Source of the DNA: Metabacillus sp. B2-18
GTDB taxonomy: Bacteria; Bacillota; Bacilli; Bacillales; Bacillaceae
Assembly: GCF_021117275.1 (NCBI RefSeq)
Contig: NZ_CP088246.1
Coordinates: 1 to 64,000 of the forward strand
DNA length: 64,000 bases
Direction: 5' to 3'
How positions within the stretch are numbered: position 1 is the first letter of the stretch; every line of letters starts with the position of its first letter. Shown piece after piece: positions 1-64,000 of the stretch. Made by a program: the position numbers and the translations under genes. The notes beneath the pieces were generated by a model. The model ran no database searches and had not been told where the DNA came from. It worked only from the letters and a program-made list of their open reading frames with translations.

Positions 1-197
1 ATGGGAAAAAGATCACTCCTTTAAAACATGAAGAGTTTGAAGTAGCTAGGACACTCCTTTTAAATAACGGACAAAAGACATTAAATGAGTTAGTTGATTC
101 AGAATTTCAATTAGAAAAACACCTTAAATTGTGTGAGGCATTTGAACAACTAAACTATTTAAATTTCACTTTTGAAAAGCATACAATTACTACTTAA
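1..197 (+). CDS. C-terminal part of an unrecognised protein (5' end outside the window)
   Basis: An open frame enters from the left edge and stops with TAA at 195-197, giving 64 residues. The segment is rich in Leu, Glu and Lys and looks helical, ending in FEKHTITT. It could be the end of a small winged-helix protein, but I see no diagnostic motif and do not assign a family. A strong hairpin follows the stop, so it is probably the last gene of its transcript. The efflux gene starts 56 bases downstream with its own ribosome site. Confidence 0.5.
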   Translation, partial: GKKITPLKHEEFEVARTLLLNNGQKTLNELVDSEFQLEKHLKLCEAFEQLNYLNFTFEKHTITT

Positions 198-202
198 TAA
201 AA

Positions 203-228
203 ACATACACTCCTTTACGAGTGTATGT
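203..228 (+). terminator. Hairpin after the first gene
   Basis: A perfect 10-bp stem, ACATACACTC with GAGTGTATGT, encloses a 6-base loop. The T-run after it is weak, so it could be a terminator or an operator for the efflux gene. Confidence 0.5.
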
Positions 229-252
229 TAATTACATTTTAGGAGGGATATT

Positions 253-1507
253 TTGTCTCCTTTTTTTAAAGAGTTATTTATCAATCGCTCTTTTTCATTT
301 TACTTACCAGCAACTAGTTTAAATGCATTAGGAAGTTCACTCTTTGAAATTGCAGCAACTGTCTATGTTTATAATGAATCAAATAATGATCCAAAGTCTA
401 TTGCTTTTTTTATGATTGTATTATTACTTCCCTCAATCATCTTACCACCTTTTGGAGGAGTAATAGGTGACAAGATTCCTAAGAAGCTCGTAATTACTAT
501 CTCTAATATCTTAATTGGTATTTTTGCTTTATTTATGTTCTTGTTTCCTTTTACTACTTATATATACTTTCTAAGTTTCCTTGTATCCTCAATTAGAATA
601 TTATCTGGTCCAAGTCGAGGAAGTTATATACCGGAAATAGTCGAGGAAAATTACATTTTAACTGCTAACTCTCGCCTCCAATCAGGGACGTCTATAACAA
701 CAATCATTGGAATGCTTATTTCTGGACTTGTAGTGGCTAAATTAGATGCAGTATGGTTTCTTGATCTATGCTATTTGTATTTTTATAGCTTCGTTTTTAA
801 CTATCTTGACTAAACCATCTACCATAAATGAAGAAGAAAGTAGCATAAATACTGATAAAAAGAATCTTTTAGGGAATTTAATAAAGGGCTTTGTAAAATT
901 GATAGATGTTAAGGATGCTCTAAGAGTAACTATTCTGGTAGGGGTTATCTCAGGTGTCAGTGGAATTATAAACGTACTATATCTTGTTTTTGTAACAGAA
1001 GTATTAGGTATGGAGGAATCCTTTTATTCCGTTTTAATGGTTATAGAAGCTGTAGGATTATTCATAGGTAGTCTTATTGTTAAACATCTTCAAAATAAAT
1101 TAGGTTATCTACCTCTTTTGAGTTTATGTACAATTGTGGATGGAATATGTATTGGTTTACATTATTCAATAGATTCTATGTTCTCATTTTTATTCTTAGG
1201 GTTACTAACCGGTACAGTTGGAGCTCAAATATCAATATTATCAAATTCAATTCTACAAAAAACCACAGAAGCATCAAGTAGGGCAAGTGTTTTTGGATCA
1301 TTCCAGATGATAATAGGTATTTTTTCTATTCCTGGCCTTTTTATCGGGGGTCTAATACAATCAAACGAGAATGTTCGAATTCTTTTTGGAATTAGTGGGT
1401 TAATAATTACATTAATAGGTTTATATTACTTTACAAAAAGTTACTTCAATAAAAACAAAATTAATAACAATGTAGATAAAAGTTCGATATCTAATAGTAA
1501 TGGTTAA
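253..1507 (+). pseudogene. MFS drug-efflux transporter, frameshifted
   Basis: Two overlapping frames together make one 12-helix major facilitator protein of about 415 residues, of the macrolide/multidrug exporter type. The first frame starts at TTG 253 behind AGGAGGG at 241-247 and carries the N-terminal helices and the loop GGVIGDKIPKK typical of MFS loop 2-3. The second frame runs to 1507 and carries the C-terminal six helices and a polar tail. The frame changes from 1 to 2 near 755-770. Removing one T from the TTT at about 758-760 would give a continuous WFLIYAICIF. As it stands the protein is truncated at residue 186. It is either a decayed gene or carries a sequencing error. Confidence 0.8.
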
Positions 1508-1549
1508 ACTATTATAATAAAAAATATATGGCTTTCGGGGAGTTATAAA

Positions 1550-2077
1550 ATGACTAATATGAATCTAGAACCATTAAACAAGTATCATGCTGAGGAGTTA
1601 TTTTCAGTTTTAAAAGATGAAAAAATATATACCTATATCCCTGAAAATCCTCCTGAGAGTTCAGGTGAATTGTCTGAAAAATTCGAAAGGTTGGCAGAAG
1701 GTGCACCAATTCACCTTTCGCAAATCTGGTTAAATTTTGCAATCTATAATAAAAATTTAAAGGAATATATTGGAACGGTTCAAGCAACTATTTATAGTAA
1801 AGATTTAAAAGCTTCAATAGCATATGTCTTACCTTCTAAGTACTGGGGAAAGGGATATGCACAACAAGCAGTAACAGAGATGATTAATATACTAATTTCA
1901 AATTATAAAATAAAGATGTTTCATGCATATATTGATACAAGGAACATTAAATCAATTAAATTAGTTGAAAGGCTAGGATTTAAAAAAATTGGATTTGAAA
2001 AGAATGCGGATTTTTTTAAAGGTTCTACCAGCGACGAATATATATTTGCCTTGAAAACAGAGGAATGGAATAAATAA
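1550..2077 (+). CDS. GNAT family N-acetyltransferase (RimJ/RimL-like)
   Basis: A 175-residue single-domain acetyltransferase, the usual length for RimJ/RimL-type GNAT enzymes that acetylate protein N-termini, amino sugars or small amines with acetyl-CoA. The acetyl-CoA loop appears as YWGKGYAQQA near residues 102-112, followed by the family segment DTRNIKSIKLVERLGFKK, where Asn and the helix after it pack on the cofactor. The ATG at 1550 lies behind GGGGAG. It follows the efflux gene by 42 bases and may be co-transcribed. The substrate cannot be told from sequence; association with an exporter could suggest drug or metabolite modification. Confidence 0.85.
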   Translation: MTNMNLEPLNKYHAEELFSVLKDEKIYTYIPENPPESSGELSEKFERLAEGAPIHLSQIWLNFAIYNKNLKEYIGTVQATIYSKDLKASIAYVLPSKYWGKGYAQQAVTEMINILISNYKIKMFHAYIDTRNIKSIKLVERLGFKKIGFEKNADFFKGSTSDEYIFALKTEEWNK

Positions 2078-2254
2078 ATACACATATTTCCTATTTAGGA
2101 TCTTGAGATCAAAATAGGTGAAAAATAATTCAGACGTCTTTCTGAACAAGAGTGGTGCCTTTTTACATGTGATGGACCACTGTAATGGTAGCCATTAGAA
2201 GCTTTAATGTTATTCAATAACAGGGCGCGTGCTTGTCTGGAGTAAGATAGTAAA

Positions 2255-2294
2255 AAATAGACTGAACGGTAAGAACCGATTAGTCTATTTTTTT
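2255..2294 (+). terminator. Rho-independent terminator
   Basis: Stem AAATAGACT (2255-2263) pairs with AGTCTATTT (2282-2290), followed by T residues. It separates the acetyltransferase from the recombinase locus. Confidence 0.65.
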
Positions 2295-2295
2295 A

Positions 2296-2377
2296 TTATC
2301 AATAGGGTACACCCTATTGATAAGTTTCTGTCTCCTTGATATTATTAGCTTGATAGACTCTCAATAACACCTATCAA
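2296..2377. promoter_or_regulatory. Putative res site of the split serine recombinase
   Basis: Two 28-bp dyads lie just before the recombinase start. The first (2296-2323) has perfect 12-bp arms TTATCAATAGGG and CCCTATTGATAA around TACA. The second (2350-2377) has TTGATAG and CTATCAA at its ends. A symmetric crossover-type subsite followed by a second, looser subsite upstream of the recombinase is the layout of resolvase res sites. No binding data support it. Confidence 0.55.
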
Positions 2378-2403
2378 AAATACATATTAAAAGAGGACGA
2401 AAA

Positions 2404-2535
2404 ATGATCTACGGATATGCCCGGGTAAGTACACAAGACCAAAACCTTGATACCCAAATTGAGCAACTCACAAAATTTGGAGTAGACGAAATTGTAAAGG
2501 AAAAAATCAGTGGTGTTTCTAAACTGTCACTTTAG
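2404..2535 (+). pseudogene. Serine recombinase, 5' part (interrupted by the transposon)
   Basis: The frame starts at ATG 2404 with YARVSTQDQNLDTQ, the catalytic-serine region of small serine recombinases (Ser9). It reads 39 native codons to 2520. It then enters the transposon end and stops at 2533-2535. Joining codon 39 to the sequence after the transposon restores GVSKQKEQLDELL and gives a complete protein of about 190 residues. The gene was therefore intact before insertion. The 3' part is at 7661-8118. Confidence 0.88.
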
Positions 2536-2573
2536 ACGTTATTTTGCACCAATTTTAATCGCTATTTTGCATT
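2525..2573 (+). repeat. Left terminal inverted repeat of the 5.1-kb transposon
   Basis: The outer 11 bases TGTCACTTTAG match the right end exactly. Two inner motifs, GTTATTTTGCACC and GCTATTTTGCATT, are spaced about 22 bases apart. Confidence 0.85.
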
Positions 2574-2791
2574 ATAAGTAATAAAAAAGTTATCTTAAAA
2601 TGATAGCTGATAAGTTAAAATAAAGTTCTTCAACTTAAAATTAAGTGGTTAAAACAACAGTTATGATATTCCATTAAAGGGCCAGATTGTTGAGGAACGT
2701 TTTCAAGTAAATAGATTATTCTAGTATGAATATACGCATGAAATGCTCCTTTCCTGCATATACCGTAGTGATATGAAGAGGAGAGGATGAA

Positions 2792-4555
2792 ATGGTACAA
2801 CCTTTAGATCCTAAAAGGATTCCTAAATTCGTAAATCAACTCGTTATCCCACCGGTATATATGCCTACTATTCTTAGACAGCCAATATCTGGTGAAGTGA
2901 TCGGGCATGCGTATAAAATTGAAGCAAGTGAATTCCAGCAGCAAATCTTACCGCCTGGATTCGGTACCACGAAAGTTTTTGGTTACAGTGGTATGATACA
3001 GGACCCGTACACGGGAAGAGCGGTTTACTATAAAAGTGCTCCAGGTTCCACATTTGAAGCCATTCGAGGAATTCCTGTACATGTTCAATGGATAAACAAC
3101 ATTACTGGTCCCCATTTTCTTCCGGTTGATCCGACACTCGATTGGGCAAATCCAAATTCCATGTCAGTTCCTCTACCACCATTTCCATCATTTCCACCAG
3201 GATTTCCCCTAGCACAGCAACCAGTACCTATTGTCCCTCATTTGCACGGAGGAGAGCATCCATCTTATTTTGACGATTATCCTGATGCTTGGTTTACTGC
3301 AGATGGAAGGACCGGTATGGCTTTCATAACTAATACCTATACATTCCCCAATGTACAACAGCCTACAGCTCTTTGGTATCATGACCATACCATGGGAATG
3401 ACTCGATTGAATAATTACGCCGGGCTTACAGGGTTCTATTTGCTCCGTGATATGAATGACCCCATTGTCCCGTTTCTTCCTAGTAGAGAAAATGAGATTC
3501 CACTCAACATTCAGGACCGATCTTTTAATACTGATGGTTCTCTTTTCTATGATCATATGGGGGCTAACCCAAGTATTCATCCTTATGTGGTACCAGAGTT
3601 TTTTGGAAACACGATAATGGTGAATGGTAAGGTGTGGCCGAACCTTAATGTCAAACCTCAACAATACCGTTTTCGTGTTCTGAATGGTTCAAATGCTCGT
3701 TTTTATCGTTTACAGCTTTCCAATAAACAGAAATTTATCCAGATTGGCACCGATGGAGGTTATTTACCTCAAGCTGTAGAACTTTCCTCACTTTTGATTT
3801 CACCGGCAGAACGAGCAGATATCCTTATTGATTTCTCTACTTTAGCTCCTGGTACAACCGTTATTTTAACGAATACTGCTAACGCCCCGTTCCCTGATGG
3901 AACACCGGCAGACCCACAAACTGTTGGTCAAATTATGCAATTTACAGTCATAAATGAAACTGTCTTACCGCCAAAGAAATTGCCACCTGTTCTTAACAGC
4001 ATTCCTCAATTAAAGCCAACAAAAACGAGAACTTTGACTTTATTCGAACTGGAGGGTCCTAATGGTCCCTTGAAAGTTACGTTAGATGGCCAACTGTGGG
4101 GTAATCCCGTTTCTGAGCTGCCTCAGGCAGGAACAACAGAAGATTGGCAAGTTGTTAACCTTACCGATGACACCCATCCAATCCATCTTCATCTCGTTCA
4201 GTTCCTGCTCGTTAGCCGCCAGAAATTCCATTCTGACGCTTATTTGAAAGACTGGATGCAACTAAATCAAACGACGCCTCCTAGCACCCCACCTTATTTT
4301 GTTAAGCCTAAGACACCACCAATAGACGCATATTTACAAGGTCAACCTATTGCACCTCCACTCAATGAGAAAGGGTGGAAGGATACCATACAAATGAATG
4401 CGGGAGAAGTGACAACGATAAGAGTTCGGTTTACTTCCCAGGATGGCAGTCCCTTTCCATTCGACCCTAGCCTTGGGCCTGGATATGTATGGCATTGCCA
4501 TATGCTTGAACACGAGGATAATGAAATGATGAGACCGTTAAAGGTATTGCCTTAA
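2792..4555 (+). CDS. Multicopper oxidase, CotA/laccase type
   Basis: A 587-residue three-cupredoxin oxidase that couples one-electron oxidation of phenols, bilirubin or Mn(II) to reduction of O2 to water. All four copper-binding motifs are visible: HLHGG at about residue 150, WYHDH at 195-199, HPIHLH at 462-467, and HCHMLEH at 568-574 with the axial Met about five residues on. No signal peptide is seen, as with spore-coat CotA. It is longer than B. subtilis CotA (513 residues). ATG 2792 follows a GAGGAGAGG ribosome site. It is cargo of the transposon, with a terminator downstream. The physiological substrate, whether pigment, manganese or other, is not inferable. Confidence 0.92.
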   Translation: MVQPLDPKRIPKFVNQLVIPPVYMPTILRQPISGEVIGHAYKIEASEFQQQILPPGFGTTKVFGYSGMIQDPYTGRAVYYKSAPGSTFEAIRGIPVHVQWINNITGPHFLPVDPTLDWANPNSMSVPLPPFPSFPPGFPLAQQPVPIVPHLHGGEHPSYFDDYPDAWFTADGRTGMAFITNTYTFPNVQQPTALWYHDHTMGMTRLNNYAGLTGFYLLRDMNDPIVPFLPSRENEIPLNIQDRSFNTDGSLFYDHMGANPSIHPYVVPEFFGNTIMVNGKVWPNLNVKPQQYRFRVLNGSNARFYRLQLSNKQKFIQIGTDGGYLPQAVELSSLLISPAERADILIDFSTLAPGTTVILTNTANAPFPDGTPADPQTVGQIMQFTVINETVLPPKKLPPVLNSIPQLKPTKTRTLTLFELEGPNGPLKVTLDGQLWGNPVSELPQAGTTEDWQVVNLTDDTHPIHLHLVQFLLVSRQKFHSDAYLKDWMQLNQTTPPSTPPYFVKPKTPPIDAYLQGQPIAPPLNEKGWKDTIQMNAGEVTTIRVRFTSQDGSPFPFDPSLGPGYVWHCHMLEHEDNEMMRPLKVLP

Positions 4556-4685
4556 AGATCTAAAAAAATAAACATGGTCAAAATAAATTTTGTTCTTTGG
4601 CAAAGTAAGGTGAACTCGAAATATAAGTTATTCCGCTAGCTTACCAAAAGTAATTCCTGTAACTATTTAAGTAATAAATACCCAA

Positions 4686-4735
4686 AAAGGAGATAGAACT
4701 AGATTCGATATCCATATTTTATCTCCTTTATTATC
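4686..4735 (+). terminator. Terminator after the oxidase
   Basis: AAAGGAGATA (4686-4695) pairs with TATCTCCTTT (4720-4729) across a 24-base loop, followed by ATTATT. It also lies before the convergent minus-strand gene. Confidence 0.55.
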
Positions 4736-4782
4736 CAAGCTAAATACGCTTTTCCATTACAATGTAAACTATATATTCAAAA

Positions 4783-5313
4783 TTACTTACTTTGGCCTAA
4801 AGCTGAAATGATGGAACCGATGGCTTGGATCCAACTTCCGACCACATTCAGTTCTTGCCCCTCCCTGTTCCTTAGTTCGTTGATACCTGAAAGTGCTTGT
4901 AATGCATTACCAATTGCTTGTAGAAGGTTTCCATATATGCTGTAAAGCTCTTTTACAGTAGGTTCACGGCCTAGAGCATCAGCAAGAGATACTCCACCAC
5001 CAACTGCTTGAAGTAAATTTCCTTTTATGTTTAATTCCTTTTTTGTTTTTTCGCTAAAATTTATTAATATCCCTACAATGACCGTTGAATTTCCTATTGC
5101 CTGAATTTCGTTGCCTATCTTTTCAAGGGTAAAGTTTTTTTCACTATCTGCTACTAATGAATTTCCGGTTGCTTGTAATACATTTCCCCATAGATTTAAA
5201 TCTCCAAGCAGAGTATCGGAAATATTTTTGGAAGGTGTAGCTCCGATAGCTGAAAGGGTTGTTCCAATCGCTTGGACCCAAGAACCAAACGTTGCTTTCA
5301 GTTCATTATCCAT
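4783..5313 (-). CDS. DUF6944-type repetitive protein
   Basis: A 176-residue protein built almost wholly from about six degenerate repeats of the form G-(N/S)-x-(L/I)-Q-A-(I/T/V)-G, for example GSWVQAIGTTLSAIG, GNVLQATGNSL, GNLLQAIGNAL and GSWIQAIGSII. No signal peptide or catalytic motif is present. From memory it matches the Bacillaceae family called DUF6944, whose role is unknown. The regular Gln-Ala-Gly helical pattern suggests a self-assembling or membrane-surface protein. It is convergent with the oxidase on the transposon, so both may act in spore-surface biology, but that is inference. The start behind AAGAAGGTG on the minus strand is convincing. Confidence 0.75.
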   Translation of the reverse strand: MDNELKATFGSWVQAIGTTLSAIGATPSKNISDTLLGDLNLWGNVLQATGNSLVADSEKNFTLEKIGNEIQAIGNSTVIVGILINFSEKTKKELNIKGNLLQAVGGGVSLADALGREPTVKELYSIYGNLLQAIGNALQALSGINELRNREGQELNVVGSWIQAIGSIISALGQSK

Positions 5314-5485
5314 AACTTGAACACCTTCTTTTAATTATTGTAAACATTTATAGTTTGCTTTGTTACAGATGTATCCAAAATTAGATAAATGGCAAAAAAA
5401 ATAGTTTGTTGTAGGGAGAAAAATTTGGGGGTGTTTATGTATAGAAGTTAAGTTATTCAGCAATCGGGCGCTTTTCATGAGTAAA

Positions 5486-5532
5486 AAAAGCCTAATTTCT
5501 CACTTACAACACCGAGAAATTAGGCTTTTTTT
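5486..5532 (-). terminator. Strong hairpin terminator downstream of the transposon resolvase
   Basis: AAGCCTAATTTCTC pairs with GAGAAATTAGGCTT around a 16-base loop, with T-runs on both strands. It can end transcription of the resolvase gene on the minus strand. Confidence 0.75.
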
Positions 5533-5611
5533 ATATTTGAATTTCCTTAATGTTGTAAATCCGCATTTCCTGACGCTACTACTATTAAATAGTTTAAGAA
5601 CCCGTAGATTT

Positions 5612-6217
5612 CTATTCTGCGAGCTCCTTTTTAATCCTATAAACAGTTGATCGAGTAATGGCATTTTTTTCTGCGATTTGCTTAATTGGGGTTCCGGATT
5701 TCAACATTCTTACGACTTCTTGATAGACTAATCGCTTTTGTGGATTCTTTGCATTAGGTGAATAAAGTAACGGACGCCCTTTGTAAACTCCTTTTTCTTT
5801 GGCAATTTTTATACCTTGGGCTTGACGACGTTTACTTTCTGTCCGTTCCATTTCTGCAACCATCGCCAAAATCTGAACAATCAAATCTTTCATAAATCGG
5901 TCCAACAAGGGGTTTCCAATAGCTTCAGCTAAGATAGGCATACTCGTCACGATCAAACCTGCATTTTTATTTTTTAAAGTAGTAACCGTTTCAATAATCT
6001 CATTGTAGTTCCTTCCTAGTCGATCAATTGCTTCAACCATGAAATAATCTCCTTCACGAACAAAATCAAGAGCTTTTTGGAATTGCTCTCGATTATTTAC
6101 TGCAGCACCAGATTTCTTCTCTGTAAATATTTTTTCTGCGCCAAAACTTTTCAAGTTTTCAATTTGCCGTTCCAAATTTTGATCTTCAGTAGAAACTCTA
6201 GCATAAGCAACTTTCAT
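5612..6217 (-). CDS. Serine recombinase (resolvase/invertase family) of the transposon
   Basis: A 201-residue small serine recombinase that would resolve cointegrates or dimers. The catalytic Ser9 is in [14 protein letters not shown], the invariant Arg region is DRLGRNYNE, and the E-helix segment [17 protein letters not shown] precedes the linker GVYKGRP. A C-terminal helix-turn-helix ends with [14 protein letters not shown]. It is divergent from the TniA-like remnant across a 170-base gap, the arrangement known from Tn552 (resolvase opposite transposase with res between). It differs clearly from the recombinase the transposon has interrupted, so the two are not copies. The start behind AGGAGAAAATTACG is good. 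Confidence 0.92.
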
Positions 6218-6390
6218 TTCGTAATTTTCTCCTTTTACAAATCTATTTAATAGACACCCTAATCATACACTTAAAACCTAATCTTAACAATAATGCTTAA
6301 GTGGTTGTTTAAGGTTTACCCTAAATAGACATTGAATAAAAAATATGAAACAATGGACAGGAATCCAAAAAAAGGGAGTGACAAAAGACA
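6218..6390. promoter_or_regulatory. Putative res site and divergent promoters of the transposon
   Basis: This short gap between the divergent resolvase and transposase remnant has related inverted segments: TAGACACCCTAA near 6251 and CCCTAAATAGAC near 6329-6340, plus TTAAGTGG and similar inner motifs. Position and layout fit a resolvase recombination site. Subsites cannot be assigned by eye. Confidence 0.4.
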
Positions 6391-6764
6391 ATGCAAAAAA
6401 TAAATTCTTTAACTCAATGTACAGAAATACAACTAGAGGAAGCACACAGAAAATATTTAATTATCTATCCATATTTACAAAAGCCAAAATATTTAGAAAA
6501 GATTAGCGTTGAGGAAAACATTTCAATTCGCACTTTGCGTTATTGGATTCAGAAATATCAAGAACTAGGTTTAAGAGGACTGGTTCGAATGAAAAGAACT
6601 GATAAGAGCAAAGTGAAAGTTGACCTAGCAATCCAAGACCAAGTAAAAAAATATTCTTGTCCAACAAAGGTATTTCAATTACTTCCATTTACCGAAGAAC
6701 ACTAGCTTGGTGTGAAGATAATGATTTACAATCTCTACGAACTACGCAATTAATTGCTAATTGA
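6391..6764 (+). pseudogene. TniA/Mu-type transposase remnant (N-terminal HTH only)
   Basis: The frame from 6391 carries a winged-helix/HTH segment (SVEENISIRTLRYWIQKYQE, then GLRGLVRMKRTDK) typical of the N-terminus of Tn552/TniA transposases. It stops at 6705. The next part of the family, ISITSIYRRTLAWCEDND, is readable in a shifted frame until a TGA at 6762-6764. The DDE catalytic domain is absent altogether. Intact relatives are about 480 residues, so roughly three quarters is lost and this cannot be an active transposase. Confidence 0.75.
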
Positions 6765-6888
6765 AATTCCTTTATTTTTCTATTTTATTCAAGGTAAGTA
6801 ATATTCAAAGGAAATGTATTACTACAGAACCTAAAGCATAGGTTTAATGTAAACCTTTCTAACAATGTCAGATAAAGGGGGCAATTAT

Positions 6889-7173
6889 ATGAATAATACC
6901 AATTCAAAGTCAGAACAAAGTGATCAATCGCCAATAAGTTCTAGCCTTAGACTTGCCCTAATAACTGCTATTCTTACTACTATTGAAGAAGGCATTGCAA
7001 CTATAGAAGCGATAACAGTTATAGATGAGGAAATCATTAATTCAGAAAAAGAAAAACAAGATCAAAAAGAATTAGATGAAAAGTTTGAAAAGATGCAGCA
7101 GCAAATTGACAAATTAACAACTGAATTAACAAAAGTAACAAAAAAGGAAATGGGAACAAACAGAAAGCAGTAG
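6889..7173 (+). CDS. Small coiled-coil protein, unknown function
   Basis: A 94-residue protein. The ATG at 6889 has AAAGGGGG 8 bases upstream and is preferred over an in-frame upstream ATG at 6865 that lacks a site. The N-terminal third is polar and Ser/Asn-rich. A middle segment, LRLALITAILTTIEEGIATIEAI, is amphipathic or weakly hydrophobic. The C-terminal 45 residues, with the heptad-like LDEKFEKMQQQIDKLTTEL, should form a coiled coil. I do not recognise the family. It is the rightmost cargo gene of the transposon. Confidence 0.6.
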   Translation: MNNTNSKSEQSDQSPISSSLRLALITAILTTIEEGIATIEAITVIDEEIINSEKEKQDQKELDEKFEKMQQQIDKLTTELTKVTKKEMGTNRKQ

Positions 7174-7611
7174 GTTTTTATCACAAGATAGCAAGGAGTA
7201 CTAATAATCAAATTATTAAAGGTGCATTTACACAAGCTTCAGCCGACGAACAAAATTATGCAGTTTGATTTTTATATTTTATGAATGATCATTAATTTTG
7301 TAGAAGCCGGCAATCTCGTCGGTTTTTTTACTGAACATTTTGTGTCCGAAGCGCCGCCGATCAGTAGCGCTTCTTGTGTCTACTACGCATTATTTCTTGT
7401 TATGTATAATGAAAAATCTATTCAACAAATCGGGCGAAATAGTGGAAGAACTCTTTGTTTTTAAACGACTTTATTGTTATTTATTTTGAGATAAATGGGT
7501 ACAGGATGAAGAAAGTTAAACAACTATTTTTTAACACCGTTCTACATTTTAGAACGGTGTTATCTGTGTTTAAAGTATTAAGATTCAACAACTTGATTGT
7601 AAGTGAACAGA
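7174..7611. other. Non-coding right arm of the transposon
   Basis: No convincing gene is seen. CCGACGA (7243) can pair with TCGTCGG (7316), which is followed by a T-run. A copy-like trace of the dispersed TTCAACAAATCGGGCG motif lies near 7421. Confidence 0.4.
7533..7561 (+). terminator. Perfect hairpin before the right transposon end
   Basis: AACACCGTTCT and AGAACGGTGTT pair perfectly around ACATTTT. It may shield the element from outside transcription. The T-run is short. Confidence 0.5.
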
Positions 7612-7660
7612 TGTGCAAAATAGCACTTAAAATAAGCGCAAATTACCTCCTAAAGTGACA
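7612..7660 (-). repeat. Right terminal inverted repeat of the 5.1-kb transposon
   Basis: Read on the minus strand it begins TGTCACTTTAG and contains two motifs like GTAATTTGCGC and GCTATTTTGCACA, mirroring the left end. Confidence 0.85.
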
Positions 7661-8118
7661 CTAAACAGAAGGAACAATTGGATGAACTTCTTTCCAAGAT
7701 AGCTTCCGATGATACCTTAGTTGTGACTAGAATGGATCGTCTTGGTCGAAATACTGTACAGTTGTTGCAGCTGGTTGAACAACTCCGTGAAAGAAACATA
7801 CATTTTGTTATCCTAAACTTAGGAATTGATACAAGAACACCTACTGGTAAATTCTTTTTAACTGTTATGGCAGCATTTAGTGAGCTAGATCGAGAAATGA
7901 TTAAAGAAAAGCAACGTTCGGGAATTAAATTGGCTAAGCAAAAGGGCAAATATCGAGGAAGGGTAAAAAAATATACAGATAAGCATCCAGGAATGAACCA
8001 TGCCATTGAATTACGAAAGACAACAAATAAAACTGTAAAGGAAATTTGTGCTATTACCGGGGTTAGTCAGGCAGCTTTTTATCGCAAGCTAAAGGAAATA
8101 GAGGAAAAAGGGGTATAA
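7661..8118 (+). pseudogene. Serine recombinase, 3' part (downstream of the transposon)
   Basis: After the duplicated CTAAAC the recombinase frame continues as KQKEQLDELLSKIASDD, with the conserved TRMDRLGRNTVQL region, the E-helix segment AFSELDREMIKEKQRSG and a C-terminal HTH (TVKEICAITGVSQAAFYRKL). A TTG at 7678 could in principle start a product lacking the catalytic serine. It has no convincing ribosome site, so I treat it as a gene fragment belonging with 2404-2520. Confidence 0.85.
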
Positions 8119-8192
8119 TAATTGGAAATTATTTCATATGTGGCCCCTCAATCCCCGAATCGTTTCCGTACCCCTTATTCCAGTGTTTAAAT

Positions 8193-8403
8193 ATGAGAGA
8201 TCCAAGAACAGGGGACCATAGCTTACTTGTAGCATACTATTCATATAAAATGGGGCAGATATTAAACTTAAATAAGGAACAACTCTTCCTAGCTGGTTTG
8301 TTGCATGATATAGGAAAAATTGAAATGAGCGATGAAGTACTTAAAACAGATAAAAAACTTTCAAAAGTTGAGCGAAAACAACTAAAAAACCACGTGTTAC
8401 AAG
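8193..8403 (+). pseudogene. HD-GYP domain protein, N-terminal fragment
   Basis: The segment MRDPRTGDHS through LAGLLHDIGKIE is the start of an HD-GYP phosphodiesterase domain, the class that degrades cyclic di-GMP, with the HD metal pair visible. The frame runs upstream to about 8121 without a good start or ribosome site, so the true 5' end is missing, probably cut by the recombinase locus. The IS1182-family element begins at 8404, immediately after the target repeat GTTACAAG. The remainder is at 10090-10411. Confidence 0.8.
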
Positions 8404-10089
8404 GAGGCCACTGAAAAAGTCCAAGTAAAAGGTAGAAAGATTCACTTAGGTGAACTTTTCTACCTTTTTTACTTTATAATTAAAATTATAAATATAAGTG
8501 GGTGGTTTCCAATGATACAACAACAACAAACAATGATGTTTAGTCCATATGTGGCTCTATATGATATCGTCGTTCCTCAGGATAATATGTTACGAAGAAT
8601 TAAGGATCTAATTGACTTTTCTTTTATTTACGAAGAATTAAAGGATAAATATTGTCTAGATAATGGGCGGAATGCGATAGATCCTATTCGCATGTTTAAA
8701 TATTTGTTTTTGAAAACCATTCATGATGTTTCAGATGTTGATATTATCGAGCGTTCAAAATATGATATGTCCTTCAAATATTTTTTGGATATGGCTCCGG
8801 AGGAAGCCGTTATTGATTCAAGTTCTTTGACAAAGTTTCGTAAGCTTAGGTTAAAAGACATGAACTTATTAGACATGCTTATCAATAAGACAGTGGAGAT
8901 TGCCATTGAGAAAGAGATTATTAAAAGCAAGTCCATTATTGTAGATGCCACCCATACAAAGGCGAGATATAATCAAATGACTCCAAAAGAAATACTAATG
9001 GAGCGCTCCAAAAACCTCAGAAAAGCAATTTATAAAATTAACGAGAGTATGAAGAAGAAATTCCCCGTAAAGCCAAACAATGATCTACTTGAAGATGAGA
9101 TTACTTATTCCCAAGAGCTCATTGAAGTGATTGAAAAGGAAGAAAGCCTTTTAGAGTATCCAAAAGTCAAGGAACATCTTAATCTCCTGAAAGAAGCCGT
9201 TGCAGATGATATCGAACAGCTACAGTCCATGAATGATCTAGATGCCAAAGTCGGACACAAAGCAGCTGACTCATCATTCTTTGGCTATAAAACTCATCTG
9301 GCGATGAGTGAAGAGCGAATTATTACAGCCGCAACGATTACAACCGGAGAAAAAAATGATGGAAAAGAGCTACAGACACTTGTTGAGAAAAGTATAGATG
9401 CAGGAATGGAAATTGAAACGGTTATTGGGGATACTGCGTATTCTGAGAAAGACAACATTCAATATAGTAAGGAAAATGGAATTAAACTGGTCTCAAAATT
9501 AAATCCTTCCATAACTCAGGGTACCCGAAAAAAAGAGGATGAATTTGAATTCAATAAGGATGCGGGCATGTATGTCTGCAAGGCAGGGCATATGGCTGTA
9601 CGGAAAGCTAGGCAAGGTAAAAAAGGAGTAGGCAAAAACCAAGTTGATACCTACTATTTTAATGTTGAAAAATGCAAGAGATGTCCTTTCAGAGAAGGGT
9701 GCTACAAAGAGGGAGCCAAAAGTAAAACATATTCTGTTTCCCTTAAGTCTGATCAACATTCATCCCAAGCACAATTCCAGAAAAGTGTATATTTTAAGGA
9801 AAAGTCTAAAGAGCGTTATAAAATTGAAGCGAAAAATAGTGAATTAAAACACAGACACGGGTATAATGTGGCAAAATCCTCGGGTCTAATTAGCATGGAG
9901 TTGCAAGGCGCCATGGCTATATTTACGGTAAACATTAAAAGAATTCTAAAGCTACTAGGGGAAAATTAGAGAAAATATGTGGCTAATGCAAAGAAAGAGC
10001 CGACTTTAATTCCTAAAAAAGGAAAAAAAGTCGGCTCTTTTTAAACTCACATGAATAATCTTTAAAATCGTCAGATTTTCAGTGGCCTC
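8404..10089 (+). mobile_element. IS1182-family insertion sequence
   Basis: A 1686-bp element with 14-bp terminal inverted repeats GAGGCCACTGAAAA, flanked by direct repeats GTTACAAG at 8396-8403 and 10090-10097. Its single gene is an IS1182-type transposase. Strong hairpins lie near both ends: AAGGTAGAAA with TTTCTACCTT at 8428-8468, and AAAGAGCCGACTTT with AAAGTCGGCTCTTT at 9994-10040. These are common barriers against read-through in this family. Removing the element restores a continuous HD-GYP frame (LQGVFLLSEM). Confidence 0.9.
8512..9969 (+). CDS. IS1182 family transposase
   Basis: A 485-residue DDE transposase, full length for the family. The N-terminal domain has the family segments DNGRNAIDPIRMFKYLFLK and DSSSLTKFRKLRL. 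The catalytic core shows IIVDATHTKARY (first Asp), TVIGDTAYSEKDN (second Asp) and a late Glu in ERYKIEAKNSELKHRHG. A cysteine-rich zinc-binding insert, CKRCPFREGCYKEG, precedes the last part. ATG 8512 lies behind GGGTGG. It looks intact, so the IS may still be active. Confidence 0.95.
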   Translation: MIQQQQTMMFSPYVALYDIVVPQDNMLRRIKDLIDFSFIYEELKDKYCLDNGRNAIDPIRMFKYLFLKTIHDVSDVDIIERSKYDMSFKYFLDMAPEEAVIDSSSLTKFRKLRLKDMNLLDMLINKTVEIAIEKEIIKSKSIIVDATHTKARYNQMTPKEILMERSKNLRKAIYKINESMKKKFPVKPNNDLLEDEITYSQELIEVIEKEESLLEYPKVKEHLNLLKEAVADDIEQLQSMNDLDAKVGHKAADSSFFGYKTHLAMSEERIITAATITTGEKNDGKELQTLVEKSIDAGMEIETVIGDTAYSEKDNIQYSKENGIKLVSKLNPSITQGTRKKEDEFEFNKDAGMYVCKAGHMAVRKARQGKKGVGKNQVDTYYFNVEKCKRCPFREGCYKEGAKSKTYSVSLKSDQHSSQAQFQKSVYFKEKSKERYKIEAKNSELKHRHGYNVAKSSGLISMELQGAMAIFTVNIKRILKLLGEN

Positions 10090-10411
10090 GTTACAAGGTG
10101 TCTTTTTACTAAGTGAAATGGAATTCGATTCAAATATTATAGAGTTCTGTTCACAACATCACGAAAGAATTGACGGCAGCGGATACCCACTAGGTATTAA
10201 AAATGAAAAATTATCACTAATTGGGAGGATAGCAAATGTTACTGATGTCTACAGTGCCTTAACAGCCAAGAGAAAATATAATCATGATGATCCATACTCT
10301 ACACTGGAATCACTTAAATTAATGGAATCCCAACAAGTTTTCGATCCAGGTGCACTCTCCGTTTTATCAATGGTAGTTCAGTCTGATAGCAAAATTAAGC
10401 AATTTGCATAA
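10090..10411 (+). pseudogene. HD-GYP domain protein, C-terminal fragment
   Basis: The continuation carries the diagnostic HHERIDGSGYPLGI (the GYP motif) and IGRIANVTDVYSALTAKRKY, which complete an HD-GYP domain. Combined with the 8193 fragment it gives about 175 residues of phosphodiesterase domain. No N-terminal sensor domain remains. The frame overlaps the annotated region upstream of the nuclease gene, which starts 20 bases after its stop. Confidence 0.8.
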
Positions 10412-10430
10412 AAACGAGAGGAATAAATGT

Positions 10431-10997
10431 ATGAAAGCAGTAAAATATAGTTTATTTCTTATTGTTTTTATGTTTCTATATGGATGTAGTAACAATACAA
10501 GCTTGTCCTCAACAATAGAAAGTCTCGAAACCTCGATTACTCCTATATCTCTTCCTGAAAATGTTCATGTTGAACGAGTCATTGACGGTGATACTATTGA
10601 ATTTCGTACTGATGATGGCACACTACATGTCGGGCGCCTATTATGTATAAACGCACCTGAGTACACGAAAACTAGGCAACCTTATGGTAAAGAAGCTACT
10701 CTTTTCTTAAGAAACCTAATAGAAGATAAGGATATAGAAATTGAATATGACATCGATATTACAGATAAATATGATAGAAAATTAATACATGTTAAATTTA
10801 ATGGTCTAAATGTACAGGAGCTTCTCCTTAAAGAAGGATTAGTAAGAGTTGCTTATCTTTATAACGATTATAAGTATATTGATAAGTACAGAGAGGCTGA
10901 ACAGCTTGCTGCTAATAAACAAATAAATATTTGGTCCAAAGAAAAGTATGTGGACAGCAATAATGGATTTGATATAGAAGCTTATAACGGATATTAA
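10431..10997 (+). CDS. Thermonuclease (SNase-like) lipoprotein
   Basis: A 188-residue secreted nuclease. The N-terminus KYSLFLIVFMFLYGC is a lipoprotein signal with the lipobox cysteine at about residue 19, so the enzyme should be anchored outside the membrane. The staphylococcal nuclease fold follows, with VERVIDGDTIEF, RLLCINAPEYTK (catalytic Arg and Glu, calcium Asp in IDGDT) and YDRKL (second catalytic Arg). I chose ATG 10431 because GAGAGG lies about 9 bases upstream and it begins the signal sequence; the longer frame from 10404 lacks a site. It degrades DNA or RNA with Ca2+. A terminator follows. Confidence 0.88.
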   Translation: MKAVKYSLFLIVFMFLYGCSNNTSLSSTIESLETSITPISLPENVHVERVIDGDTIEFRTDDGTLHVGRLLCINAPEYTKTRQPYGKEATLFLRNLIEDKDIEIEYDIDITDKYDRKLIHVKFNGLNVQELLLKEGLVRVAYLYNDYKYIDKYREAEQLAANKQINIWSKEKYVDSNNGFDIEAYNGY

Positions 10998-11023
10998 TAT
11001 TTAACCTGAATTTATCAATTTAT

Positions 11024-11045
11024 AGCCCTTTTCGGGGCTTTTTTT
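11024..11045 (+). terminator. Terminator after the nuclease gene
   Basis: AGCCC, loop TTTTC, GGGGCT, then seven T residues. Confidence 0.8.
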
Positions 11046-11111
11046 CGACCTTGACAGAATCCGAGAGTTAGAGAATACAGTAACATCTCTATAATTGGGA
11101 GGGACATTGTA

Positions 11112-11258
11112 ATGTATTCATTTATTAAAAGAATGTATGAAACTAAACGTTCTGCTGGGACTTATGTATATAATGATGCAGCAATTGATACTCTTGTTTC
11201 AAAAGGCTATATAACAACAGAACAAGGGGCTGAAATTAAACAGTTTGAGCAAATTTAG
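11112..11258 (+). CDS. XkdX-like small protein
   Basis: A 48-residue ORF starting at ATG 11112 with GGGAGGGA 8 bases upstream. The sequence MYSFIKRMYETKR, then GYITTEQGAEIKQ, resembles the XkdX family, short phage-related proteins found in PBSX-like tail operons and elsewhere in Bacillus. No other phage structural gene is nearby, so its role here is unclear. The strong ribosome site argues for a real gene. Confidence 0.6.
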   Translation: MYSFIKRMYETKRSAGTYVYNDAAIDTLVSKGYITTEQGAEIKQFEQI

Positions 11259-11314
11259 CACCTACGGAGTAAGGTGTATTTTTATTATAAGCACAAGAAT
11301 TATTAGAAGGAATT

Positions 11315-11914
11315 TTATATGGTTCCTTCTAATAATTCTTTAGACAAATATCCTAAATTACTTGCTTCAATTAAAAGTAGTTGATTTATTGTGATATTTT
11401 TTAAGTCAGATCTACTATAGAGGGAATTTAATTCTTCTTCCTCTGCTAGATAATTAACTCTACTTGACCCTTTGGAGATTAATAACATATTAAGTTCATA
11501 GGCTTTTTTATCATAAATGCTTTGCTCTTCTTCAAGCTCTTTAATTTTCTTAATGGTTGATTCCGACATCAAGTTTTGTGGAATTAAAACTTCAATATGA
11601 GCAGGGATTGATTCGAGTGTTAGTTGTTTTGATAAGTATGCACGATGGTTACCTCCGTTACCAACTGTAAATTTGCCATTTGGTAGAAGAATTAATTCAA
11701 AGTCTTGGAGGTGTATAGGTTTCCATCCTTGTACTTTAACATTTTCACTTAAGTACATTAGTTTACCTGAATTTAATATCTCTTTTTCTGAGAGTGAAAA
11801 TCCAATAATGTTTCTTGGGTTTATATACCTTGAACCAAGATTTGCAATTCGATAAGGGGAGTAGCCCTCTACTACCTCATCAAACATTAACCATTTATCT
11901 TGTTCGTTATGCAC
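11315..11914 (-). CDS. Hypothetical protein with a ParB-like substrate-loop motif
   Basis: A 199-residue protein starting at GTG 11914 behind AGGAGGT. The centre, LLPNGKFTVGNGGNHRAYLSKQL (about residues 76-98), resembles the GxxRxxA loop of ParB/sulfiredoxin-fold proteins, which bind nucleotides. The preceding segment on where to place residues (VQGWKPIHLQDFELI) fits the same fold. The C-terminal third is helical and charged. There is no ParA partner or HTH, so it is not a normal partition protein. I do not assign a function. It is transcribed alone, opposite to its neighbours. Confidence 0.6.
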   Translation of the reverse strand: MHNEQDKWLMFDEVVEGYSPYRIANLGSRYINPRNIIGFSLSEKEILNSGKLMYLSENVKVQGWKPIHLQDFELILLPNGKFTVGNGGNHRAYLSKQLTLESIPAHIEVLIPQNLMSESTIKKIKELEEEQSIYDKKAYELNMLLISKGSSRVNYLAEEEELNSLYSRSDLKNITINQLLLIEASNLGYLSKELLEGTI

Positions 11915-12083
11915 GGTTAATTACCTCCTAGTAAGTCCTTGATGTAATTAATTCTATTTATTTTTTAAAAAACCTTTTTACATAACAGGGAATTTTAATG
12001 CAACAACACATTGAGAAGGTGTGTTATATAACTAAAGGGAAGTTTAATAGGAAAGAATAAACCTTGTTTTAAGGAGGGGAATA

Positions 12084-12338
12084 TTGAACAAACCAAAGTT
12101 AATTGTCGTAAATGTAATTACTGGACTATTTGTTACGATATCTAGTGTTACCGGATATATCTTTAGTGGGATTGGAGAGGGTTCTACCAATGACTTCACA
12201 ATCCTCATTTGGGTGTTTATTTGGGTAATCGGTTTACTTTTACAACTCAAACTAAAAACTAGAGTAATAGGAATAATTGTTACTCTCATTCCAGTTGTAT
12301 ACTTCCTTTACGTTTATATTTCCGCTGTAATGATGTAG
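12084..12338 (+). CDS. Small membrane protein, unknown function
   Basis: An 84-residue protein starting at TTG 12084 behind AAGGAGGGG. Three hydrophobic segments (about residues 7-27, 37-56, 61-82) indicate a polytopic inner-membrane protein with very short loops. No family motif is recognised. It stands alone between a divergent gene and a terminator region. Confidence 0.65.
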   Translation: MNKPKLIVVNVITGLFVTISSVTGYIFSGIGEGSTNDFTILIWVFIWVIGLLLQLKLKTRVIGIIVTLIPVVYFLYVYISAVMM

Positions 12339-12469
12339 ATATTTTGTGAATGTACTTAAAAGAGAGCTTTAGTTTAAGAAGCAGAGTTAAGTCAGCATTA
12401 ATTTGTTGGCTTTTTTGTTTCGCAATCGGGAATTTGATCTACTATAATTGAAGCGCCATTGCCATTAAA

Positions 12470-12531
12470 GAACAAGCAAGCATAACCTTGGCAAAGTAAA
12501 AGGGAGATTATGCTTGTTTGTTCGTTTTTTT
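12470..12531 (+). terminator. Long-stem terminator
   Basis: GAACAAGCAAGCATAA (12470-12485) pairs with TTATGCTTGTTTGTTC (12508-12523), then a run of T residues. The 319-base gap 12339-12657 holds this and nothing else I can identify as a gene. Confidence 0.75.
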
Positions 12532-12657
12532 GTTTAACAATTTTATTTACTTTTGCTAAAATCCCTTAAACACCGTCTTTTTATATCTATTCGGAGTTAC
12601 TAGTAAGTAGTAAATATGATAATATATGTATAAATATATAAAATGGAGGGTGTACAA

Positions 12658-13041
12658 TTGTCTCATAAGAATAGCCCTAAAAAATTTGCACTTAATATGA
12701 GCGCTGCTCAATTCACTAAATTTTATATCCTTCACCTTCTCCAGACAAAACCAAGCGGTATGATATCAGAACATTTTAAAGAGGAATTCAAGAAGATTGG
12801 TGGCCAATGGGTACCAGCTCCGTCTACCCTTCTTGACACCCTACATGATATGACAAATGATGGTTTATTAACCCGTAGAGACTCCTATAAATCTCTCGAA
12901 AAGAGGCGACAACGTGTATATTACTATACATTAACTGAACAAGGGAAAGAAGAGTTTGATATTCTTAAAAAGAAATACCTTATTTTGTTCCAAGAGCAAA
13001 AGGAAATTATCGAACGTATCTTAAAAACAGTTTTTAATTAA
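12658..13041 (+). CDS. PadR-like winged-helix transcriptional regulator
   Basis: A 127-residue protein. TTG 12658 is chosen as start because GGAGGG ends 7 bases before it. The middle holds a PadR-type winged helix: FYILHLLQTKPSGMISEHF, then WVPAPSTLLDTLHDMTNDGLLT (recognition region) and a wing with RRQRVYYYTLTEQGKEEF. The C-terminal helix could dimerise. It is followed after 18 bases by a 560-residue HTH protein, probably in one operon, and may control that operon. The ligand is unknown. Confidence 0.75.
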   Translation: MSHKNSPKKFALNMSAAQFTKFYILHLLQTKPSGMISEHFKEEFKKIGGQWVPAPSTLLDTLHDMTNDGLLTRRDSYKSLEKRRQRVYYYTLTEQGKEEFDILKKKYLILFQEQKEIIERILKTVFN

Positions 13042-13059
13042 AAAAGGATTGGTCATAAT

Positions 13060-14742
13060 ATGAATGAGATACTGATGGTTCAAAAAAATATGATTGATGT
13101 GGCAAAAGAGCTATTCAAATCACATGTTTCTATAGTAGAGGATTGGGAAAACAAGTGGAAAATACTTTCTGATAATCCTTATGAAGATGGAATCGTTGAT
13201 ACAGCCTCATTTAGAGCCTACCTACTAATATTAGAGGAAATTACAAACGAGTACAACCTACCCATTAGTAATTTAAAATCGTGGATTCATAATTATAGAG
13301 ATAGGATAGTATCTTTTGTAGAGCCATTTATAGAAAATGAATGGTCTTATAATAGAAGTAGAAAGAATGCAAGAGATATTAAGAGTGAAAACCAAGAACT
13401 TGTCACTAGTTTAGTAAATACAGAATTTGCTGAATCAGGAAGTGCACTTATTTTTCATAAATTACGAGAAACAATTAGTAAAAATGAATTTAAAGATATC
13501 CAGGTATATCCGACCGCTCAGATATCAGATGAAAGAAAAAAAATGAAAGCTATAGCCCAAGTTAGAAATGAGGCAAATAAAGGATTAAGACTAACATCAT
13601 CTGAGATTGAACAATGGCAAAATTTAACCGATCATGCTATTTCGGTTATGGATGATTTAACCGCAGATATTTTTGATATTATTTCAATTATGTGGATGAA
13701 GAAAGCCCAATATAAAGATGAGATGATTCACTTTCATTGTGATGATGCTTTAAATCTAAGAAATATACAAGGTCGTAGTGGTGGAGAAGGGGAATACCAG
13801 ACTGGTTACAGAAAAAAAGATCGCGATGATGTAATGAAAAGATTAGCAGCCTTATCTTCAATATGGATACGTATTGAAAAAGATGAATTAAGACTAGTAG
13901 ATGAAGAGACAAAGAATATAGATAGGCTTGAGCAAGTTCAATTTAACCCTTTATTCCTAGTTGATAGTATTACAGTTGCTTATAGAGGAGACGAACCTGT
14001 TGGAATATATGAATGTAGTATTAGACCTGGAGAAATAATGAGTCATTTCCTTTTCGGCGCAAGAAAAGAGAGTGGATTCCTAGCTTTGAAAGCATTACAG
14101 TATAATCCAATAAGACAAAAATACCATAAACGACTAGCACGTTATCTAGCATGGCAATGGAGAATAAGGCAAAAAAAAGCAGATTACTTTCGTCCTTATA
14201 ATTTAAGTGGGGACAAAGGAATTCTTAAAGTAATGGGGTTAGAGATTAATGAAAGGTATCCCCAACGAACAAAAGAAACTGTTGAGAATGTATTGGACAC
14301 TTTATTAGAAGATAAGATTATTGACAATTGGGAGTATATTGGAGATTTTGATGGAATTTCATCAAAAAAATTCTGGTTGGAAGGTTGGCTTAATTCTCAG
14401 GTGCGTATTATTCCTACTACGGATTTATTAAGTCAGTACAAAAAAGAAAATATTGAAGAAAGGCAGACAATTAATACAATCAGTATGTTACAAAGCTTAA
14501 TAGAAAAAGAAAAGAAAATAGTAAGTGAATACGAGAATAGTACTAATGATGATACGAATGCTCTTGCAAGTCTCTTTACAAAGGAGAGAAAAAAGAGGAA
14601 TCTTTCTATTTCAGCAGCAGCTAGTCAAATAGGCGTTTCTCATAGTACCCTCTCCCGATTTGAGAGAGGACAAATAAAAAAGCCTACAAATGAAAATATA
14701 GAGAAAATAAAAAACTGGTTAGGAATAGAAGACTTGGATTAA
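13060..14742 (+). CDS. Large protein with C-terminal XRE-type HTH, unknown function
   Basis: A 560-residue cytoplasmic protein. The last 60 residues form a clear Cro/C1-type helix-turn-helix (LSISAAASQIGVSHSTLSRFERG). The region 290-430 contains LFLVDSITVAYRGDEPVGIY, RQKYHKRLARYLAWQWRIR and a segment GLEINERYPQRTKETVENVL that read like paired winged helices, as in some plasmid replication initiators. That similarity is only an impression. The N-terminal 250 residues are helical and unassigned. It follows a PadR-like regulator by 18 bases and ends in a terminator that overlaps its stop codon. It could be a second initiator or a regulator. Confidence 0.7.
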   Translation: MNEILMVQKNMIDVAKELFKSHVSIVEDWENKWKILSDNPYEDGIVDTASFRAYLLILEEITNEYNLPISNLKSWIHNYRDRIVSFVEPFIENEWSYNRSRKNARDIKSENQELVTSLVNTEFAESGSALIFHKLRETISKNEFKDIQVYPTAQISDERKKMKAIAQVRNEANKGLRLTSSEIEQWQNLTDHAISVMDDLTADIFDIISIMWMKKAQYKDEMIHFHCDDALNLRNIQGRSGGEGEYQTGYRKKDRDDVMKRLAALSSIWIRIEKDELRLVDEETKNIDRLEQVQFNPLFLVDSITVAYRGDEPVGIYECSIRPGEIMSHFLFGARKESGFLALKALQYNPIRQKYHKRLARYLAWQWRIRQKKADYFRPYNLSGDKGILKVMGLEINERYPQRTKETVENVLDTLLEDKIIDNWEYIGDFDGISSKKFWLEGWLNSQVRIIPTTDLLSQYKKENIEERQTINTISMLQSLIEKEKKIVSEYENSTNDDTNALASLFTKERKKRNLSISAAASQIGVSHSTLSRFERGQIKKPTNENIEKIKNWLGIEDLD

Positions 14743-14760
14743 TCCAAGTCTTCTTTCTTG
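14727..14760 (+). terminator. Palindromic terminator overlapping the stop codon
   Basis: AGAAGACTTGGATT and AATCCAAGTCTTCT form a perfect dyad, then TTCTTG. The TAA stop at 14740-14742 lies in its centre. Confidence 0.7.
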
Positions 14761-15077
14761 ATTTGAAGTGGGCTTTATTATGAGGGTGTTGTAATTATTT
14801 TCCGAAAACATATATACTCACATATTGTTCAAAAAATCTATCCTAAATAAAAGTGGATTTTTTATTCCGCAAACAGGCCATTATCTACAGTATATAAAGA
14901 AGTAGTATTTAACGTATTTAAAGTTAAGTATTGCTTCTTTTTTCTGTGAAAATAAATTACTTGTTTAAACTTGATCAACTTTGATTAAGCTATAGATAAT
15001 TAAATTTGGCAATAGGAAAGCAGAGCTACCGTACCTTACGGTTTCTCGTTTAACTTTTCTATTTTTTGTCTATAATG
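14761..15077. other. Non-coding gap before the IS110 remnant
   Basis: No ORF with a start site is seen. The segment is AT-rich, with short T-runs at 14937 and 15056. It may contain the outer edge of the IS110-type element, which has no inverted repeats to mark it. Confidence 0.3.
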
Positions 15078-15815
15078 CTAATTTGAAGTTAACTCCTGGT
15101 AGGGTTCTTTGTTCTGAAGCATATGATAGACAATCGTAAGCATTCGATGCCCTATGGCAACGAGTGCTTTTTTCTTTCCTCTTCTCGCAGCCAACGACCA
15201 ATATTTGATTCCCAACCTTTTATTACGACTCCTTGAAACAGCCCATGCAGCTTCGCACAATGCAGATTTAATATGTGGATTTCCTCTAACCGTTCTTGTA
15301 CTTTTTCTTTTTCCTGCACTTTCATGATTTCCAGGTGACAACCCTGCCCATGAAGCGAGATGTTTAGAAGTTGGAAACTGTCCCATATCTACTCCAATTT
15401 CTGCAATGATGACTGCTGCTGTATCTTTTTTAATACCCGGCATTGTGATTAGAAGTTGAACCTCTTCCTGATAATCTAGTAAAATTTCATCGATCCTTTT
15501 CTCAATATCGGATATTAACGTTTCTAGATAGGTAATATGCATCCAGGATTGTTTAATTAGAAAAAGTTGATGGTCATTTAATGTACCGAATAATGAATCA
15601 GTAATCAATTGTTTTTTATGAGCCATTCTTCCATGTATCTTTTTTTCAACTTCTTCCTGATCAATAAAACCTTCAAATATTAGTTGTTCTAAGAGTTTCC
15701 TTCCTGAAACACCAAATACATCTGAAATAACTGTACTTAATTTAATGTTTGAAGTCTCTAACACTTTTTGATCCAAACCGGCACAACATTTGTGTAAAGT
15801 CTCCACTTTATTCAC
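15078..15815 (-). pseudogene. IS110 family recombinase with internal in-frame deletion
   Basis: The 245-residue frame starts MNKVETLHKCCAGLD, the normal IS110 N-terminus up to the first catalytic Asp of the DEDD/RuvC-like domain. It then jumps directly to QKVLETSNIKLSTVISDV, which normally follows the catalytic domain. About 150 residues are missing without loss of frame. The C-terminal Tnp domain, with TMPGIKKDTAAVIIAEIG, LASWAGLSPGNHESAGK and its Ser region, is complete. Intact members are about 400 residues. The protein could bind its RNA or DNA but not cleave through the DEDD site. GTG 15815 follows GAAGGTG. Confidence 0.85.
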
Positions 15816-15828
15816 CTTCGATAAGATT

Positions 15829-15985
15829 ATTCCACAAACAGTGGAATGAATTTGAAATTAGACATTTTTCTGTTCGTAGTCATCTCTTAGAAAGAGAGCT
15901 AACAATAGGTTGTACACCAAATTCATTCCAACAGTTTTATTTACAGGGTAAAACCACCAATAAAAGACACGTTATATACTCACTG
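15829..15985 (-). ncRNA. Structured 5' region of the IS110 remnant (possible bridge RNA locus)
   Basis: Directly upstream of the IS110 gene are nested dyads: TTCCAC and GTGGAA around ACAAACA, and TGGAATGAATTTG (about 15840) inverted to CAAATTCATTCCA (about 15919) with an inner CTCT...AGAG stem. In the IS110 group a bridge RNA is encoded between the left end and the gene. Position and pairing fit, but no target-binding loop can be proven by eye. Confidence 0.35.
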
Positions 15986-16164
15986 TTTGTGGTATCTACA
16001 TTATGGGAGAGGGGAACCATTTTCATTCCTAGGTTGAGAGCGAAAGATCATAATTGTTTTGTTTCTTTAAAATCAACTTATCTACAGTGGGAAAATATAG
16101 TATTCATAGTTTTTATAGAAAGAGTTTCATAAATGTATCACTATCTAATCTGGAGGTGATGTTT

Positions 16165-17244
16165 ATGAAAGTTCAAGAGTTTCAAATTGATAATAAAAAA
16201 CGATATGTACTCATTGATGAAAATAACAAACCTGTGGTTCCTGTTGTCAAATACCTTAAGTATCTAGACAACATAGGTAAAGCGGAAAATACGTTAAAAG
16301 CATATTGTCGTCATTTGAAGTTATACTTTCAATTTTTAAGCGAAAAAGAAATAGGATACCAAGAGGTTGACTTAAATTTATTATCGGAGTTTATATCTTG
16401 GCTAAGAAGTCCTTATCAATCTACTAAAGTAGTTCATCTTGAGAAAACTCAAGCAAAGAGATCAGAACGAACAGTGAATACTATATTAACATGTGTCCAA
16501 GGTTTCTATGATTATTTGATTAGGATTGAGGATTATGAAAAGGACCTATCCGAAAAAACAAAGAAGCAAGTTACTGGTCAGTACCGATCATTCAAACCCT
16601 TTTTACATCATATATCAAAGGGTAAACCATTTGAAAAAAGCATATTGAAAATAAAAGAACCTCGAAGGGGAATTTTAACACTCACAAAAACTCAGGTGCA
16701 AACTGTTCACGATGCGTGTAGTAACATTCGCGATGCTTTATTGATTAGGATTTTATATGAGGGTGGTCTTAGAATTGGAGAAGCCTTATCTTTATGGATT
16801 GAGGATTTTGATATTGGTTCCACTACCATTCAGGTTCGGAAATCAAAAACTGTAAATGGTGAAGGACGAAAGGTGTATGTATCTGCCGATACTATGAATG
16901 TATTTCAAGATTATCTTATTGATCTTCACGATGTAGATACAAATTTTGTTTTTATCAATTTATCAGGACCTAATAAGGGTAAACCGTTAAATTATCGAGC
17001 AGCTTTCGATGTGATTGAGCGTATAAGGAAGAAAACTGAGATTGATGTTACTCCACATATGTTAAGACACACCTATGCAACTGAACTTCATGAAAAAGGA
17101 GTAGAAGCTTCGATTATTCAGAAGTTGTTAGGTCACGCACAAGTTCAAACTACAATACAAACTTATATGCATTCTTCGGATGAAACAATTCGGAAAGAGT
17201 GGCAGAAAGCACAGGATAATATGAAGGGTGATCAATTAAAATGA
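16165..17244 (+). CDS. tnpA: Tn554-type transposase A, tyrosine recombinase
   Basis: A 359-residue phage-integrase-family protein, as TnpA of Tn554 (361). ATG 16165 is 8 bases after GGAGG; an upstream in-frame extension lacks a site. A SAM-like N-terminal core-binding domain precedes the catalytic domain with the Arg in EGGLRIGEAL, HMLRHTYATEL (His-x-x-Arg), LLGHAQVQTT and the nucleophile Tyr in TIQTYMHSS. Its stop overlaps the tnpB start (ATGA). In Tn554 the three proteins act together for site-specific insertion. No attachment site or element end could be recognised here. Confidence 0.9.
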   Translation: MKVQEFQIDNKKRYVLIDENNKPVVPVVKYLKYLDNIGKAENTLKAYCRHLKLYFQFLSEKEIGYQEVDLNLLSEFISWLRSPYQSTKVVHLEKTQAKRSERTVNTILTCVQGFYDYLIRIEDYEKDLSEKTKKQVTGQYRSFKPFLHHISKGKPFEKSILKIKEPRRGILTLTKTQVQTVHDACSNIRDALLIRILYEGGLRIGEALSLWIEDFDIGSTTIQVRKSKTVNGEGRKVYVSADTMNVFQDYLIDLHDVDTNFVFINLSGPNKGKPLNYRAAFDVIERIRKKTEIDVTPHMLRHTYATELHEKGVEASIIQKLLGHAQVQTTIQTYMHSSDETIRKEWQKAQDNMKGDQLK

Positions 17245-19208
17245 AATTATATAAATTTACTAATTCGACCAAATCTCCACGATATGAGCAACTAGTACAA
17301 GAACTAAATGGATATTGGAAAAATGATCTATGGAATGCCATCGATTGCCCTTTCTACACTAAAGACACTAATTTAGGAAAACAAAGGCTTAAATTCGACG
17401 AGACTTTAAGTTCAGGAATAAACCATGAATTGAAATATTATTTCTTTAGACAGTTGACTGATTCGATTTTAAAAATGACAACAATATGGAGCAGTGCTAG
17501 TGCAATCAATAAATTACAAACTTTTATTTTAAGGTTTTATCCAAATATTTTTTCTTTTATAGAAATTCCTCATGAGAAGTTTTCAATTCACTATAAGACT
17601 TATCTTTTAGAACTTGGTATAAGCAATTTAACTATTAAAGGATACCTCCAATTATATAATCGGATTAGTTCTTTTTACTTTGAATGGTATGACGAACGTA
17701 TCGAAACAGAAAAAGATATTTGGGATGTTAGAAAACTAGGTATTGACTACAACAATAGTAAATGTGGTTATACCTTAAATTTCACTTTTATACCAAGCCC
17801 TTATCGAGCTTTGGTAAAAAGATATTTCGAAAAACGTGTCCTAATGCAAGAAAGTTTAAGCTGGGGTACTGCCATACAAAACATAGCAAAACTTCAAGAG
17901 TTCTTTAAATATATTTACTGCAAGTACCCAGATTGGAAAGGCTTAACCTCTTTAAGTAGAAGTGATATAGAAGGATTTATATATTATTTAAGAACTTCTC
18001 CTATGGGAGGGAATAGTGTTCATAAAGGACAAGCCCCTTCGGATAACCACGTTCATCGGTCATTATCTGTAATAGAATTGTTTATTTTATATATTCAAAG
18101 ATATGAATGGGCTGAAGCCCCAATTAAATCTGCAGGAAATTTAATCGTTCCTGAAGACAAACCTAAACTACCACCTAAAGCTTCTAATGAAATAAAATAT
18201 ATATCTGATTTCGTTTGGAATCAAATCCTGAACCATATAGGAAAACTACCAAAAGAAATTATCCCGATTGTGATTTTATTAGAGGCAACAGGATTTAGAA
18301 TTTCAGATGTGTGTACTTTGAAAATAGATTGTTTGATTCAAAGAGAAGATGGTTGGTGGATTATTGGAGACCAACGTAAAGTTAAAAATAAAGACCATAG
18401 AGTGCCAATTTCGGAAGAAATAGCAATGGTTGTGATTTCTCAACAAAAATTGACTAGAGAAAAAACAACCATTGAAACAAACCCCTTTAATTATTTGTTT
18501 CCTACCTATTATGGGCCGAGAAAAGGTCAGCCTATTTCAAGGGACAATGTAGTAAACAATTTAAACAAACTAGCTATGGAAAATAAAATAATCGACGAAA
18601 AGAGAGATACCTATCGATTTAAAGCACATGCGTTTAGACACCGTTATGGAGTCAATCTTATCAATAACGGTATGACCATTTTGCATGTACAAAAACTTAT
18701 GGCTCATGCGAGCCCTGAAATGACATTGGTATATGCCAAGATTCATGATAAAACTCTTCGAAAAGAATGGGAAAAAGCCACAAGCAGTGGAGCTATAAGA
18801 TTAAATCAAGGCGGTAAAATAATCGCCACTAGTATAGAGCAACAAGCAGACGAAAACGGATTAGAGTTGGAATGGATACGTCACAACTTAGATTCTATTC
18901 GATTAGATCATGGTTTTTGTATTAAAAGCCCTAAGAACAATTGTGATTTTTTAGAACAAACTTTAGAACCACCATGCATTAAAAATAACTGCCGAAGTTT
19001 TCATGTAGACCAAACATTTTTGAATTTCTACAACGAACAAATTACTAAAATGGAATCTGATATACAGATATATCAGAAATCTGGAAGAATTCGTTCAATC
19101 GAGATAATTCAACCTAAACTAAAAAAGTATAAAGAAATTAGAGACGGAATCATTAAAAACGGTGGAATATATGGACAGCAAAAATTAAGAAGAGAATCCA
19201 GAAATTAA
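17241..19208 (+). CDS. tnpB: Tn554-type transposase B, tyrosine recombinase
   Basis: A 655-residue protein, close to Tn554 TnpB (630). The N-terminal half is a long core-binding region. The catalytic domain lies at about residues 340-520 with ATGFRISDVCTLK, HAFRHRYGVNLI, LMAHASPEMT and the Tyr in LVYAKIHDKT. The C-terminal 130 residues carry cysteines (ESPKNNCDFL-like region and PPCIKNNCRSFH) typical for this family and absent from TnpA. It overlaps tnpA by 4 bases and is 21 bases from tnpC, so this is one operon. Confidence 0.9.
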   Translation: MKLYKFTNSTKSPRYEQLVQELNGYWKNDLWNAIDCPFYTKDTNLGKQRLKFDETLSSGINHELKYYFFRQLTDSILKMTTIWSSASAINKLQTFILRFYPNIFSFIEIPHEKFSIHYKTYLLELGISNLTIKGYLQLYNRISSFYFEWYDERIETEKDIWDVRKLGIDYNNSKCGYTLNFTFIPSPYRALVKRYFEKRVLMQESLSWGTAIQNIAKLQEFFKYIYCKYPDWKGLTSLSRSDIEGFIYYLRTSPMGGNSVHKGQAPSDNHVHRSLSVIELFILYIQRYEWAEAPIKSAGNLIVPEDKPKLPPKASNEIKYISDFVWNQILNHIGKLPKEIIPIVILLEATGFRISDVCTLKIDCLIQREDGWWIIGDQRKVKNKDHRVPISEEIAMVVISQQKLTREKTTIETNPFNYLFPTYYGPRKGQPISRDNVVNNLNKLAMENKIIDEKRDTYRFKAHAFRHRYGVNLINNGMTILHVQKLMAHASPEMTLVYAKIHDKTLRKEWEKATSSGAIRLNQGGKIIATSIEQQADENGLELEWIRHNLDSIRLDHGFCIKSPKNNCDFLEQTLEPPCIKNNCRSFHVDQTFLNFYNEQITKMESDIQIYQKSGRIRSIEIIQPKLKKYKEIRDGIIKNGGIYGQQKLRRESRN

Positions 19209-19229
19209 TATAAAGGTGTGTAAAACAAA

Positions 19230-19616
19230 GTGGCTAATAAGAATCCTAATACTGGTCCCCTATTAAGAAGCATAGAAGATAAAAAGAATATAACATTTCA
19301 AAAGGTAGAAAAAACACTTAAAAAAATGATAAAACAACAGAAAAAGATTAACTTCAACTCTGTAGCAGAAGAATCTGGAGTTTCTAAATCATTTCTTTAT
19401 AAGTACATTGAAATTAGATCTCGTATTGAAACTTTAAGGAAGCAAGAAGAAGGATTAGAATCACCCATGAAAGTTAAACGGGATATGACAGAAAAATCAA
19501 AAGATGTCATAATTGCATCACTTCGGAAGAGAAATAAGAATTTGGAGGAAGAAAACAGGAAATTGAAAGAACAACTTAAAGTTGTATGGGCAACAATTTA
19601 TAAAGAAATCAAGTAA
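19230..19616 (+). CDS. tnpC: Tn554-type transposition regulator C
   Basis: A 128-residue basic protein starting at GTG 19230 behind AAAGGTG. It has a short HTH-like segment, FNSVAEESGVSKSFLYKYIE, followed by a basic region and a C-terminal coiled coil ending in a repeat of Glu/Lys/Leu (NLEEENRKLKEQLK). Size and layout match TnpC of Tn554 (125), which affects transposition frequency and orientation. It is the last gene of tnpABC, and a terminator follows. Confidence 0.85.
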   Translation: MANKNPNTGPLLRSIEDKKNITFQKVEKTLKKMIKQQKKINFNSVAEESGVSKSFLYKYIEIRSRIETLRKQEEGLESPMKVKRDMTEKSKDVIIASLRKRNKNLEEENRKLKEQLKVVWATIYKEIK

Positions 19617-19651
19617 GATGATAGTCTAACTTTAAAGTCATGTATTCAATG

Positions 19652-19681
19652 AATGAGGTTCGGTAGAACCTCATTTTTTAA
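19652..19681 (+). terminator. Terminator of the tnpABC operon
   Basis: AATGAGGTTC and GAACCTCATT pair around GGTA, then six T residues. Confidence 0.85.
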
Positions 19682-19821
19682 CAACTTACTGTAGATAATG
19701 TACTGATTGAAGAAGATCAATTAGAATGAAATTGGTATTGTGAAGAGTTACACTTAAACTAAAGGAGCAGGTTAGTTGAATAAGAAATGGTAAAATTACA
19801 GTAACAAATTGAGGTGTAGAT

Positions 19822-20463
19822 ATGTTTTTAAATGACTATATGAATGAAAATTTTCCTAACTTAAATCTTAAACCACCCTTGTTTTATAACTGGGAAATCG
19901 GCATACGATTCGAGTTAGGGGAAGAGCGGGATAGAGAATATCATTACGGAAATAATCCTTATGTGCAGGGGGTTTATAAGAGGGCTGTTACGTTGTTTGA
20001 ATCATTGCATTCACAAGACGAGGAAGTTTTTGTAGTAGTTGATGTGAATGATTTTGGAGATGGAAAAAGCTATAAGCAGAAAGGGAGGATTTTTGCTCCT
20101 TATATCTATGAAAAATCAGTCTTATATAAAATAAAGCATACAGAAATTCCTTATATTTTCCCAGAAGATGATGAAGACGGAAAATATAGAACACATAGGT
20201 TTACCCTTGAATGTAAAGTATCTGATATGAAATACACTCCATTGTTAAAAGCAGTATGCAATCAGGATTTAGAAATCAAACCAAGTATTTTTCATAGGAT
20301 ATATTTTTTAAATATCAAAAGGAAAACCATTTTTCATGTGTACGATGATAGAGGATGTGATGTGCTTGCTACCTCATCTGAATCAATACGAGACATTTAT
20401 AATGCATACAATGATTGGATATTGGATTACGACAAAGACGAAATAGATAAAGTATTTAAATAA
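19822..20463 (+). CDS. DUF3885 domain-containing protein
   Basis: A 213-residue soluble protein with ATG 19822 behind GAGGTG. The N-terminus PPLFYNWEIGIRFELG and the C-terminus VYDDRGCDVLATSSESIRD, then YNDWILDYDKDEID, are hallmarks of the DUF3885 family, common in Bacillus and often near polymorphic toxins. The function is unknown. It stands alone with the dispersed terminator-like repeat downstream. Confidence 0.85.
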   Translation: MFLNDYMNENFPNLNLKPPLFYNWEIGIRFELGEERDREYHYGNNPYVQGVYKRAVTLFESLHSQDEEVFVVVDVNDFGDGKSYKQKGRIFAPYIYEKSVLYKIKHTEIPYIFPEDDEDGKYRTHRFTLECKVSDMKYTPLLKAVCNQDLEIKPSIFHRIYFLNIKRKTIFHVYDDRGCDVLATSSESIRDIYNAYNDWILDYDKDEIDKVFK

Positions 20464-20506
20464 AAAATGTCCTTGTTGAACTAACGGGTGCTTTAGTCTA
20501 AAATCA

Positions 20507-20557
20507 ATCTTCAGCAATCAAAAGCGCGATTCTTTAATAAGAAGGATCGATTTTTCT
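20507..20557 (+). repeat. Dispersed terminator-like repeat, copy 1
   Basis: ATCTTCAGCAATCAAAAGCG, then a CGAT/GATCG hairpin and a T-run. Confidence 0.6.
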
Positions 20558-20728
20558 TTACCAAATATAGATGGGATAGTGGAAGTAAGAGTAGAAAGGA
20601 GAATCCTCCATCATGCATAGTCGATTAAAACTGAACCAACGACTCACAATCTCGTTATAGTAAAGAGATAGATTCACTCTTTGAGGGAGTAAGAAAATAT
20701 GCTTATTGTCGGTTCTTTATCTTTATTT

Positions 20729-20917
20729 TTATATATTTTTTTTCAAATTTAATTTTTTAGAAAATTTCAAACAGCCAATTCCAATTGCTAATATAAATAT
20801 TGATCGTATAAGAGTATATGGAGCGAAAAGTACTAAGCTAGCTAAACAAAAATAAAGAGCCCACAATGTAATAATCCAACCGCCAATTAATAGTAAGCTT
20901 CCGATTAAATCTTTCAT
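20729..20917 (-). CDS. Small two-helix membrane protein
   Basis: A 62-residue protein whose ATG at 20917 follows AAAGGAG on the minus strand. Hydrophobic segments at about residues 4-32 and 35-50 and a basic tail KFSKKLNLKKN predict a small inner-membrane protein with the tail inside. No family is recognised. It lies between the repeat and the DUF3238 fragment. Confidence 0.6.
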   Translation of the reverse strand: MKDLIGSLLLIGGWIITLWALYFCLASLVLFAPYTLIRSIFILAIGIGCLKFSKKLNLKKNI

Positions 20918-20999
20918 ACTTTAAATCTCCTTTTTATATCCTATAAGGAACTTGGTATTATATTTAGAAACCCTTTATGAATAAAGGGTTTCTAAAAAA

Positions 21000-22290
21000 T
21001 TACATAGAAAAATTAAAATAGTCTTGAGGAGCACCAGGCATCAACATACCAAAATCCCAACTTGAATCGACCCACCAACGTTCGATAGTTACATAACTTG
21101 TTGAACCTGATGCAGGGAACATGTAAAATTCATGAGCAGGTGCTTTATCATGAGAGCCTGTTATTGATAATGATGATTTAGTTAATGTAGCATTGTAGTA
21201 ATAGTTTATATTTGGATACATTGAACTAAACGGAATTCCAACATCATGATTAACTCTCCATTGCATTTTTGTTGTTGTAACAAGATCTTTTGTTAATTTT
21301 ATTCCATCAGTACTAGCCTGTTTAGTCCATGCATAAGGTGCAACACATGCTGATGTATAGCATTTATGAGATTGACCTGTTTCGGGAAAATGTGTCATAT
21401 ATGGCATCCAAAAGCCAACATTGACGTTACTTTCTGTTCTAAATTTATTCGAATAAGGATCAAATCCACTACGATTATCACCAGCTAGCCAATAAGCAGA
21501 ATATGGATCCATAACTGATTTTTGAGGTATGAAAGTTCTATATATAAATGCATATTCTTCACTTTTTGGTAAAGCTAAAGTAGATACATCATTATTTGAA
21601 TCTTTAGTTACTTTTTCGCCGAAAAAATTAGTTGTTCCTTTTAATTCATCAGAATTTTTTATCGGTATATCAACAATTTTTGTCATTACACCACGACTTT
21701 GATACAATTCCCTTTTTTGTTCTTCAGTTAAATCTAGTTTATTTTCCTTTAATTCTAGATCTATTTGATTTTTCTTTGTTTCGTCTACTTCAACTTGAGC
21801 AAGAACTTCATATCTGTATCTTTGTCCTTCTTTAACATTCTTGTCAATAAATGTTAGACCATTAGTTTCTCCTATTTTCTTTTCATCTCTATAAATTTCG
21901 TAAAATCCATCATCATCAATAATATTACTCCATTTCAATTTAACAAAATTTGTTGTTGAAAGGGTTTCAAGGTATCCTTCATTTATTTGCTGTTCTAAAA
22001 GATCAATGTCATCTTCTTGATTTAATACCCTAGTTGATTGATTATCTTTTTCTTCTTTATTTGTTTTAACTTCTATTATATCATCTAATTTGTTTTTCTT
22101 AAAAATGCCAACTTTATAGTTTTGTCCTGAATCAATATCTTTATCTACAAATTTTTCATCTTTCCCTGAATAAATCAATCCTCCATTTTTATACACTTCA
22201 TAGTGATCTGCTTCTTGATTGAATTCAAGAGTTAAAGAATCTTTTCATTTGAACTACGTTAGTCTTGCCTTTTGCATTCAAAAGTACGGT
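21000..22290 (-). pseudogene. DUF3238 domain protein, 5'-truncated and frameshifted
   Basis: The main frame (to 22196 and open a little further) has two fibronectin-III-like repeats with the pattern HYEVYKNGGLIYSG and GFYEIYRDEKKIGET, then a DUF3238 domain: FIYRTFIPQKSV, AGDNRSGFDPYSNKFRT and a C-terminal half with GSHDKAPAHEF. An upstream piece, LLNAKGKTNVVQMK, is in a different frame and joins if one A is removed from AAAA near 22240. There is no start codon with a ribosome site in either frame, so the protein is probably not made. The role of DUF3238 is unknown; such proteins are often extracellular in Bacillus. Confidence 0.7.
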
Positions 22291-22370
22291 TTATTTATCT
22301 CATTTTTTATATGTTGGAAATCATACATAATTTTTAAAGTGACAAGTAACTATTGAATCTTTAAATCGTG

Positions 22371-22425
22371 ATCTTCAACAATTAAAAGCGCTGTTATTGA
22401 ATAAGGATAGAAGCTTTTTTATTTT
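22371..22425 (+). repeat. Dispersed terminator-like repeat, copy 2
   Basis: ATCTTCAACAATTAAAAGCG, then TTGAATAAGGATAG and AAGCTTTTTT, where AAAAGC and GCTTTTTT pair. Confidence 0.65.
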
Positions 22426-22581
22426 TAGGGTCAGTTTATAGAACAATGATGAAGTAAAATTCATAAAAAAGTAGTTGTAGAATTACCTTTAGTATTTTTG
22501 AATACATTTACAGGAAAGGAAGTTGAAATTGAAATTTATGGTAAAATGATTGTGTATTATAGCATTGAGAGGATGGTAATA

Positions 22582-22974
22582 GTGCTTAAGAAATTTTCAA
22601 CAACATTATTATTAGTTTTATTACTATTAACTACTGCTTGTCAATCACAAAAAAATGTAATATATACTGCAGAAGGTGACAATTGGATAGCTAAGATAGA
22701 TGTAATGCAAACAACTGATAAGGAAATACAGAGTTTAATACTTCAACATCAAGGGGAAGATCTTGAAAACATCGATGGAAGTAAAATAAAGTATCATATT
22801 GAAACCGATACAGGTTCTTCTAGTGGTACGGGTGTATTAACAAATGGAGGAGTTTTGGAAGTAGAAGTTGGCAACTGTAGTGGGTGTGCTTTTGTTCAAG
22901 AAGATGACGAGTTTATTTTAACTGTTGAAGGGGATGAGAAAATAGAAAGTTTAACTTTAAAAATTGATAAATAA
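22582..22974 (+). CDS. Small lipoprotein, unknown function
   Basis: A 130-residue protein. GTG 22582 is chosen because GAGAGG lies about 8 bases upstream and it gives a proper signal: LKKFSTTLLLVLLLLTTAC with the lipobox LTTAC at residues 15-19. The mature part is acidic, with a GNCSGCAF segment that could form a disulphide or bind a metal, and beta-rich ends. It should be anchored to the outer face of the membrane. I recognise no family with confidence. Confidence 0.7.
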   Translation: MLKKFSTTLLLVLLLLTTACQSQKNVIYTAEGDNWIAKIDVMQTTDKEIQSLILQHQGEDLENIDGSKIKYHIETDTGSSSGTGVLTNGGVLEVEVGNCSGCAFVQEDDEFILTVEGDEKIESLTLKIDK

Positions 22975-23030
22975 ACCAAAGAAACTAGATATTTATATTT
23001 TAGATAATACACTTAGTAAGTGAAATAGCG

Positions 23031-23080
23031 ATCTTCAACAAACAAAGCGCCTTTGTTTAATAATTAGGAGGCGTTTTTGT
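23031..23080 (+). repeat. Dispersed terminator-like repeat, copy 3
   Basis: ATCTTCAACAAACAAAGCGC, then GGAGGCGTTTTTG forming a GCGCC/GAGGCG stem with a T-run. Confidence 0.6.
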
Positions 23081-23126
23081 TGTGGTATTGACCTAACAAG
23101 CGACAAAAAAACAAGAAAAGATGAAG

Positions 23127-23282
23127 TTACTTTCCTTGTTTTTCCTTCAATAACTCAAGAATTTGATGATTTAATTCAATTATGTATCCTTGATCATCTC
23201 TAGCCCGATTTAGCCTTATTAATACGAAAATAAACAATGCCATTATTAAAAGAATTAATATTAGTAGAACAATCATTAGCAT
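23127..23282 (-). CDS. Short single-span membrane protein
   Basis: A 51-residue ORF on the minus strand with GGAGG 8 bases before its ATG at 23282. Residues 1-25 (MLMIVLLILILLIMALFIFV) form one membrane span. The polar tail, RLNRARDDQGYIIELNHQILELLKEKQGK in outline, is a short amphipathic helix. It was too short for standard ORF limits but has a good start. Confidence 0.55.
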   Translation of the reverse strand: MLMIVLLILILLIMALFIFVLIRLNRARDDQGYIIELNHQILELLKEKQGK

Positions 23283-23363
23283 TAAATATAACCTCCATCC
23301 AATACAATCTTAACATGAATAGAAAATTAATAATGAACTGTTCGCGTAAATATTGAAGAAGTA

Positions 23364-23420
23364 ATCTTCAACAATAAAAGCGCTGTTCTTGTAAATGGAT
23401 AGCTACTTTTTTTATTTATT
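23364..23420 (+). repeat. Dispersed terminator-like repeat, copy 4
   Basis: ATCTTCAACAATAAAAGCGC, then TTGTAAATGGATAGC and a T-run; it runs up to the next gene start. Confidence 0.6.
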
Positions 23421-23834
23421 ATGCAAAAGAAATTTGTTGATTTAGCAATGAAAGGATTGAATATGTTGGATAATCATGAACAGTCATATCTTCTCTATCA
23501 AAAAGGTCTATTAGAATTCGAGAAAAATGAATTTCAAAATGCTCTAAATTGTTTTATTAAATCCAATCAGTTGTCTGAACACTCAAGAACATATGCAAGA
23601 ATATATGAATGTTTATTGAAATTAGGAAAAGAGTTGGAGGCAAAGCCATATATTAAAACGGCATACACTCAAAATCCTAAACAAGACAAGGTAGCTATTC
23701 AATACGCTGAATCCCTTATATTGGAAGGGAAATCAGAATTAGCAATTGATATTCTTGAAAAGATCCTAAGACGAAATAAAACTTATAATCCAGCTAGAAA
23801 ATTACTCGAACAGATAAGATATGAAATTACCTAA
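23421..23834 (+). CDS. TPR-repeat protein
   Basis: A 137-residue helical protein with about three tetratricopeptide repeats: YLLYQKGLLEFEKNEFQNAL, then SRTYARIYECLLKLGKELEA and QYAESLILEGKSELAIDIL. Such proteins bind partners rather than catalyse. Start choice is uncertain: ATG 23421 has no ribosome site, whereas ATG 23463 has AAAGG upstream and begins just before the first repeat. It lies among small accessory genes; the partner is unknown. Confidence 0.6.
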   Translation: MQKKFVDLAMKGLNMLDNHEQSYLLYQKGLLEFEKNEFQNALNCFIKSNQLSEHSRTYARIYECLLKLGKELEAKPYIKTAYTQNPKQDKVAIQYAESLILEGKSELAIDILEKILRRNKTYNPARKLLEQIRYEIT

Positions 23835-23949
23835 CTATAGAGAATCCAGGTTACCTGAGATAGAAAAAGAAGATTGTTGATTTAAATGAGCTATATAACA
23901 AATTTGAAAATTTAAGGGTGCTGATTCATAATAAGCTGAAAATTCCTCA

Positions 23950-24666
23950 ATGAAAGAAGGTGTAGCTGATTTGATTGATATACTAACGAATTTAATCCAA
24001 GATAAAACTTTGGATATTTATCCGCATTTTAAAGATTTTTGCCTTTTTAAAGAAAAGGGACTTAGGAAAGATGCCTTTAGATCGCTTAACCTTTTTATTA
24101 ATGAGGCAGAGGCCTGGCAGGCTAAACAGAAAAAGGAATTTGCTCACTGGCTTTTTAAATTGTTTGAGGAATCAGTGGATATACAGGATGTACTAGTACA
24201 TCCACTTGAGGAAAACATACTAAAACCAATTCTTGATGAGTGGTTGTATGAAAATCCAATAGACCCTCAACCATATAGATGGTACGGTTTATTCTTAAAA
24301 ACAGAAAACCATTTAAAGTACCTTGAAACGGCACTAAGAATTGGTGGAAAGAGTGAACAAAAAGTATTAATGGCAATCATTAACTATTATCTTAATTTCC
24401 TTAATTTTTCTTTTCACCACATTTCTGAGGATGCCTACCTTGGGGATATTTCAGAGGATCAAGACATTGTTTTGAAAATCGAAAACCTTTCTAAAGAAAT
24501 CACAAATCTTGATAGTAGAAAGCATGTAGCTGAAAGTGTAAACTACTACAAAAATCTGTTAAGCGATTGGATTGCTTTTAAAAATGAGGGTAAAAAAGGT
24601 TTTCTTAAATGGTGTGCAGATAATGGTAAAGAATATGGATGGACTAACTCATATTATTATGACTAG
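23950..24666 (+). CDS. Hypothetical helical protein, unknown function
   Basis: A 238-residue soluble protein, acidic and rich in aromatic residues, with a TPR-like segment PYRWYGLFLKTENHLKYLETALRIGG near residues 98-125. Its ATG overlaps the stop of a short upstream frame (ending KLKIPQ, TGA at 23951-23953) that has no start, perhaps a remnant. Proteins of this type often sit beside DUF3885 or LXG genes in Bacillus and may be orphan immunity proteins, but that is a guess from position only. Confidence 0.55.
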   Translation: MKEGVADLIDILTNLIQDKTLDIYPHFKDFCLFKEKGLRKDAFRSLNLFINEAEAWQAKQKKEFAHWLFKLFEESVDIQDVLVHPLEENILKPILDEWLYENPIDPQPYRWYGLFLKTENHLKYLETALRIGGKSEQKVLMAIINYYLNFLNFSFHHISEDAYLGDISEDQDIVLKIENLSKEITNLDSRKHVAESVNYYKNLLSDWIAFKNEGKKGFLKWCADNGKEYGWTNSYYYD

Positions 24667-24682
24667 TTAGTGATGATAATAA

Positions 24683-24735
24683 TGTTATTCAACAATATGA
24701 AGCGCAAATGTGTAATAACATTTGCGTCTTTTTAT
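24683..24735 (+). repeat. Dispersed terminator-like repeat, copy 5
   Basis: TTATTCAACAATATGAAGCG, with GAAGCGCAAATGT pairing to ACATTTGCGTC and a T-run. It is a functional-looking terminator of the preceding gene. Confidence 0.65.
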
Positions 24736-24973
24736 GTGAAATTATTTAAATTATTGAGTATTTATATACAGGAACATAGTAGCACTACTTTGACAATTTA
24801 GTTAATATTTACCTTATTTTTCCTGAATCGTTCATTTATAATGCATAAGTATGTAAACAAGTAGCTATCTGAATTGTATCTTGAAAACGTGCTTGTTTGG
24901 GTGAAAGTTAGAAAGAGCGCACAAGGATTCAATTACGATATGAATGCACGGTTGAGGAGATGAGGTGGAGAAA

Positions 24974-26545
24974 TTGAGAGTACTTGATTCACAGTCGCTA
25001 GTCGATACGATGGATCAACGATCAAATGATTACGCAAAACTACGATCACAGCTAGAAACCTTACAAAAAACGTTTCAAGTGATTGTCCAACTAGACTCAT
25101 TTGTCGGGCAAGGTGCCGATGCGATAAAAGGGTTTTATAAGGCTCATACGGAAGTCATAGATGCCTTGTTTTTATTAATAGATTGTCAAATTGCGTTTTT
25201 TGAAGGAGTAAAGCATAAATTAGTCAGTGAAAAGTTAGGTGCAGATACGGTTGTACATAGCAGCTTTTTAGAAGATGAATTAAGTAAAAGTGAAAGACAA
25301 GCGGTCGATATGGTCGATCAATATAGAAGTGAACTAAATAGCATCTTCCAAAAAATAAATGATATACTTTCCTTACAAGTATTTTCCACCTCAGACTTTC
25401 AGGCAAACATGGAAGAAGCACAAATGAATAGAGAAAAAACAATTGAAGCTGTTGAGAGGGTAGATCAAGAATTACTCAATGAATATATGTATTCCATCTA
25501 TGAACAGGACAATGTACGAGCCTTGTTTCAGGCGTTACAAGATGCCACTTCAACAGGAGTAAGAATACAACCAATTTCGTTTGATGCAGAAGCTTTTCGT
25601 ACGAGTGAAATCTATCAGCTTCAAGGAGGAGTAAAGTTTCATACGGATAACTACCTTCGGCTAAAACATAAAGAGCTTGAGAAAATTGGAATCCAAACCA
25701 ATACAAGATACGAAGCTAATGGGAATCATGATGAGTTTAATTTGGCTGAGTTCTCTGGTTATCATGATTTACTTCGTGCCAGATACGGATTTGATCCAGT
25801 AACTGGATTAGAGCTGAGATTAGATGAACGATTGAATTATGCATTGTTAAATTATATTAGGTTTGGTTCTAGACCTGCCGTGGAAGATAGAGAAAACTAT
25901 GAAACTGTTGAACTCACAAAAATTCCTCTTACAAAAGAAGAATTTGAAGCAATTCAAGAGGAACCCGTAGAAATTGTAGAGGTAATTGATGATGCAAAAG
26001 GAGAAAACTCTGGTGACTATTATGTATACGGAAATGGTTTAATCATCAGAGTATATGGGAATGTTTTTGAGAAAGTAAATAAGATACCACCGGATACACA
26101 AGGTGTTGCAAAAGGATTAGATACCTTTTTTGAAGGAACCCCTTTAGCAATACTAGAAACTGTAGTAAGTCCGAAGAATATCATTAAAAAGTTAATAAAC
26201 AACATTGTAAAAAAACAAGTAAGTAAAGGTGCTTCTAAGCTTATTGTAAAACCCATTTCAAATATGAATGAGTTTTTTGATATGGAATTTGGAAAATCAG
26301 TAAGTAACTCCTTATCTAAATCTAAAGTAAAGTACGATGGACAATCGATTTATAAGGTAGAAAAGAAAACTGATAACCAGTATCTGAAAAAGGGTTATGG
26401 AGTTTATCTTGACGCATTACACAAAGACCATTTAGAAGTAATAGATAAGACAGGGAATGTGAAGTATGTCTTGAATTTAGATGGTACTTTAAACCCTGAT
26501 AAGACTAAAAAAGCACTTGGACGAGTAGTTAAGGGATGGAAATAA
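24974..26545 (+). CDS. LXG-domain polymorphic toxin
   Basis: A 523-residue toxin. Residues 1-215 form the LXG domain, a helical module used for export by the type VII (Esx/YukE-type) system: LDSQSLVDTMDQRSNDYAKL at the start, then QGADAIKGFYKAH and long coiled helices. A middle linker (about 220-420) leads to a C-terminal toxin tip of about 90 residues with GYGVYLDALHKDHLEVIDK and YVLNLDGTLNPDKTKKAL; the HKDH resembles active sites of small RNase toxins. TTG 24974 matches the usual LXG start; GTG 24965 is an alternative. An immunity-size gene follows after 16 bases. No type VII genes are in the window. Confidence 0.85.
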   Translation: MRVLDSQSLVDTMDQRSNDYAKLRSQLETLQKTFQVIVQLDSFVGQGADAIKGFYKAHTEVIDALFLLIDCQIAFFEGVKHKLVSEKLGADTVVHSSFLEDELSKSERQAVDMVDQYRSELNSIFQKINDILSLQVFSTSDFQANMEEAQMNREKTIEAVERVDQELLNEYMYSIYEQDNVRALFQALQDATSTGVRIQPISFDAEAFRTSEIYQLQGGVKFHTDNYLRLKHKELEKIGIQTNTRYEANGNHDEFNLAEFSGYHDLLRARYGFDPVTGLELRLDERLNYALLNYIRFGSRPAVEDRENYETVELTKIPLTKEEFEAIQEEPVEIVEVIDDAKGENSGDYYVYGNGLIIRVYGNVFEKVNKIPPDTQGVAKGLDTFFEGTPLAILETVVSPKNIIKKLINNIVKKQVSKGASKLIVKPISNMNEFFDMEFGKSVSNSLSKSKVKYDGQSIYKVEKKTDNQYLKKGYGVYLDALHKDHLEVIDKTGNVKYVLNLDGTLNPDKTKKALGRVVKGWK

Positions 26546-26561
26546 GGGAGGTGGAATTAAT

Positions 26562-26867
26562 ATGGATAAAAAGTTAGAAGGAATATTAGACATATTAGTT
26601 AAACTAAATTCAAGTATTAATGTTGTAAATACAGAAGATTTAGATGAACAGTACGAGAACCTTGAAGATTTTAGAATATTAGCTAGAGATTTAGATATTA
26701 TATTAAACAACTTTGATTCATTAGATAAGAACGATGGTGATGAAATAGAGAAAATGTTATTTGAACTTCATAGAATTATAACGACGTTTGAATGGCATTT
26801 CTCAGAAATCAGTGATTTAAACACAACAATATTAAAAGTTTATAAAGACAAAATCAATAACGTCTAG
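26562..26867 (+). CDS. Likely immunity protein for the LXG toxin
   Basis: A 101-residue acidic helical protein starting at ATG 26562 behind GGGAGGTGG, 16 bases after the toxin. Size, acidity (EDLDEQYENLEDF, DKNDGDEIEKM) and position fit an immunity protein that blocks the toxin tip inside the producer. I do not recognise the family. The assignment rests on context. Confidence 0.65.
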   Translation: MDKKLEGILDILVKLNSSINVVNTEDLDEQYENLEDFRILARDLDIILNNFDSLDKNDGDEIEKMLFELHRIITTFEWHFSEISDLNTTILKVYKDKINNV

Positions 26868-26920
26868 TAATGAGTAAGCCTTATATGAGTTTTATTTTTT
26901 TAAATAGGCTTTTATTAGGA

Positions 26921-26957
26921 CATCTTCAGCAATTAAAGCGCGATTGTTGAAGATGAT
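26921..26957. repeat. Dispersed repeat, copy 6 (perfect hairpin)
   Basis: CATCTTCAGCAAT and ATTGTTGAAGATG pair around TAAAGCGCG. It belongs to the same family as the copies at 20.5-24.7 kb. Confidence 0.6.
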
Positions 26958-27011
26958 TCACTAGAAAATGATCAAAGTTTTTTATAAAAGAATAAACCGA
27001 TAAAATCCTAT

Positions 27012-27057
27012 AAGAGTATGTTTTGATCAACCTTTTTTCAAAACATACTCTTTTTAT
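27012..27057 (+). terminator. Strong terminator bordering the replication region
   Basis: AAGAGTATGTTTTG and CAAAACATACTCTT pair around ATCAACCTTTTTT, then a T-run. Confidence 0.8.
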
Positions 27058-27202
27058 TTGCTTTTATGTCAAGATTATTAGTATCAATTTGATTAAAAAT
27101 TTTTTTAAAGCAACACCTTGTGAAATATAGAGCCTGTTTTGATCAATACGTGTTTTCGATCAAACTTTTTTATAACCCAACAGATGCACAATTGTGAATC
27201 AA

Positions 27203-27716
27203 TGACGCTTCCTTGCTCCAATGTGCATGCACAGAATGAAATTGTGCATGCACAAGGTGAAATTAGTGACGTTACCTTGCTCCAATGTGCACAGAAAAAA
27301 ATTTACTGACGTTTGCTTGCTCCAATGTGCACAAATGTGAACTACTGACGTTACCTTGCTCGTATCAATAATTATTTGTTGAAAAAACCTTGATTTACCA
27401 ACCTTTTAGGTACTTTTTTTGTGCACAATAGGATTATAAAATGTCTTTAATATAAACAAGAGTTAACAATATATCATTTAAGTACTATCAAGATGTCTTT
27501 ATGCACCTGCACAATTGTGAATTAATGACGTTTCCTTGCACATAAATACTACTAATAAAATTTATATATATGACGTTAACATGCACAATTTATAGTCTCC
27601 AATTCTCTAAAACCCTTGATATATCAACAATATCTCAGTTATTTCTGTGCACATACTGATGAAGCTATGACGTTAACATGCTCGAATGTGCACGAATAAA
27701 TGACGTTTGAGTGAAC
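27203..27716 (+). repeat. Iteron-like direct repeats, putative replication origin
   Basis: Eight direct copies of TGACGTTNNCTTGC or a close variant begin at 27203, 27267, 27307, 27346, 27526, 27571, 27668 and 27701. The better ones continue as TGACGTTACCTTGCTCCAAT followed by GTGCAC. Extra GTGCAC/TGCACA words occur between and after them up to 27820. The 1.1-kb gap 26868-27981 has no gene and is AT-rich. Direct repeats just before a Rep-like gene are the layout of an iteron-controlled plasmid origin. Confidence 0.6.
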
Positions 27717-27987
27717 ATAAATTTTTTCGACTTTTTTTTCAAACCCTTGATACGTACAGTTTCAAAGGCTGTGCATCTTTGTGCACAAGTCCTTAATTAA
27801 GAAGGGAATTTTGTGCACAACCGATTTGCTATAATACTGCATATTAGTAAATATTTCTACAAATGGTTACTAAATTCTAATGACAGACTAATTTAATTAG
27901 CCGATAGAATATATATGATAGACATTTACTATAAGCAAAGATTTAAACAGCTCTATCATCAAGTCACTACATAAAGGAGGTATGAAC

Positions 27988-29109
27988 ATGTCTATGGGAA
28001 AGATTAAAATTGATGGATTTAGAATGCACCAACATATTCTAGATGAATTCAGATATATTAAAGATCAATCCTTTGATAAGCCTACTGCCTCTGCATATGT
28101 AGTCTATTTAACTATGCTAAAACAAATGCACATTGAAAACAATCCAAGAGGGATTTTGAAAGAATATAACTTATCATACTGGGCTAAAAAGTTAGACATT
28201 CCTTATACCTCATTGTATGGTGGGAAAAAGTTTCTAGAGAAGTACCATTTTGTTAAAGAAGAGATCCAAAACGATTTACCAGTTTTGGTATTGAAAGATG
28301 TTGAAAAATTAAATACTCCCGAAAGAGAAGGCGTAAAATTAAACTACCTTCTTGTTCCGCACGCTCTTTTTGACACAAACATTTTGGCGGAGTTTGTACG
28401 TACTTCTAATCCAGAAGGTATTGAACTGCTATTATCTCTTTTTAACCAGTTTAGAACCAGTATGTCTAACAGAGGGATGATCTCACTAGATAAATTAAAG
28501 CAATCTCGAAAAATGTCCACCTTAAAAAAGAAGCTTAATAAAAAAGCCAAAGATGTTCGAAAAGTACTTGAGATTCTTGAAGCTCTTTTTGATATTGAAT
28601 TTGAAGGTCTTTCTTATCGTAAAGAGCAGGTTTGGATTAAAAAGATCAACTTCTCTTTAAAACCTGAATGTGTAATTGAAGATACTGATGAGTTTGAAGT
28701 AAATCGATTATTAGCACAATTTTCACAAGAACTTACATATCGTTTAGATGAACTGCAAATTAAATATAAAGCTCGTGATAAGAAAGATATAATGATCGCT
28801 TTTAAACAAGAAGTAGTGTCATTTCTTTACCATTTAATCGACGAGGATGATAATAGTTACAAATACAGAGATAAATGGTTGAGATCCTTCTTCCTAAATA
28901 CGCTTGATAGCGTGGTTGAACATATACACCGGGAAAAAGAGCGATTAGGTCACTTTAAGCTATATACAATTGGTGGTTTCTTTAGAAAAGTGTTTAGAAA
29001 GCAGTTCAAAAATGCTATTAAAGATATTCCATACGAATATATCCATGATGCAAAAATACGCGAATTCCAACTAACTGGAAGTAAACCGCTGCTTTCTACT
29101 ATAATTTAA
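27988..29109 (+). CDS. Putative plasmid replication initiator
   Basis: A 373-residue protein. ATG 27988 has AAAGGAGG at 7 bases; the ATG at 27982 is too close. The N-terminal 110 residues read like a winged helix: SAYVVYLTMLKQMH, LKEYNLSYWAKKLDIPYTSLYGGKKFLEKYHF. A second wH-like region follows (GMISLDKLKQSRKMSTLKK). Two winged helices, iteron-like repeats upstream and a terminator directly after are the features of an iteron-binding initiator. I do not recognise a named Rep family, so function is inferred from context. It would bind the repeats, open the origin and repress itself. Confidence 0.6.
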   Translation: MSMGKIKIDGFRMHQHILDEFRYIKDQSFDKPTASAYVVYLTMLKQMHIENNPRGILKEYNLSYWAKKLDIPYTSLYGGKKFLEKYHFVKEEIQNDLPVLVLKDVEKLNTPEREGVKLNYLLVPHALFDTNILAEFVRTSNPEGIELLLSLFNQFRTSMSNRGMISLDKLKQSRKMSTLKKKLNKKAKDVRKVLEILEALFDIEFEGLSYRKEQVWIKKINFSLKPECVIEDTDEFEVNRLLAQFSQELTYRLDELQIKYKARDKKDIMIAFKQEVVSFLYHLIDEDDNSYKYRDKWLRSFFLNTLDSVVEHIHREKERLGHFKLYTIGGFFRKVFRKQFKNAIKDIPYEYIHDAKIREFQLTGSKPLLSTII

Positions 29110-29117
29110 AATAGCCA

Positions 29118-29159
29118 GCCTAGTGAAATTGAAAAAATCCAATTTCTACTAGGCTTTTT
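29118..29159 (+). terminator. Terminator of the Rep-like gene
   Basis: GCCTAGTGAAATTG pairs with CAATTTCTACTAGGC, then five T residues. Confidence 0.8.
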
Positions 29160-29219
29160 GACGTTACCTAAAAAACTATTACTTATAAGCATAATCGGGG
29201 TTCAGGATAAATCTATCAA

Positions 29220-29232
29220 TGTAAACGAGCAC
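29220..29232 (+). repeat. Left inverted repeat of the 3.2-kb transposon
   Basis: TGTAAACGAGCAC, identical to the reverse complement of the right end at 32447-32459. A shared inner word TTTTCAAAT lies about 40 bases inside both ends. Confidence 0.88.
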
Positions 29233-29346
29233 TATATCTCATCCAAAAACCATTCATTATTTTCAAATACTCACAGTTCACTATCTATACTTCTCCATGA
29301 CAATGTGCTAAATTTTTTGCATATTATTAGGGGGGAGTTTTTTATT

Positions 29347-29877
29347 ATGATCATTTCTTATGATTTTGGTTTAAGTTTAGTAGAATATGCCAAAAAGGGA
29401 ATTAATAATGAGTTTCCATTATTTGATCAATGTCCAAACTGTAAATGTCATTCTTCGGGAAACTTACATAGAAATGGTTATTACTGGCGTTTTGGACTGA
29501 CTGAGGAAGTGTCATTGAGAGTGCCTATTTGCAGGATGAAATGTTTACAATGCAAGGTTAGCTTTTCTATCCTTCCGGATTTCTTTATCCCTTACTTTCA
29601 ACACACAATTGAAACCATTCTGCATAGGCTATATCGGATTCTAGAGGATAAGAAGGCTAATGGAAGTCGACAATTATTAAGGTTCCATCTTACGAGGTAC
29701 TACAAGAGTATCAAATGGATTCATTCTTTTTTTGTCGCTTTGGGACAAGCAAGTGGATTTTCAAAAGATATAAAAAAAGAAGCCATAAAATATATGAAAA
29801 AGCTCCAAGATTTTGGCGAATCCACCTTCTTACGAAGGTCATGGGGGCATAGTTCATCCTACTTTATGGCACATTAA
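29347..29877 (+). CDS. DUF6431 zinc-ribbon protein of the transposon
   Basis: A 176-residue protein. ATG 29347 follows GGGGGGAG; an upstream in-frame extension crosses the transposon end and is rejected. A zinc ribbon is visible as CPNCKCHSSGNLHRNGYYWR followed by CRMKCLQCKVSFS, in the style of transposase-associated zinc fingers. The rest is helical with YRILEDKKANGSRQLL. It matches the DUF6431 family, which travels with this type of transposon. A DNA-binding role, at the ends or the target, is inferred, not shown. Confidence 0.8.
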   Translation: MIISYDFGLSLVEYAKKGINNEFPLFDQCPNCKCHSSGNLHRNGYYWRFGLTEEVSLRVPICRMKCLQCKVSFSILPDFFIPYFQHTIETILHRLYRILEDKKANGSRQLLRFHLTRYYKSIKWIHSFFVALGQASGFSKDIKKEAIKYMKKLQDFGESTFLRRSWGHSSSYFMAH

Positions 29878-30011
29878 TTCTACCATATTTTTAGAAAGAT
29901 AAAAATATTATTCGTCCCACATACTTTTTTCATAGTCAGAAAAAATTGAAAAAAGTAGAATAATAATCATGGATGACCGGTCGTCCTTCTACTAAAAAGG
30001 AGGAAGATTCC

Positions 30012-31265
30012 ATGAATGAAAAAGAACGTGAACAAGTGGCCTTATTTCGGTATGGTCTAATTGCCCCACTATTAAATGAACAGGTAGATGTCAAAGAGTA
30101 CTTTGGAGAGTTGGCAGGAAAGGTTCACTCTATTCCTTATTATGGGGAGCGAACAGTGGCAGAGAAAACAATCAAGGAATGGCTGCTTCATTATCGCCGA
30201 AGTGGATTTGATGCATTAAAGCCGAAGAAACGGACTGATAAGGGGAATTCTAGGAGACTCACTGCAGAAGATCAGGATCAAATTCTTCATATAAGAAAAA
30301 AATTTCTCCATATGCCAGTGAGTGTTTTCTACGAACATCTCATTGACCTAGGAGAAATACAAAAAAACAAAATATCTTATTCAACTATAAATCGTTTATT
30401 AAAAAAACACAACCTTGTAGGTAAGAAAATAATCGCAATACCTGAAAGGAAAAGATTTGCCCATGATCGAATAAATCATCTATGGCAGGGGGATTTGTCT
30501 CATGGGCCTTACATTCCGATTGATGGTAAGAAGAGAAAGACGTTTTTAATTGCTTACATTGACGATTGTTCTCGGCTTGTTCCGTTCGGCCAGTTTTTCT
30601 CGTCAGAGAAGTTTGAAGGTGTAAGAGTTGTGACGAAGGAAGCACTCCTTCGGAGAGGAAAACCAACCGTGATCTATGCAGATAACGGCAAGATTTATCG
30701 TTCTGAGACGCTCCAATATGCATGTGCTCAGTTAGGTATAACACTGGCTCACACTCAACCATATGATCCACGTGCGAAAGGAAAAATCGAAAGACTTTTT
30801 AAAACCATTCAAACAAGGTTTTATCCTTTACTACAAGCAAAACCAGTTGATTCGTTGGAGGAGCTAAACGAGCGTTTTTGGAGGTGGCTTGAAGAAGACT
30901 ATCATCGTCGTATTCACGCCTCTTTAGATGGGAAGACTCCACATGAAGTCTATCAATCTCAAGTAGAGAGTGTAACCTTCTTAGAGAATACGAAAATCCT
31001 AGATACAATCTTTTTGAAGAGAGAATATCGTAAAGTGAAGGCCGATAGTACGATTACGTTAAATAAACAACTCTATGAAGTACCTCCACGTTTTATAGGT
31101 CACTCGATTGATGTTCGATTTGATGAGACAGGTATTTTTGTGTTTGAAAACGACCAAAAGGTCGCTGAGGCTGTTCCTGTATCTATGACAGATAATGCAC
31201 ATTCAAAGAGAGTGCGTTCTCCATTTAACTTATCGGAAGATACGGAGGGAATAAACCATGTATAA
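30012..31265 (+). CDS. DDE transposase (integrase catalytic core)
   Basis: A 417-residue transposase starting at ATG 30012 behind AAGGAGG. The N-terminus has HTH segments (VAEKTIKEWLLHYRRSGFDALKPK in outline). The retroviral-integrase-type core shows the three acidic residues in LWQGDLSHG (first Asp), VIYADNGKIYRS (second Asp) and AKGKIERLFKT (Glu). A C-terminal beta domain (YRKVKADSTITLNKQLYEV) is as in IS21/IS481/Mu relatives. Its TAA overlaps the start of the ATPase gene, so both are translated together. Confidence 0.9.
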   Translation: MNEKEREQVALFRYGLIAPLLNEQVDVKEYFGELAGKVHSIPYYGERTVAEKTIKEWLLHYRRSGFDALKPKKRTDKGNSRRLTAEDQDQILHIRKKFLHMPVSVFYEHLIDLGEIQKNKISYSTINRLLKKHNLVGKKIIAIPERKRFAHDRINHLWQGDLSHGPYIPIDGKKRKTFLIAYIDDCSRLVPFGQFFSSEKFEGVRVVTKEALLRRGKPTVIYADNGKIYRSETLQYACAQLGITLAHTQPYDPRAKGKIERLFKTIQTRFYPLLQAKPVDSLEELNERFWRWLEEDYHRRIHASLDGKTPHEVYQSQVESVTFLENTKILDTIFLKREYRKVKADSTITLNKQLYEVPPRFIGHSIDVRFDETGIFVFENDQKVAEAVPVSMTDNAHSKRVRSPFNLSEDTEGINHV

Positions 31266-32058
31266 GACATTCTATTCCTTGGCTCAAACTCCATTTTCAA
31301 AAGATTTGCGATCAACCGATGCTTTTCGGTCGAGCGATTATCAAGGGGCTCTTGGAGCACTTGATTACCTAAAGAAGTCAAGAGGAATGGGGCTTCTTAT
31401 TGGAGATCCAGGCGCTGGAAAAACATTTACGTTACGATCATTTAAAGAATCATTGAATCCTTCCCTTTACCACGTTGTTTATTTTCCTCTTTCTACAGGA
31501 GGAGTAATGGATTTTTATCGTGGATTAGTCTATGGACTTGGAGAAGAACCAAAATTCCGTAAGGTTGATTTATTCCGACAAATACAAGAAGGGATCGAAC
31601 GAATGGCAAACGAGCGAAAGGTTACTCCTGTTTTTATTCTAGATGAAATGCATATGGCAAAAGATGCATTTCTGCAGGATTTAGCCATTTTATTTAACTT
31701 TCAAATGGATTCAAGTAATCCTTTTATCTTGATATTAGCTGGATTACCGCATTTAAAGACACGATTATCTATTAACCATCACCGGCCACTCTCCCAGCGT
31801 TTAATTATGAAATATGAAATTCAGCCCTTGGATAAAGAAGAAGTTACAGAGTATATCGACCATCACATGAAACTAGCCGGTTCAAAAATACCAATTTTTA
31901 CGGAAACCGCAATTGAAGCCATTGCCCTGCGTTCTCAAGGCTGGCCCCGTGTAATCAACAGACTGACAACCAATAGTTTACTATTTGGAGCACAATTAAA
32001 AAAAGAACAAATTGATGATGAAGTTGTGCGCTTAGCTATCGAAGATAGTGGGATATGA
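31258..32058 (+). CDS. ExeA/TniB-like AAA ATPase of the transposon
   Basis: A 266-residue AAA+ ATPase. Walker A is GDPGAGKT at residues 43-50, and Walker B is PVFILDEMHMAK at about 125-136, with the arginine region HRPLSQRLIMKY. The N-terminus FYSLAQTPFSKDLRSTDAF is the ExeA-type start. Such proteins (TniB, IstB, TnsC analogues) bind target DNA and activate the transposase. It overlaps the transposase by 8 bases and the next gene by 4. Confidence 0.9.
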   Translation: MYKTFYSLAQTPFSKDLRSTDAFRSSDYQGALGALDYLKKSRGMGLLIGDPGAGKTFTLRSFKESLNPSLYHVVYFPLSTGGVMDFYRGLVYGLGEEPKFRKVDLFRQIQEGIERMANERKVTPVFILDEMHMAKDAFLQDLAILFNFQMDSSNPFILILAGLPHLKTRLSINHHRPLSQRLIMKYEIQPLDKEEVTEYIDHHMKLAGSKIPIFTETAIEAIALRSQGWPRVINRLTTNSLLFGAQLKKEQIDDEVVRLAIEDSGI

Positions 32059-32315
32059 AAACAGAAGGTATTATTATATTCGATCGAGAAGAAAAAGAGT
32101 GGAAATTGTGGGTGGGTCACTGTGACTACTGGATACAACAAGGATATTCTTTTGAACTATTGATAAGAAATCAATATTTTCAAGCCTTTCTTGAGAAAGA
32201 CTTAGATTGGTTTATTACGTTAGTGGATGAGGTCAAACTTGTGTTGCATATAAATGAAGTCTATAAAGTTAGAGTTGAACTAGAGAACTTTATAAAGGTT
32301 TCAGACCCGATTTAG
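32055..32315 (+). CDS. DUF5348 small protein of the transposon
   Basis: An 86-residue acidic protein whose ATG overlaps the ATPase stop by 4 bases. Sequence features such as KLWVGHCDYWIQQGYSFELL and an aromatic-rich core match DUF5348, a family found after this ATPase in Bacillales elements. There is no catalytic motif. An accessory or regulatory role in transposition is likely from synteny only. Confidence 0.75.
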   Translation: MKTEGIIIFDREEKEWKLWVGHCDYWIQQGYSFELLIRNQYFQAFLEKDLDWFITLVDEVKLVLHINEVYKVRVELENFIKVSDPI

Positions 32316-32446
32316 GGTCTTCTTTTTTGTTTAAGAACTGAAGTTATTTGATCAAATTTTTTCAAACTCAGGATTAAAGTGAAAAAATAAGCACATTATT
32401 TCAGATAAACTCCCGAAGTAATTTGAAAACGGAGTGCTGAACTAAT

Positions 32447-32459
32447 GTGCTCGTTTACA
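32447..32459 (-). repeat. Right inverted repeat of the 3.2-kb transposon
   Basis: GTGCTCGTTTACA, the perfect reverse complement of the left end. The target duplication CTATCAA follows directly. Confidence 0.88.
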
Positions 32460-32466
32460 CTATCAA

Positions 32467-32860
32467 CTATATCAATTTTTTATCCTTTTTTTATGGAAAC
32501 TATTTACGAATGTTTACCTGTTAATATGTTAATATTGAATACTAACTTGTGTATATGTTGAAATAATGTAAATTTGCCTCTTGATATGTAAACAATTTAA
32601 ATATAAGTATGTTAACATGTGTTTTTAACGAGGTTAATCTAGTTAATATGTTATAAATACGATATATAACTTCTAGCTAACCCTCGAAAACTCTTTATTT
32701 ACAAGGGTTTTCTCTACCTTTTTTATATTTGCTTATTATTATTTGTATTTTTTATTATTACTGTTCTTTTTTATTAATATATGTTTCTTTTACTTTTATA
32801 TGATATTTAACAATGGAAATAGTAATAAAGTAAGTAATAGTATCTAAATTGATTTAAGAA
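32467..32860. other. Very AT-rich non-coding stretch with TTAATATG words
   Basis: No gene is visible. Words such as GTTAATATGTTAATA, ATGTTAACATG and GTTAATATGTTATA recur between 32518 and 32655, and the following 150 bases are almost pure A/T. It could be a centromere-like or unwinding region belonging to the origin, separated from it by the 3.2-kb transposon, but no partition gene is present to support this. Confidence 0.3.
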
Positions 32861-32904
32861 TATATCTTTGATAGACTGTATAGGTAAAGTTTCCAAGATG
32901 CTCA

Positions 32905-33016
32905 AATGAGCCTTAAATAGAAGATATAAGCCCTATGGGTGGTATAGACAAATACAGTCTGCCCCATAGGGCTTTTTTGTGTTTTGGAAGCTCTATTTAT
33001 ACACATTTTAGGAGGA
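32905..33016 (+). promoter_or_regulatory. Leader RNA / attenuator, copy A
   Basis: GCCCTATGGG (32930-32939) pairs with CCCATAGGGC (32963-32972) followed by six T residues. The conserved words ACACATTTTAGGAGGA come next, ending in the ribosome site of the 33023 gene. It matches copy B at 34501-34617 in the words AATGAGCCTT, AAGCCCTATGGGTGGTAT, ATAGGGCTTTTTTG and the ribosome-site block. A terminator inside a leader suggests transcriptional attenuation. Confidence 0.7.
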
Positions 33017-33022
33017 ATCAAG

Positions 33023-33394
33023 GTGAATTCAGAAATTAATAAAATTGAAGATCGAAAACGAAAGCTATCAACACTATCTAATGGAATTTGGTATTACATT
33101 ACAGCAGGAAGTAATCATTCAAATTTGATTACAGGTATTAAATTAGATGATGAAAGTATTTTTATAAAATATATAGGTGGTGACTTTGAAGGAACTCCGT
33201 TTACTTTTTCATTTAAGCTTAGTAAAGCTGCTATGGATGAAATGTGGAAATATGAATTTAATACACTATATAACGGTAGCATTGATCTAAAAGTTATTGA
33301 TCTTGATTGGGTAAGTGATATTGCAACAATTCCCTATACTTTATTAAATGACTTATCAATTTCTCCTAAATATACAAATCATATCGAAGGGTAA
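33023..33394 (+). CDS. Hypothetical protein, first gene behind leader A
   Basis: A 123-residue acidic protein starting at GTG 33023 with AGGAGGA 6 bases upstream. It appears alpha/beta with no membrane span. Segments such as YYITAGSNHSNLITGIKLDDES and LDWVSDIATIPYTLLNDL give no family I recognise. A terminator follows, so it is monocistronic under the attenuator leader. The leader shared with the Rad52/SSB operon suggests expression along with DNA-processing functions of the plasmid. Confidence 0.6.
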   Translation: MNSEINKIEDRKRKLSTLSNGIWYYITAGSNHSNLITGIKLDDESIFIKYIGGDFEGTPFTFSFKLSKAAMDEMWKYEFNTLYNGSIDLKVIDLDWVSDIATIPYTLLNDLSISPKYTNHIEG

Positions 33395-33403
33395 AAATAT
33401 AAT

Positions 33404-33440
33404 TACCAAAGGCAATAGGATTATCCTTTGCCTTTTCTTT
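33404..33440 (+). terminator. Terminator after the 33023 gene
   Basis: AAAGGCAA and TTTGCCTTTT form the stem around an inner ATAGGATTATCC, then a T-rich tail. Confidence 0.6.
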
Positions 33441-33466
33441 TTATTAAGGATACCAGGAGGGATTTT

Positions 33467-34421
33467 ATGATGAATAAAACATTTAGAATTGAGGATAGAG
33501 TTTATTTTGCTACATCTGCAAGAAAAGATGAAATAGAAATTATAAAAAAGGTTAGACCAGCTAATCTATTAGTATCTTTTGCATTATGGAGAGAAAAACA
33601 TAAGGACAAATGTTTAAAGAAAGATCTCATTCAAAAAATTGGTTATACACCTAAAAGTAAAATTGTAGATAGTGGAGCATTTACGTTTGGAAACATTGAT
33701 ATAGGAATAGAAGAAATTATTGAAACCTATAAAGAAATGATAGAGGAAGATGGAAAGGAGTTTACTTTTGAAGAATTTTCTTGGTGGTGGTTCAATGAGT
33801 TTCCAGAAATGGAATATTGTGAGGATAAAAATCAATTTCTCCTTTTTGAACAATATATTAATTTTATCCTTGCCAATCAAAAGTATATAGATTATTGTAT
33901 CGCATTTGATACAATGGGTAGCAATGAAACGGGATTATTAACATTTAAAGTGATGCAATCTCTTGGTTTAAATGTTATACCTGTGTATCAAGCAGCAACT
34001 TTTCTTGGTAGAAAAGGTGATACAAAATCGGGATTTTGATGTGCTTAAATATTATACAGACCACACACAATATATCGCTATTGGAGGGACTGCTATATCG
34101 AGAATTAAAGGATATACTAAAAAATTTCGTATTAAAATCATACGAGAGATAATGGAAATGTATCCTAATCGTCATTTTTCATTTACTTGGTACTCTTGCC
34201 CTTATATAATTGAAGCTTGTCCAGATTTATATTCAATCGATGGACAAGCTTGGCTAGTTAAAGTAAATGATAGAAAACAAAAACTATTGTTGTCAGAGAA
34301 GAAAATTGAAGGGAAGATCGAGTATATCAGGTCAAAGAAGACTGATTTAAATCTATTTAATTTTCATTATGATCATTCTAATTTTGAAACTCTATTAGCG
34401 ATAAAACCTTCATTTACATAA
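33467..34421 (+). pseudogene. tRNA-guanine transglycosylase-like (DpdA-like) protein, frameshifted
   Basis: Two frames join into about 317 residues. ATG 33467 follows AGGAGG. The motifs parallel the TGT superfamily: KIVDSGAFTFGN resembles the DSGGF active-site loop, IAFDTMGS resembles the FDE/FDD loop, and QYIAIGGTAISRIKGYT resembles the IGGL substrate segment. DpdA proteins of this fold insert 7-deazaguanines into DNA. The frame breaks at TCGGGATTTT near 34026; removing one G gives KSDFDVLKYY and an open frame to 34421. It is either a sequence error or a dead gene. Assignment to DpdA rather than another TGT-fold group is tentative. Confidence 0.6.
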
Positions 34422-34500
34422 GTGTTAATATAAAAAAACAGTTGTGTTGTAGTATATATAATAATTTGATAGACTAATTATATAAAGTTTTCTTTTTGCT

Positions 34501-34617
34501 CTATAATGAGCCTTGTATTGAAGTGTTAAGCCCTATGGGTGGTATTTTCTCTAAGAGGAAGTATGCCTATAGGGCTTTTTTGCATTTCTAGAAAGCTTTA
34601 TTACACATTTTAGGAGG
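34501..34617 (+). promoter_or_regulatory. Leader RNA / attenuator, copy B
   Basis: TATAAT at 34502 could be a promoter -10. GCCCTATGGG region (34530) pairs with CCTATAGGGC (34566-34575), followed by six T residues, and the conserved ACACATTTTAGGAGGA block precedes the Rad52-like gene. It is homologous to copy A at 32905. Confidence 0.7.
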
Positions 34618-34625
34618 ATGAAAGA

Positions 34626-35456
34626 ATGGAAACACTTGATGTAAAGAAGGCTGGAAAAGAGTTAGCTGCACCTTTTGCTCCAGATGAAATTGAGTGGAGA
34701 GTATCGCGAGTTAGTGTTAACAGTCGAGGGCCGCAAGCTATAGTTGTACCTTATGTTTCTTCGAGAGCTATCCAAAATAGATTTGACAATGTAGTTGGAT
34801 GGGATCGATGGGAAAATAAAATTCAACAATTACCGAATGGTGCATTTATTCAATCAATTAGTATTAGGATAGGTGAGAATCAAACAATTACAAAGTGTGA
34901 TGGAGCTGATCCTACAAATTTTGAGGAAACCAAAGGAGGAATTTCTTCGGCACTAAAGCGTACCGCTGTGCTTTTTGGAGTGGGGAGGTACTTATATAAC
35001 CTTAATGAAGTTTGGGTTGAAGTACACGAGAAAAGAAAAACCGATAGAGATATCTATACTTACCACAAGGATAAGAAGGATCAATCTAAAGATGTTAGAG
35101 GTTACTTTACTCCTCCCACATTACCAAATTGGGCATTACCAGAGGGCTTTGGACATGAGCAGTCCCCGTCTAGAAATGACTTGTCATCTCAAAAACACCA
35201 CAATCAGCAATCTAATACAGTACCAGCTGGCATGGTTGAATGTATTTTCAAAGATATGGTGGAGAAACAATATGACGACGGAGTAGTTTATGAGATTTGC
35301 TTTGAACAAGGTGGTCAAATTTGCGTGATCTATGCGATAGGCAAAATGGCTGAGGAAATCAAAAAATTACAATTGAAACCAGAGGATAGAGTTGCTATAT
35401 CTTCTGAAGAACATCGAGGGCAATGGGTACTTAATAACGTTGTAAAAGTAGGTTAA
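34626..35456 (+). CDS. Rad52/Rad22-type single-strand annealing protein
   Basis: A 276-residue protein. Residues 10-135 form a Rad52-type annealing domain: FAPDEIEWRVSRVS, VPYVSSRAIQNRFDNVVGWDRW, then GGISSALKRTAVLFGVGRYLY, the best-known signature. The C-terminal half has a linker rich in Gln/Asn/Ser and a small beta domain. Such proteins anneal complementary strands and promote recombination in phages and plasmids. It is followed by ssb after 28 bases, a natural partner. Expression is under leader B, pointing to co-regulation with plasmid entry or transfer. Confidence 0.88.
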   Translation: METLDVKKAGKELAAPFAPDEIEWRVSRVSVNSRGPQAIVVPYVSSRAIQNRFDNVVGWDRWENKIQQLPNGAFIQSISIRIGENQTITKCDGADPTNFEETKGGISSALKRTAVLFGVGRYLYNLNEVWVEVHEKRKTDRDIYTYHKDKKDQSKDVRGYFTPPTLPNWALPEGFGHEQSPSRNDLSSQKHHNQQSNTVPAGMVECIFKDMVEKQYDDGVVYEICFEQGGQICVIYAIGKMAEEIKKLQLKPEDRVAISSEEHRGQWVLNNVVKVG

Positions 35457-35484
35457 TAAATTACTAAACTTGGAGGAATCATAT

Positions 35485-35967
35485 ATGTGGAATACATTTG
35501 AACTAATCGGGAATTTAACAAAAAAACCAGTGCTTCGAAAAACGAACTCAGGAATTCCTGTGACAAATTTAGATATTGCTCATAATTACTGGGTAGGAGA
35601 AGAGAAAAGAACTGATTATCTGCAGGTAACTTTATGGAAAGACAATGCTGTTAATGCATGTAAGTATCTTGATACAGGTAGGCAAGTTTTCGTTAACGGA
35701 ACAATTAAACCTGTAAAACAAGAGATCAGTAATAAAAAGTATACGTTTAATGAACTTCATGCAGAATCTGTAAAGTACTTAGGCAGCAATAATCAAGGTA
35801 ACAGTAATCATCAAAATAATTCTTCTGACCAACAAGGTCAACTAAACAGTTACCAGGAAGATAATTATACACAAGTAGGTAATAATCCATTTCAAAGAGG
35901 TAATGAGAACCAGAATTATGGTTCTAACCCTTTTGAGCAAAGAAATACAAACCCGTTTGGAAGATGA
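35485..35967 (+). CDS. ssb: Single-stranded DNA-binding protein
   Basis: A 160-residue SSB with an OB fold in residues 1-105 (FELIGNLTKKPVLRKTNSG, DYLQVTLWKDNAVNACKYL, GRQVFVNGTIKP) and a Gln/Asn-rich disordered tail. ATG 35485 follows GGAGGA. The tail ends NTNPFGR and lacks the acidic DDIPF tip through which chromosomal SSBs recruit repair proteins, though NPF occurs three times. It probably coats transferred or replicating plasmid DNA. It is co-transcribed with the Rad52-type gene. Confidence 0.92.
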   Translation: MWNTFELIGNLTKKPVLRKTNSGIPVTNLDIAHNYWVGEEKRTDYLQVTLWKDNAVNACKYLDTGRQVFVNGTIKPVKQEISNKKYTFNELHAESVKYLGSNNQGNSNHQNNSSDQQGQLNSYQEDNYTQVGNNPFQRGNENQNYGSNPFEQRNTNPFGR

Positions 35968-35979
35968 TTTTAATAACGA

Positions 35980-36012
35980 GAAAGGAGTAGCTTTTTAGCT
36001 GCTTCTTTTTAT
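35980..36012 (+). terminator. Hairpin after ssb
   Basis: AAGGAGTAGCT and AGCTGCTTCTT pair imperfectly around TTTT, then T-rich sequence and the next ribosome site. It may act as an internal attenuator. Confidence 0.55.
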
Positions 36013-36035
36013 ATTTTTTATAGGAGGAAGGATTT

Positions 36036-36872
36036 ATGTCTAAAAATGAAGAATTTCAATTAATAGGTGCTGCTAAACTAATGGAAGATTTATTCTTAAA
36101 TGGTATCTATCAAAGAAGGAAAAGTTCTAAAGAGTTCCTTGACCAACTAAAGCATACTATGAGAAAAACATTCTCTAATTATGAAACAAGAAGAAATGAA
36201 TTTCATGGTATTGTGGCCAAGTTTGTTAGAGATCCCATTTATAAAACTGATACTATATCATTTAAAGGGCTTTTAAATGATATAGGAATACTACATAAAG
36301 TAGTTAAACTGAATTATTCGTTTATAAAAGATGATGAGGATCTAGTTGATTTACTTGCAGATTATTCCTATCCAAAAGAATTTTTTGCTCAAATTTATTT
36401 GAATAAAAAAGGCAAAAATGAAGTGGATAAAAGAGAATTCCTATTCGATACATCATTAGAAGGTATAGCAGAATTATTCAAATCTGAAAAAAGGAATATT
36501 GATAGGTTGGAAGAAAAATATCGTAATACTTTACTAGATATAGAAAAATGTCCTATGCTTAAACAAGCTGGAACTCTAAAATGTAATTATGGAACAATTA
36601 AACTTAGGGAGAAAGATGTTGTTTATGATGTAGAATCTATCTTTAAAGAATTTGGTTCACATTTTTTATTGGAGTATGGACAAATATCTATGGAGAAAGT
36701 AGAAGAATATATTATCAAGGGTTTCTTATCATACAAAGAAATAGAGAAGTATAGGAAGTTAGTAGATATTCCTTTGAAGTTCTTTGTAATGGATATTGAA
36801 ACAGAACGAAAGAGTATGGAAACCTACCAGTACATTTCAATGCAAAAAGCACAAGCTAAACGCTATGCTTAG
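36036..36872 (+). CDS. Hypothetical cytoplasmic protein
   Basis: A 278-residue charged, mainly helical protein with ATG 36036 behind TAGGAGGAAGG. No span, signal or motif is recognised. Segments such as KKGKNEVDKREFLFD and SLEGIAELFKSEKRNIDRLEEKYRN suggest a scaffold or DNA-associated protein with a coiled coil. One region has two cysteines (EKCPMLKQAGTLKC). It lies in the establishment/transfer operon between ssb and ardC, so a role in DNA processing or early plasmid establishment is possible. Confidence 0.6.
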   Translation: MSKNEEFQLIGAAKLMEDLFLNGIYQRRKSSKEFLDQLKHTMRKTFSNYETRRNEFHGIVAKFVRDPIYKTDTISFKGLLNDIGILHKVVKLNYSFIKDDEDLVDLLADYSYPKEFFAQIYLNKKGKNEVDKREFLFDTSLEGIAELFKSEKRNIDRLEEKYRNTLLDIEKCPMLKQAGTLKCNYGTIKLREKDVVYDVESIFKEFGSHFLLEYGQISMEKVEEYIIKGFLSYKEIEKYRKLVDIPLKFFVMDIETERKSMETYQYISMQKAQAKRYA

Positions 36873-36918
36873 TATCTTTGTGAGGAATGTAGAAGGATAA
36901 GTTAGTAAGGGGGATGAC

Positions 36919-37176
36919 ATGCCGACTGAAATTACTAAAAAGGCAGATTTCTTTTATATTCTCGTAGATTATGGTGACAAGGGACCTTATCTTATGATGA
37001 AAGTAGATAAGAACAGTCATTATTTTAAGACAGTTGGGGAGTATAAAGATTTAAGTGAGTTTGATCCTATACAGGCTAAAACTATGCTAGATGAAGGTAT
37101 TAAATTCTTTAAAGAGGCTCGTAATGCTGTAGACTATTACTTTAAACAGCTAGGTATCGGGGAAGAAAACAAATAA
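36919..37176 (+). CDS. Small hypothetical protein of the transfer region
   Basis: An 85-residue protein starting at ATG 36919 behind AAGGGGGATG. The N-terminal half is beta-rich (DFFYILVDYGDKGPYLMMKVD) and the C-terminal half a helix (QAKTMLDEGIKFFKEARNAVDYY). No family is recognised. It is followed by a terminator-like hairpin before ardC. Confidence 0.55.
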   Translation: MPTEITKKADFFYILVDYGDKGPYLMMKVDKNSHYFKTVGEYKDLSEFDPIQAKTMLDEGIKFFKEARNAVDYYFKQLGIGEENK

Positions 37177-37192
37177 ATATTACACTTTAGGA

Positions 37193-37236
37193 AGACTTTT
37201 TTTATGCTGCGGCATATGAAAGGTCTTTTTTTATTG
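37193..37236 (+). promoter_or_regulatory. Attenuator-like hairpin in the ardC leader
   Basis: AGACTTT pairs with AAAGGTCT with inner TATGC/GGCATA, followed by seven T residues. The words GCACATTTTTTTAGGAGGA come after it, as in leaders A and B. Confidence 0.55.
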
Positions 37237-37260
37237 CACATTTTTTTAGGAGGAAATATA

Positions 37261-38103
37261 ATGAAAAATACAAAAACGAAGGTTAATCGTCAAGAAAAAG
37301 TGAAAGAAGCTTTTGAATTAGTGAAAAAGGGTGCTGTAGATATTGCTAAAAGTTCTAACTTTCAACGTTTTTTAAAATTTTCCGCATCATTCCACAATTA
37401 CTCTTTCAGAAATCAACTATTGATCTGGATTCAAAAACCAAGTGCTACATTTGTTGCTGGATTTGAAACATGGAAAAAAAGAGGAAGGTATGTGAAAAAG
37501 GGAGAGAAAGGGATTATGATTTTAGCTCCTATGAAAATCACCAGAAAAAACGATGAACATGAGGAAGATGAAGAATTTATGTTATTTCGTCCAATATATG
37601 TTTTCGATATATCTCAAACAGAAGGTGAACCTATCCCTTCAATTGGTGAATATGTCAAGACTTTAAATGGAGAGACGGATCTTTATGAAAAAATCAAAGC
37701 TATAAGCCCATTTCCTGTAACAGAAACTACAGATTGTAAGGGTGCTGATGGTTATTACCGCATTAAGGAAAAAGATATTTTCATTGATTCTAAAAATTCT
37801 ACGTCTCATAAGTTGTTAACTCTAATTCATGAAATGGGTCATGGGTTATTACATGCAGATAGAAATAACATTCCGAGTAAAGCAGTGAGAGAAATTGAAG
37901 CTGAATGTGTTGGATTTGTGACCTGTCATGCTTTAGGTATAGACACTTCTGAAAATTCTTTTGGGTATATTGCTTCCTATGGAAGAAGTAGGTCAGATGA
38001 ATTAATTGATAAAAGTAGAGAAAGAATTAATAGGGCTGTACATCGAATCTTAGGAGACTTCGAGGATACTTACGTTGCAATAGAAGATAAAGAGCTTGTA
38101 TAA
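37261..38103 (+). CDS. ArdC-like antirestriction protein
   Basis: A 280-residue protein. The N-terminal ssDNA-binding domain of ArdC is seen as FSASFHNYSFRNQLLIWIQK, then FETWKKRGRYVKKGEKGI (residues 40-90). A zincin metalloprotease-like domain follows with LLTLIHEMGHGLLH at about 187-200 and a third ligand region, VREIEAECVGFV. ArdC proteins of conjugative plasmids shield incoming single-stranded DNA from host nucleases and restriction. ATG 37261 follows AGGAGGA and is preferred over the longer frame from 37204. A bidirectional terminator follows. Confidence 0.88.
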   Translation: MKNTKTKVNRQEKVKEAFELVKKGAVDIAKSSNFQRFLKFSASFHNYSFRNQLLIWIQKPSATFVAGFETWKKRGRYVKKGEKGIMILAPMKITRKNDEHEEDEEFMLFRPIYVFDISQTEGEPIPSIGEYVKTLNGETDLYEKIKAISPFPVTETTDCKGADGYYRIKEKDIFIDSKNSTSHKLLTLIHEMGHGLLHADRNNIPSKAVREIEAECVGFVTCHALGIDTSENSFGYIASYGRSRSDELIDKSRERINRAVHRILGDFEDTYVAIEDKELV

Positions 38104-38107
38104 AATA

Positions 38108-38148
38108 GGAAAAAACCAGATTTCTTGAGTAGAAGTCTGGTTTTTTAG
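38108..38148. terminator. Bidirectional terminator between convergent genes
   Basis: AAAAAACCAGA and TCTGGTTTTTT pair with inner TCT/AGA. It serves ardC on the plus strand and the 38145 gene on the minus strand. Confidence 0.8.
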
Positions 38149-38390
38149 TTTATTAAAGCTGGGTGAAAATGTAGAAATTCATCGTGATAGCCTATATAGG
38201 TATAGTCAGTATTGAATTTTTCTTGAGATATTACTAGCTCAGGCTGCGTTTCGTCGTTTAAACAAACAAGTATATAATCTCTCCCTAGGAGATCATTAGA
38301 AAAACAATAATAAAGCCTTTCTCCGCTTAGCTCTCTATATATATCCCATTTCTTTAGTACACTCTTGCTGAAAACAAATTCCATTTCCAT
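38145..38390 (-). CDS. Small hypothetical protein
   Basis: An 81-residue protein with ATG 38390 behind AAGAGGA on the minus strand. It has a compact alpha/beta pattern (GERLYYCFSNDLLGRDYILVCL) and no membrane span. It follows the 38415 membrane-protein gene by 24 bases and is probably co-transcribed. This reverse pair inside the transfer operon suggests a cargo or entry-exclusion-like unit, but no family supports that. Confidence 0.55.
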   Translation of the reverse strand: MEMEFVFSKSVLKKWDIYRELSGERLYYCFSNDLLGRDYILVCLNDETQPELVISQEKFNTDYTYIGYHDEFLHFHPALIN

Positions 38391-38414
38391 GTATGTCCTC
38401 TTCTCTAAATGGGT

Positions 38415-38939
38415 TTACTTGACGTGTGATAGTAAATTATATTCTGACATTTCAGGTAAACCATAATATTCTTTTGCGTCTAGGTATAATTTTTGGCGCT
38501 CTTCTTTTGTTGTAGAACTATACATATCTTCAAACGACATATTGCCCTTTTCTGAGAGGTAATACATTGTAATCATCTTTGGATAATTAGATACATCAAG
38601 GTAAAATCCGTTTATAAGTTTTTTTGAAAGATATCCAAAGCAAGGCAAATCTGTTCCAAATTCTTTAATAGCTCTCTTTTTAGCTTTTTTGATTTTATGA
38701 TGTAAAGAAAAATCAAAGTATCCACCAGATAAGACAACAATAAAATAACCCAAACTTATAATGATCCAAAGCATTACCCATAAAACAAATAGGCCTTTTA
38801 TTTGAAACCAAAATGAATCTCGAAATCTAGGCTCATTAGGTACAACACCAATATCTATCATAAAGTTCATGAATTCTGGAATCAAAGAAAATAAAAATAA
38901 ACTTCCAGAAAATATTCCTAAACCTAATAATATTCTCAT
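38415..38939 (-). CDS. Membrane protein, unknown function
   Basis: A 174-residue protein starting at ATG 38939 behind GAGGTGAT. Two hydrophobic stretches (about residues 3-28 and 48-75) are membrane spans. The remaining cytoplasmic part is basic then polar, with KIKKAKKRAIKEFG after the second span and MSFEDMYSSTTKEERQKLYLDAK near the end. It heads a two-gene minus-strand unit within the conjugation region. Surface or entry exclusion is one possible role; nothing in the sequence proves it. Confidence 0.6.
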   Translation of the reverse strand: MRILLGLGIFSGSLFLFSLIPEFMNFMIDIGVVPNEPRFRDSFWFQIKGLFVLWVMLWIIISLGYFIVVLSGGYFDFSLHHKIKKAKKRAIKEFGTDLPCFGYLSKKLINGFYLDVSNYPKMITMYYLSEKGNMSFEDMYSSTTKEERQKLYLDAKEYYGLPEMSEYNLLSHVK

Positions 38940-39125
38940 AGTATCACCTCATAGGTTCATTTTAATTATACGTATAAATGTATAATGTAGCAATTAAACT
39001 AATTATACAGTATCATTTTACCTCATACAACAAATTCTGTAATAAAAGTATTGTCATATATGACCTTTTTTTGTAGAATGAAGACAACTTAATATTTTCG
39101 CATTCATGCGATTATTTAGGCGGAA

Positions 39126-39173
39126 GACGCAAAATAATCCTTTTTAAAAAGGGTTGTTTTGCGTCTTTTTTTT
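39126..39173 (+). promoter_or_regulatory. Attenuator-like hairpin before the conjugation operon
   Basis: GACGCAAAATAATCC pairs with GGTTGTTTTGCGTC around TTTTTAAAAAGG, then nine T residues. It lies about 25 bases before the first transfer gene, so full expression should need read-through. Confidence 0.7.
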
Positions 39174-39198
39174 TCAAATATTATATGGAGGTAAGTTT

Positions 39199-39588
39199 AT
39201 GAAAGGAATTAGTATTGAAAAATTCGTTAAAGAGGTTATTCCCTACGCCTTTGTATTCGCATTTATGAGTACACTTATTTTCTTTACTGGTGTAGAGAGT
39301 GCTTCAGCGACTGTTCCGACGATTCCTGGTGGGTCTGGAGGTAGTGATGTGACTACTATCAATACTATCTTAACAGGATGGATTACTAATATTCGTATAA
39401 TTGGAGCAGTAGTAATAGTTATTGCGATTGTTCTTGCTGCGATTATGATTGGTATTTCAATGGGGAATTCAGCTAAAAGAGCACTGGGTATTTCTGCTTT
39501 AGTTAGTGCAATAGTAGGAATTATTCTTGTTTTAAAAGCGCCTGACCTAGCAAACTATGTTATTACTCAATCTGGTAGTGGGAGCTAA
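39199..39588 (+). CDS. VirB2/TrbC-like pilin-type membrane protein
   Basis: A 129-residue protein with ATG 39199 behind GGAGG. The N-terminus has a long hydrophobic signal (IPYAFVFAFMSTLIFFTGV, cleavage near SASA), then a short Gly/Ser-rich loop and two further spans (residues 60-85 and 92-110) typical of VirB2/TrbC. Place at the head of the transfer operon and before PrgI/VirB4 genes fits the type IV secretion pilin-like subunit. Gram-positive members of this size are poorly characterised. Confidence 0.75.
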   Translation: MKGISIEKFVKEVIPYAFVFAFMSTLIFFTGVESASATVPTIPGGSGGSDVTTINTILTGWITNIRIIGAVVIVIAIVLAAIMIGISMGNSAKRALGISALVSAIVGIILVLKAPDLANYVITQSGSGS

Positions 39589-39601
39589 ACAATAATAGTA
39601 T

Positions 39602-39634
39602 GACCTTACACTTCACTTGTAAGGTCTTTTTTTA
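39602..39634 (+). terminator. Terminator/attenuator between the pilin-like and PrgI-like genes
   Basis: GACCTTAC and GTAAGGTC pair around ACTTCACTT, then seven T residues. It could raise pilin mRNA over the rest of the operon. Confidence 0.75.
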
Positions 39635-39653
39635 AAGAGTAGGAGGAATTTAT

Positions 39654-39959
39654 ATGCGTACTAGAATGCCGTTTAATACTGAAGCGGAACGGAAAAGCAT
39701 TAGAGGGGTTTCGTGGAGACAAGCAACTTACATTTTATTTGCTGCATTAGTTTACCTATCAATAGCTTCAGAGATTTTATTTTCAGGAAGATTCACATTT
39801 ATTGTTGGATTTGTTCTTTGTGCATTGACTTTGCCAATAACAGCACCTTTTCTGATTTTGGCATTTTTAAAGAATGGGAAATCAGGATACTACTACGATC
39901 AACATCTTATATTTCTTTCGAAGTTTAAGAAATCTCAAACAGGTATCTGGAGGCAATAA
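39654..39959 (+). CDS. PrgI/VirB3-like membrane protein
   Basis: A 101-residue protein with ATG 39654 behind TAGGAGGA. Two adjacent spans, about residues 24-43 and 47-72, follow a polar N-terminus with RGVSWRQATYILFAAL, the pattern of PrgI/TcpE/VirB3 proteins that dock the VirB4 ATPase at the membrane. It lies just upstream of the 39963 gene and VirB4, as in other Gram-positive type IV systems. Confidence 0.75.
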   Translation: MRTRMPFNTEAERKSIRGVSWRQATYILFAALVYLSIASEILFSGRFTFIVGFVLCALTLPITAPFLILAFLKNGKSGYYYDQHLIFLSKFKKSQTGIWRQ

Positions 39960-39962
39960 CAT

Positions 39963-40844
39963 ATGTTAACTAATTTAATAATGATTGTACTAATTGGTCT
40001 CGTAGTATATTTCTTTGGTTACCCAATCATGGGAAAACCATATCCATTTAACCCTTTTAAAAAACGAGGGAAATCTAAAAAGAATAATTTAGGAACAAAA
40101 CGAGGAAGTGAAGACACACAAGAACTTAAAGTGAACTTCCAAGAATTGATCGGGGTTAAAGGGATTCATGGTGAAGTAGTAGAGCTGAATGAAGCTGGTG
40201 AGAGCCGTCACTTTATAGGATTAATTAAAACTGAATCAATTAACTATTTACTAAGAAGTATGAATGAACAACAAACGACTGATTTATCATATGAGCAATT
40301 ATTAGCGCAGCTTAACTTAGGGCCAGGTCGTGAAGTTAACGTAGGGATTCATATTCAATCGAGACCAATTGACTTGTCTGAACAATTAAAACCATACCAA
40401 GAGTCATTTGAACAATTAAATCCGATTGCACAGAGATATGGAGAAACGATGTTCTTCCCGTACATGGAATATTGGCAACAAACAGTAGATGAGTTTGATT
40501 ACCATAGTTATTTTACTGTTGACCTTTATTACGACCAAAAGCTCTTAGAAGATCTAGATGAAGATTCAATTATTTTAAAGGTAAGAAATGAATTCAATCG
40601 AGTTGCTCAAATTATTGTACGTAACTATGCCAATATGGGCGGAAGAAGTAATATCTGTTCTGAAAGACAGCTTTATGAGGCATTATATTTTTCAGTAAAT
40701 AAACAAACAGGGAGCATTGAACATTTCAACCGTTTTATTGAGAAAGATGGTATTTTATCACCATTTGTTACGGGGAAAGAATCAAAACCTAAAGTTAGAT
40801 TTGAAGAATATGGAGAGGAGACAACAGAGTATGGGGCTATTTAA
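39963..40844 (+). CDS. Membrane-anchored conjugation protein, unknown role
   Basis: A 293-residue protein with one N-terminal span (LIMIVLIGLVVYFFGYPI) and a basic stretch, then a 230-residue soluble domain with FQELIGVKGIHGEVVEL and ESFEQLNPIAQRYGETMFFPYMEYW. Its last codons overlap the VirB4 start (40831), pointing to coupled translation. The soluble domain reads like the N-terminal part of VirB4-type proteins, so the two may form a unit. It starts 3 bases after the PrgI-like stop. Confidence 0.7.
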   Translation: MLTNLIMIVLIGLVVYFFGYPIMGKPYPFNPFKKRGKSKKNNLGTKRGSEDTQELKVNFQELIGVKGIHGEVVELNEAGESRHFIGLIKTESINYLLRSMNEQQTTDLSYEQLLAQLNLGPGREVNVGIHIQSRPIDLSEQLKPYQESFEQLNPIAQRYGETMFFPYMEYWQQTVDEFDYHSYFTVDLYYDQKLLEDLDEDSIILKVRNEFNRVAQIIVRNYANMGGRSNICSERQLYEALYFSVNKQTGSIEHFNRFIEKDGILSPFVTGKESKPKVRFEEYGEETTEYGAI

Positions 40845-42975
40845 AAAGAAGAAGGCTGCATCGCCTGAATTAACAGAAGAACAAGATATAGAACAAGAAG
40901 AGAGTAGAGCAAGTAAAAAAGGAAAAAAAGCTAAAGAGGATTTACACGCTGTAGCAAGACAAAGTTATTTCGATAAAATTGGTTCAGCAGGTGTGCATTT
41001 TCCTGAACATGTTAAAGATCGTGCATACCAATGTGACCAAAGAGCAGGTGCAGAATATTCTTCTAGGTCCTACATTTTAGATTTTGGTAATACCTCTATA
41101 TCTACAGGAGAATTAGAGACATTGTATCGTGCAGGAGCTAGTAATATAACGTTTCACCTTACTAAACTCACTAAAAACCAAGCGACTCGTAAATATAAGA
41201 ATGCAGTTACAGACGAAGGTTCTCGTGTTATTCAAGCGAGAAAGTCAGGAAACGATATTGAGGAAAACGAAGCTCTAAAAGCAAGATCAAACGCAGAACG
41301 CCTGCTGGATGAGATTAGTGATGGTTACAATGATGGTTTCTTAGGTACAATGGTTGTTACGTTATTTGCAAAGGACGACAAGACCCTTGATAACATAGGA
41401 ATGTTAATCCAAGATACCTTAGAACATAACGAACATAATCTGAGACCGTTGTACGCTCGCCAAAAGGATGGATGGTTATCAGCTCTACCATTCTCGGGTA
41501 ATCGACTTACCGCAACAGTTGATAGAAGATTCTTTGATAGGACTTCAATTGTTGCTGCTTCTCCATTCTATTCTTCTAAAATTCCATTCAGCGGTGGTGT
41601 ACCTGTTGGTACGAATTTACACAATCAAAATATGGAATTTTTAAATGTATTTGCCCCTTACTTAGATAACTATTCTTCTCTTATAGTTGGTGCCTCTGGT
41701 TCTGGTAAATCATTCAGTAACAAGTATATTTCCAGTTCACAAGTATTACTAGGATATCGGATCTTTAGTATTGATCCTGATGGGGAGAATGGACCTATAT
41801 GTGTACTTATGGGCGGAAAAGAGGTTGAGATACGTGAAGGTGGATCTTGTACAATTAATATTTGTGCTTTGACCGAAGAAGAAATTGAACAGACTTTACC
41901 AAATGGAAGAAGAGTTTCAAAAGTTATCGTACCAATAGGTTCAAAAGTTGGTAGATTAATAACGTTCTACAATAAGTTGTTAGATGGAATCTCTTCACTT
42001 GAAAAGGAATTATTAAAAAAAGCAATTATGGATGTAATTGAAGAATGGGGTATTACAGAGAATCCAGAATCACTGTATGAAAATGAAAAAACTCCAGTTA
42101 GATTATCAAATGGAGATATTACGTATAAAAAACAACGTAAACCTGAATTTACCCTATCTGATATCTACAAACAAATATTAAAGAATACAACCTTAGGATA
42201 TAATCTGCATGATTTTTCATATCAAGAAATTATTGATCCTGATGCGAGAAGATTAATTAAGGTATTAAGAGGATACCTAAGAGATCGACCAGATGGAAAA
42301 ATTCTCGATGGTGAAACCCAGTTTAATGGGGAGAAAATCGATAACCTACTTGATGATATATGTTGGGTAAACTTTAACATGAAAGCTGTTGAAGGATCTG
42401 ATATATACGACATTATCATGCATGTCCTTACCCTATTAGGATGGGAATACTTCGTTAAGAGGCCTTCTTTACGTAGATTTAAAAAACGCTTGAAGATCGA
42501 GGAAGCATGGAGAATGAAAAGAATTGATGGTGCTATGCAATTCGTTGAGGAATTAGCACGCCGTAGTCGTAAGTATCAGGCGGGTGTAGATATTATTACA
42601 CAGGATTTAAATCCGTTCTTAGAAGATTCAGATGGACAAGCAGTTGTAAAGCAAGCAACAAGTGCATTGTTCCTTCGATTAGGTTCAGTTGATGATGAGG
42701 AAAAACGAAAATTGCAGTCAATTTTTAACTTGTCTGAGGGTGAACTACAAATCATTTGTCGTAAGCCTGCTGAATCAGAGGATTCCCAAACTAAAGGGGA
42801 AGGAATACTTCGTGTTGGTGGATCTTCTGCATATGTAAAAGTACAAGTTAGTGATGAAATGCGTGGGTTTATTGATACTGATACGGACTATCTAATCAAT
42901 AATGGTCTTCTACCAGGCTTAGAAGAGTATGACAAGCAGGAAGAAGAAGAAGTTAGAGAGGCGTCATTAGTATGA
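40831..42975 (+). CDS. VirB4-family conjugation ATPase
   Basis: A 714-residue cytoplasmic ATPase that powers type IV secretion. ATG 40831 gives MGLFKKKK; an upstream in-frame extension lacks a site. The Walker A motif is VGASGSGKSFSNK near residue 290. Walker B region KIEEAWRMK is near 550, and the motif region RSRKYQAGVDIITQDLNPFL near 580 resembles the VirB4/TraG sensor segment. The N-terminal VirB4 domain spans about 60-270. It overlaps the upstream gene and the VirB6-like gene (ATGACG at 42972) by 4-14 bases. Confidence 0.92.
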   Translation: MGLFKKKKAASPELTEEQDIEQEESRASKKGKKAKEDLHAVARQSYFDKIGSAGVHFPEHVKDRAYQCDQRAGAEYSSRSYILDFGNTSISTGELETLYRAGASNITFHLTKLTKNQATRKYKNAVTDEGSRVIQARKSGNDIEENEALKARSNAERLLDEISDGYNDGFLGTMVVTLFAKDDKTLDNIGMLIQDTLEHNEHNLRPLYARQKDGWLSALPFSGNRLTATVDRRFFDRTSIVAASPFYSSKIPFSGGVPVGTNLHNQNMEFLNVFAPYLDNYSSLIVGASGSGKSFSNKYISSSQVLLGYRIFSIDPDGENGPICVLMGGKEVEIREGGSCTINICALTEEEIEQTLPNGRRVSKVIVPIGSKVGRLITFYNKLLDGISSLEKELLKKAIMDVIEEWGITENPESLYENEKTPVRLSNGDITYKKQRKPEFTLSDIYKQILKNTTLGYNLHDFSYQEIIDPDARRLIKVLRGYLRDRPDGKILDGETQFNGEKIDNLLDDICWVNFNMKAVEGSDIYDIIMHVLTLLGWEYFVKRPSLRRFKKRLKIEEAWRMKRIDGAMQFVEELARRSRKYQAGVDIITQDLNPFLEDSDGQAVVKQATSALFLRLGSVDDEEKRKLQSIFNLSEGELQIICRKPAESEDSQTKGEGILRVGGSSAYVKVQVSDEMRGFIDTDTDYLINNGLLPGLEEYDKQEEEEVREASLV

Positions 42976-45326
42976 CGCTAAATACACTTGAACAACAGTT
43001 AAAATCAGATAAGAAAAGAAGAATTGCGTTTATTTTGATCCTATTGTTGATGTTCTTCCCTGGTTCAGCTGCACACGCTGCTGAAAGTAAGTGGTACGAA
43101 AAGCCGTTTGCTTTCATGTTTTCAAAACTATTTGAATGGATATTAGAGCCATTCATAGGACTACATGAACCCGCTTATTATATTTTCTATCAAGGAGCAG
43201 GGAAGATATGGGGATTGTATACACAGGAGCAATATAACAGTGCTATATATAATGGATTTAACATGATGCTGTTTGTTGTTGGTTTTTTACTCTGTGGTGC
43301 TATTGTCATGATGGGGATTCAACATGGATATGCAAAATTTTCCTCAAGTATGAAATCTGACATAACAGATAATTTTTTGAAGGTTATCTTGGGGATTGTT
43401 TTACTTTTTCAGTTCTTCCCGCTTGTTAATTCATTTTTTACTTTAAATCACTATTTTGTACAAATGTTTGAAACCGGTATTACTGATCCAGTTAGTCTAA
43501 GAGATTTAGGAGCTACTGTTTTGACTAGTCAAGACGGGAAAACAGCTGGTGAAAAGATTGAGTTTACTGATTTATCTTCTGGAGAAGGTGACAACTGGAT
43601 AAAGGATGCTATCGTTTCCTTTTTCTCTCTAGGAGTTTCAATTTGGTTTAAAGCTTATTATACTCAACGCTTAATTATGATTAGCGGTTTAATACTTCTA
43701 GCACCTGTATGGATATCAACTATTTTTTTTCCTAAGCTACAAGGTATTACAAGCTATGCTATGAAGGAGTTATGGGCACAAACAATTGCTCAAACTATTC
43801 ATGCAGCAATATTTTGGTTGTATTTCTGGTTGTTTGATAGCAACACAGATTGGTTGACATATATTATTGCTTTATCTATCTTTATCCCAGTTTCAGAGTC
43901 GCTTCGTTTTGCAATGGGGGCTACTTCTGAGAGTGGTGGAAAGTTAGCCATGATTGGTACTGCTGCTGGCTTTGGTTCTCTTATGCATGGAACTAAAGCG
44001 GTAGGTGATATAAAGAATGGAGTTAAAAATGGTTATGCAGAGAGTAAAGGGTTATTTGATGGATCTTCAGGGAAAGGTGGACAAAGTAGTAAAGGAAACA
44101 CTGGAATGTCAATGATGGCCATGAATAATGGGAAATCTGGCGGTGCAATGAATTCCTTAAACCCTATGATGGGAATGAATGAGGAGCGTCAATATGGAGG
44201 TGCTGTTCAAAACGTTAGTTCAAATCCTAGTAAATTCACTCAACGTATGAGAACGGTTGGGCATGTTGCAGGTGGAGTTGGATCAGCTATTGGGCGAATG
44301 GGAGGAAATGCAACTGGTTTAGGTGTAAGTCCCTTTGGTCAACACATTATGGCTGAAGCGGGGGCCAATATGGGACAAAGTGCTGGATACGGTTCTGGAG
44401 TCGTTGGTTTTGGTGTCGGTAAAGGAATGACTGACAAAGCAAAGAACTTCGGTCAATCAATAAAAGGTAATTTTGAGGAAAATCCATTAATGACTCGTGA
44501 GCAATCTCGTGAGCAAAATATGAACCCATTTCAACAAGCTGGTCGTAATCTTGGAACTGTTGCAAGTAACCTCGGAAGAGCAACAGGTGATGCGATGGTT
44601 TCTCCCCAATTTAGAAACAGTCCACAGGCTCGTAGAGAAACTTTACAGCGTGCAGGTGGTGTCATGGGTGAAGCCCTTTATGGTAGAGGTATTGGATATC
44701 AAATGGGGGCAGATGCTGCCACAAGTGTAATGGGTAAAGGTGTAGAAAATCCGCAACTTGGTAGACTTGATCAAGGGGCAGACTATTCAGTTGTTACAGA
44801 AAGGGACAGAAGTTATTTAGCTGAAAAAGGTCCAAATAATACTCTTACACCTATATCTAATTATGGTCCGGGTGATCCAAGTCTACCTAAAAATGCTAAG
44901 GTTATGCAGGATCATAAGATTACAACTAGTGATACGGGTGTTATAAGTATGAATCCTACTTCTGAAAAGTATGCTACACAACAAGTGCAAAGTCCTAATA
45001 ATGGAAAAATGGACGTTCAAACATTTAAGGTTGATAATTCAGTGAAAACTCCACATGTTAGCACGTTTATCGACAGTAATACGTCAGAGGTAAATTCAAA
45101 TGAACCACCAATTAGAACTAATTTGGTTCCTAAAATAGATGAGCAACCTTTGCCTAATATGAATCAACAGGGTTCAATGCCAAATAAGAGTGAAAAAGTA
45201 CCACCAACCCAACCGATAGTACCTAACAATAACCAAATTAATAAAGGGGATAACTCCACATTAATTCCTAACAAACCAATAGTTCCACCTACAAATAACA
45301 ATAATTTCCCTCCTAAGAAAGATTGA
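42972..45326 (+). CDS. VirB6/TrbL-like polytopic conjugation protein
   Basis: A 784-residue protein. A signal-like first span (IAFILILLLMFFPGSAAHA) is followed by four to six further spans up to about residue 330, including MMLFVVGFLLCGAIVMMG and a long FWLYFWLF region, as in VirB6/TrbL channel components. The last 440 residues are Gly/Asn/Met-rich and low-complexity (GKSGGAMNSLNPMMGMN), and probably disordered or cell-wall-spanning. It overlaps virB4 by 4 bases and is followed after 10 bases by the cell-wall hydrolase gene. Positions of the later spans are approximate. Confidence 0.8.
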   Translation: MTLNTLEQQLKSDKKRRIAFILILLLMFFPGSAAHAAESKWYEKPFAFMFSKLFEWILEPFIGLHEPAYYIFYQGAGKIWGLYTQEQYNSAIYNGFNMMLFVVGFLLCGAIVMMGIQHGYAKFSSSMKSDITDNFLKVILGIVLLFQFFPLVNSFFTLNHYFVQMFETGITDPVSLRDLGATVLTSQDGKTAGEKIEFTDLSSGEGDNWIKDAIVSFFSLGVSIWFKAYYTQRLIMISGLILLAPVWISTIFFPKLQGITSYAMKELWAQTIAQTIHAAIFWLYFWLFDSNTDWLTYIIALSIFIPVSESLRFAMGATSESGGKLAMIGTAAGFGSLMHGTKAVGDIKNGVKNGYAESKGLFDGSSGKGGQSSKGNTGMSMMAMNNGKSGGAMNSLNPMMGMNEERQYGGAVQNVSSNPSKFTQRMRTVGHVAGGVGSAIGRMGGNATGLGVSPFGQHIMAEAGANMGQSAGYGSGVVGFGVGKGMTDKAKNFGQSIKGNFEENPLMTREQSREQNMNPFQQAGRNLGTVASNLGRATGDAMVSPQFRNSPQARRETLQRAGGVMGEALYGRGIGYQMGADAATSVMGKGVENPQLGRLDQGADYSVVTERDRSYLAEKGPNNTLTPISNYGPGDPSLPKNAKVMQDHKITTSDTGVISMNPTSEKYATQQVQSPNNGKMDVQTFKVDNSVKTPHVSTFIDSNTSEVNSNEPPIRTNLVPKIDEQPLPNMNQQGSMPNKSEKVPPTQPIVPNNNQINKGDNSTLIPNKPIVPPTNNNNFPPKKD

Positions 45327-45336
45327 GGTTATATAG

Positions 45337-46479
45337 ATGGGGAATGCTTTGGAAAAAACGAAAGAAAATGCTAAGCAGTATGCCAAACAATACGCTAAAC
45401 GAAAAGTTAAACAGTTAGTAAAGAAAGTAATTAGGAAAGTACTTTTAAAAGTTTTAAAGAAATTAGCTCTATATATAGGTAAACTTTTATTAAAGGCTTT
45501 CCTTAGTCTTGTAGCACTAATAGGAATACCAGGTACTATAGTATTTTTAGTTATTACTATTATCGGTGGTGCAATTTTAATAGTTGCTCCTAGTCTTGAA
45601 TGGTTCGGTGATGATTCACCTATCACACCGGAAGAAGCAAAGAAACAGATTAATCAACTAATTCTAGATTCTAGTGAGTTAGAGCAATATAGACCTCCCT
45701 TTAAATTAGTTACTGCCATAGATGCAGTTAGAATATTAAAGGAAGATAAACAGCCTTGGGAAATTGATCCTGAACCAATTGTTAACGGGCTTGCACCAGA
45801 TTTTGAATATGAAACCCATGAAGATACTTATGAGATAAAAAAGGTGATAGAAACTGAAGTAACCACCTACACTTATTCCAATATGGGAACCGAAGGATGT
45901 CAAACTAGGGAGGAAATTTCAAGTGCATTTTGTTCTGAACGAGAAGAACATAAACATATTGAAACCGAAACAATTATTGAAAAAGAAACTGTAAAGAGGG
46001 AATTCTTAAAATCCGCTCATGCTTGGAATACTCTTGATACTTTTTATTATAAAGAAGTTGATGTTAATGGAGAATTCGCAAAGCAAAGTGAGAACAAAGA
46101 AGGTAATACAAAAACGACTACTTACAAGCGGTTGATTAAGGAGTGGCAACTCGATACAGTCAATAATATAAAGAATTACGAGAAGTTTGACAGTACAATT
46201 ACGTCATTACAATTTAAAGATGATGATATCAATTTATTGGTAGCCTCACTTATAGAAAATGGTATTCATATGGATGGATATACCGGATCTTATTTCGATG
46301 TATTTATAGAAAATGGAATGGGTATGATAGTTCCACAAGAATATATGGAAATATATATAGCTGCTAATAAAAAATATGGAGTTGACTGGAATTATCTAGC
46401 GGCACACCATTTTATTGAAACTCGATTCTCAACTATGGACCCAATGATATCATACGTGGGAGCTGAAGGCCATATGCAG
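45337..46479 (+). CDS. Conjugation cell-wall hydrolase, exon 1 (transglycosylase part)
   Basis: The first 381 codons of a 628-residue bifunctional peptidoglycan hydrolase. A basic N-terminus (KRKVKQLVKKVIRKVLLKVL) is followed by a span (about 48-80). A long beta/helical stalk precedes the start of an SLT-type transglycosylase: WNYLAAHHFIETRFSTMDP with the catalytic Glu, then VGAEGHMQ. The group II intron begins after Gln381, exactly inside GAEGHMQ|FMPCTW. Without splicing the frame ends three codons later (VRP). Such enzymes, TcpG/VirB1/Orf14-like, open the wall for the transfer channel. Confidence 0.85.
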
Positions 46480-47073
46480 GTGCGACCATAAGGTCATATA
46501 AGAAATCTCCTTTTGCATGGAGTAGGCAAGACTACAAAGCCTATCACTACCAAACTTATCCGTGAGGGAAACCAAATATCGGGGAGTGTAGCATGTTTGG
46601 AAAGCTATAAGTTATCGAATCATCACGATACGACTGAATAGCGAAGTGAAATGATGTAAACGAGGATAAAAGCTAAACTGCTTGAATGACAGTCCGAGGG
46701 GGTTATTGGCCCACCTATGACGGAAGATGATTACCTACGTTATACAACGAAACGTATTAGCTAATTGGAGACTCATTACGAAATACACACTGATTAACTG
46801 TATGTCAGATGTGAGTAGTCTATCGTTGACCAACTATAATAAGTAGTAAAGGGCGAACGTCATATCCGACATTATATCAAGCTTGTTCTTATATGTGCTA
46901 AATGGTGATTACCTACGTCAGAACGCTTTTATAAAAGCTATGATAAATTGTATCTGAATATCTGATATGGTAACGGAGTTCTCGTAGTAGTCCGAGATGG
47001 GGAAAGCCCATTACATGGCGAAGGGGAACAGCTTATCAAGTCTAACTAAAATTGGAAAGGAGCGTGAGGCTCT

Positions 47074-48897
47074 ATGAGAAGTCCAAACACTGTGTTAGAC
47101 AGTCTAGAAAAACAGTCAATACGCAAAGATTACAAATTCGAACGAATCTATCGAAATCTTTATAATGTAGAATTCTATTTAATGGCTTACGCAAGGATTA
47201 ATGCGAAGGAAGGCAATATGACACAAGGTGTCGATGGACAAACCATTGATGGGATGAGTCTAGAACGTATAGAACGATTAATTGAAAGTATGAAAGATTG
47301 TAGTTATCAACCTAAACCGTCCAAAAGGGTATACATTCCAAAAAAGAAAACTGGTAAAAGACCATTAGGCATACCATCTTTCGAAGATAAACTCGTACAA
47401 GAAGTAGTAAGGTTGTTAGTCGAAGCGATGTATGAAAAAACATTTTCTCCACATTCTCATGGGTTTCGACCAGAAAAAAGCTGTCATACAGCACTCATGC
47501 AAGTAAAAGACAGATTTACCGGAGCAAAATGGTTTATCGAAGGAGATATTAAAGGTTTCTTTGATAATATTGATCATCACAAGTTAATAACACTACTTAA
47601 AAGAAGAATTGAAGATGAGAAATTCATCAATCTGATTTGGAAGTTTCTGAAGGCTGGCTATCTAGAAGACTGGCACTATCACAAAACGTACAGTGGTACT
47701 CCGCAAGGGGGTATTATCAGTCCAATCCTATCAAATATTTATTTACATGAACTTGATGAATTTATCATGTCTTACAAGGAGAACTTTGATAAAGGAAAAG
47801 GAAGAAGACGACTAAAAGAGTATCGTACACGTGAAGCCAGACTCTACCGTGCGAATGCTAGGTATAAAGAGAAATGGTCTGAAATGGATGAAATAGAAAA
47901 AGAAGAAGCACGTCAACACTTGGACGAGTTGAAAAATCACATGATGGAATTACCCTATAAAGACCCTATGGACGAAAACTACAAACGAATACAATACGTG
48001 CGATACGCCGATGATTTCATTATTGGGGTTATTGGTAGTAAAAAAGATTGTCAGCAAATAAAACATGACATCAGTAATTTTCTCAATCAAGAAATGAAAA
48101 TTGAATTGTCTCAAGAAAAAACGCTCATTACTCATTCTAGTAAAAGAGCAAGATTTCTTGGATATGACATCAAAATTAGTCATGATAATAAAACGACAAA
48201 ATACACGGCTAGTGGACATAAACAAAGAACAAGAACAATGAGCTGTGAACTATTACTACCTTATGAAGTTTGGCGTAATAAATTAATCGAATATAAAGCG
48301 TTAAAAATAGATAAAAAAACAAACAAATGGGAGTCTACACATCGAGCACATCTTTTACAAAATGATGACCTTGAAATATTGACCATCTATAATGCTGAAA
48401 TAAGGGGTTTGTATAACTATTACAAACTAGCGAATAACGTATATAAGCTAGATGGATTCAAATTCATCATGGAATACAGCATGTACAAAACTTTCGCTAA
48501 TAAATACAAATCAAGTGTAAGAAAAATTCATAGAAAATACAGTATAAACGGAGACTTTGCGGTAAGGTATGATACTGCCAACGGCAGTAAAATTGCTTAC
48601 TTCTATAAAGATGGATTCAAAAAACAATTACTCCCATCTTCATACTCTGATGTTGATGTGATTTCTAAAACAAGGAACATTATTTATAACCGAACAGGTT
48701 TAATCGAAAGATTACTTGCAGGTCAATGCGAATGGTGTTACTCAAAAAATGTAGAACTAGAAATCCATCACATTAAGAAACTAAAAAACCTTGATGGCAA
48801 AAAAAGATGGGAAAAGCGTATGATTGAACGAAACCGTAAGACGATGGCGCTCTGTAAGAAGTGTCATCTCGATCTACACAACGGTAAGTTAGATTGA
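47074..48897 (+). CDS. ltrA: Group II intron-encoded protein (reverse transcriptase/maturase/HNH endonuclease)
   Basis: A 607-residue multifunctional protein. The RT domain has GIPSFEDKLVQEVVRLLVEA, SHGFRPEKSCHTAL, GTPQGGIISPILSNIYLHEL and the catalytic YVRYADDFIIG. The maturase X domain follows (HRAHLLQNDDLEILTIYNAEIRG). The C-terminal HNH endonuclease shows CEWCYSKNVELEIHHIKKL and LCKKCHLDLHNG. ATG 47074 is behind GGAGCG. All motifs are intact, so the intron may still splice and retrohome. It helps splice its RNA and inserts copies at cognate DNA. Confidence 0.95.
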   Translation: MRSPNTVLDSLEKQSIRKDYKFERIYRNLYNVEFYLMAYARINAKEGNMTQGVDGQTIDGMSLERIERLIESMKDCSYQPKPSKRVYIPKKKTGKRPLGIPSFEDKLVQEVVRLLVEAMYEKTFSPHSHGFRPEKSCHTALMQVKDRFTGAKWFIEGDIKGFFDNIDHHKLITLLKRRIEDEKFINLIWKFLKAGYLEDWHYHKTYSGTPQGGIISPILSNIYLHELDEFIMSYKENFDKGKGRRRLKEYRTREARLYRANARYKEKWSEMDEIEKEEARQHLDELKNHMMELPYKDPMDENYKRIQYVRYADDFIIGVIGSKKDCQQIKHDISNFLNQEMKIELSQEKTLITHSSKRARFLGYDIKISHDNKTTKYTASGHKQRTRTMSCELLLPYEVWRNKLIEYKALKIDKKTNKWESTHRAHLLQNDDLEILTIYNAEIRGLYNYYKLANNVYKLDGFKFIMEYSMYKTFANKYKSSVRKIHRKYSINGDFAVRYDTANGSKIAYFYKDGFKKQLLPSSYSDVDVISKTRNIIYNRTGLIERLLAGQCEWCYSKNVELEIHHIKKLKNLDGKKRWEKRMIERNRKTMALCKKCHLDLHNGKLD

Positions 48898-48905
48898 TAG
48901 GTGGA

Positions 48906-48939
48906 GAGCCGTATACGCCGAGAGGTGTACGTACGGTTC
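48906..48939 (+). ncRNA. Group II intron domain V
   Basis: 34 nt folding as two stacked helices, GAGCCGTA with TACGGTTC and TACGCC with GGTGTA, separated by a CG bulge and capped by GAGA. It is the catalytic core of the ribozyme. Confidence 0.85.
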
Positions 48940-49000
48940 GGGGAGGAGTTCTTGGAAACCTAGTATAGAAATATGCCAAGGCGCTGGGTTCTTACTCTAC

Positions 49001-49744
49001 TTCATGCCTTGTACCTGGGTTGGTTGGCAAGATCCTACATGTAGCGGTAATGGTAAAGGTAATATATCAGAAAGTAATAAAAAGAGCATTTCATATATTA
49101 GTAGAATGGGAGGATATGGAACAGACGGGAATAATGATGGTGAGGCAGATATGTGGAACATATGGGATGCAGTTTTTTCATCCGCACACCTTTTAAAGGA
49201 TAATGGTTTTTTAGAAGATAAACGTAAAGCGATTTATAGCTATAACCATTCGAATGCCTATGTTGATGAGGTTGTACACTATGCAGAATTATTTGCTTCA
49301 AATACTGGTGGTACTCCAGAAGTAACCAAAGGAAAATTTATGCGACCTTCTTTAGGGCCCATCACAAGTCCGTTTGGTCCTCGTTGGGGGAAATTACATG
49401 CTGGTATTGATATTGGTTCAAATGCTTCAACAGACCCTATTGTAGCCTCTGCGGATGGCGTTGTAGTTAGGTCCTATACATCTTCAAGTTATGGAGAATG
49501 TATTATGATAAAACATAATATCGAAGGTGAAACTTATACTACGGTTTATGCTCATATGGTTACTGGTAGTAGAAGGGTTCAGACGGGACAAACAGTTCAA
49601 AAAGGGCAAGTGATTGGAATAAAAGGAACAACAGGTAGCTCTACAGGTGTACACCTTCATTTTGAAATTCGTAAAGGGGATTGGTCAACAAATAAATCAA
49701 ACGCTATTGATCCAATAGGATCAGGGCTCCTGCAATTAGATTAG
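49001..49744 (+). CDS. Conjugation cell-wall hydrolase, exon 2 (transglycosylase end plus M23 peptidase)
   Basis: The last 247 codons of the hydrolase. FMPCTWVGWQDP completes the transglycosylase motif begun in exon 1, with ISYISRMGGYGTDGNND and the YNHSNAYVDEVVHYAE end of the domain. An M23/LysM-free peptidase domain follows from about residue 110: GPITSPFGPRWGKLHAGIDIGS (HxxxD metal pair) and YAHMVTGS, then HLHFEIRKGD (HxH). The two enzyme activities cut glycan strands and cross-links. Standing alone, this part has no start with a ribosome site, so expression needs intron splicing. Confidence 0.85.
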   Translation, partial: FMPCTWVGWQDPTCSGNGKGNISESNKKSISYISRMGGYGTDGNNDGEADMWNIWDAVFSSAHLLKDNGFLEDKRKAIYSYNHSNAYVDEVVHYAELFASNTGGTPEVTKGKFMRPSLGPITSPFGPRWGKLHAGIDIGSNASTDPIVASADGVVVRSYTSSSYGECIMIKHNIEGETYTTVYAHMVTGSRRVQTGQTVQKGQVIGIKGTTGSSTGVHLHFEIRKGDWSTNKSNAIDPIGSGLLQLD

Positions 49745-49757
49745 TAGGTGATGAAGT

Positions 49758-50393
49758 ATTAAGAGATTTATATTATTCTTTACTGGATATATAGTTTTAA
49801 TGGTTATTGGTGCTGGAGTCTATTTATTATTTTTTAAAACTAACTCGGCTGATATTGCACAAGGGAAAGAATTAATGAATGTACTAGACGAGAGTTTAGT
49901 ACATTCTTCAGATGATGAACATAATCATAGCCATGATCATAATGAGGCTGGTTATGACTATGATGTTGAAATTATAGAAGAATTTCAATCTGTTGGTAAT
50001 ACGATTGACTTTATGGCGGCTACATTGATAGAAGAAGAGAGGGAGTATTTTTCTTCACTTTTTTTACCTGAGAACCTTTCTAAATCAATGTTTGAGTATA
50101 GTGACGATCCTTCAAGTGAGGATGTCATTCTTCAAATGATAAGAGAAATTAATAGAGAAGGAAAATTAATTGAAGTGAATTGGGAATCTCATATAACAGA
50201 AGGTAAATCCTTTTCAAGGGATGATCAAGATATAAATCTTCAGCTTATTTACAATGATAATAAGATATCAACTGCAAAAATAGATTTGCAATTGGTGGGA
50301 ACAGAACATTTTAATAGCGAAAGAATATACTATATAAATAATAGTCCTAAAAACTTTGTTGACCAGGTAAAAGAGAACCTAAAAGGTCTATGA
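49758..50393 (+). CDS. Membrane-anchored protein of the conjugation operon
   Basis: With an ATT start at 49758 (AGGTGATGAAG upstream) the protein is 211 residues and begins with a complete span, KRFILFFTGYIVLMVIGAGVYLLFF. From ATG 49800 the span would be cut to about 13 residues, so the ATT start or a sequence error is favoured. A His-rich linker (DEHNHSHDHNE) could bind metal. The soluble domain (about 70-211) has a VirB8/NTF2-like size but no clear signature. It starts 13 bases after the hydrolase stop and ends the operon. Confidence 0.65.
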   Translation: MKRFILFFTGYIVLMVIGAGVYLLFFKTNSADIAQGKELMNVLDESLVHSSDDEHNHSHDHNEAGYDYDVEIIEEFQSVGNTIDFMAATLIEEEREYFSSLFLPENLSKSMFEYSDDPSSEDVILQMIREINREGKLIEVNWESHITEGKSFSRDDQDINLQLIYNDNKISTAKIDLQLVGTEHFNSERIYYINNSPKNFVDQVKENLKGL

Positions 50394-50410
50394 AAAAGTA
50401 AATAAAAGCC

Positions 50411-50441
50411 AAAAAAGCGACTCCGAAGAGCCGCTTTTTTG
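50411..50441 (+). terminator. Terminator of the conjugation operon
   Basis: AAAGCGACTC and GAGCCGCTTT pair around CGAA, then T residues. The ACACATTTTAAGAGGATG words of the leader family follow. Confidence 0.8.
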
Positions 50442-50605
50442 TTACACATTTTAAGAGGATGAAAAAACATCCCTTTAAAAATTTTAGGATACATTAATAA
50501 TAGCATTTATATTCATATTTATCAATTGCTATTTTAGCTTTCAAACTTCTCTATTCTTGGATGATATTTCTAGTTTATGTCCAAATTTAGGTAAAATATT
50601 TGCAT

Positions 50606-50710
50606 TCACACTTTTGCTTTTGAAGGAACAGGAGTAGTAGTACTCTGTTCTTTTCCCGTGGCTCCTTGCTTTTTAATCTTGTCAAAGAGTGAATTTTTTT
50701 CAAAAAGCAC
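50606..50710 (-). CDS. Possible 34-residue basic protein
   Basis: A short minus-strand frame from GTG 50710 with GGAGG 7 bases upstream. It reads LFEKNSLFDKIKKQGATGKE and ends in a Thr/Pro/Lys tail. The ribosome site is excellent but the protein is very short and no homolog is recalled. The remaining gap 50442-51069 has only broken frames and the intron-like trace below. Confidence 0.35.
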   Translation of the reverse strand: MLFEKNSLFDKIKKQGATGKEQSTTTPVPSKAKV

Positions 50711-50807
50711 TTTGTCACCTCCAATAATAGCTGTGTAATTAAATATAGGATAATAACTGAACTCGCAAATACAGTAAATCCCTTAATTGCGTTAATATAA
50801 GACACTG

Positions 50808-50844
50808 CCTTTTTATGAGATGAAAGTCTCACGTACGGTATGAA
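50808..50844 (+). ncRNA. Degenerate group II intron domain V-like trace
   Basis: TTATGAGATGAAAGTCTCAC followed by GTACGGTATGAAC resembles the 3' part of a domain V (inner hairpin with a GNRA-type loop, then CGTACGG). The 5' arm is poorly paired. It is probably a remnant. Confidence 0.3.
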
Positions 50845-51069
50845 CAAGAGGAAAAGGGAGCGATAACTATCTAACACAACCGGTTGGAAGGGGGAGTGCT
50901 TTTGTGCCTAACTAATGGAGTATGAATAATCTAGTATTATACGGATGGAAAACATTGAATTGTTATTAATCTAATACTATCTATCTGTATTTTTTCTTTA
51001 AGTAACTCCGTTAATAAGAGTATAATAGAGGAGCATTAGAATTATATACTTGAAGTAGGAGAGGTCTGA

Positions 51070-51786
51070 TTGAGAACAAATAAATACAAAGCGAAACTAA
51101 GTGGTTTCAAAGCAACTCCAAGTGCAAATATACCTAAAATGCATGAAGATCTAGAGTTAATTAAAGACAGTAATGAACTACTATCAGATTTATTTAATGT
51201 AATACTGAAACAAAACCAATATTATGGTATTCGTTGGTTAATGGGACTGGAAAGATATGTTTTAGACCAATCAAAAAAAATTCCTCGTATCTTTAGGAAA
51301 AATCTATCTAGAGGCCATATAGTGGAAGTTGAGTTATTTGGGCATTTTAACAAAGAACTAACATTTTTACATCCTGCAGTAGTATTGTTTGATAATAATA
51401 AAGGGCAACTTCTTGTAGCACCTATTACTTCGGGAAAACACGGAGATAGTGATCCTCTTCATATTGATGTTGATTCAAGTGATGGACTTCATCATGAAAG
51501 TGGAATTTGTTTAGAGGCTATTCGTGGGGTAGACAAAAATAGGGTTTTATATCAACATTCAAAAGATGGAAAAAATGCAAAAGTTAGATCAGAAGTATTG
51601 GATAAGATTGATTTAGCAGTTATGGAGCATTTCATGCCTAATATGTTTAAAAAATTTAAAGATGCAGAAATTAAATTAATTGAGGAACAACAAAAAAATA
51701 AAGAATTAATGGATGAAATTGAAACATTGAAAGAGCAATTGAAACAAAGTGCATACCAGACAGCGGCTGCTACTCTAGAGGAATAA
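51070..51786 (+). CDS. PemK/MazF-like protein with C-terminal coiled coil
   Basis: A 238-residue protein starting at TTG 51070 behind AGGAGAGG. The middle (about 75-170) resembles the MazF/PemK RNase fold: LSRGHIVEVELFGHFNKELTF with a Gly-x-x-x-x-Val strand, FLHPAVVLFDNNKGQLLVAPITSG, and GICLEAIRGVDKNRVL. The N-terminal 70 and C-terminal 60 residues are helical; the tail (KKFKDAEIKLIEEQQKNKEL) is a coiled coil. No MazE-type antitoxin gene is adjacent. It may be a solitary MazF-like protein or the regulator of the downstream nuclease pair. Confidence 0.65.
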   Translation: MRTNKYKAKLSGFKATPSANIPKMHEDLELIKDSNELLSDLFNVILKQNQYYGIRWLMGLERYVLDQSKKIPRIFRKNLSRGHIVEVELFGHFNKELTFLHPAVVLFDNNKGQLLVAPITSGKHGDSDPLHIDVDSSDGLHHESGICLEAIRGVDKNRVLYQHSKDGKNAKVRSEVLDKIDLAVMEHFMPNMFKKFKDAEIKLIEEQQKNKELMDEIETLKEQLKQSAYQTAAATLEE

Positions 51787-51839
51787 AATATTGCAATATG
51801 ATGGAATATGTAGTAAAGTATCAGTATATAATATAGTAT

Positions 51840-51932
51840 GTTGTGCCTTAGCGCACCGCGTAACCGAGCGCATTCAATGTTTGGGAACAATGAGTCCTAG
51901 CACTCCGCGCAATTGAGCGCACCGTTCCCACG
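51840..51932 (+). ncRNA. GC-rich structured intergenic segment
   Basis: TGGGAAC (51880-51886) pairs with GTTCCCA (51923-51929), enclosing CCGCGCAATTGAGCGC. The preceding words GCGCACCGCGTAACCGAGCG are similar. It stands out from its AT-rich surroundings. A leader or small RNA is possible; no class is recognised. Confidence 0.35.
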
Positions 51933-51966
51933 AACCCTCCTCATCTTTACATGGGGAGGGTTTTTT
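51933..51966 (+). terminator. Terminator between the MazF-like gene and the nuclease pair
   Basis: AACCCTCC and GGGGAGGGTT pair around TCATCTTTACAT, then six T residues. TATAAT at 51973-51978 directly after it could start the next operon. Confidence 0.75.
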
Positions 51967-52004
51967 CGTACTTATAATCATATAACATGGGGGGAACTGT
52001 TAGA

Positions 52005-53198
52005 GTGGAAGGTAAGTGGAATTCTAGAGAAGATATATTTAGTTATCTGGAAGAATATTCTCAAAGTACCAAAGAGCAAATTGATAATTATAAAATGAAA
52101 AATACTCTCTTAAAGTCATATGTGTTTGAAACATTTAATGAAAGCCTTTTTGGGTTTGTACCTATTTCGAAAGAAATTTTAAATATTCAGAATTTATTTG
52201 GTGACCAAAAACATTTTCTTAAACAAATAGATGAGGAATTATATACTTTAAATGAAAATAATAAATTAGTAGGGTTTATCGAGCAGATAAATCCACGATT
52301 TTGTACATTATATACGACTGAATCTTCTAAGTATTCAGACCAACTAGCCCAATCTTATGTAAAGAAGTCAACAACCTTAGACTCTTTATGGATTTCTGGT
52401 AAAATGTATGACAACTTTTTAAGGGAAATTACTTTATACCATCCCCCAGAACGTTTTACAAAAATGAAATTCGAGTTTAATTCAATGTTTGAAATAGATC
52501 ACCTAAATAAAGAAAAGATTATAGAACATAAAGCTTCGTCGGTATCATTAGTAGAAGAGTTAGGTGGTATAGTACATAAACTAAATGGAGTGAGACAGTA
52601 CATCTCTTCTTTTCACTCAGTTGGAAGTTTACGCTTTCCAAGTCATGTTGGAAAAGGTGGTCATGATGTATATCAAAATGGTAAGTTTACAAATCGCTCC
52701 GATAGCTTTTCTGATCATCGTATGCAACTGAAACAAATCGTCTCTGTATATCAAGATATGACAGAGCGTTTGGAGAAAAAGACTTGGATAGAGGTAGAGG
52801 AAATAAAGAGTAAGAATAATCTAATAGATAATTCTTTTAAGGCAAGTCCCGTTACAATTAGGTTTAGTAAGCCTTTAAATAATTATGTATTTAATAATTT
52901 TGTGGAATACACTTTTCCGAAAGGAAGAGAACCATTTAAAATTTATGGTGAAATAAAAAGGGTGAGTGAAGAAAGGGTGCACATTTACGGGGTAGATCTT
53001 CACTTATGGCAAAATGTTGTTCTAGATTTAAGTAAGGAAGAATTTATTCTATTTCTTCCAAAAGGTACATGCGGGAATACAATTCATCGCTTAGTAACTA
53101 ATATTCAGAAATTCTTAGATCCACAGATTGATGTATATATTGGTAACTCTCCGTATGAAGGAATATTAAATCAAGTAATAGGTGGCAAAGATTTATGA
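52005..53198 (+). CDS. Unrecognised protein, first gene of a nuclease pair
   Basis: A 397-residue soluble protein. GTG 52005 is chosen because GGGGGGA lies about 8 bases upstream; an ATG at 51987 would leave almost no leader after the TATAAT box. The N-terminal half is helical and acidic. The middle has SLRFPSHVGKGGHDVYQNG and a C-terminal beta-rich part (EPFKIYGEIKRVSEERVHIYG). I recognise no family. It overlaps the nuclease-like gene by 4 bases, so the two are translated together and likely act as a complex. Confidence 0.6.
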   Translation: MEGKWNSREDIFSYLEEYSQSTKEQIDNYKMKNTLLKSYVFETFNESLFGFVPISKEILNIQNLFGDQKHFLKQIDEELYTLNENNKLVGFIEQINPRFCTLYTTESSKYSDQLAQSYVKKSTTLDSLWISGKMYDNFLREITLYHPPERFTKMKFEFNSMFEIDHLNKEKIIEHKASSVSLVEELGGIVHKLNGVRQYISSFHSVGSLRFPSHVGKGGHDVYQNGKFTNRSDSFSDHRMQLKQIVSVYQDMTERLEKKTWIEVEEIKSKNNLIDNSFKASPVTIRFSKPLNNYVFNNFVEYTFPKGREPFKIYGEIKRVSEERVHIYGVDLHLWQNVVLDLSKEEFILFLPKGTCGNTIHRLVTNIQKFLDPQIDVYIGNSPYEGILNQVIGGKDL

Positions 53199-54217
53199 GA
53201 ACAGAATTGACTCCATTATTTCAACTAAATTTGCTAATACATTTGAGTTTACCATACCCGGAAGGTTCTAGCTTAAATCCATATTTTAATAGGCAAGGTT
53301 ATTCTTTAAAACAAATAGAAAAGACTATACCGCTTGACCTGGGGAGTATAAAAAAGTTAAAAGGAATATGTGAACCTAAAAAAGCAGTGACACCAGAAGT
53401 AGTCTTATATAAGGACAGTGATAAAGAATATTTATTAATTGAATGCAAAGTCCAAGACTTTGATGTTGATTGGACACATCATGGAACAAGGCAAGCTGCT
53501 GGATACCTGAGTTTACCATTGGATCATTTAAAAAATTTTTTTGGATTAGAAAGTAAAGCGAAAATAAATACAAAAGTTATTTATGGTGTTAATCAACAAA
53601 AAGAACAACATATGTTTGAAACTCTGCAATCTATTAGTGAAAAAGTTAAAGATACGTTGGGACATGCTATGAAGCATGATACTTTTGGAATTGAAATTAA
53701 ACCAGATGGTTTATACTTATCAGTGCGAAATGGAGAGGAGTTAGAGAGTCATAGGGTTATAAATGAAAAAACTTTATTAAACAATGCTCTGATTTATATT
53801 ATTCCAGTAGATATTAATGGTCAATTAGAGAAAGAAAATGGAGAAATTCTACAAACGCAGGTTCGAAATTCTATAAGAAGTGTTATAGGTAAAAATATCG
53901 GACCACAACCTTTTTCTTTTAATAGTACAAGTATTTGTGAAAAAATTAATCCTGTTTGGGGACAATTACCGGTCCCATTTAAGAAGAAAATGAGGCGGTG
54001 GGTTCATAATTATATAAAAGAAATTATCGAACAAATTGTACAAATGGGTATAAATGTAACTGTACATGAACAGAATTATTCGTTCACTTCAGTTGAAGAG
54101 AAAAAAATTAAAAATGTAAGAAGATACCTACTTTCAGATAGATTCCTTGAAACCGGACAAAATATTTTTGAGAATTTTGAGCAACTGACGATCGATGAAT
54201 TTTTAGATGTTGTTTAA
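53195..54217 (+). CDS. PD-(D/E)XK nuclease-like protein
   Basis: A 340-residue protein. The region 55-110 reads as a restriction-type nuclease core: TPEVVLYKDSDKEYLLIECK contains the acidic residue and the E-x-K pair, followed by the helix WTHHGTRQAAGYLSLP with the Gln often seen in this superfamily. The rest is alpha/beta with no assigned domain. ATG 53195 overlaps the stop of the first gene. A two-gene nuclease operon next to toxin genes on a plasmid suggests a defence system, but I cannot match a named one. Confidence 0.6.
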   Translation: MRTELTPLFQLNLLIHLSLPYPEGSSLNPYFNRQGYSLKQIEKTIPLDLGSIKKLKGICEPKKAVTPEVVLYKDSDKEYLLIECKVQDFDVDWTHHGTRQAAGYLSLPLDHLKNFFGLESKAKINTKVIYGVNQQKEQHMFETLQSISEKVKDTLGHAMKHDTFGIEIKPDGLYLSVRNGEELESHRVINEKTLLNNALIYIIPVDINGQLEKENGEILQTQVRNSIRSVIGKNIGPQPFSFNSTSICEKINPVWGQLPVPFKKKMRRWVHNYIKEIIEQIVQMGINVTVHEQNYSFTSVEEKKIKNVRRYLLSDRFLETGQNIFENFEQLTIDEFLDVV

Positions 54218-54527
54218 AATGGTTATAGGTAAGAAAATCATACTAAAATAGGATATTAAATAAAGACTTCGGTAAATCTGAAGATATCCTAGAAAAGTAG
54301 ACAAAGGATTCAGAAATAAGACCTGTTTTTTCCACAATGATTTGACAACGGTCATTCATCACTTGACTGACCGTTGCAATTGGACAAGCTATTGAGATAG
54401 GTTGAACAGACCAATCCGCTCGCATGTAGTATCATCATTGACGCAACGTTTAGGTATAAGCATGAAGGGGATTTTCGATTGTGACCGAGTAAGTTAAAGA
54501 AGCTAGCATTTTCTAACTCTTAAATAA
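54218..54527. other. Non-coding gap after the nuclease pair
   Basis: No gene with a start site is seen on the plus strand. A 60-codon open frame on the minus strand (54243-54425) has no ribosome site. Confidence 0.3.
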
Positions 54528-54528
54528 A

Positions 54529-54558
54529 CTTCGTGTAACACAACTAAACCTAAGTATA
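54529..54558 (+). repeat. Weak dif-like site A
   Basis: The left arm CTTCGTGTAACA matches sites B and C in its first 10 bases, but the right arm is degenerate. It is in the same orientation as B and C. Confidence 0.4.
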
Positions 54559-54563
54559 AATAA

Positions 54564-54606
54564 CGTCTTAAACCATTGAAATTACTGGGATTTAGACGGT
54601 TTTTTC
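54564..54606 (+). terminator. Terminator beside site A
   Basis: CGTCTTAAACC and GGGATTTAGACG pair imperfectly, then seven T residues. Confidence 0.65.
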
Positions 54607-54803
54607 AGGAAAGAGAGATAAGTGTTATTAACACATCAAGTGGGATGAAACTCTAGGATTCAATCCAAGTCTCTTTTTTCATCAATCGGCCATGTTGTGG
54701 AAACTCTTATAAGTACACAATTGACTAAATACTTCGCAATAAATATCTTCATTTTTAGGTGATTTTGTTAGAGCAAGTGGAGATTCCTCGAAGATTATAA
54801 GAA

Positions 54804-54843
54804 AACCCAATCTTCCTTGTAAAGAAAATTGGGTTATCTTTTA
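54804..54843 (-). terminator. Terminator of the aldo-keto reductase gene
   Basis: AACCCAAT and ATTGGGTT pair with inner CTT/AAG; on the minus strand a T-rich tail follows. The 54607-54803 gap holds nothing else recognised. Confidence 0.6.
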
Positions 54844-54858
54844 TTTATAAACAAAGGA

Positions 54859-55839
54859 TTAATTATGACCAACTATTGGGTGTGGTGCATATGGTTCTTC
54901 TAAGTATGTCATTTCTTCAGGAGTTAGCTTAACTGATAAAGAACCTACAGCACCATCGAGATGAGAGATTTTCGTTGCACCTATAATGGGCGCAGTTACT
55001 GGTTCTTTCTGTAGTAGCCAAGCCAGTGCGATATGAGTTCGTGGAACTCCATGTTTTTCTGCCAATTCAGCAACTCTCTCTACAACATATCGATCTGCTT
55101 CAGCAGTCGCATCATATTTAGATTTTAATATGAAGTCTGTTTCGGAGCGTTGAGTTGATTCCAACCAATCACGGGTTAATCTTCCTGATGCAAGCGGACT
55201 ATATGGAGTCACCCCAATTTTTTCTTCTTTACAAAGAGGAAGCATTTCCCTTTCTTCTTCACGGTATATGAGATTGTAATGATTCTGCATCGAAACAAAG
55301 CGAGTCCAGCCATTTTTTTCAGCTACATGTAATGCCTTTTGGAATTGCCATGCGTACATGGCTGATGCACCGATATATCTTGCCTTTCCAGCTTTCACCA
55401 CATCATGTAATGCTTCCATCGTTTCTTCGATAGGGGTATTGTAATCCCAACGATGGATAATATAAAGATCTACATAATCGGTTCCCAGTCTCTTCAGGCT
55501 CTTATCAATTTCACTCATGATTGCCTTTCGGGATAATCCTGCGCCATTTGGACCTTCATGCATTCGGCCATGTAGCTTTGTTGCGATTACAACTTCATCA
55601 CGATTGGCGTAATCCTTTAGAGCTCGTCCAAGAAATTCCTCACTGGTTCCCATTGAATATACATTTGCCGTATCAAAGAAATTGATCCCAAGATCAAGTG
55701 CTTTTTTAATAATAGAGCGACTTTGCTCTTCATTAAGTACCCATTTATGAATCCATTTTTCTGCTTCACCAAAACTCATACAGCCAAGACAAAATCTAGA
55801 TACATCCAATCCTGTATTACCTAGTTTCACATATTCCAC
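54859..55839 (-). CDS. Aldo-keto reductase
   Basis: A 326-residue NAD(P)H-dependent (beta/alpha)8 oxidoreductase that reduces aldehydes and ketones. GTG 55839 is chosen over the upstream ATG because GTGAGGA lies 8 bases before it. The catalytic tetrad is visible: Asp in FFDTANVYSMG with its Tyr, Lys in VIATKLHG, His in YIIHRWDYNTP. NADP-binding segments appear in PVTAPIIGATK. It has the size and sequence style of the yajO/oxidoreductase group. It diverges from an AraC regulator across a 140-base gap, the usual layout for regulation by that protein. Confidence 0.93.
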   Translation of the reverse strand: MEYVKLGNTGLDVSRFCLGCMSFGEAEKWIHKWVLNEEQSRSIIKKALDLGINFFDTANVYSMGTSEEFLGRALKDYANRDEVVIATKLHGRMHEGPNGAGLSRKAIMSEIDKSLKRLGTDYVDLYIIHRWDYNTPIEETMEALHDVVKAGKARYIGASAMYAWQFQKALHVAEKNGWTRFVSMQNHYNLIYREEEREMLPLCKEEKIGVTPYSPLASGRLTRDWLESTQRSETDFILKSKYDATAEADRYVVERVAELAEKHGVPRTHIALAWLLQKEPVTAPIIGATKISHLDGAVGSLSVKLTPEEMTYLEEPYAPHPIVGHN

Positions 55840-56001
55840 TTCTTTAATCCTCACTTTCATTTATTAACACATATCTATTTTTAGTTAGGATATTGCACTT
55901 CTAATTATGTCACAAATCAGGAACTAAACCTAAACCCATTACTATCAGGTTTTTGCCTAATCCTATCAAATCACTTCCTCACTCAACCAATATCAAGTAA
56001 A

Positions 56002-56940
56002 ATGAAACAATCTAAGATGAACGAAGAAGGAGATAAGATATGTCTGAGAAAATTGATAAGCAGAATACTACGAAAACTTATTGAGCGTTACACATGGCAG
56101 GATGGTGTTCATCAAACCTCTATTTCATCTTTATTTCTCATCCGTGAATCTATTATTACCGAACCCATCTCTAGGGTTAATGAGCCCTCTTTTTGCATTA
56201 TCGTACAAGGAGAAAAAGAGGTATGGTTAGGAGAGGAATATTTTAGGTATGGTCCTTGGGATTACATTGTGGCATCCATTGACTTGCCAGTTACAGGGCA
56301 AGTTATCAAAGCCTCAGCTGACTCTCCTTATTTAGCTCTAAAACTTGAGATTAGCCCTAGCGAAATCCTAGAAGTATTAGATACTATAGATATTCATTCA
56401 GGTAGGAGTAAAAATCCGAAACGAGCAATGTTTATAAGCGAAGTAGTGCCATCTTTGTTGGATGCAGTCATCAGATTAGCTTGGTTACTAGATAATCCAA
56501 AACACATCCCGATTCTTGCTCCATTATTTAAGAAAGAAATTCTTTATTGGGTTTTACAAGGTCCGCACGGGGAAGCACTGGAACAAATTGCGTTAGAAGG
56601 CAGCAATGCCATCCGAATTAGAAACGTTATAGAACATCTCCTAAATAACTATGAAAAGTCCTTAAGAATAGAGGAACTAGCGGATATAGGAAATATGAGT
56701 GTCGCTTCGTTTCATCGGCATTTTAAAGAGGTAACTGCTATGAGTCCAATTCAGTTTCAAAAACAATTGAGATTGCAGGAAGCTAGACGTTTATTATTAG
56801 CTGAGTCATCAGATATAGCTGATGTCGCATTCAGGGTGGGCTACGAAAGTCAATCGCAATTCAGTCGAGAATATTCCCGCATGTTCGGTTTTTCACCTAG
56901 AGCGGATATAAACCGACTGAGAGAGAGCCACAAGACATAA
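56002..56940 (+). CDS. AraC family transcriptional regulator
   Basis: About 300 residues: an N-terminal AraC_N cupin-like domain (EPSFCIIVQGEKEVWLGEE) and a C-terminal pair of HTHs (SLRIEELADIGNMSVASFHRH and DIADVAFRVGYESQSQFSREY). The AAGGAGAT site at 56028 points to ATG 56040, which reads MSEKIDKQNTTK and then stops. Removing one A from AAAA near 56083 would join it to KLIERYTWQDG. As given, translation must start at 56002 or 56017 without a good site, so an indel is likely. It probably controls the divergent aldo-keto reductase. Confidence 0.8.
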   Translation: MKQSKMNEEGDKICLRKLISRILRKLIERYTWQDGVHQTSISSLFLIRESIITEPISRVNEPSFCIIVQGEKEVWLGEEYFRYGPWDYIVASIDLPVTGQVIKASADSPYLALKLEISPSEILEVLDTIDIHSGRSKNPKRAMFISEVVPSLLDAVIRLAWLLDNPKHIPILAPLFKKEILYWVLQGPHGEALEQIALEGSNAIRIRNVIEHLLNNYEKSLRIEELADIGNMSVASFHRHFKEVTAMSPIQFQKQLRLQEARRLLLAESSDIADVAFRVGYESQSQFSREYSRMFGFSPRADINRLRESHKT

Positions 56941-57110
56941 GCTCAAGCTAATTTGTCTTAGGATATTCAGGGAAATTCGTGCTATAGTTTGAAAGAGACA
57001 TGATTAATACAGTTTTCCATTGCTGCACATTACAAGAATACTACGCAATTGAAAAATGCTATCTTCAAATAATCGTCCAATTGGAAATAACAGGTAAAAG
57101 ATAAAAACAG

Positions 57111-57143
57111 AAGAGGGAGGAAACCTCTCTTAATTTTTAAAAT
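57111..57143 (+). terminator. Terminator before site B
   Basis: AAGAGGGAGG and CCTCTCTT pair around AAA, then a T-run. The 56941-57110 gap has no gene. Confidence 0.65.
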
Positions 57144-57144
57144 A

Positions 57145-57174
57145 CTTCGTGTAAAATATCAGTTTTGAGCGAAG
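57145..57174 (+). repeat. dif-like site B
   Basis: A 30-bp dyad: left arm CTTCGTGTAAAA, 6-bp spacer TATCAG, right arm TTTTGAGCGAAG. The outer CTTCG/CGAAG are perfectly inverted. It follows a terminator, as site C does. Confidence 0.6.
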
Positions 57175-57295
57175 AGTTTAAGATTATAAAAAATCTAATT
57201 TAACTATATATATTAAGGAAGACCAAATTTTCTATATTTTTTTAGAAATCCTGAGTATAAATGGTAAAATATACATAGTAGTAAGATGCTTAATT

Positions 57296-57676
57296 ATGGT
57301 GAGAGATATTATTTGATAAAACAAAAGAAAGCCCCTTTGGACAAGTTGTTTCTATATCAGGAATGAATATTATTGTTGAAATCAATAAAGAATTGCTTCA
57401 GAGAAATTTAGAACAACAAATTGTATTTGAACAAGAAATGATAAAGTTCCTTAAAAATGGTGAGAAAATGAATAAGAACATATTACAAAAAATAATAAAT
57501 AGACAAAAAAATATAAAAATATAAGGGAAAATGCACAAGAAGAATTAGCAGTTTTAGAGAAGTATTTTGGTAAAGGTAGTTTAGAACCTTTAACAATATA
57601 TAATGTAATTAAGAAGCATCTAGAAGCACATCAAAAAGAAATATCTTATTTTGGTTTACGAGGAATAATAATATGA
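57296..57676 (+). pseudogene. Small helical protein gene, frameshifted
   Basis: Three frame pieces join into about 126 residues: MVRDII, then DKTKESPFGQVVSISGMNIIVEINKEL, then RENAQEELAVLEKYFG ending GLRGIII. The GQVVSISGMNIIVEI segment resembles a HerA-type HAS barrel strand pair, but this is weak. Frame breaks are near TTT at about 57310 and in the A-run at 57505. The last frame overlaps the next gene by ATGA. Either decayed or mis-sequenced. Confidence 0.45.
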
Positions 57677-57945
57677 TTAGTAACGGCAATTTATGTTATT
57701 TATTCAACTCTCAATTATCTCCTCAAACTGGTAAATTCGAATATGGGTCCCCATTATTAACTTATATCACTAATCAAATTATAGCTCTAATTATAGTTGG
57801 TATATTTCTTTCTATGTATTTTATCACGACTTTTAATTTTTTCATTTCAGATTGGAAGAGAAGGAATCAGATATATATAAATGAATATATGATTAAGCTT
57901 GTTGAAGAGAAAATTAATGCAATTAGTGATGCTAAGAAGGTATAG
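57673..57945 (+). CDS. Single-span membrane protein
   Basis: A 90-residue protein whose ATG overlaps the stop of the preceding broken frame, so it was translated with it. One strong span lies at about residues 36-58 (IIALIIVGIFLSMYFITTF), with a polar N-terminus and a charged helical tail. It sits upstream of the Cap4-like gene inside module B-C. No family is recognised; a membrane partner of the defence-like protein is a guess. Confidence 0.55.
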   Translation: MISNGNLCYLFNSQLSPQTGKFEYGSPLLTYITNQIIALIIVGIFLSMYFITTFNFFISDWKRRNQIYINEYMIKLVEEKINAISDAKKV

Positions 57946-58051
57946 CAGGGTGTGGCTAATATCTAATCTCAAAAAACTAAAACAAATTAGATGTTTTTTA
58001 AATTTAATTCTTTGAAGTATTAAATAATTTTTTTAATAGGGTGATCTAAAT

Positions 58052-60094
58052 ATGAATGAAAAACCACCATACTTTGGAAAGAAATTATCCGGAGGTGCTT
58101 ATAATTCTTCGGGATTAATCTATCAAGATATTTCTGCAATAATTTGCTTCTTTGAATACATAAATAGGGGCAACACTGTAAAAAGCTTAAGTATTGAAAC
58201 AATTAATGACTTTGTAATTCATCAAGAAAATACTTTTATTTCTGTTCAGGTAAAGAAAAAAAATTTAACTATATCTGATTTGAAGAAAATATTCAAAGAA
58301 TCATTTCTTGAACCAAGTAATGGCTTAATGATTGTTGGCTCAAATTTTAATCAAGAACTGGATCAGTTAATAAAATTAAGAGATCAATATCGCAACGTAA
58401 TAGAGTCAGATTTTGATGAAACGTTTAAACAAAATATCGCCTTAGAATTTCATGAAAAAATATTTAGTTTAGGATTGGAACAGGAAAAAGATATTTTTAT
58501 AAATAGTGAATATAAATGTTTTCCAGAACAAACCATTGATGCTATTCTTTTAGCAACTGTTTGGACATGGGCTGAAAACCAACAGATTTCAATTAATATT
58601 AACCAGTTTCTAAATAGTTTAAAAGTAGAGTTACAAACTTTAAGAAGTAAAAGAGGACACATTGGTTTAAATGATATAGATAGATTAATTCAAGTTCATT
58701 CAGTTCAATCAGTAGCTAGTAAGATAATAAAAGAAATTTACCAAAATCAAGTAATAAATTCTTCTCAAATACTTTCAGTTTTAGGGGATACCCAGGAAGC
58801 TATCTTAAAACCTTTAGAAGATAAACTGAATTTTACAGATGAGTTAATTAAAAAAGGAGAGTATAAAGAAGCGCTGGATATCTATAAAAGTTTAGTGACA
58901 TTCTATCCGAAGGAAGAAATATTTCTTCAATGCGCTGCTCTTAACGAAATGTGTAAAAAATTTGAAGAAGCTGTTAAATATAGTAATAGTGTGTTATCAA
59001 TAAATTCATTAAATTATGCAGCGAATTTCATAAAAGGGACATCCTTAGGAGCGCTTAAAAGGTATACTGAAGCAGTTCAACAATTAGAATATGCACTAAC
59101 CATCAAAAGAACCCCTGAATTATATTACAATTTAGCTCATATCTTTTGGCTTAATAATGATAATCAAAATGCTATTAATAATTATAAATTATGTCTTGAA
59201 TTAAACAATAGTTTTTCTTCAGCTCACTTAAATATCAGTATTTGTTATTTTGAAAATATGGACCTAGAAATGTCCTTATATCATGTCAATCAAGCAATTC
59301 TCATAGAACCTAATATGTACCAGGCATATGCTCGTAAGGGGGAATTATATAGATTTCTAGGGTTATACGACGATGCAATACATTATTTTGAAGAATGTTT
59401 GTTAAGGGATAAAGCAAATTATCAAGCCCTCCTCGGAATTTCCCTTAGTTTTGTTGAGAAAGGATGCCTTTCTGAAGGAATTATTCATTTTAAGAACTTC
59501 TTTTACCATTATTATGATCAATTTTTCAATTCTAATGATACTGTTGGAAAGAAAGTTGGTATTATTGATATAGGTAAGAATGGAACATCACTTACTACAA
59601 TTGAACTTGCAGGAGAAAATCAATTAAATATTTATGTTAAAGAAACCTGCTTACCCGTTTCAATACAAAAAAGAAATGATTTTATTTTTCTCGGCGCTTT
59701 AGAGCTTTCAGATCATACTGGATCTGCTTTATATCCAGCTATAGGTAAAGTATATGAGAATCAACAACAATTCAAAAGTGTACTTGAACAAATAAAAAAA
59801 TCAGTCGACTTATTTCAATTTTTTGACCAACAATTGTATATTGATATGGACAATAACATTGATGTAAACCTGACAGAACGTGAAAAATACGTACTAATTG
59901 AAATTACATTTAATAATAAATATCACATAACAGGAATTACAAATGAAAAATCTGGTGGGTTAGAATCATTTTTGGATAATCTAGAAAAGTGCGGACAATT
60001 CCGGATTCACTTAGAATGTTTTGAATCAAAAGAAGTGTTTGTTATCGATGGATTAAAAGATATTAATATTTCTTTATTTACAAAAGAACACTGA
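58052..60094 (+). CDS. Cap4/DUF4297-like nuclease domain fused to TPR repeats
   Basis: A 680-residue protein. The N-terminal 60 residues, LSGGAYNSSGLIYQDISAII then LSIETINDFVI and ISVQVKKKN, show the Gly...Tyr-Gln, E-x-x-x-D and Q-x-K pattern of the Cap4/DUF4297 nuclease fold used by antiphage effectors. Residues about 260-500 contain at least six TPRs, such as AANFIKGTSLGALKRYTEAV and AYARKGELYRFLGLYDDAI. The C-terminal 170 residues are unassigned and beta-rich. The combination suggests a sensor-nuclease, but catalytic residues are read by eye only. It is the main cargo of module B-C. Confidence 0.6.
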   Translation: MNEKPPYFGKKLSGGAYNSSGLIYQDISAIICFFEYINRGNTVKSLSIETINDFVIHQENTFISVQVKKKNLTISDLKKIFKESFLEPSNGLMIVGSNFNQELDQLIKLRDQYRNVIESDFDETFKQNIALEFHEKIFSLGLEQEKDIFINSEYKCFPEQTIDAILLATVWTWAENQQISININQFLNSLKVELQTLRSKRGHIGLNDIDRLIQVHSVQSVASKIIKEIYQNQVINSSQILSVLGDTQEAILKPLEDKLNFTDELIKKGEYKEALDIYKSLVTFYPKEEIFLQCAALNEMCKKFEEAVKYSNSVLSINSLNYAANFIKGTSLGALKRYTEAVQQLEYALTIKRTPELYYNLAHIFWLNNDNQNAINNYKLCLELNNSFSSAHLNISICYFENMDLEMSLYHVNQAILIEPNMYQAYARKGELYRFLGLYDDAIHYFEECLLRDKANYQALLGISLSFVEKGCLSEGIIHFKNFFYHYYDQFFNSNDTVGKKVGIIDIGKNGTSLTTIELAGENQLNIYVKETCLPVSIQKRNDFIFLGALELSDHTGSALYPAIGKVYENQQQFKSVLEQIKKSVDLFQFFDQQLYIDMDNNIDVNLTEREKYVLIEITFNNKYHITGITNEKSGGLESFLDNLEKCGQFRIHLECFESKEVFVIDGLKDINISLFTKEH

Positions 60095-60120
60095 AAATCA
60101 ACATAATTATTCACATAAAA

Positions 60121-60160
60121 AGGAAGAGGATTGTTATATACAATCTTCCTCCTTTTATAC
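60121..60160 (+). terminator. Terminator before site C
   Basis: AGGAAGA and TCTTCCT with inner ATTG/CAAT form the stem, followed by CCTTTTATA. Confidence 0.7.
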
Positions 60161-60163
60161 AAA

Positions 60164-60193
60164 CTTCGTGTAAAATACTAATTTTACGAATAG
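60164..60193 (+). repeat. dif-like site C
   Basis: A 30-bp dyad: left arm CTTCGTGTAAAA (identical to site B), spacer TACTAA, right arm TTTTACGAATAG. The right arm matches site D. Confidence 0.65.
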
Positions 60194-60301
60194 TTGAATA
60201 TAGAAAACAAAACAAATGTTTGCTATAATAAAATTAAGTCAATTTATGAAAGTTTTTCCGAAATGAATTTGAAATATGTTAGAAAATTTAAGGTGATAAA
60301 A

Positions 60302-60684
60302 TTGATCGGTTATATGAAGTTTGATGTAATGTTTTTTGATGATTTATTGCAAAAGTAGTTCTAAAACCACCTGGAAGTGACAGACCATACGTTATTAATT
60401 ACATTGAAGGGTTTAATAAACAATTTCCCCCTAACCCTAAGGGATCCATAACTAAAGAAGAACTAGAAAGATGGCTAAAATGGCGTGTATTTCCCCCTAC
60501 TAGGGCCAATACCGATGAATTATTAAATGTCCTCGGGTTGAAAATTTATAACCGTTGGGGAATCGTTCGTAAAACACATGGAGTAATGGCAGATGATGAA
60601 ATATGGCTTCGTTTTAATGGTGAATCCTTAAAGCATCGAGATATTGTTCTTCGTAAATACCTTTACTATCCAGATGAGCAATAA
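60302..60684 (+). pseudogene. Small protein upstream of Fic, frameshifted
   Basis: A TTG at 60302 behind AAGGTGAT begins IGYMKFDVMFFDDL, which stops after 18 residues. The frame then continues after a one-base loss near 60345 as IAKVVLKPPGSDRPYVINYIEG and reads to 60684, ending KYLYYPDEQ. The complete protein would be about 127 residues. The C-terminal half, IVRKTHGVMADDEIWLRFNG, resembles proteins I associate with HipA-like loci, but I cannot name the family. It is the first gene of module C-D. Confidence 0.5.
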
Positions 60685-60733
60685 GAATAATTTAAATTTA
60701 TCAAAATTATGTTCATGTAAAGGATGATAATCA

Positions 60734-61468
60734 ATGTTTGATGAAATCAATCGTAAAAAGGCCGCATTAGATACAGCACGGCCATTACCAAAATACACAT
60801 TAAAAGGCCTCAGAGAAAAGATGTTGCTTGAATGGACTTATAATTCAAATGCAATTGAAGGTAATACACTCACTATTAATGAAACGAAAATAGTGTTAGA
60901 AGGAATAACTGTAGGTGGAAAAACTATGCGAGAACACCTAGAAGTTATAAACCATCGTGATGCTATTCAGTATGTTGAGGATATTGTACATAAAAGTGAT
61001 CCCTTATCTGAATGGCAAATTAAAAATTTGCATCGGCTAGTACTTAAAGGAATTGATGATGAATATGCTGGGGTTTATCGTGATCAACAAGTATTCATAT
61101 CGGGTGCACAACATACTCCTCCAGCACATTACTTGATTTCTGAAAAAATGATGCAAATGATGAATTGGTATCATGACGAAGGAGTTAAACTTCATCCAGT
61201 CGTACGTGGTGCAATGTTACACGCTATTTTTGTTGGTATTCATCCATTTATCGATGGAAATGGAAGAACATCACGCTTATTGTTAAATTTAGAGCTGATG
61301 AAGGATGGGTATCCACCAGTTGTTATAAAAGTAAAAAATCGATTAGCATATTATGAGGCACTTGATTTATCACATACAAAAGAGGATTATTCTGATTTTA
61401 TCCAATTGGTTGCTGAAGAAGTAGAAGATTCTCTGGATTTATATTTAAGCGCAATTAGCAAAAACTGA
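60734..61468 (+). CDS. Fic family protein (AMP-transferase)
   Basis: A 244-residue Fic protein. The catalytic motif HPFIDGNGRTSR is complete (His, Asn-Gly-Arg) at about residue 174. The inhibitory motif SNAIEGN (S-x-x-x-E-G) lies in the N-terminus near residue 37, as in class II Fic proteins regulated by their own alpha-inh helix. The flap hairpin is GVYRDQQVFISGAQHTPP. It would transfer AMP or another group to Ser, Thr or Tyr of a target. ATG 60734 has AAGGATG upstream. A HepT-like gene follows after 89 bases. Confidence 0.93.
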   Translation: MFDEINRKKAALDTARPLPKYTLKGLREKMLLEWTYNSNAIEGNTLTINETKIVLEGITVGGKTMREHLEVINHRDAIQYVEDIVHKSDPLSEWQIKNLHRLVLKGIDDEYAGVYRDQQVFISGAQHTPPAHYLISEKMMQMMNWYHDEGVKLHPVVRGAMLHAIFVGIHPFIDGNGRTSRLLLNLELMKDGYPPVVIKVKNRLAYYEALDLSHTKEDYSDFIQLVAEEVEDSLDLYLSAISKN

Positions 61469-61557
61469 AACACCGTAATGTGCCTTATATTAAATGACTT
61501 TATATTCCAATGATTAAATTAATTGTAACTATGTTCTAGAAAGTGAGTCAATCTTAA

Positions 61558-61962
61558 ATGAAGAATGATGTAATTCTAAATAAAATCAACGTTATTGAAC
61601 GTTGTGTTAAACGAGTCAAAGAAGAATATGACAATAATCCCGAAAATCTACAAAATATCACTAAGCAAGACTCTATCATCCTTAACTTGCAACGTGCGTG
61701 TGAAGCAAGTATTGATTTGGCGATGCATATTGTTATTGAAAAGAAAATTGGTTTGCCGCAAAATAGTCTAGATGCTTTTACATTATTAGAAACAGCCTAT
61801 ATTCTCCCCTCTTCAATCGTTCAAAAAATGAAGTTTTTAGTGGGTTTTAGAAATATTGCTGTTTACGATTTTCAAGAAACCAATTTATCTACCTTACAAA
61901 GATTAGTTGAAGATCATTTGATAGACTTTATGGAATATACAAGATCACTACTATTATATTAA
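61558..61962 (+). CDS. HepT-like (DUF86) HEPN protein with altered active site
   Basis: A 134-residue helical HEPN protein of the HepT/YutE family: LNLQRACEASIDLAMHIV and KMKFLVGFRNIAVYDFQ. Active HepT RNases have R-x4-H-x-Y in this helix; here it is RNIAVYDF, with Tyr in place of His and Phe in place of Tyr, so RNase activity is doubtful. Normal HepT is encoded beside MntA, a nucleotidyltransferase that AMPylates HepT. No such gene is present here, but Fic, another AMPylator, is adjacent. ATG 61558 has only a weak ribosome site. Confidence 0.75.
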   Translation: MKNDVILNKINVIERCVKRVKEEYDNNPENLQNITKQDSIILNLQRACEASIDLAMHIVIEKKIGLPQNSLDAFTLLETAYILPSSIVQKMKFLVGFRNIAVYDFQETNLSTLQRLVEDHLIDFMEYTRSLLLY

Positions 61963-61989
61963 TTAACAATAAATTTATTATGTAAACAA

Positions 61990-62019
61990 CTACTCGTAAA
62001 AATTGTATTTTACACGAAA
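61990..62019 (-). repeat. dif-like site D (inverted)
   Basis: On the minus strand: left arm TTTCGTGTAAAA, spacer TACAAT, right arm TTTTACGAGTAG. It matches site C in 25 of 30 positions by eye and lies 35 bases before the recombinase start, in opposite orientation to A-C. Confidence 0.6.
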
Positions 62020-62054
62020 TTCTACATAATTTCCAATTAGAAAGGATGTCTTTA

Positions 62055-63194
62055 TTGGCCAATACCAGACAACATCAAAAACACAAAGAAAAATATAAAG
62101 CATTATACTCTCAAATGCCAGAATATGTTAAGGATTATATATTTGCTATGGAGGACAACAAGCGGTCTCCCTCCACCCTATTAAATTATTTATTAGATTA
62201 TCAAGATTTTTTTAAATGGTTAATACAGGAAGGAATCTCAGAAGCAGATCATTTAAACGACATTCATCATGATATTTTAGCTACCCTCCCCCTTGAGTTA
62301 GCGAAAGCATACTTTAGGAAGTTGGAAGAAGAAGAATATAATGTTTCTAAGCATGAAAAGAAAACTCGTTCAAAGTCTATCATTAACAGGAAGAAATCAG
62401 CTTTACGTTCTCTTTTTAAATACCTAACGACTCAATATGAGGGTAACGATGGTGAGCCACTATTTCATCGTAATGTTATGCAAAAAATACCTGTCATAAA
62501 AGAAAAAGAATCATTAAATTCCCGAAGTAATAAAATGGCAGATGCTATCTTTCAGGACGATTCTGATATTGATTTCCTATATTATGTTAAAAATGATTAT
62601 GAGAAAGGGCTTTCTAATCGTCAACTATCCTATTTTTTAAGAGATAAAGAAAGAGATTACGCCATCCTCTCCCTTCTTCTAGGTAGCGGTATACGTGTAA
62701 ACGAGATTGCTGAAATTAGAATTAGAGATCTTAACTTTGAAAAGAGTACAATATCTGTTATGAGAAAAGGTGATAAGAAAGATATTGTGACTGTCTTTGC
62801 AGAGGTTATGGAAGATATAGAGGCATATTTACATATAAGGAATAAGCGATATAAGGGTACTAATGCAGAGCATGAATACTTGTTTCTCTCAAAATATAAT
62901 AAAGGTTTCTCCCCTGCTACAGTTAGAACAATTCAAGATCTAGTACGAAAATATACTAAAGCGTTTAATAAAGGAAAACGCAGCATGTCTCCTCATAAAT
63001 TACGTCATACATATGCGACTAATCTAATGGACGAAACTAAGGACCTCTCCCTCGTTATGGAGCAGCTTGGACACACTTCTGAAACTACGGCATTATTATA
63101 TGTTCATACCAGTCAAGAGAAAGCTCGTAAAGCCGCCGAAGCGTTATCTGAGCGTAGGAAACGTTTAAAAGACGCTGATAAGGATATTTTTTAA
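62055..63194 (+). CDS. XerS-like tyrosine recombinase
   Basis: A 379-residue phage-integrase-family recombinase. TTG 62055 is preferred over ATG 62046 because AAAGGA then has 8-base spacing. The N-terminal domain MPEYVKDYIFAMEDNKRSPSTLLNYL is of the XerS type (single Xer of streptococci and relatives; plasmid copies are common). The catalytic domain has LGSGIRVNEIAEI, SPHKLRHTYATNLM, LGHTSETT and the Tyr in ALLYVHTSQ. It could resolve plasmid multimers and may act on the dif-like sites nearby. All catalytic residues are present. Confidence 0.9.
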   Translation: MANTRQHQKHKEKYKALYSQMPEYVKDYIFAMEDNKRSPSTLLNYLLDYQDFFKWLIQEGISEADHLNDIHHDILATLPLELAKAYFRKLEEEEYNVSKHEKKTRSKSIINRKKSALRSLFKYLTTQYEGNDGEPLFHRNVMQKIPVIKEKESLNSRSNKMADAIFQDDSDIDFLYYVKNDYEKGLSNRQLSYFLRDKERDYAILSLLLGSGIRVNEIAEIRIRDLNFEKSTISVMRKGDKKDIVTVFAEVMEDIEAYLHIRNKRYKGTNAEHEYLFLSKYNKGFSPATVRTIQDLVRKYTKAFNKGKRSMSPHKLRHTYATNLMDETKDLSLVMEQLGHTSETTALLYVHTSQEKARKAAEALSERRKRLKDADKDIF

Positions 63195-63526
63195 ACTAGA
63201 AAGGGGATTGGTAATCCTTTCGAGATACAGATAATTAAGCTCTTCAATTGTCTTTATTATAAATTATATAGATAAGATAAGGCCTTTTTAAAATATGGTA
63301 ATTTCATAAAATATAGTAGTTTCATTGATGGTGTATTTATTTTTTGAAACCAGATATATTATCGTAATTACCTTATTGTAAAAAAGCATTGACCTTTAAA
63401 TTCAAGATAAGCTTATTCTATTGCGGAAGATTACTCTATTCTATTTTTGGGAAGTAAGCCATAACTTTTATAAATATGGTGTATTAAAAAACAACATAAA
63501 AGAAATATAAAACTAAAAACAAAAAA
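63195..63526. other. Non-coding gap after the recombinase gene
   Basis: AT-rich, with two TTTCAT words in ATGGTAATTTCATAAAA and GTAGTTTCATTGATGG near 63294-63330. I see no gene or clear site. Confidence 0.3.
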
Positions 63527-63904
63527 GTGAAAGATATTGAGTTTCCATCAATGGTTGAAGCAAATAACCAATTATTCGGAAATTTCATGTTAGACCTTTA
63601 CCATAAAGATATAATGAACCATATTAAGAATTATTATGAAGATGAGAAAATCAATGGTTATTCCATGCCAGAAGGTAATAAACCTGTTTACATAAGGACT
63701 TCAACAAATCTAAAAGATGTAGAAGAGCAATTTAGTTATGTATTAAAAACAACAATACTTCCTACGGATAAAGATGGAACTATTCGTGGTAAAGTCACTT
63801 TATATCTTGCTGTTGAACCTTCACGAGTAAACGAAACTAATCTTCCTAAAGTACTTAAACAAATGAAATTAATAAAATATGAGCATGAAGAAGTCAAAAA
63901 ATAA
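63527..63904 (+). CDS. Hypothetical protein
   Basis: A 125-residue soluble protein starting at GTG 63527 without an obvious ribosome site. The sequence is alpha/beta, with PEGNKPVYIRTSTNLKDVEEQFS and KVTLYLAVEPSRVNETNLP. No family is recognised. It is followed by a terminator and lies outside the dif-like module region, so its relation to the recombinase is unknown. Confidence 0.55.
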   Translation: MKDIEFPSMVEANNQLFGNFMLDLYHKDIMNHIKNYYEDEKINGYSMPEGNKPVYIRTSTNLKDVEEQFSYVLKTTILPTDKDGTIRGKVTLYLAVEPSRVNETNLPKVLKQMKLIKYEHEEVKK

Positions 63905-63909
63905 TGACA

Positions 63910-63943
63910 AGAGCCAATCTTATATTTAGGTTGGCCCTTTTTA
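63910..63943 (+). terminator. Terminator after the last gene
   Basis: GAGCCAA and TTGGCCC pair with inner TC/GG, followed by five T residues. The last 55 bases of the window have nothing recognisable. Confidence 0.65.
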
Positions 63944-64000
63944 ACACTAGGGATTTCTGGAATTATTTTATCAGATGAATACTCTATACAAAACTAGTTA

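Follow-up and report, generated by a model that had tools for sequence, protein, structure and literature searches.

The dif modules (pdif) of Acinetobacter Rep_3 plasmids are small plasmid modules, often of toxin-antitoxin genes, bounded by inversely oriented sites with 6-bp spacers. According to PMC13141974, spacers are identical or nearly so in pdif rearrangements, and the movement of a single dif module between inverted sites is not explained by simple excision. A cointegrate route has been proposed for such modules. Streptococci and lactococci carry a lone XerS-family recombinase with its site, difSL, immediately upstream of the gene, and difSL is given as a 31-bp site with an 11-bp central region (PMC5357621). 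In Bacillus cereus 9i, the mobile element with tet(45) was reported to have a difSL-like site together with an XerS-superfamily integrase, the authors stating that similarity to streptococcal XerS was not significant (PMC4876114).

The locus described here shares traits with these systems and departs from each. It lies in a window of 64,000 nucleotides (positions 1 to 64,000 of contig NZ_CP088246.1, Metabacillus sp. B2-18), on a 330,352-bp plasmid of a host whose genome totals 5.47 Mb; a related plasmid from the same genus, G003, also encodes a Rep_3 initiator. The small modules and inversely oriented sites with 6-bp spacers are as in pdif, but a linked, plasmid-encoded XerS replaces the host XerC and XerD, the sites cluster beside xerS as three direct repeats (A, B, C) with one terminal inverted site (D), and a promoter is attached to C. 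As in XerS/difSL, a site lies directly before the gene of a lone XerS-family recombinase; unlike difSL, the window sites have a 12-6-12 layout whose inner A4/T4 ends are 6 bp apart, with no 11-bp central region, and the system is plasmid-borne, with a cassette and an additional site in inverted orientation. The tet(45) element is set apart by its description, with two integrase genes, a putative excisionase and resistance cargo. A recombinase gene next to an anchor site, variable cassettes and, at some loci, several direct sites recall integrons, from which the locus differs in having XerS rather than IntI, promoters on the cassettes and an anchor inverted relative to the array. IMEX elements are likewise mobile DNA using Xer sites, but the window system has its own recombinase and sites distinct from the host dif. 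The features of the locus are as follows.

51070..54217, + strand: segment left of site A; PemK/MazF-like gene at 51070-51786 (PF02452, E 2e-10), then two unknown genes
54529..54558, + strand: site A, a relic with the left arm, then the end of the right arm
54859..56940: A-B segment; aldo-keto reductase at 54859-55860 on the - strand (PF00248), AraC-type regulator at 56002-56940 on the + strand (PF06719/PF12833)
57145..57174, + strand: site B, spacer TATCAG, degenerate right arm, matrix score 24.6
57673..60094, + strand: B-C segment; a protein of 90 aa, then a TPR protein of 680 aa (TPR families)
60164..60193, + strand: site C, CTTCGTGTAAAA TACTAA TTTTACGAATAG
60194..60229, + strand: header behind C, an extended -10 promoter with TATAAT at 60224-60229
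60298..60684, + strand: probable partner-gene relic, by resemblance read from the sequence
60734..61468, + strand: Fic-family protein, 244 aa (PF02661, E 3e-20; PADLOC SoFic, 130 bits)
61558..61962, + strand: HepT RNase toxin, 134 aa (NF047751, 132 bits against a cut-off of 60)
61978..61989, + strand: TTATGTAAACAA box adjoining D, resembling the right arm of the host chromosomal dif
61990..62019, - strand: site D, inverted relative to A-C, spacer ATTGTA on the + strand
62046..63194, + strand: xerS, tyrosine recombinase, 382 aa (NF003462)

A preliminary description of this DNA had proposed 12-6-12 dyads at B, C and D, and we found them at these coordinates, together with the Fic and HepT genes it had named. 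Its common right arm held for C and D, which match one joint pattern; that of B (TTTTGAGCGAAG) differs. The weaker dyad placed at 54529 has its left arm but only the end of the right one, and reading and aligning both sequences showed it to be 12 bp shorter than the equivalent place in G003, which has no homology to the window between 50593 and 54536 and picks it up again at 54536, within site A. The TPR protein had been called Cap4-like, a label that Pfam did not support: its N-terminal part gave no Cap4 match at E ≤ 1. Behind B, a TATAAT-type promoter was absent from the next 60 bp. No MNT partner was found in the window beside HepT; in relatives such as L006 the two occur as a type VII toxin-antitoxin pair (annotation; Polbeta/NTP_transf_2 domains), and 60298..60684 is probably the relic of a partner gene of about 130 aa that appears intact in L033, L054 and L057.

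The recombinase gene directly after inverted D is intact, as had been claimed, and its product is assigned to the XerS equivalog at 398.8 bits (cut-off 267), with the XerC and XerD equivalogs far under their cut-offs. R217, K241, H317, R320, H343 and Y352, which we take to be catalytic-type residues, were invariant in a five-protein alignment. The integron integrase profile TIGR02249 gave 65.5 bits, below its cut-off of 265, so the protein does not class as IntI. The linkage of xerS to the sites suggests a recombinase other than host XerC/XerD. In a phage collection searched at E 1e-40, only two short Listeria records held an XerS relative (36–37% identity).

The joint 30-bp pattern matched the window twice, at C without mismatch and at D with one (minus strand), and zero times in 100 shuffles; the whole 5.47-Mb genome gave the same two matches and the reversed-pattern control none. 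A weight matrix, trained on 23 sites mostly from the loci compared here and including the window's B, C and D, found these three alone on the plasmid at a score of at least 12, all within 5 kb of the intact xerS; 1.32 Mb of Markov sequence gave three matches at 12 or more and none at 14 or more. The preliminary description had set its proposal against dyads scattered all over chromosomes, which is not the distribution we saw: the exact D core occurred in 13 of 80 family genomes, two of them chance by the matrix, and in 14 of 397 order genomes, five of them chance, with the reversed control in eight of the 397. The non-chance genomes scored at least 20.9 and had the core at one or two places each; among nine D-core regions examined, those of G067 and G071 were chance matches. 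IMG/VR held one contig with the exact core. A 56-bp query around C (E up to 10) returned 40 plasmid records, 22 of which were weak Borrelia matches that we took as noise. L190 and L191 each have a single C-like site that falls within or next to a short ORF, with flanks common to both, and we set these apart as a different repeat.

We compared 57 xerS loci of the Bacillaceae and their near relatives, a set in which redundancy remains (L033/L118, L006/L123, L055/L065); plasmids with more distant XerS (L194–L196) stayed outside the site counts. Plasmid XerS also occurs in Planococcus, Enterococcus and Streptococcus. A site lay 51–111 bp before xerS at 39 of the 57, one being the hybrid site of L047, and 36 had D plus a C-type site, 341-3045 bp apart. 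At 14 there was no site upstream at all, which counts against a cassette platform. In many large plasmids of Bacillus relatives, one recombinase gene is preceded by two probable target sites flanking an exchangeable module. Genes between C and D encoded MNT–HepT, HipA-like, Fic–HepT, RES, RelA/SpoT-like, HNH or SEC-C proteins, the MNT and HepT names in unannotated loci resting on resemblance judged by eye. The exchangeable module is often toxin–antitoxin or defence-like and usually has its own promoter.

Plain dimer resolution would have XerS and D act as streptococcal XerS/difSL does, with C left over from an old duplication and the toxin-antitoxin genes nearby changing by ordinary means. One site lies beside xerS in streptococci (PMC5357621), 31 of 44 lactic-acid-bacterial xerS loci had exactly one difSL-like match (12 had none and one had two), the host's chromosomal XerS paralogue has a single palindromic site, and, according to PMC11724359, all enterobacterial replicons above 250 kb carry an active Xer site. 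We nevertheless consider this fairly unlikely as the whole account, since it leaves unexplained why there is another site, inverted and sharing the outer arm, the promoter at C, C as a homology border and the C-D modules that were found also at places away from xerS.

The promoter, TTTGnTATAAT, usually lies next to C, ahead of the cassette genes. Among 44 hand-picked C sites, 29 of which entered the header/HepT comparison, 35 had an extended -10 behind C, against 118 of 85,930 random windows. This position directly downstream of C, and that of D in the xerS upstream region with a spacer that could act as a TTGWAT -35 box, would fit operators, whereby XerS represses xerS at D and tunes the cassette promoter at C and conservation reflects regulation instead of mobility. 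Only 4 of 39 D sites, however, were followed by a good -10 with suitable spacing, so the -35 box idea fits few of them; operators also give no account of C-D modules without xerS beside them or of unlike cassettes on close XerS, and we regard them as very unlikely. The TTATGTAAACAA-type box stood beside 19 of the 39 D sites; a HepT-only tail was ruled out, as L131 carries the box beside a DUF3800 cassette.

In 34 of the 36 C-D loci (duplicates L033 and L123 omitted), inverted pairing of the C and D arms was closer in 22, direct in 2 and tied in 10. Outer arms within a locus were alike beyond any of 2000 permutations, inner arms beyond all but 42. The C and D spacers had on average only 2.4 of 6 bases in common in the better (antiparallel) register, which, if C and D are the partners that recombine, speaks against the platform. 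Inverted arms would also suit an invertible switch, in which recombination of C and D flips the cassette. Yet no inverted C-D cassette was seen: taking the largest non-overlapping ORFs in 29 of 30 intervals (L062 omitted), all 43 of at least 100 aa, from 22 intervals, read towards xerS, and the other seven held no such ORF; the A-B segment does hold an opposite-strand gene. With differing spacers as well, we rejected the switch as extremely improbable. Several direct sites occurred in the window, L043, L044, L062 and L148. The earlier idea of a Gram-positive version of pdif with its own recombinase is supported by the linked plasmid xerS, but not by the arrangement: A, B and C all point the same way, and L044, L062 and L148 have two direct sites and then one inverted, without the alternation of pdif sites.

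In 204 of 212 pairwise comparisons of plasmids, the left border of homology lay no more than 30 bp from C, and the same was true of 37 of 42 matches of at least 900 bp; these counts are not independent, since the set includes several closely related or duplicate loci. Plasmids with close XerS carried unlike modules between C and D, a point that the preliminary description had proposed to check. L044, L045 and L052 (XerS 86-91% identical) hold three unrelated cassettes, header and tail included; L063 and L131 (97%) have conserved C and D flanks around MNT-HepT and DUF3800, respectively. In L051, L054 and L128 (94-98%) homology starts inside the left arm of D, and that of L051 and L128 to L054 left of xerS ends inside D, except for a displaced partner gene in L128. 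The A-B and B-C segments were not themselves found moving, and borders fell only at A and C. On a tree of 39 hand-picked XerS rows and an outgroup, cassette labels, set by the author, changed 23 times, close to scattered (24.2 on average after shuffling, with 49 of 200 shuffles giving 23 or fewer); MNT-HepT alone was somewhat clustered, with 9 changes where 11.8 were expected and 25 of 500 shuffles giving 9 or fewer. One locus, L047, looks like an emptied cassette site judged by its junction, although slippage at two 7-bp TTTTACG repeats would also produce that junction, and 57 bp are deleted from its xerS.

Gene decay and homologous recombination could by themselves remodel a cassette between a constant header and HepT. 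In the window's clade these two persist while MNT, HipA-like or Fic varies in front, so part of the change there looks like internal replacement rather than C/D exchange, and L003, L151 and L153 have decayed intervals although their XerS shares about 96% identity with the XerS of L154, where MNT-HepT remains intact. As a sufficient explanation this is quite unlikely, because whole cassettes change in L044/L045/L052 and the L051/L128 homology to L054 stops inside D.

We therefore favour, with moderate confidence, an XerS/difSL-type dimer-resolution unit turned into a pdif-like cassette platform with one plasmid-borne recombinase. We base this on the sites, their architecture, the cargo, the promoter, the homology borders and the unlinked copies, and from these we infer XerS binding, the recombination reactions and a stabilising role. 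Plasmid XerS would bind the 30-bp difSL-like sites, with D as the anchor and probably the plasmid dimer-resolution site too. C-type sites would mark the 5' ends of cassettes, the sigma-A-type promoter travelling along. Recombination at C and D, direct or via cointegrates, may swap the D-proximal cassette, and recombination among direct C-type repeats may gather extra modules on the left side. As C and D point towards one another, the D-proximal toxin-antitoxin cassette would not readily be lost by simple excision and would therefore stay as a stabiliser.

More tentatively, and with less than even confidence, Bacillaceae megaplasmids may harbour an integron-like single-recombinase system in which XerS and anchor D capture promoter-bearing toxin-antitoxin or defence cassettes with C-type sites despite unlike spacers, D often (19 of 39) being three-part, its left flank copying the XerD arm of the host dif. 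A three-part D would, if true, link cassette traffic with the host dif machinery. With one enzyme, and with occupied, swapped and probably emptied loci to compare, it would be a simpler system for studying dif-module movement. If the platform reading is true, it would provide a route by which large Gram-positive plasmids gather toxin–antitoxin and defence genes, and dimer-resolution recombinases would have become cassette platforms outside the XerCD system too.

The preliminary description had given sites B, C and D a layout of two 12-bp arms around a 6-bp spacer, and this layout was borne out. The elements concerned are:

54529, site A, a relic
57145, site B, 30-bp dyad
60164, site C, 30-bp dyad
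61990, minus strand, site D, 30-bp dyad inverted relative to A–C
62046..63194, plus strand, xerS, just past D

A single pattern fitted C without mismatch and D with one, and had no match in 100 shuffles. With a weight matrix built from 23 sites, B, C and D scored 24.6, 31.8 and 30.0, and no further site with a score of 12 or more was found on the window's contig. No score of at least 14 occurred in 1.32 Mb of Markov sequence, and an outside control of 44 lactic-acid-bacterial xerS loci gave four matches of at least 13 (14.3–16.4), each more than 6 kb from xerS. Of 80 genomes from the family and 397 from the order, 13 and 14 contained the exact D core; two and five of these, respectively, were chance matches by matrix score, and the reversed control matched in 8 of the 397. 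The window is the start (64 kb) of this contig of 330,352 bp, contig two of two in a genome with a completeness rating of 100%. Judged by its sequence the contig is plasmid-like, because the Rep_3 initiator gene of a same-genus relative sits in a block 95% identical to its positions 119655–121796. In the window (61978-61989) and at 18 further D sites, a TTATGTAAACAA-like box adjoins D with constant spacing and is possibly a third binding arm. The window's copy is the same as about 11 bp in the right arm of dif on the host chromosome, a dif with three mismatches to that of B. subtilis.

We scanned 57 xerS loci, mostly of Bacillaceae, taken from plasmids and genome contigs. A site was matched 51–111 bp before xerS in 39 loci, including a hybrid site in L047, and in 36 of these a C-type site, further upstream, was also present 341–3045 bp from D; C stood alone in four loci and D in three, 14 had neither, and one site was found downstream of xerS. 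The D spacer was ATTGTA or ATTGAA in 33/39, and C spacers were of 23 kinds among 36. C and D are inverted to each other by their arms (pairing closer inverted in 22 of 34 loci, closer direct in two, tied in ten), and their spacers are unlike. Within-locus agreement exceeded any of 2000 permutations for the outer arms and all but 42 of 2000 for the inner arms, relatedness among the loci being contained in both figures. In the close loci L038 (4906) and L122 (4798) the C sites are perfect palindromes with mirrored changes on both arms (TTATTCG/CGAATAA versus TTATGCG/CGCATAA), as if the arms were evolving in concert. On the W02 plasmid, two C-like sites (L190, 4192; L191, 4267) lie within or beside short ORFs with flanking sequence common to both, and perhaps represent a repeated gene.

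The window's 382-aa recombinase is XerS by NCBIfam, and its catalytic-type residues are conserved. Its relatives at E 1e-60 were found on 121 plasmid records. A chromosomal XerS paralogue in the same genome (38% to the window's XerS) has one palindromic site of its own, for which the genome has a single match when up to three mismatches are allowed; paralogue, site and host chromosomal dif all lie within 1.7 kb (L121, G000:C1 2338196-2339817). Some 12 kb separate two xerS genes on the Priestia koreensis FS-1 plasmid (L189): one has C-DUF4238-D, the other lacks sites and encodes a XerS 97% identical to that of strain DSM 16467, which has C-HNH-D. On the A. pseudofirmus OF4 plasmid (L193), a perfect palindrome, TATTACGTAAAA ACAACA TTTTACGTAATA, stands close upstream of a second XerS-like gene and resembles the site of the chromosomal paralogue.

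Over 29 intervals, each running from C to xerS (in L008 to beyond D) and none from L062, we counted 43 ORFs of at least 100 aa, located in 22 intervals and all reading towards xerS; the other seven had none. The cargo included MNT, HepT, Fic with HepT, RelA/SpoT-like, HNH_5, RES with NERD, DUF1173, SEC-C, DUF4238 and DUF3800 families, a HipA-like kinase with a partner of about 130 aa (HipA_C and PI3_PI4 scores under Pfam cut-offs) and a marginal proteasome-type match. Seven of the C–D intervals, 341–572 bp long, appear decayed, six without an ORF of 100 aa and that of L128 without an annotated gene. Of 44 proximal C sites, 35 were followed at 19–32 bp by an extended -10 (TGnTATAAT type); in mirror image it was seen at 0/44, and among 85,930 random windows drawn from these loci in 118. 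It was mostly absent at outer sites such as B. The header pattern (C's right arm plus GTTTGsTATAAT) was present in 4/80 family genomes, always at a known C site.

Different cassettes were found beside close XerS proteins. L044, L045 and L052 (XerS 86–91% identical) carry MNT–HepT, RelA/SpoT-like with DUF6037 and a weak HNH, and a proteasome-like pair, respectively. Among L051, L054 and L128 (94–98%) homology starts 3–10 bp inside D's left arm; L054 carries the HipA-like cassette, in L128 the interval is free of genes and a copy of the partner gene lies displaced 2.7 kb upstream, and L051 has a gene for 277 aa, with C not recognisable there. In L063 and L131 (97%) the genes between C and D are unrelated and the flanks are kept (C, 77 bp at 74%; D, 58 bp at 83%), the D of L131 being degenerate and 8 kb from xerS. 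Mapped on a quick tree of 39 XerS rows, the cassette labels needed 23 changes (shuffled mean 24.2, as low in 49/200); the MNT–HepT label alone was somewhat clustered (as low in 25/500 shuffles). In L047, whose xerS has a 57-bp deletion, the hybrid site joins the relatives' left flank of C to the right flank of D, as would an emptied platform; the same junction would arise by slippage between 7-bp repeats. Not all C–D pairs neighbour xerS: plasmids of Cytobacillus oceanisediminis (MNT–HepT present), C. firmus and C. solani (decayed) carry pairs separate from it, as does the Niallia Man26 plasmid (HepT, no xerS beside), and in G013, of the window's genus, such pairs form a two-module array with DUF4062 and weak matches to Abi/HEPN.

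Part of the cassette variety looks like internal replacement, because in the window's clade a nearly identical header precedes MNT, HipA-like, Fic and a 597-aa gene, and HepT is kept behind the first three while the middle gene changes. Simple decay of the cassette is seen in L003, L151 and L153, whose XerS is about 96% identical to L154's. Among 630 pairs from the 36 C–D loci, 212 matched across C, many of them briefly, and the left edge fell within 30 bp of C in 204 (37 of 42 for matches of at least 900 bp); of the exceptions, three were collinear or came from the same plasmid, two had the edge at -223 and three at -35 to -46. Such a border supports exchange but falls short of proof, because a functional unit with unconserved flanks would give the same. 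Against the same-genus plasmid G003, the window is 98.6% identical at 45583–50593, and homology returns twice, over about 115 bp (80%) from site A (54536) and over 3.0 kb (87%) from C (60162); left of C the two are unrelated, G003 having a sub-threshold Cap4_nuclease match and an AAA match there. Modules A–B, in which one gene lies on the opposite strand, and B–C were not found as units elsewhere.

Literature on Gram-positive or XerS-linked modules yielded Acinetobacter work, streptococcal XerS and unrelated items; the C–cassette–D–xerS architecture was not described in the open-licence PMC literature that we covered, which is no proof of absence. Acinetobacter pdif modules have inverted flanking sites as a rule, as C and D are here, and single modules are said to move by a route other than excision (PMC13141974). 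The tet(45) mobile element of Bacillus cereus is reported with a difSL-like site and an XerS-superfamily integrase (PMC4876114), and in the B. cereus group XerS-like genes are reported from plasmid prophages (PMC8026635). Going by the family, as described for XerS and its streptococcal target difSL (PMC5357621), XerS would bind the sites and exchange strands there. On balance we lean towards the view that the system is an XerS/difSL-type resolution unit that has become a cassette platform.
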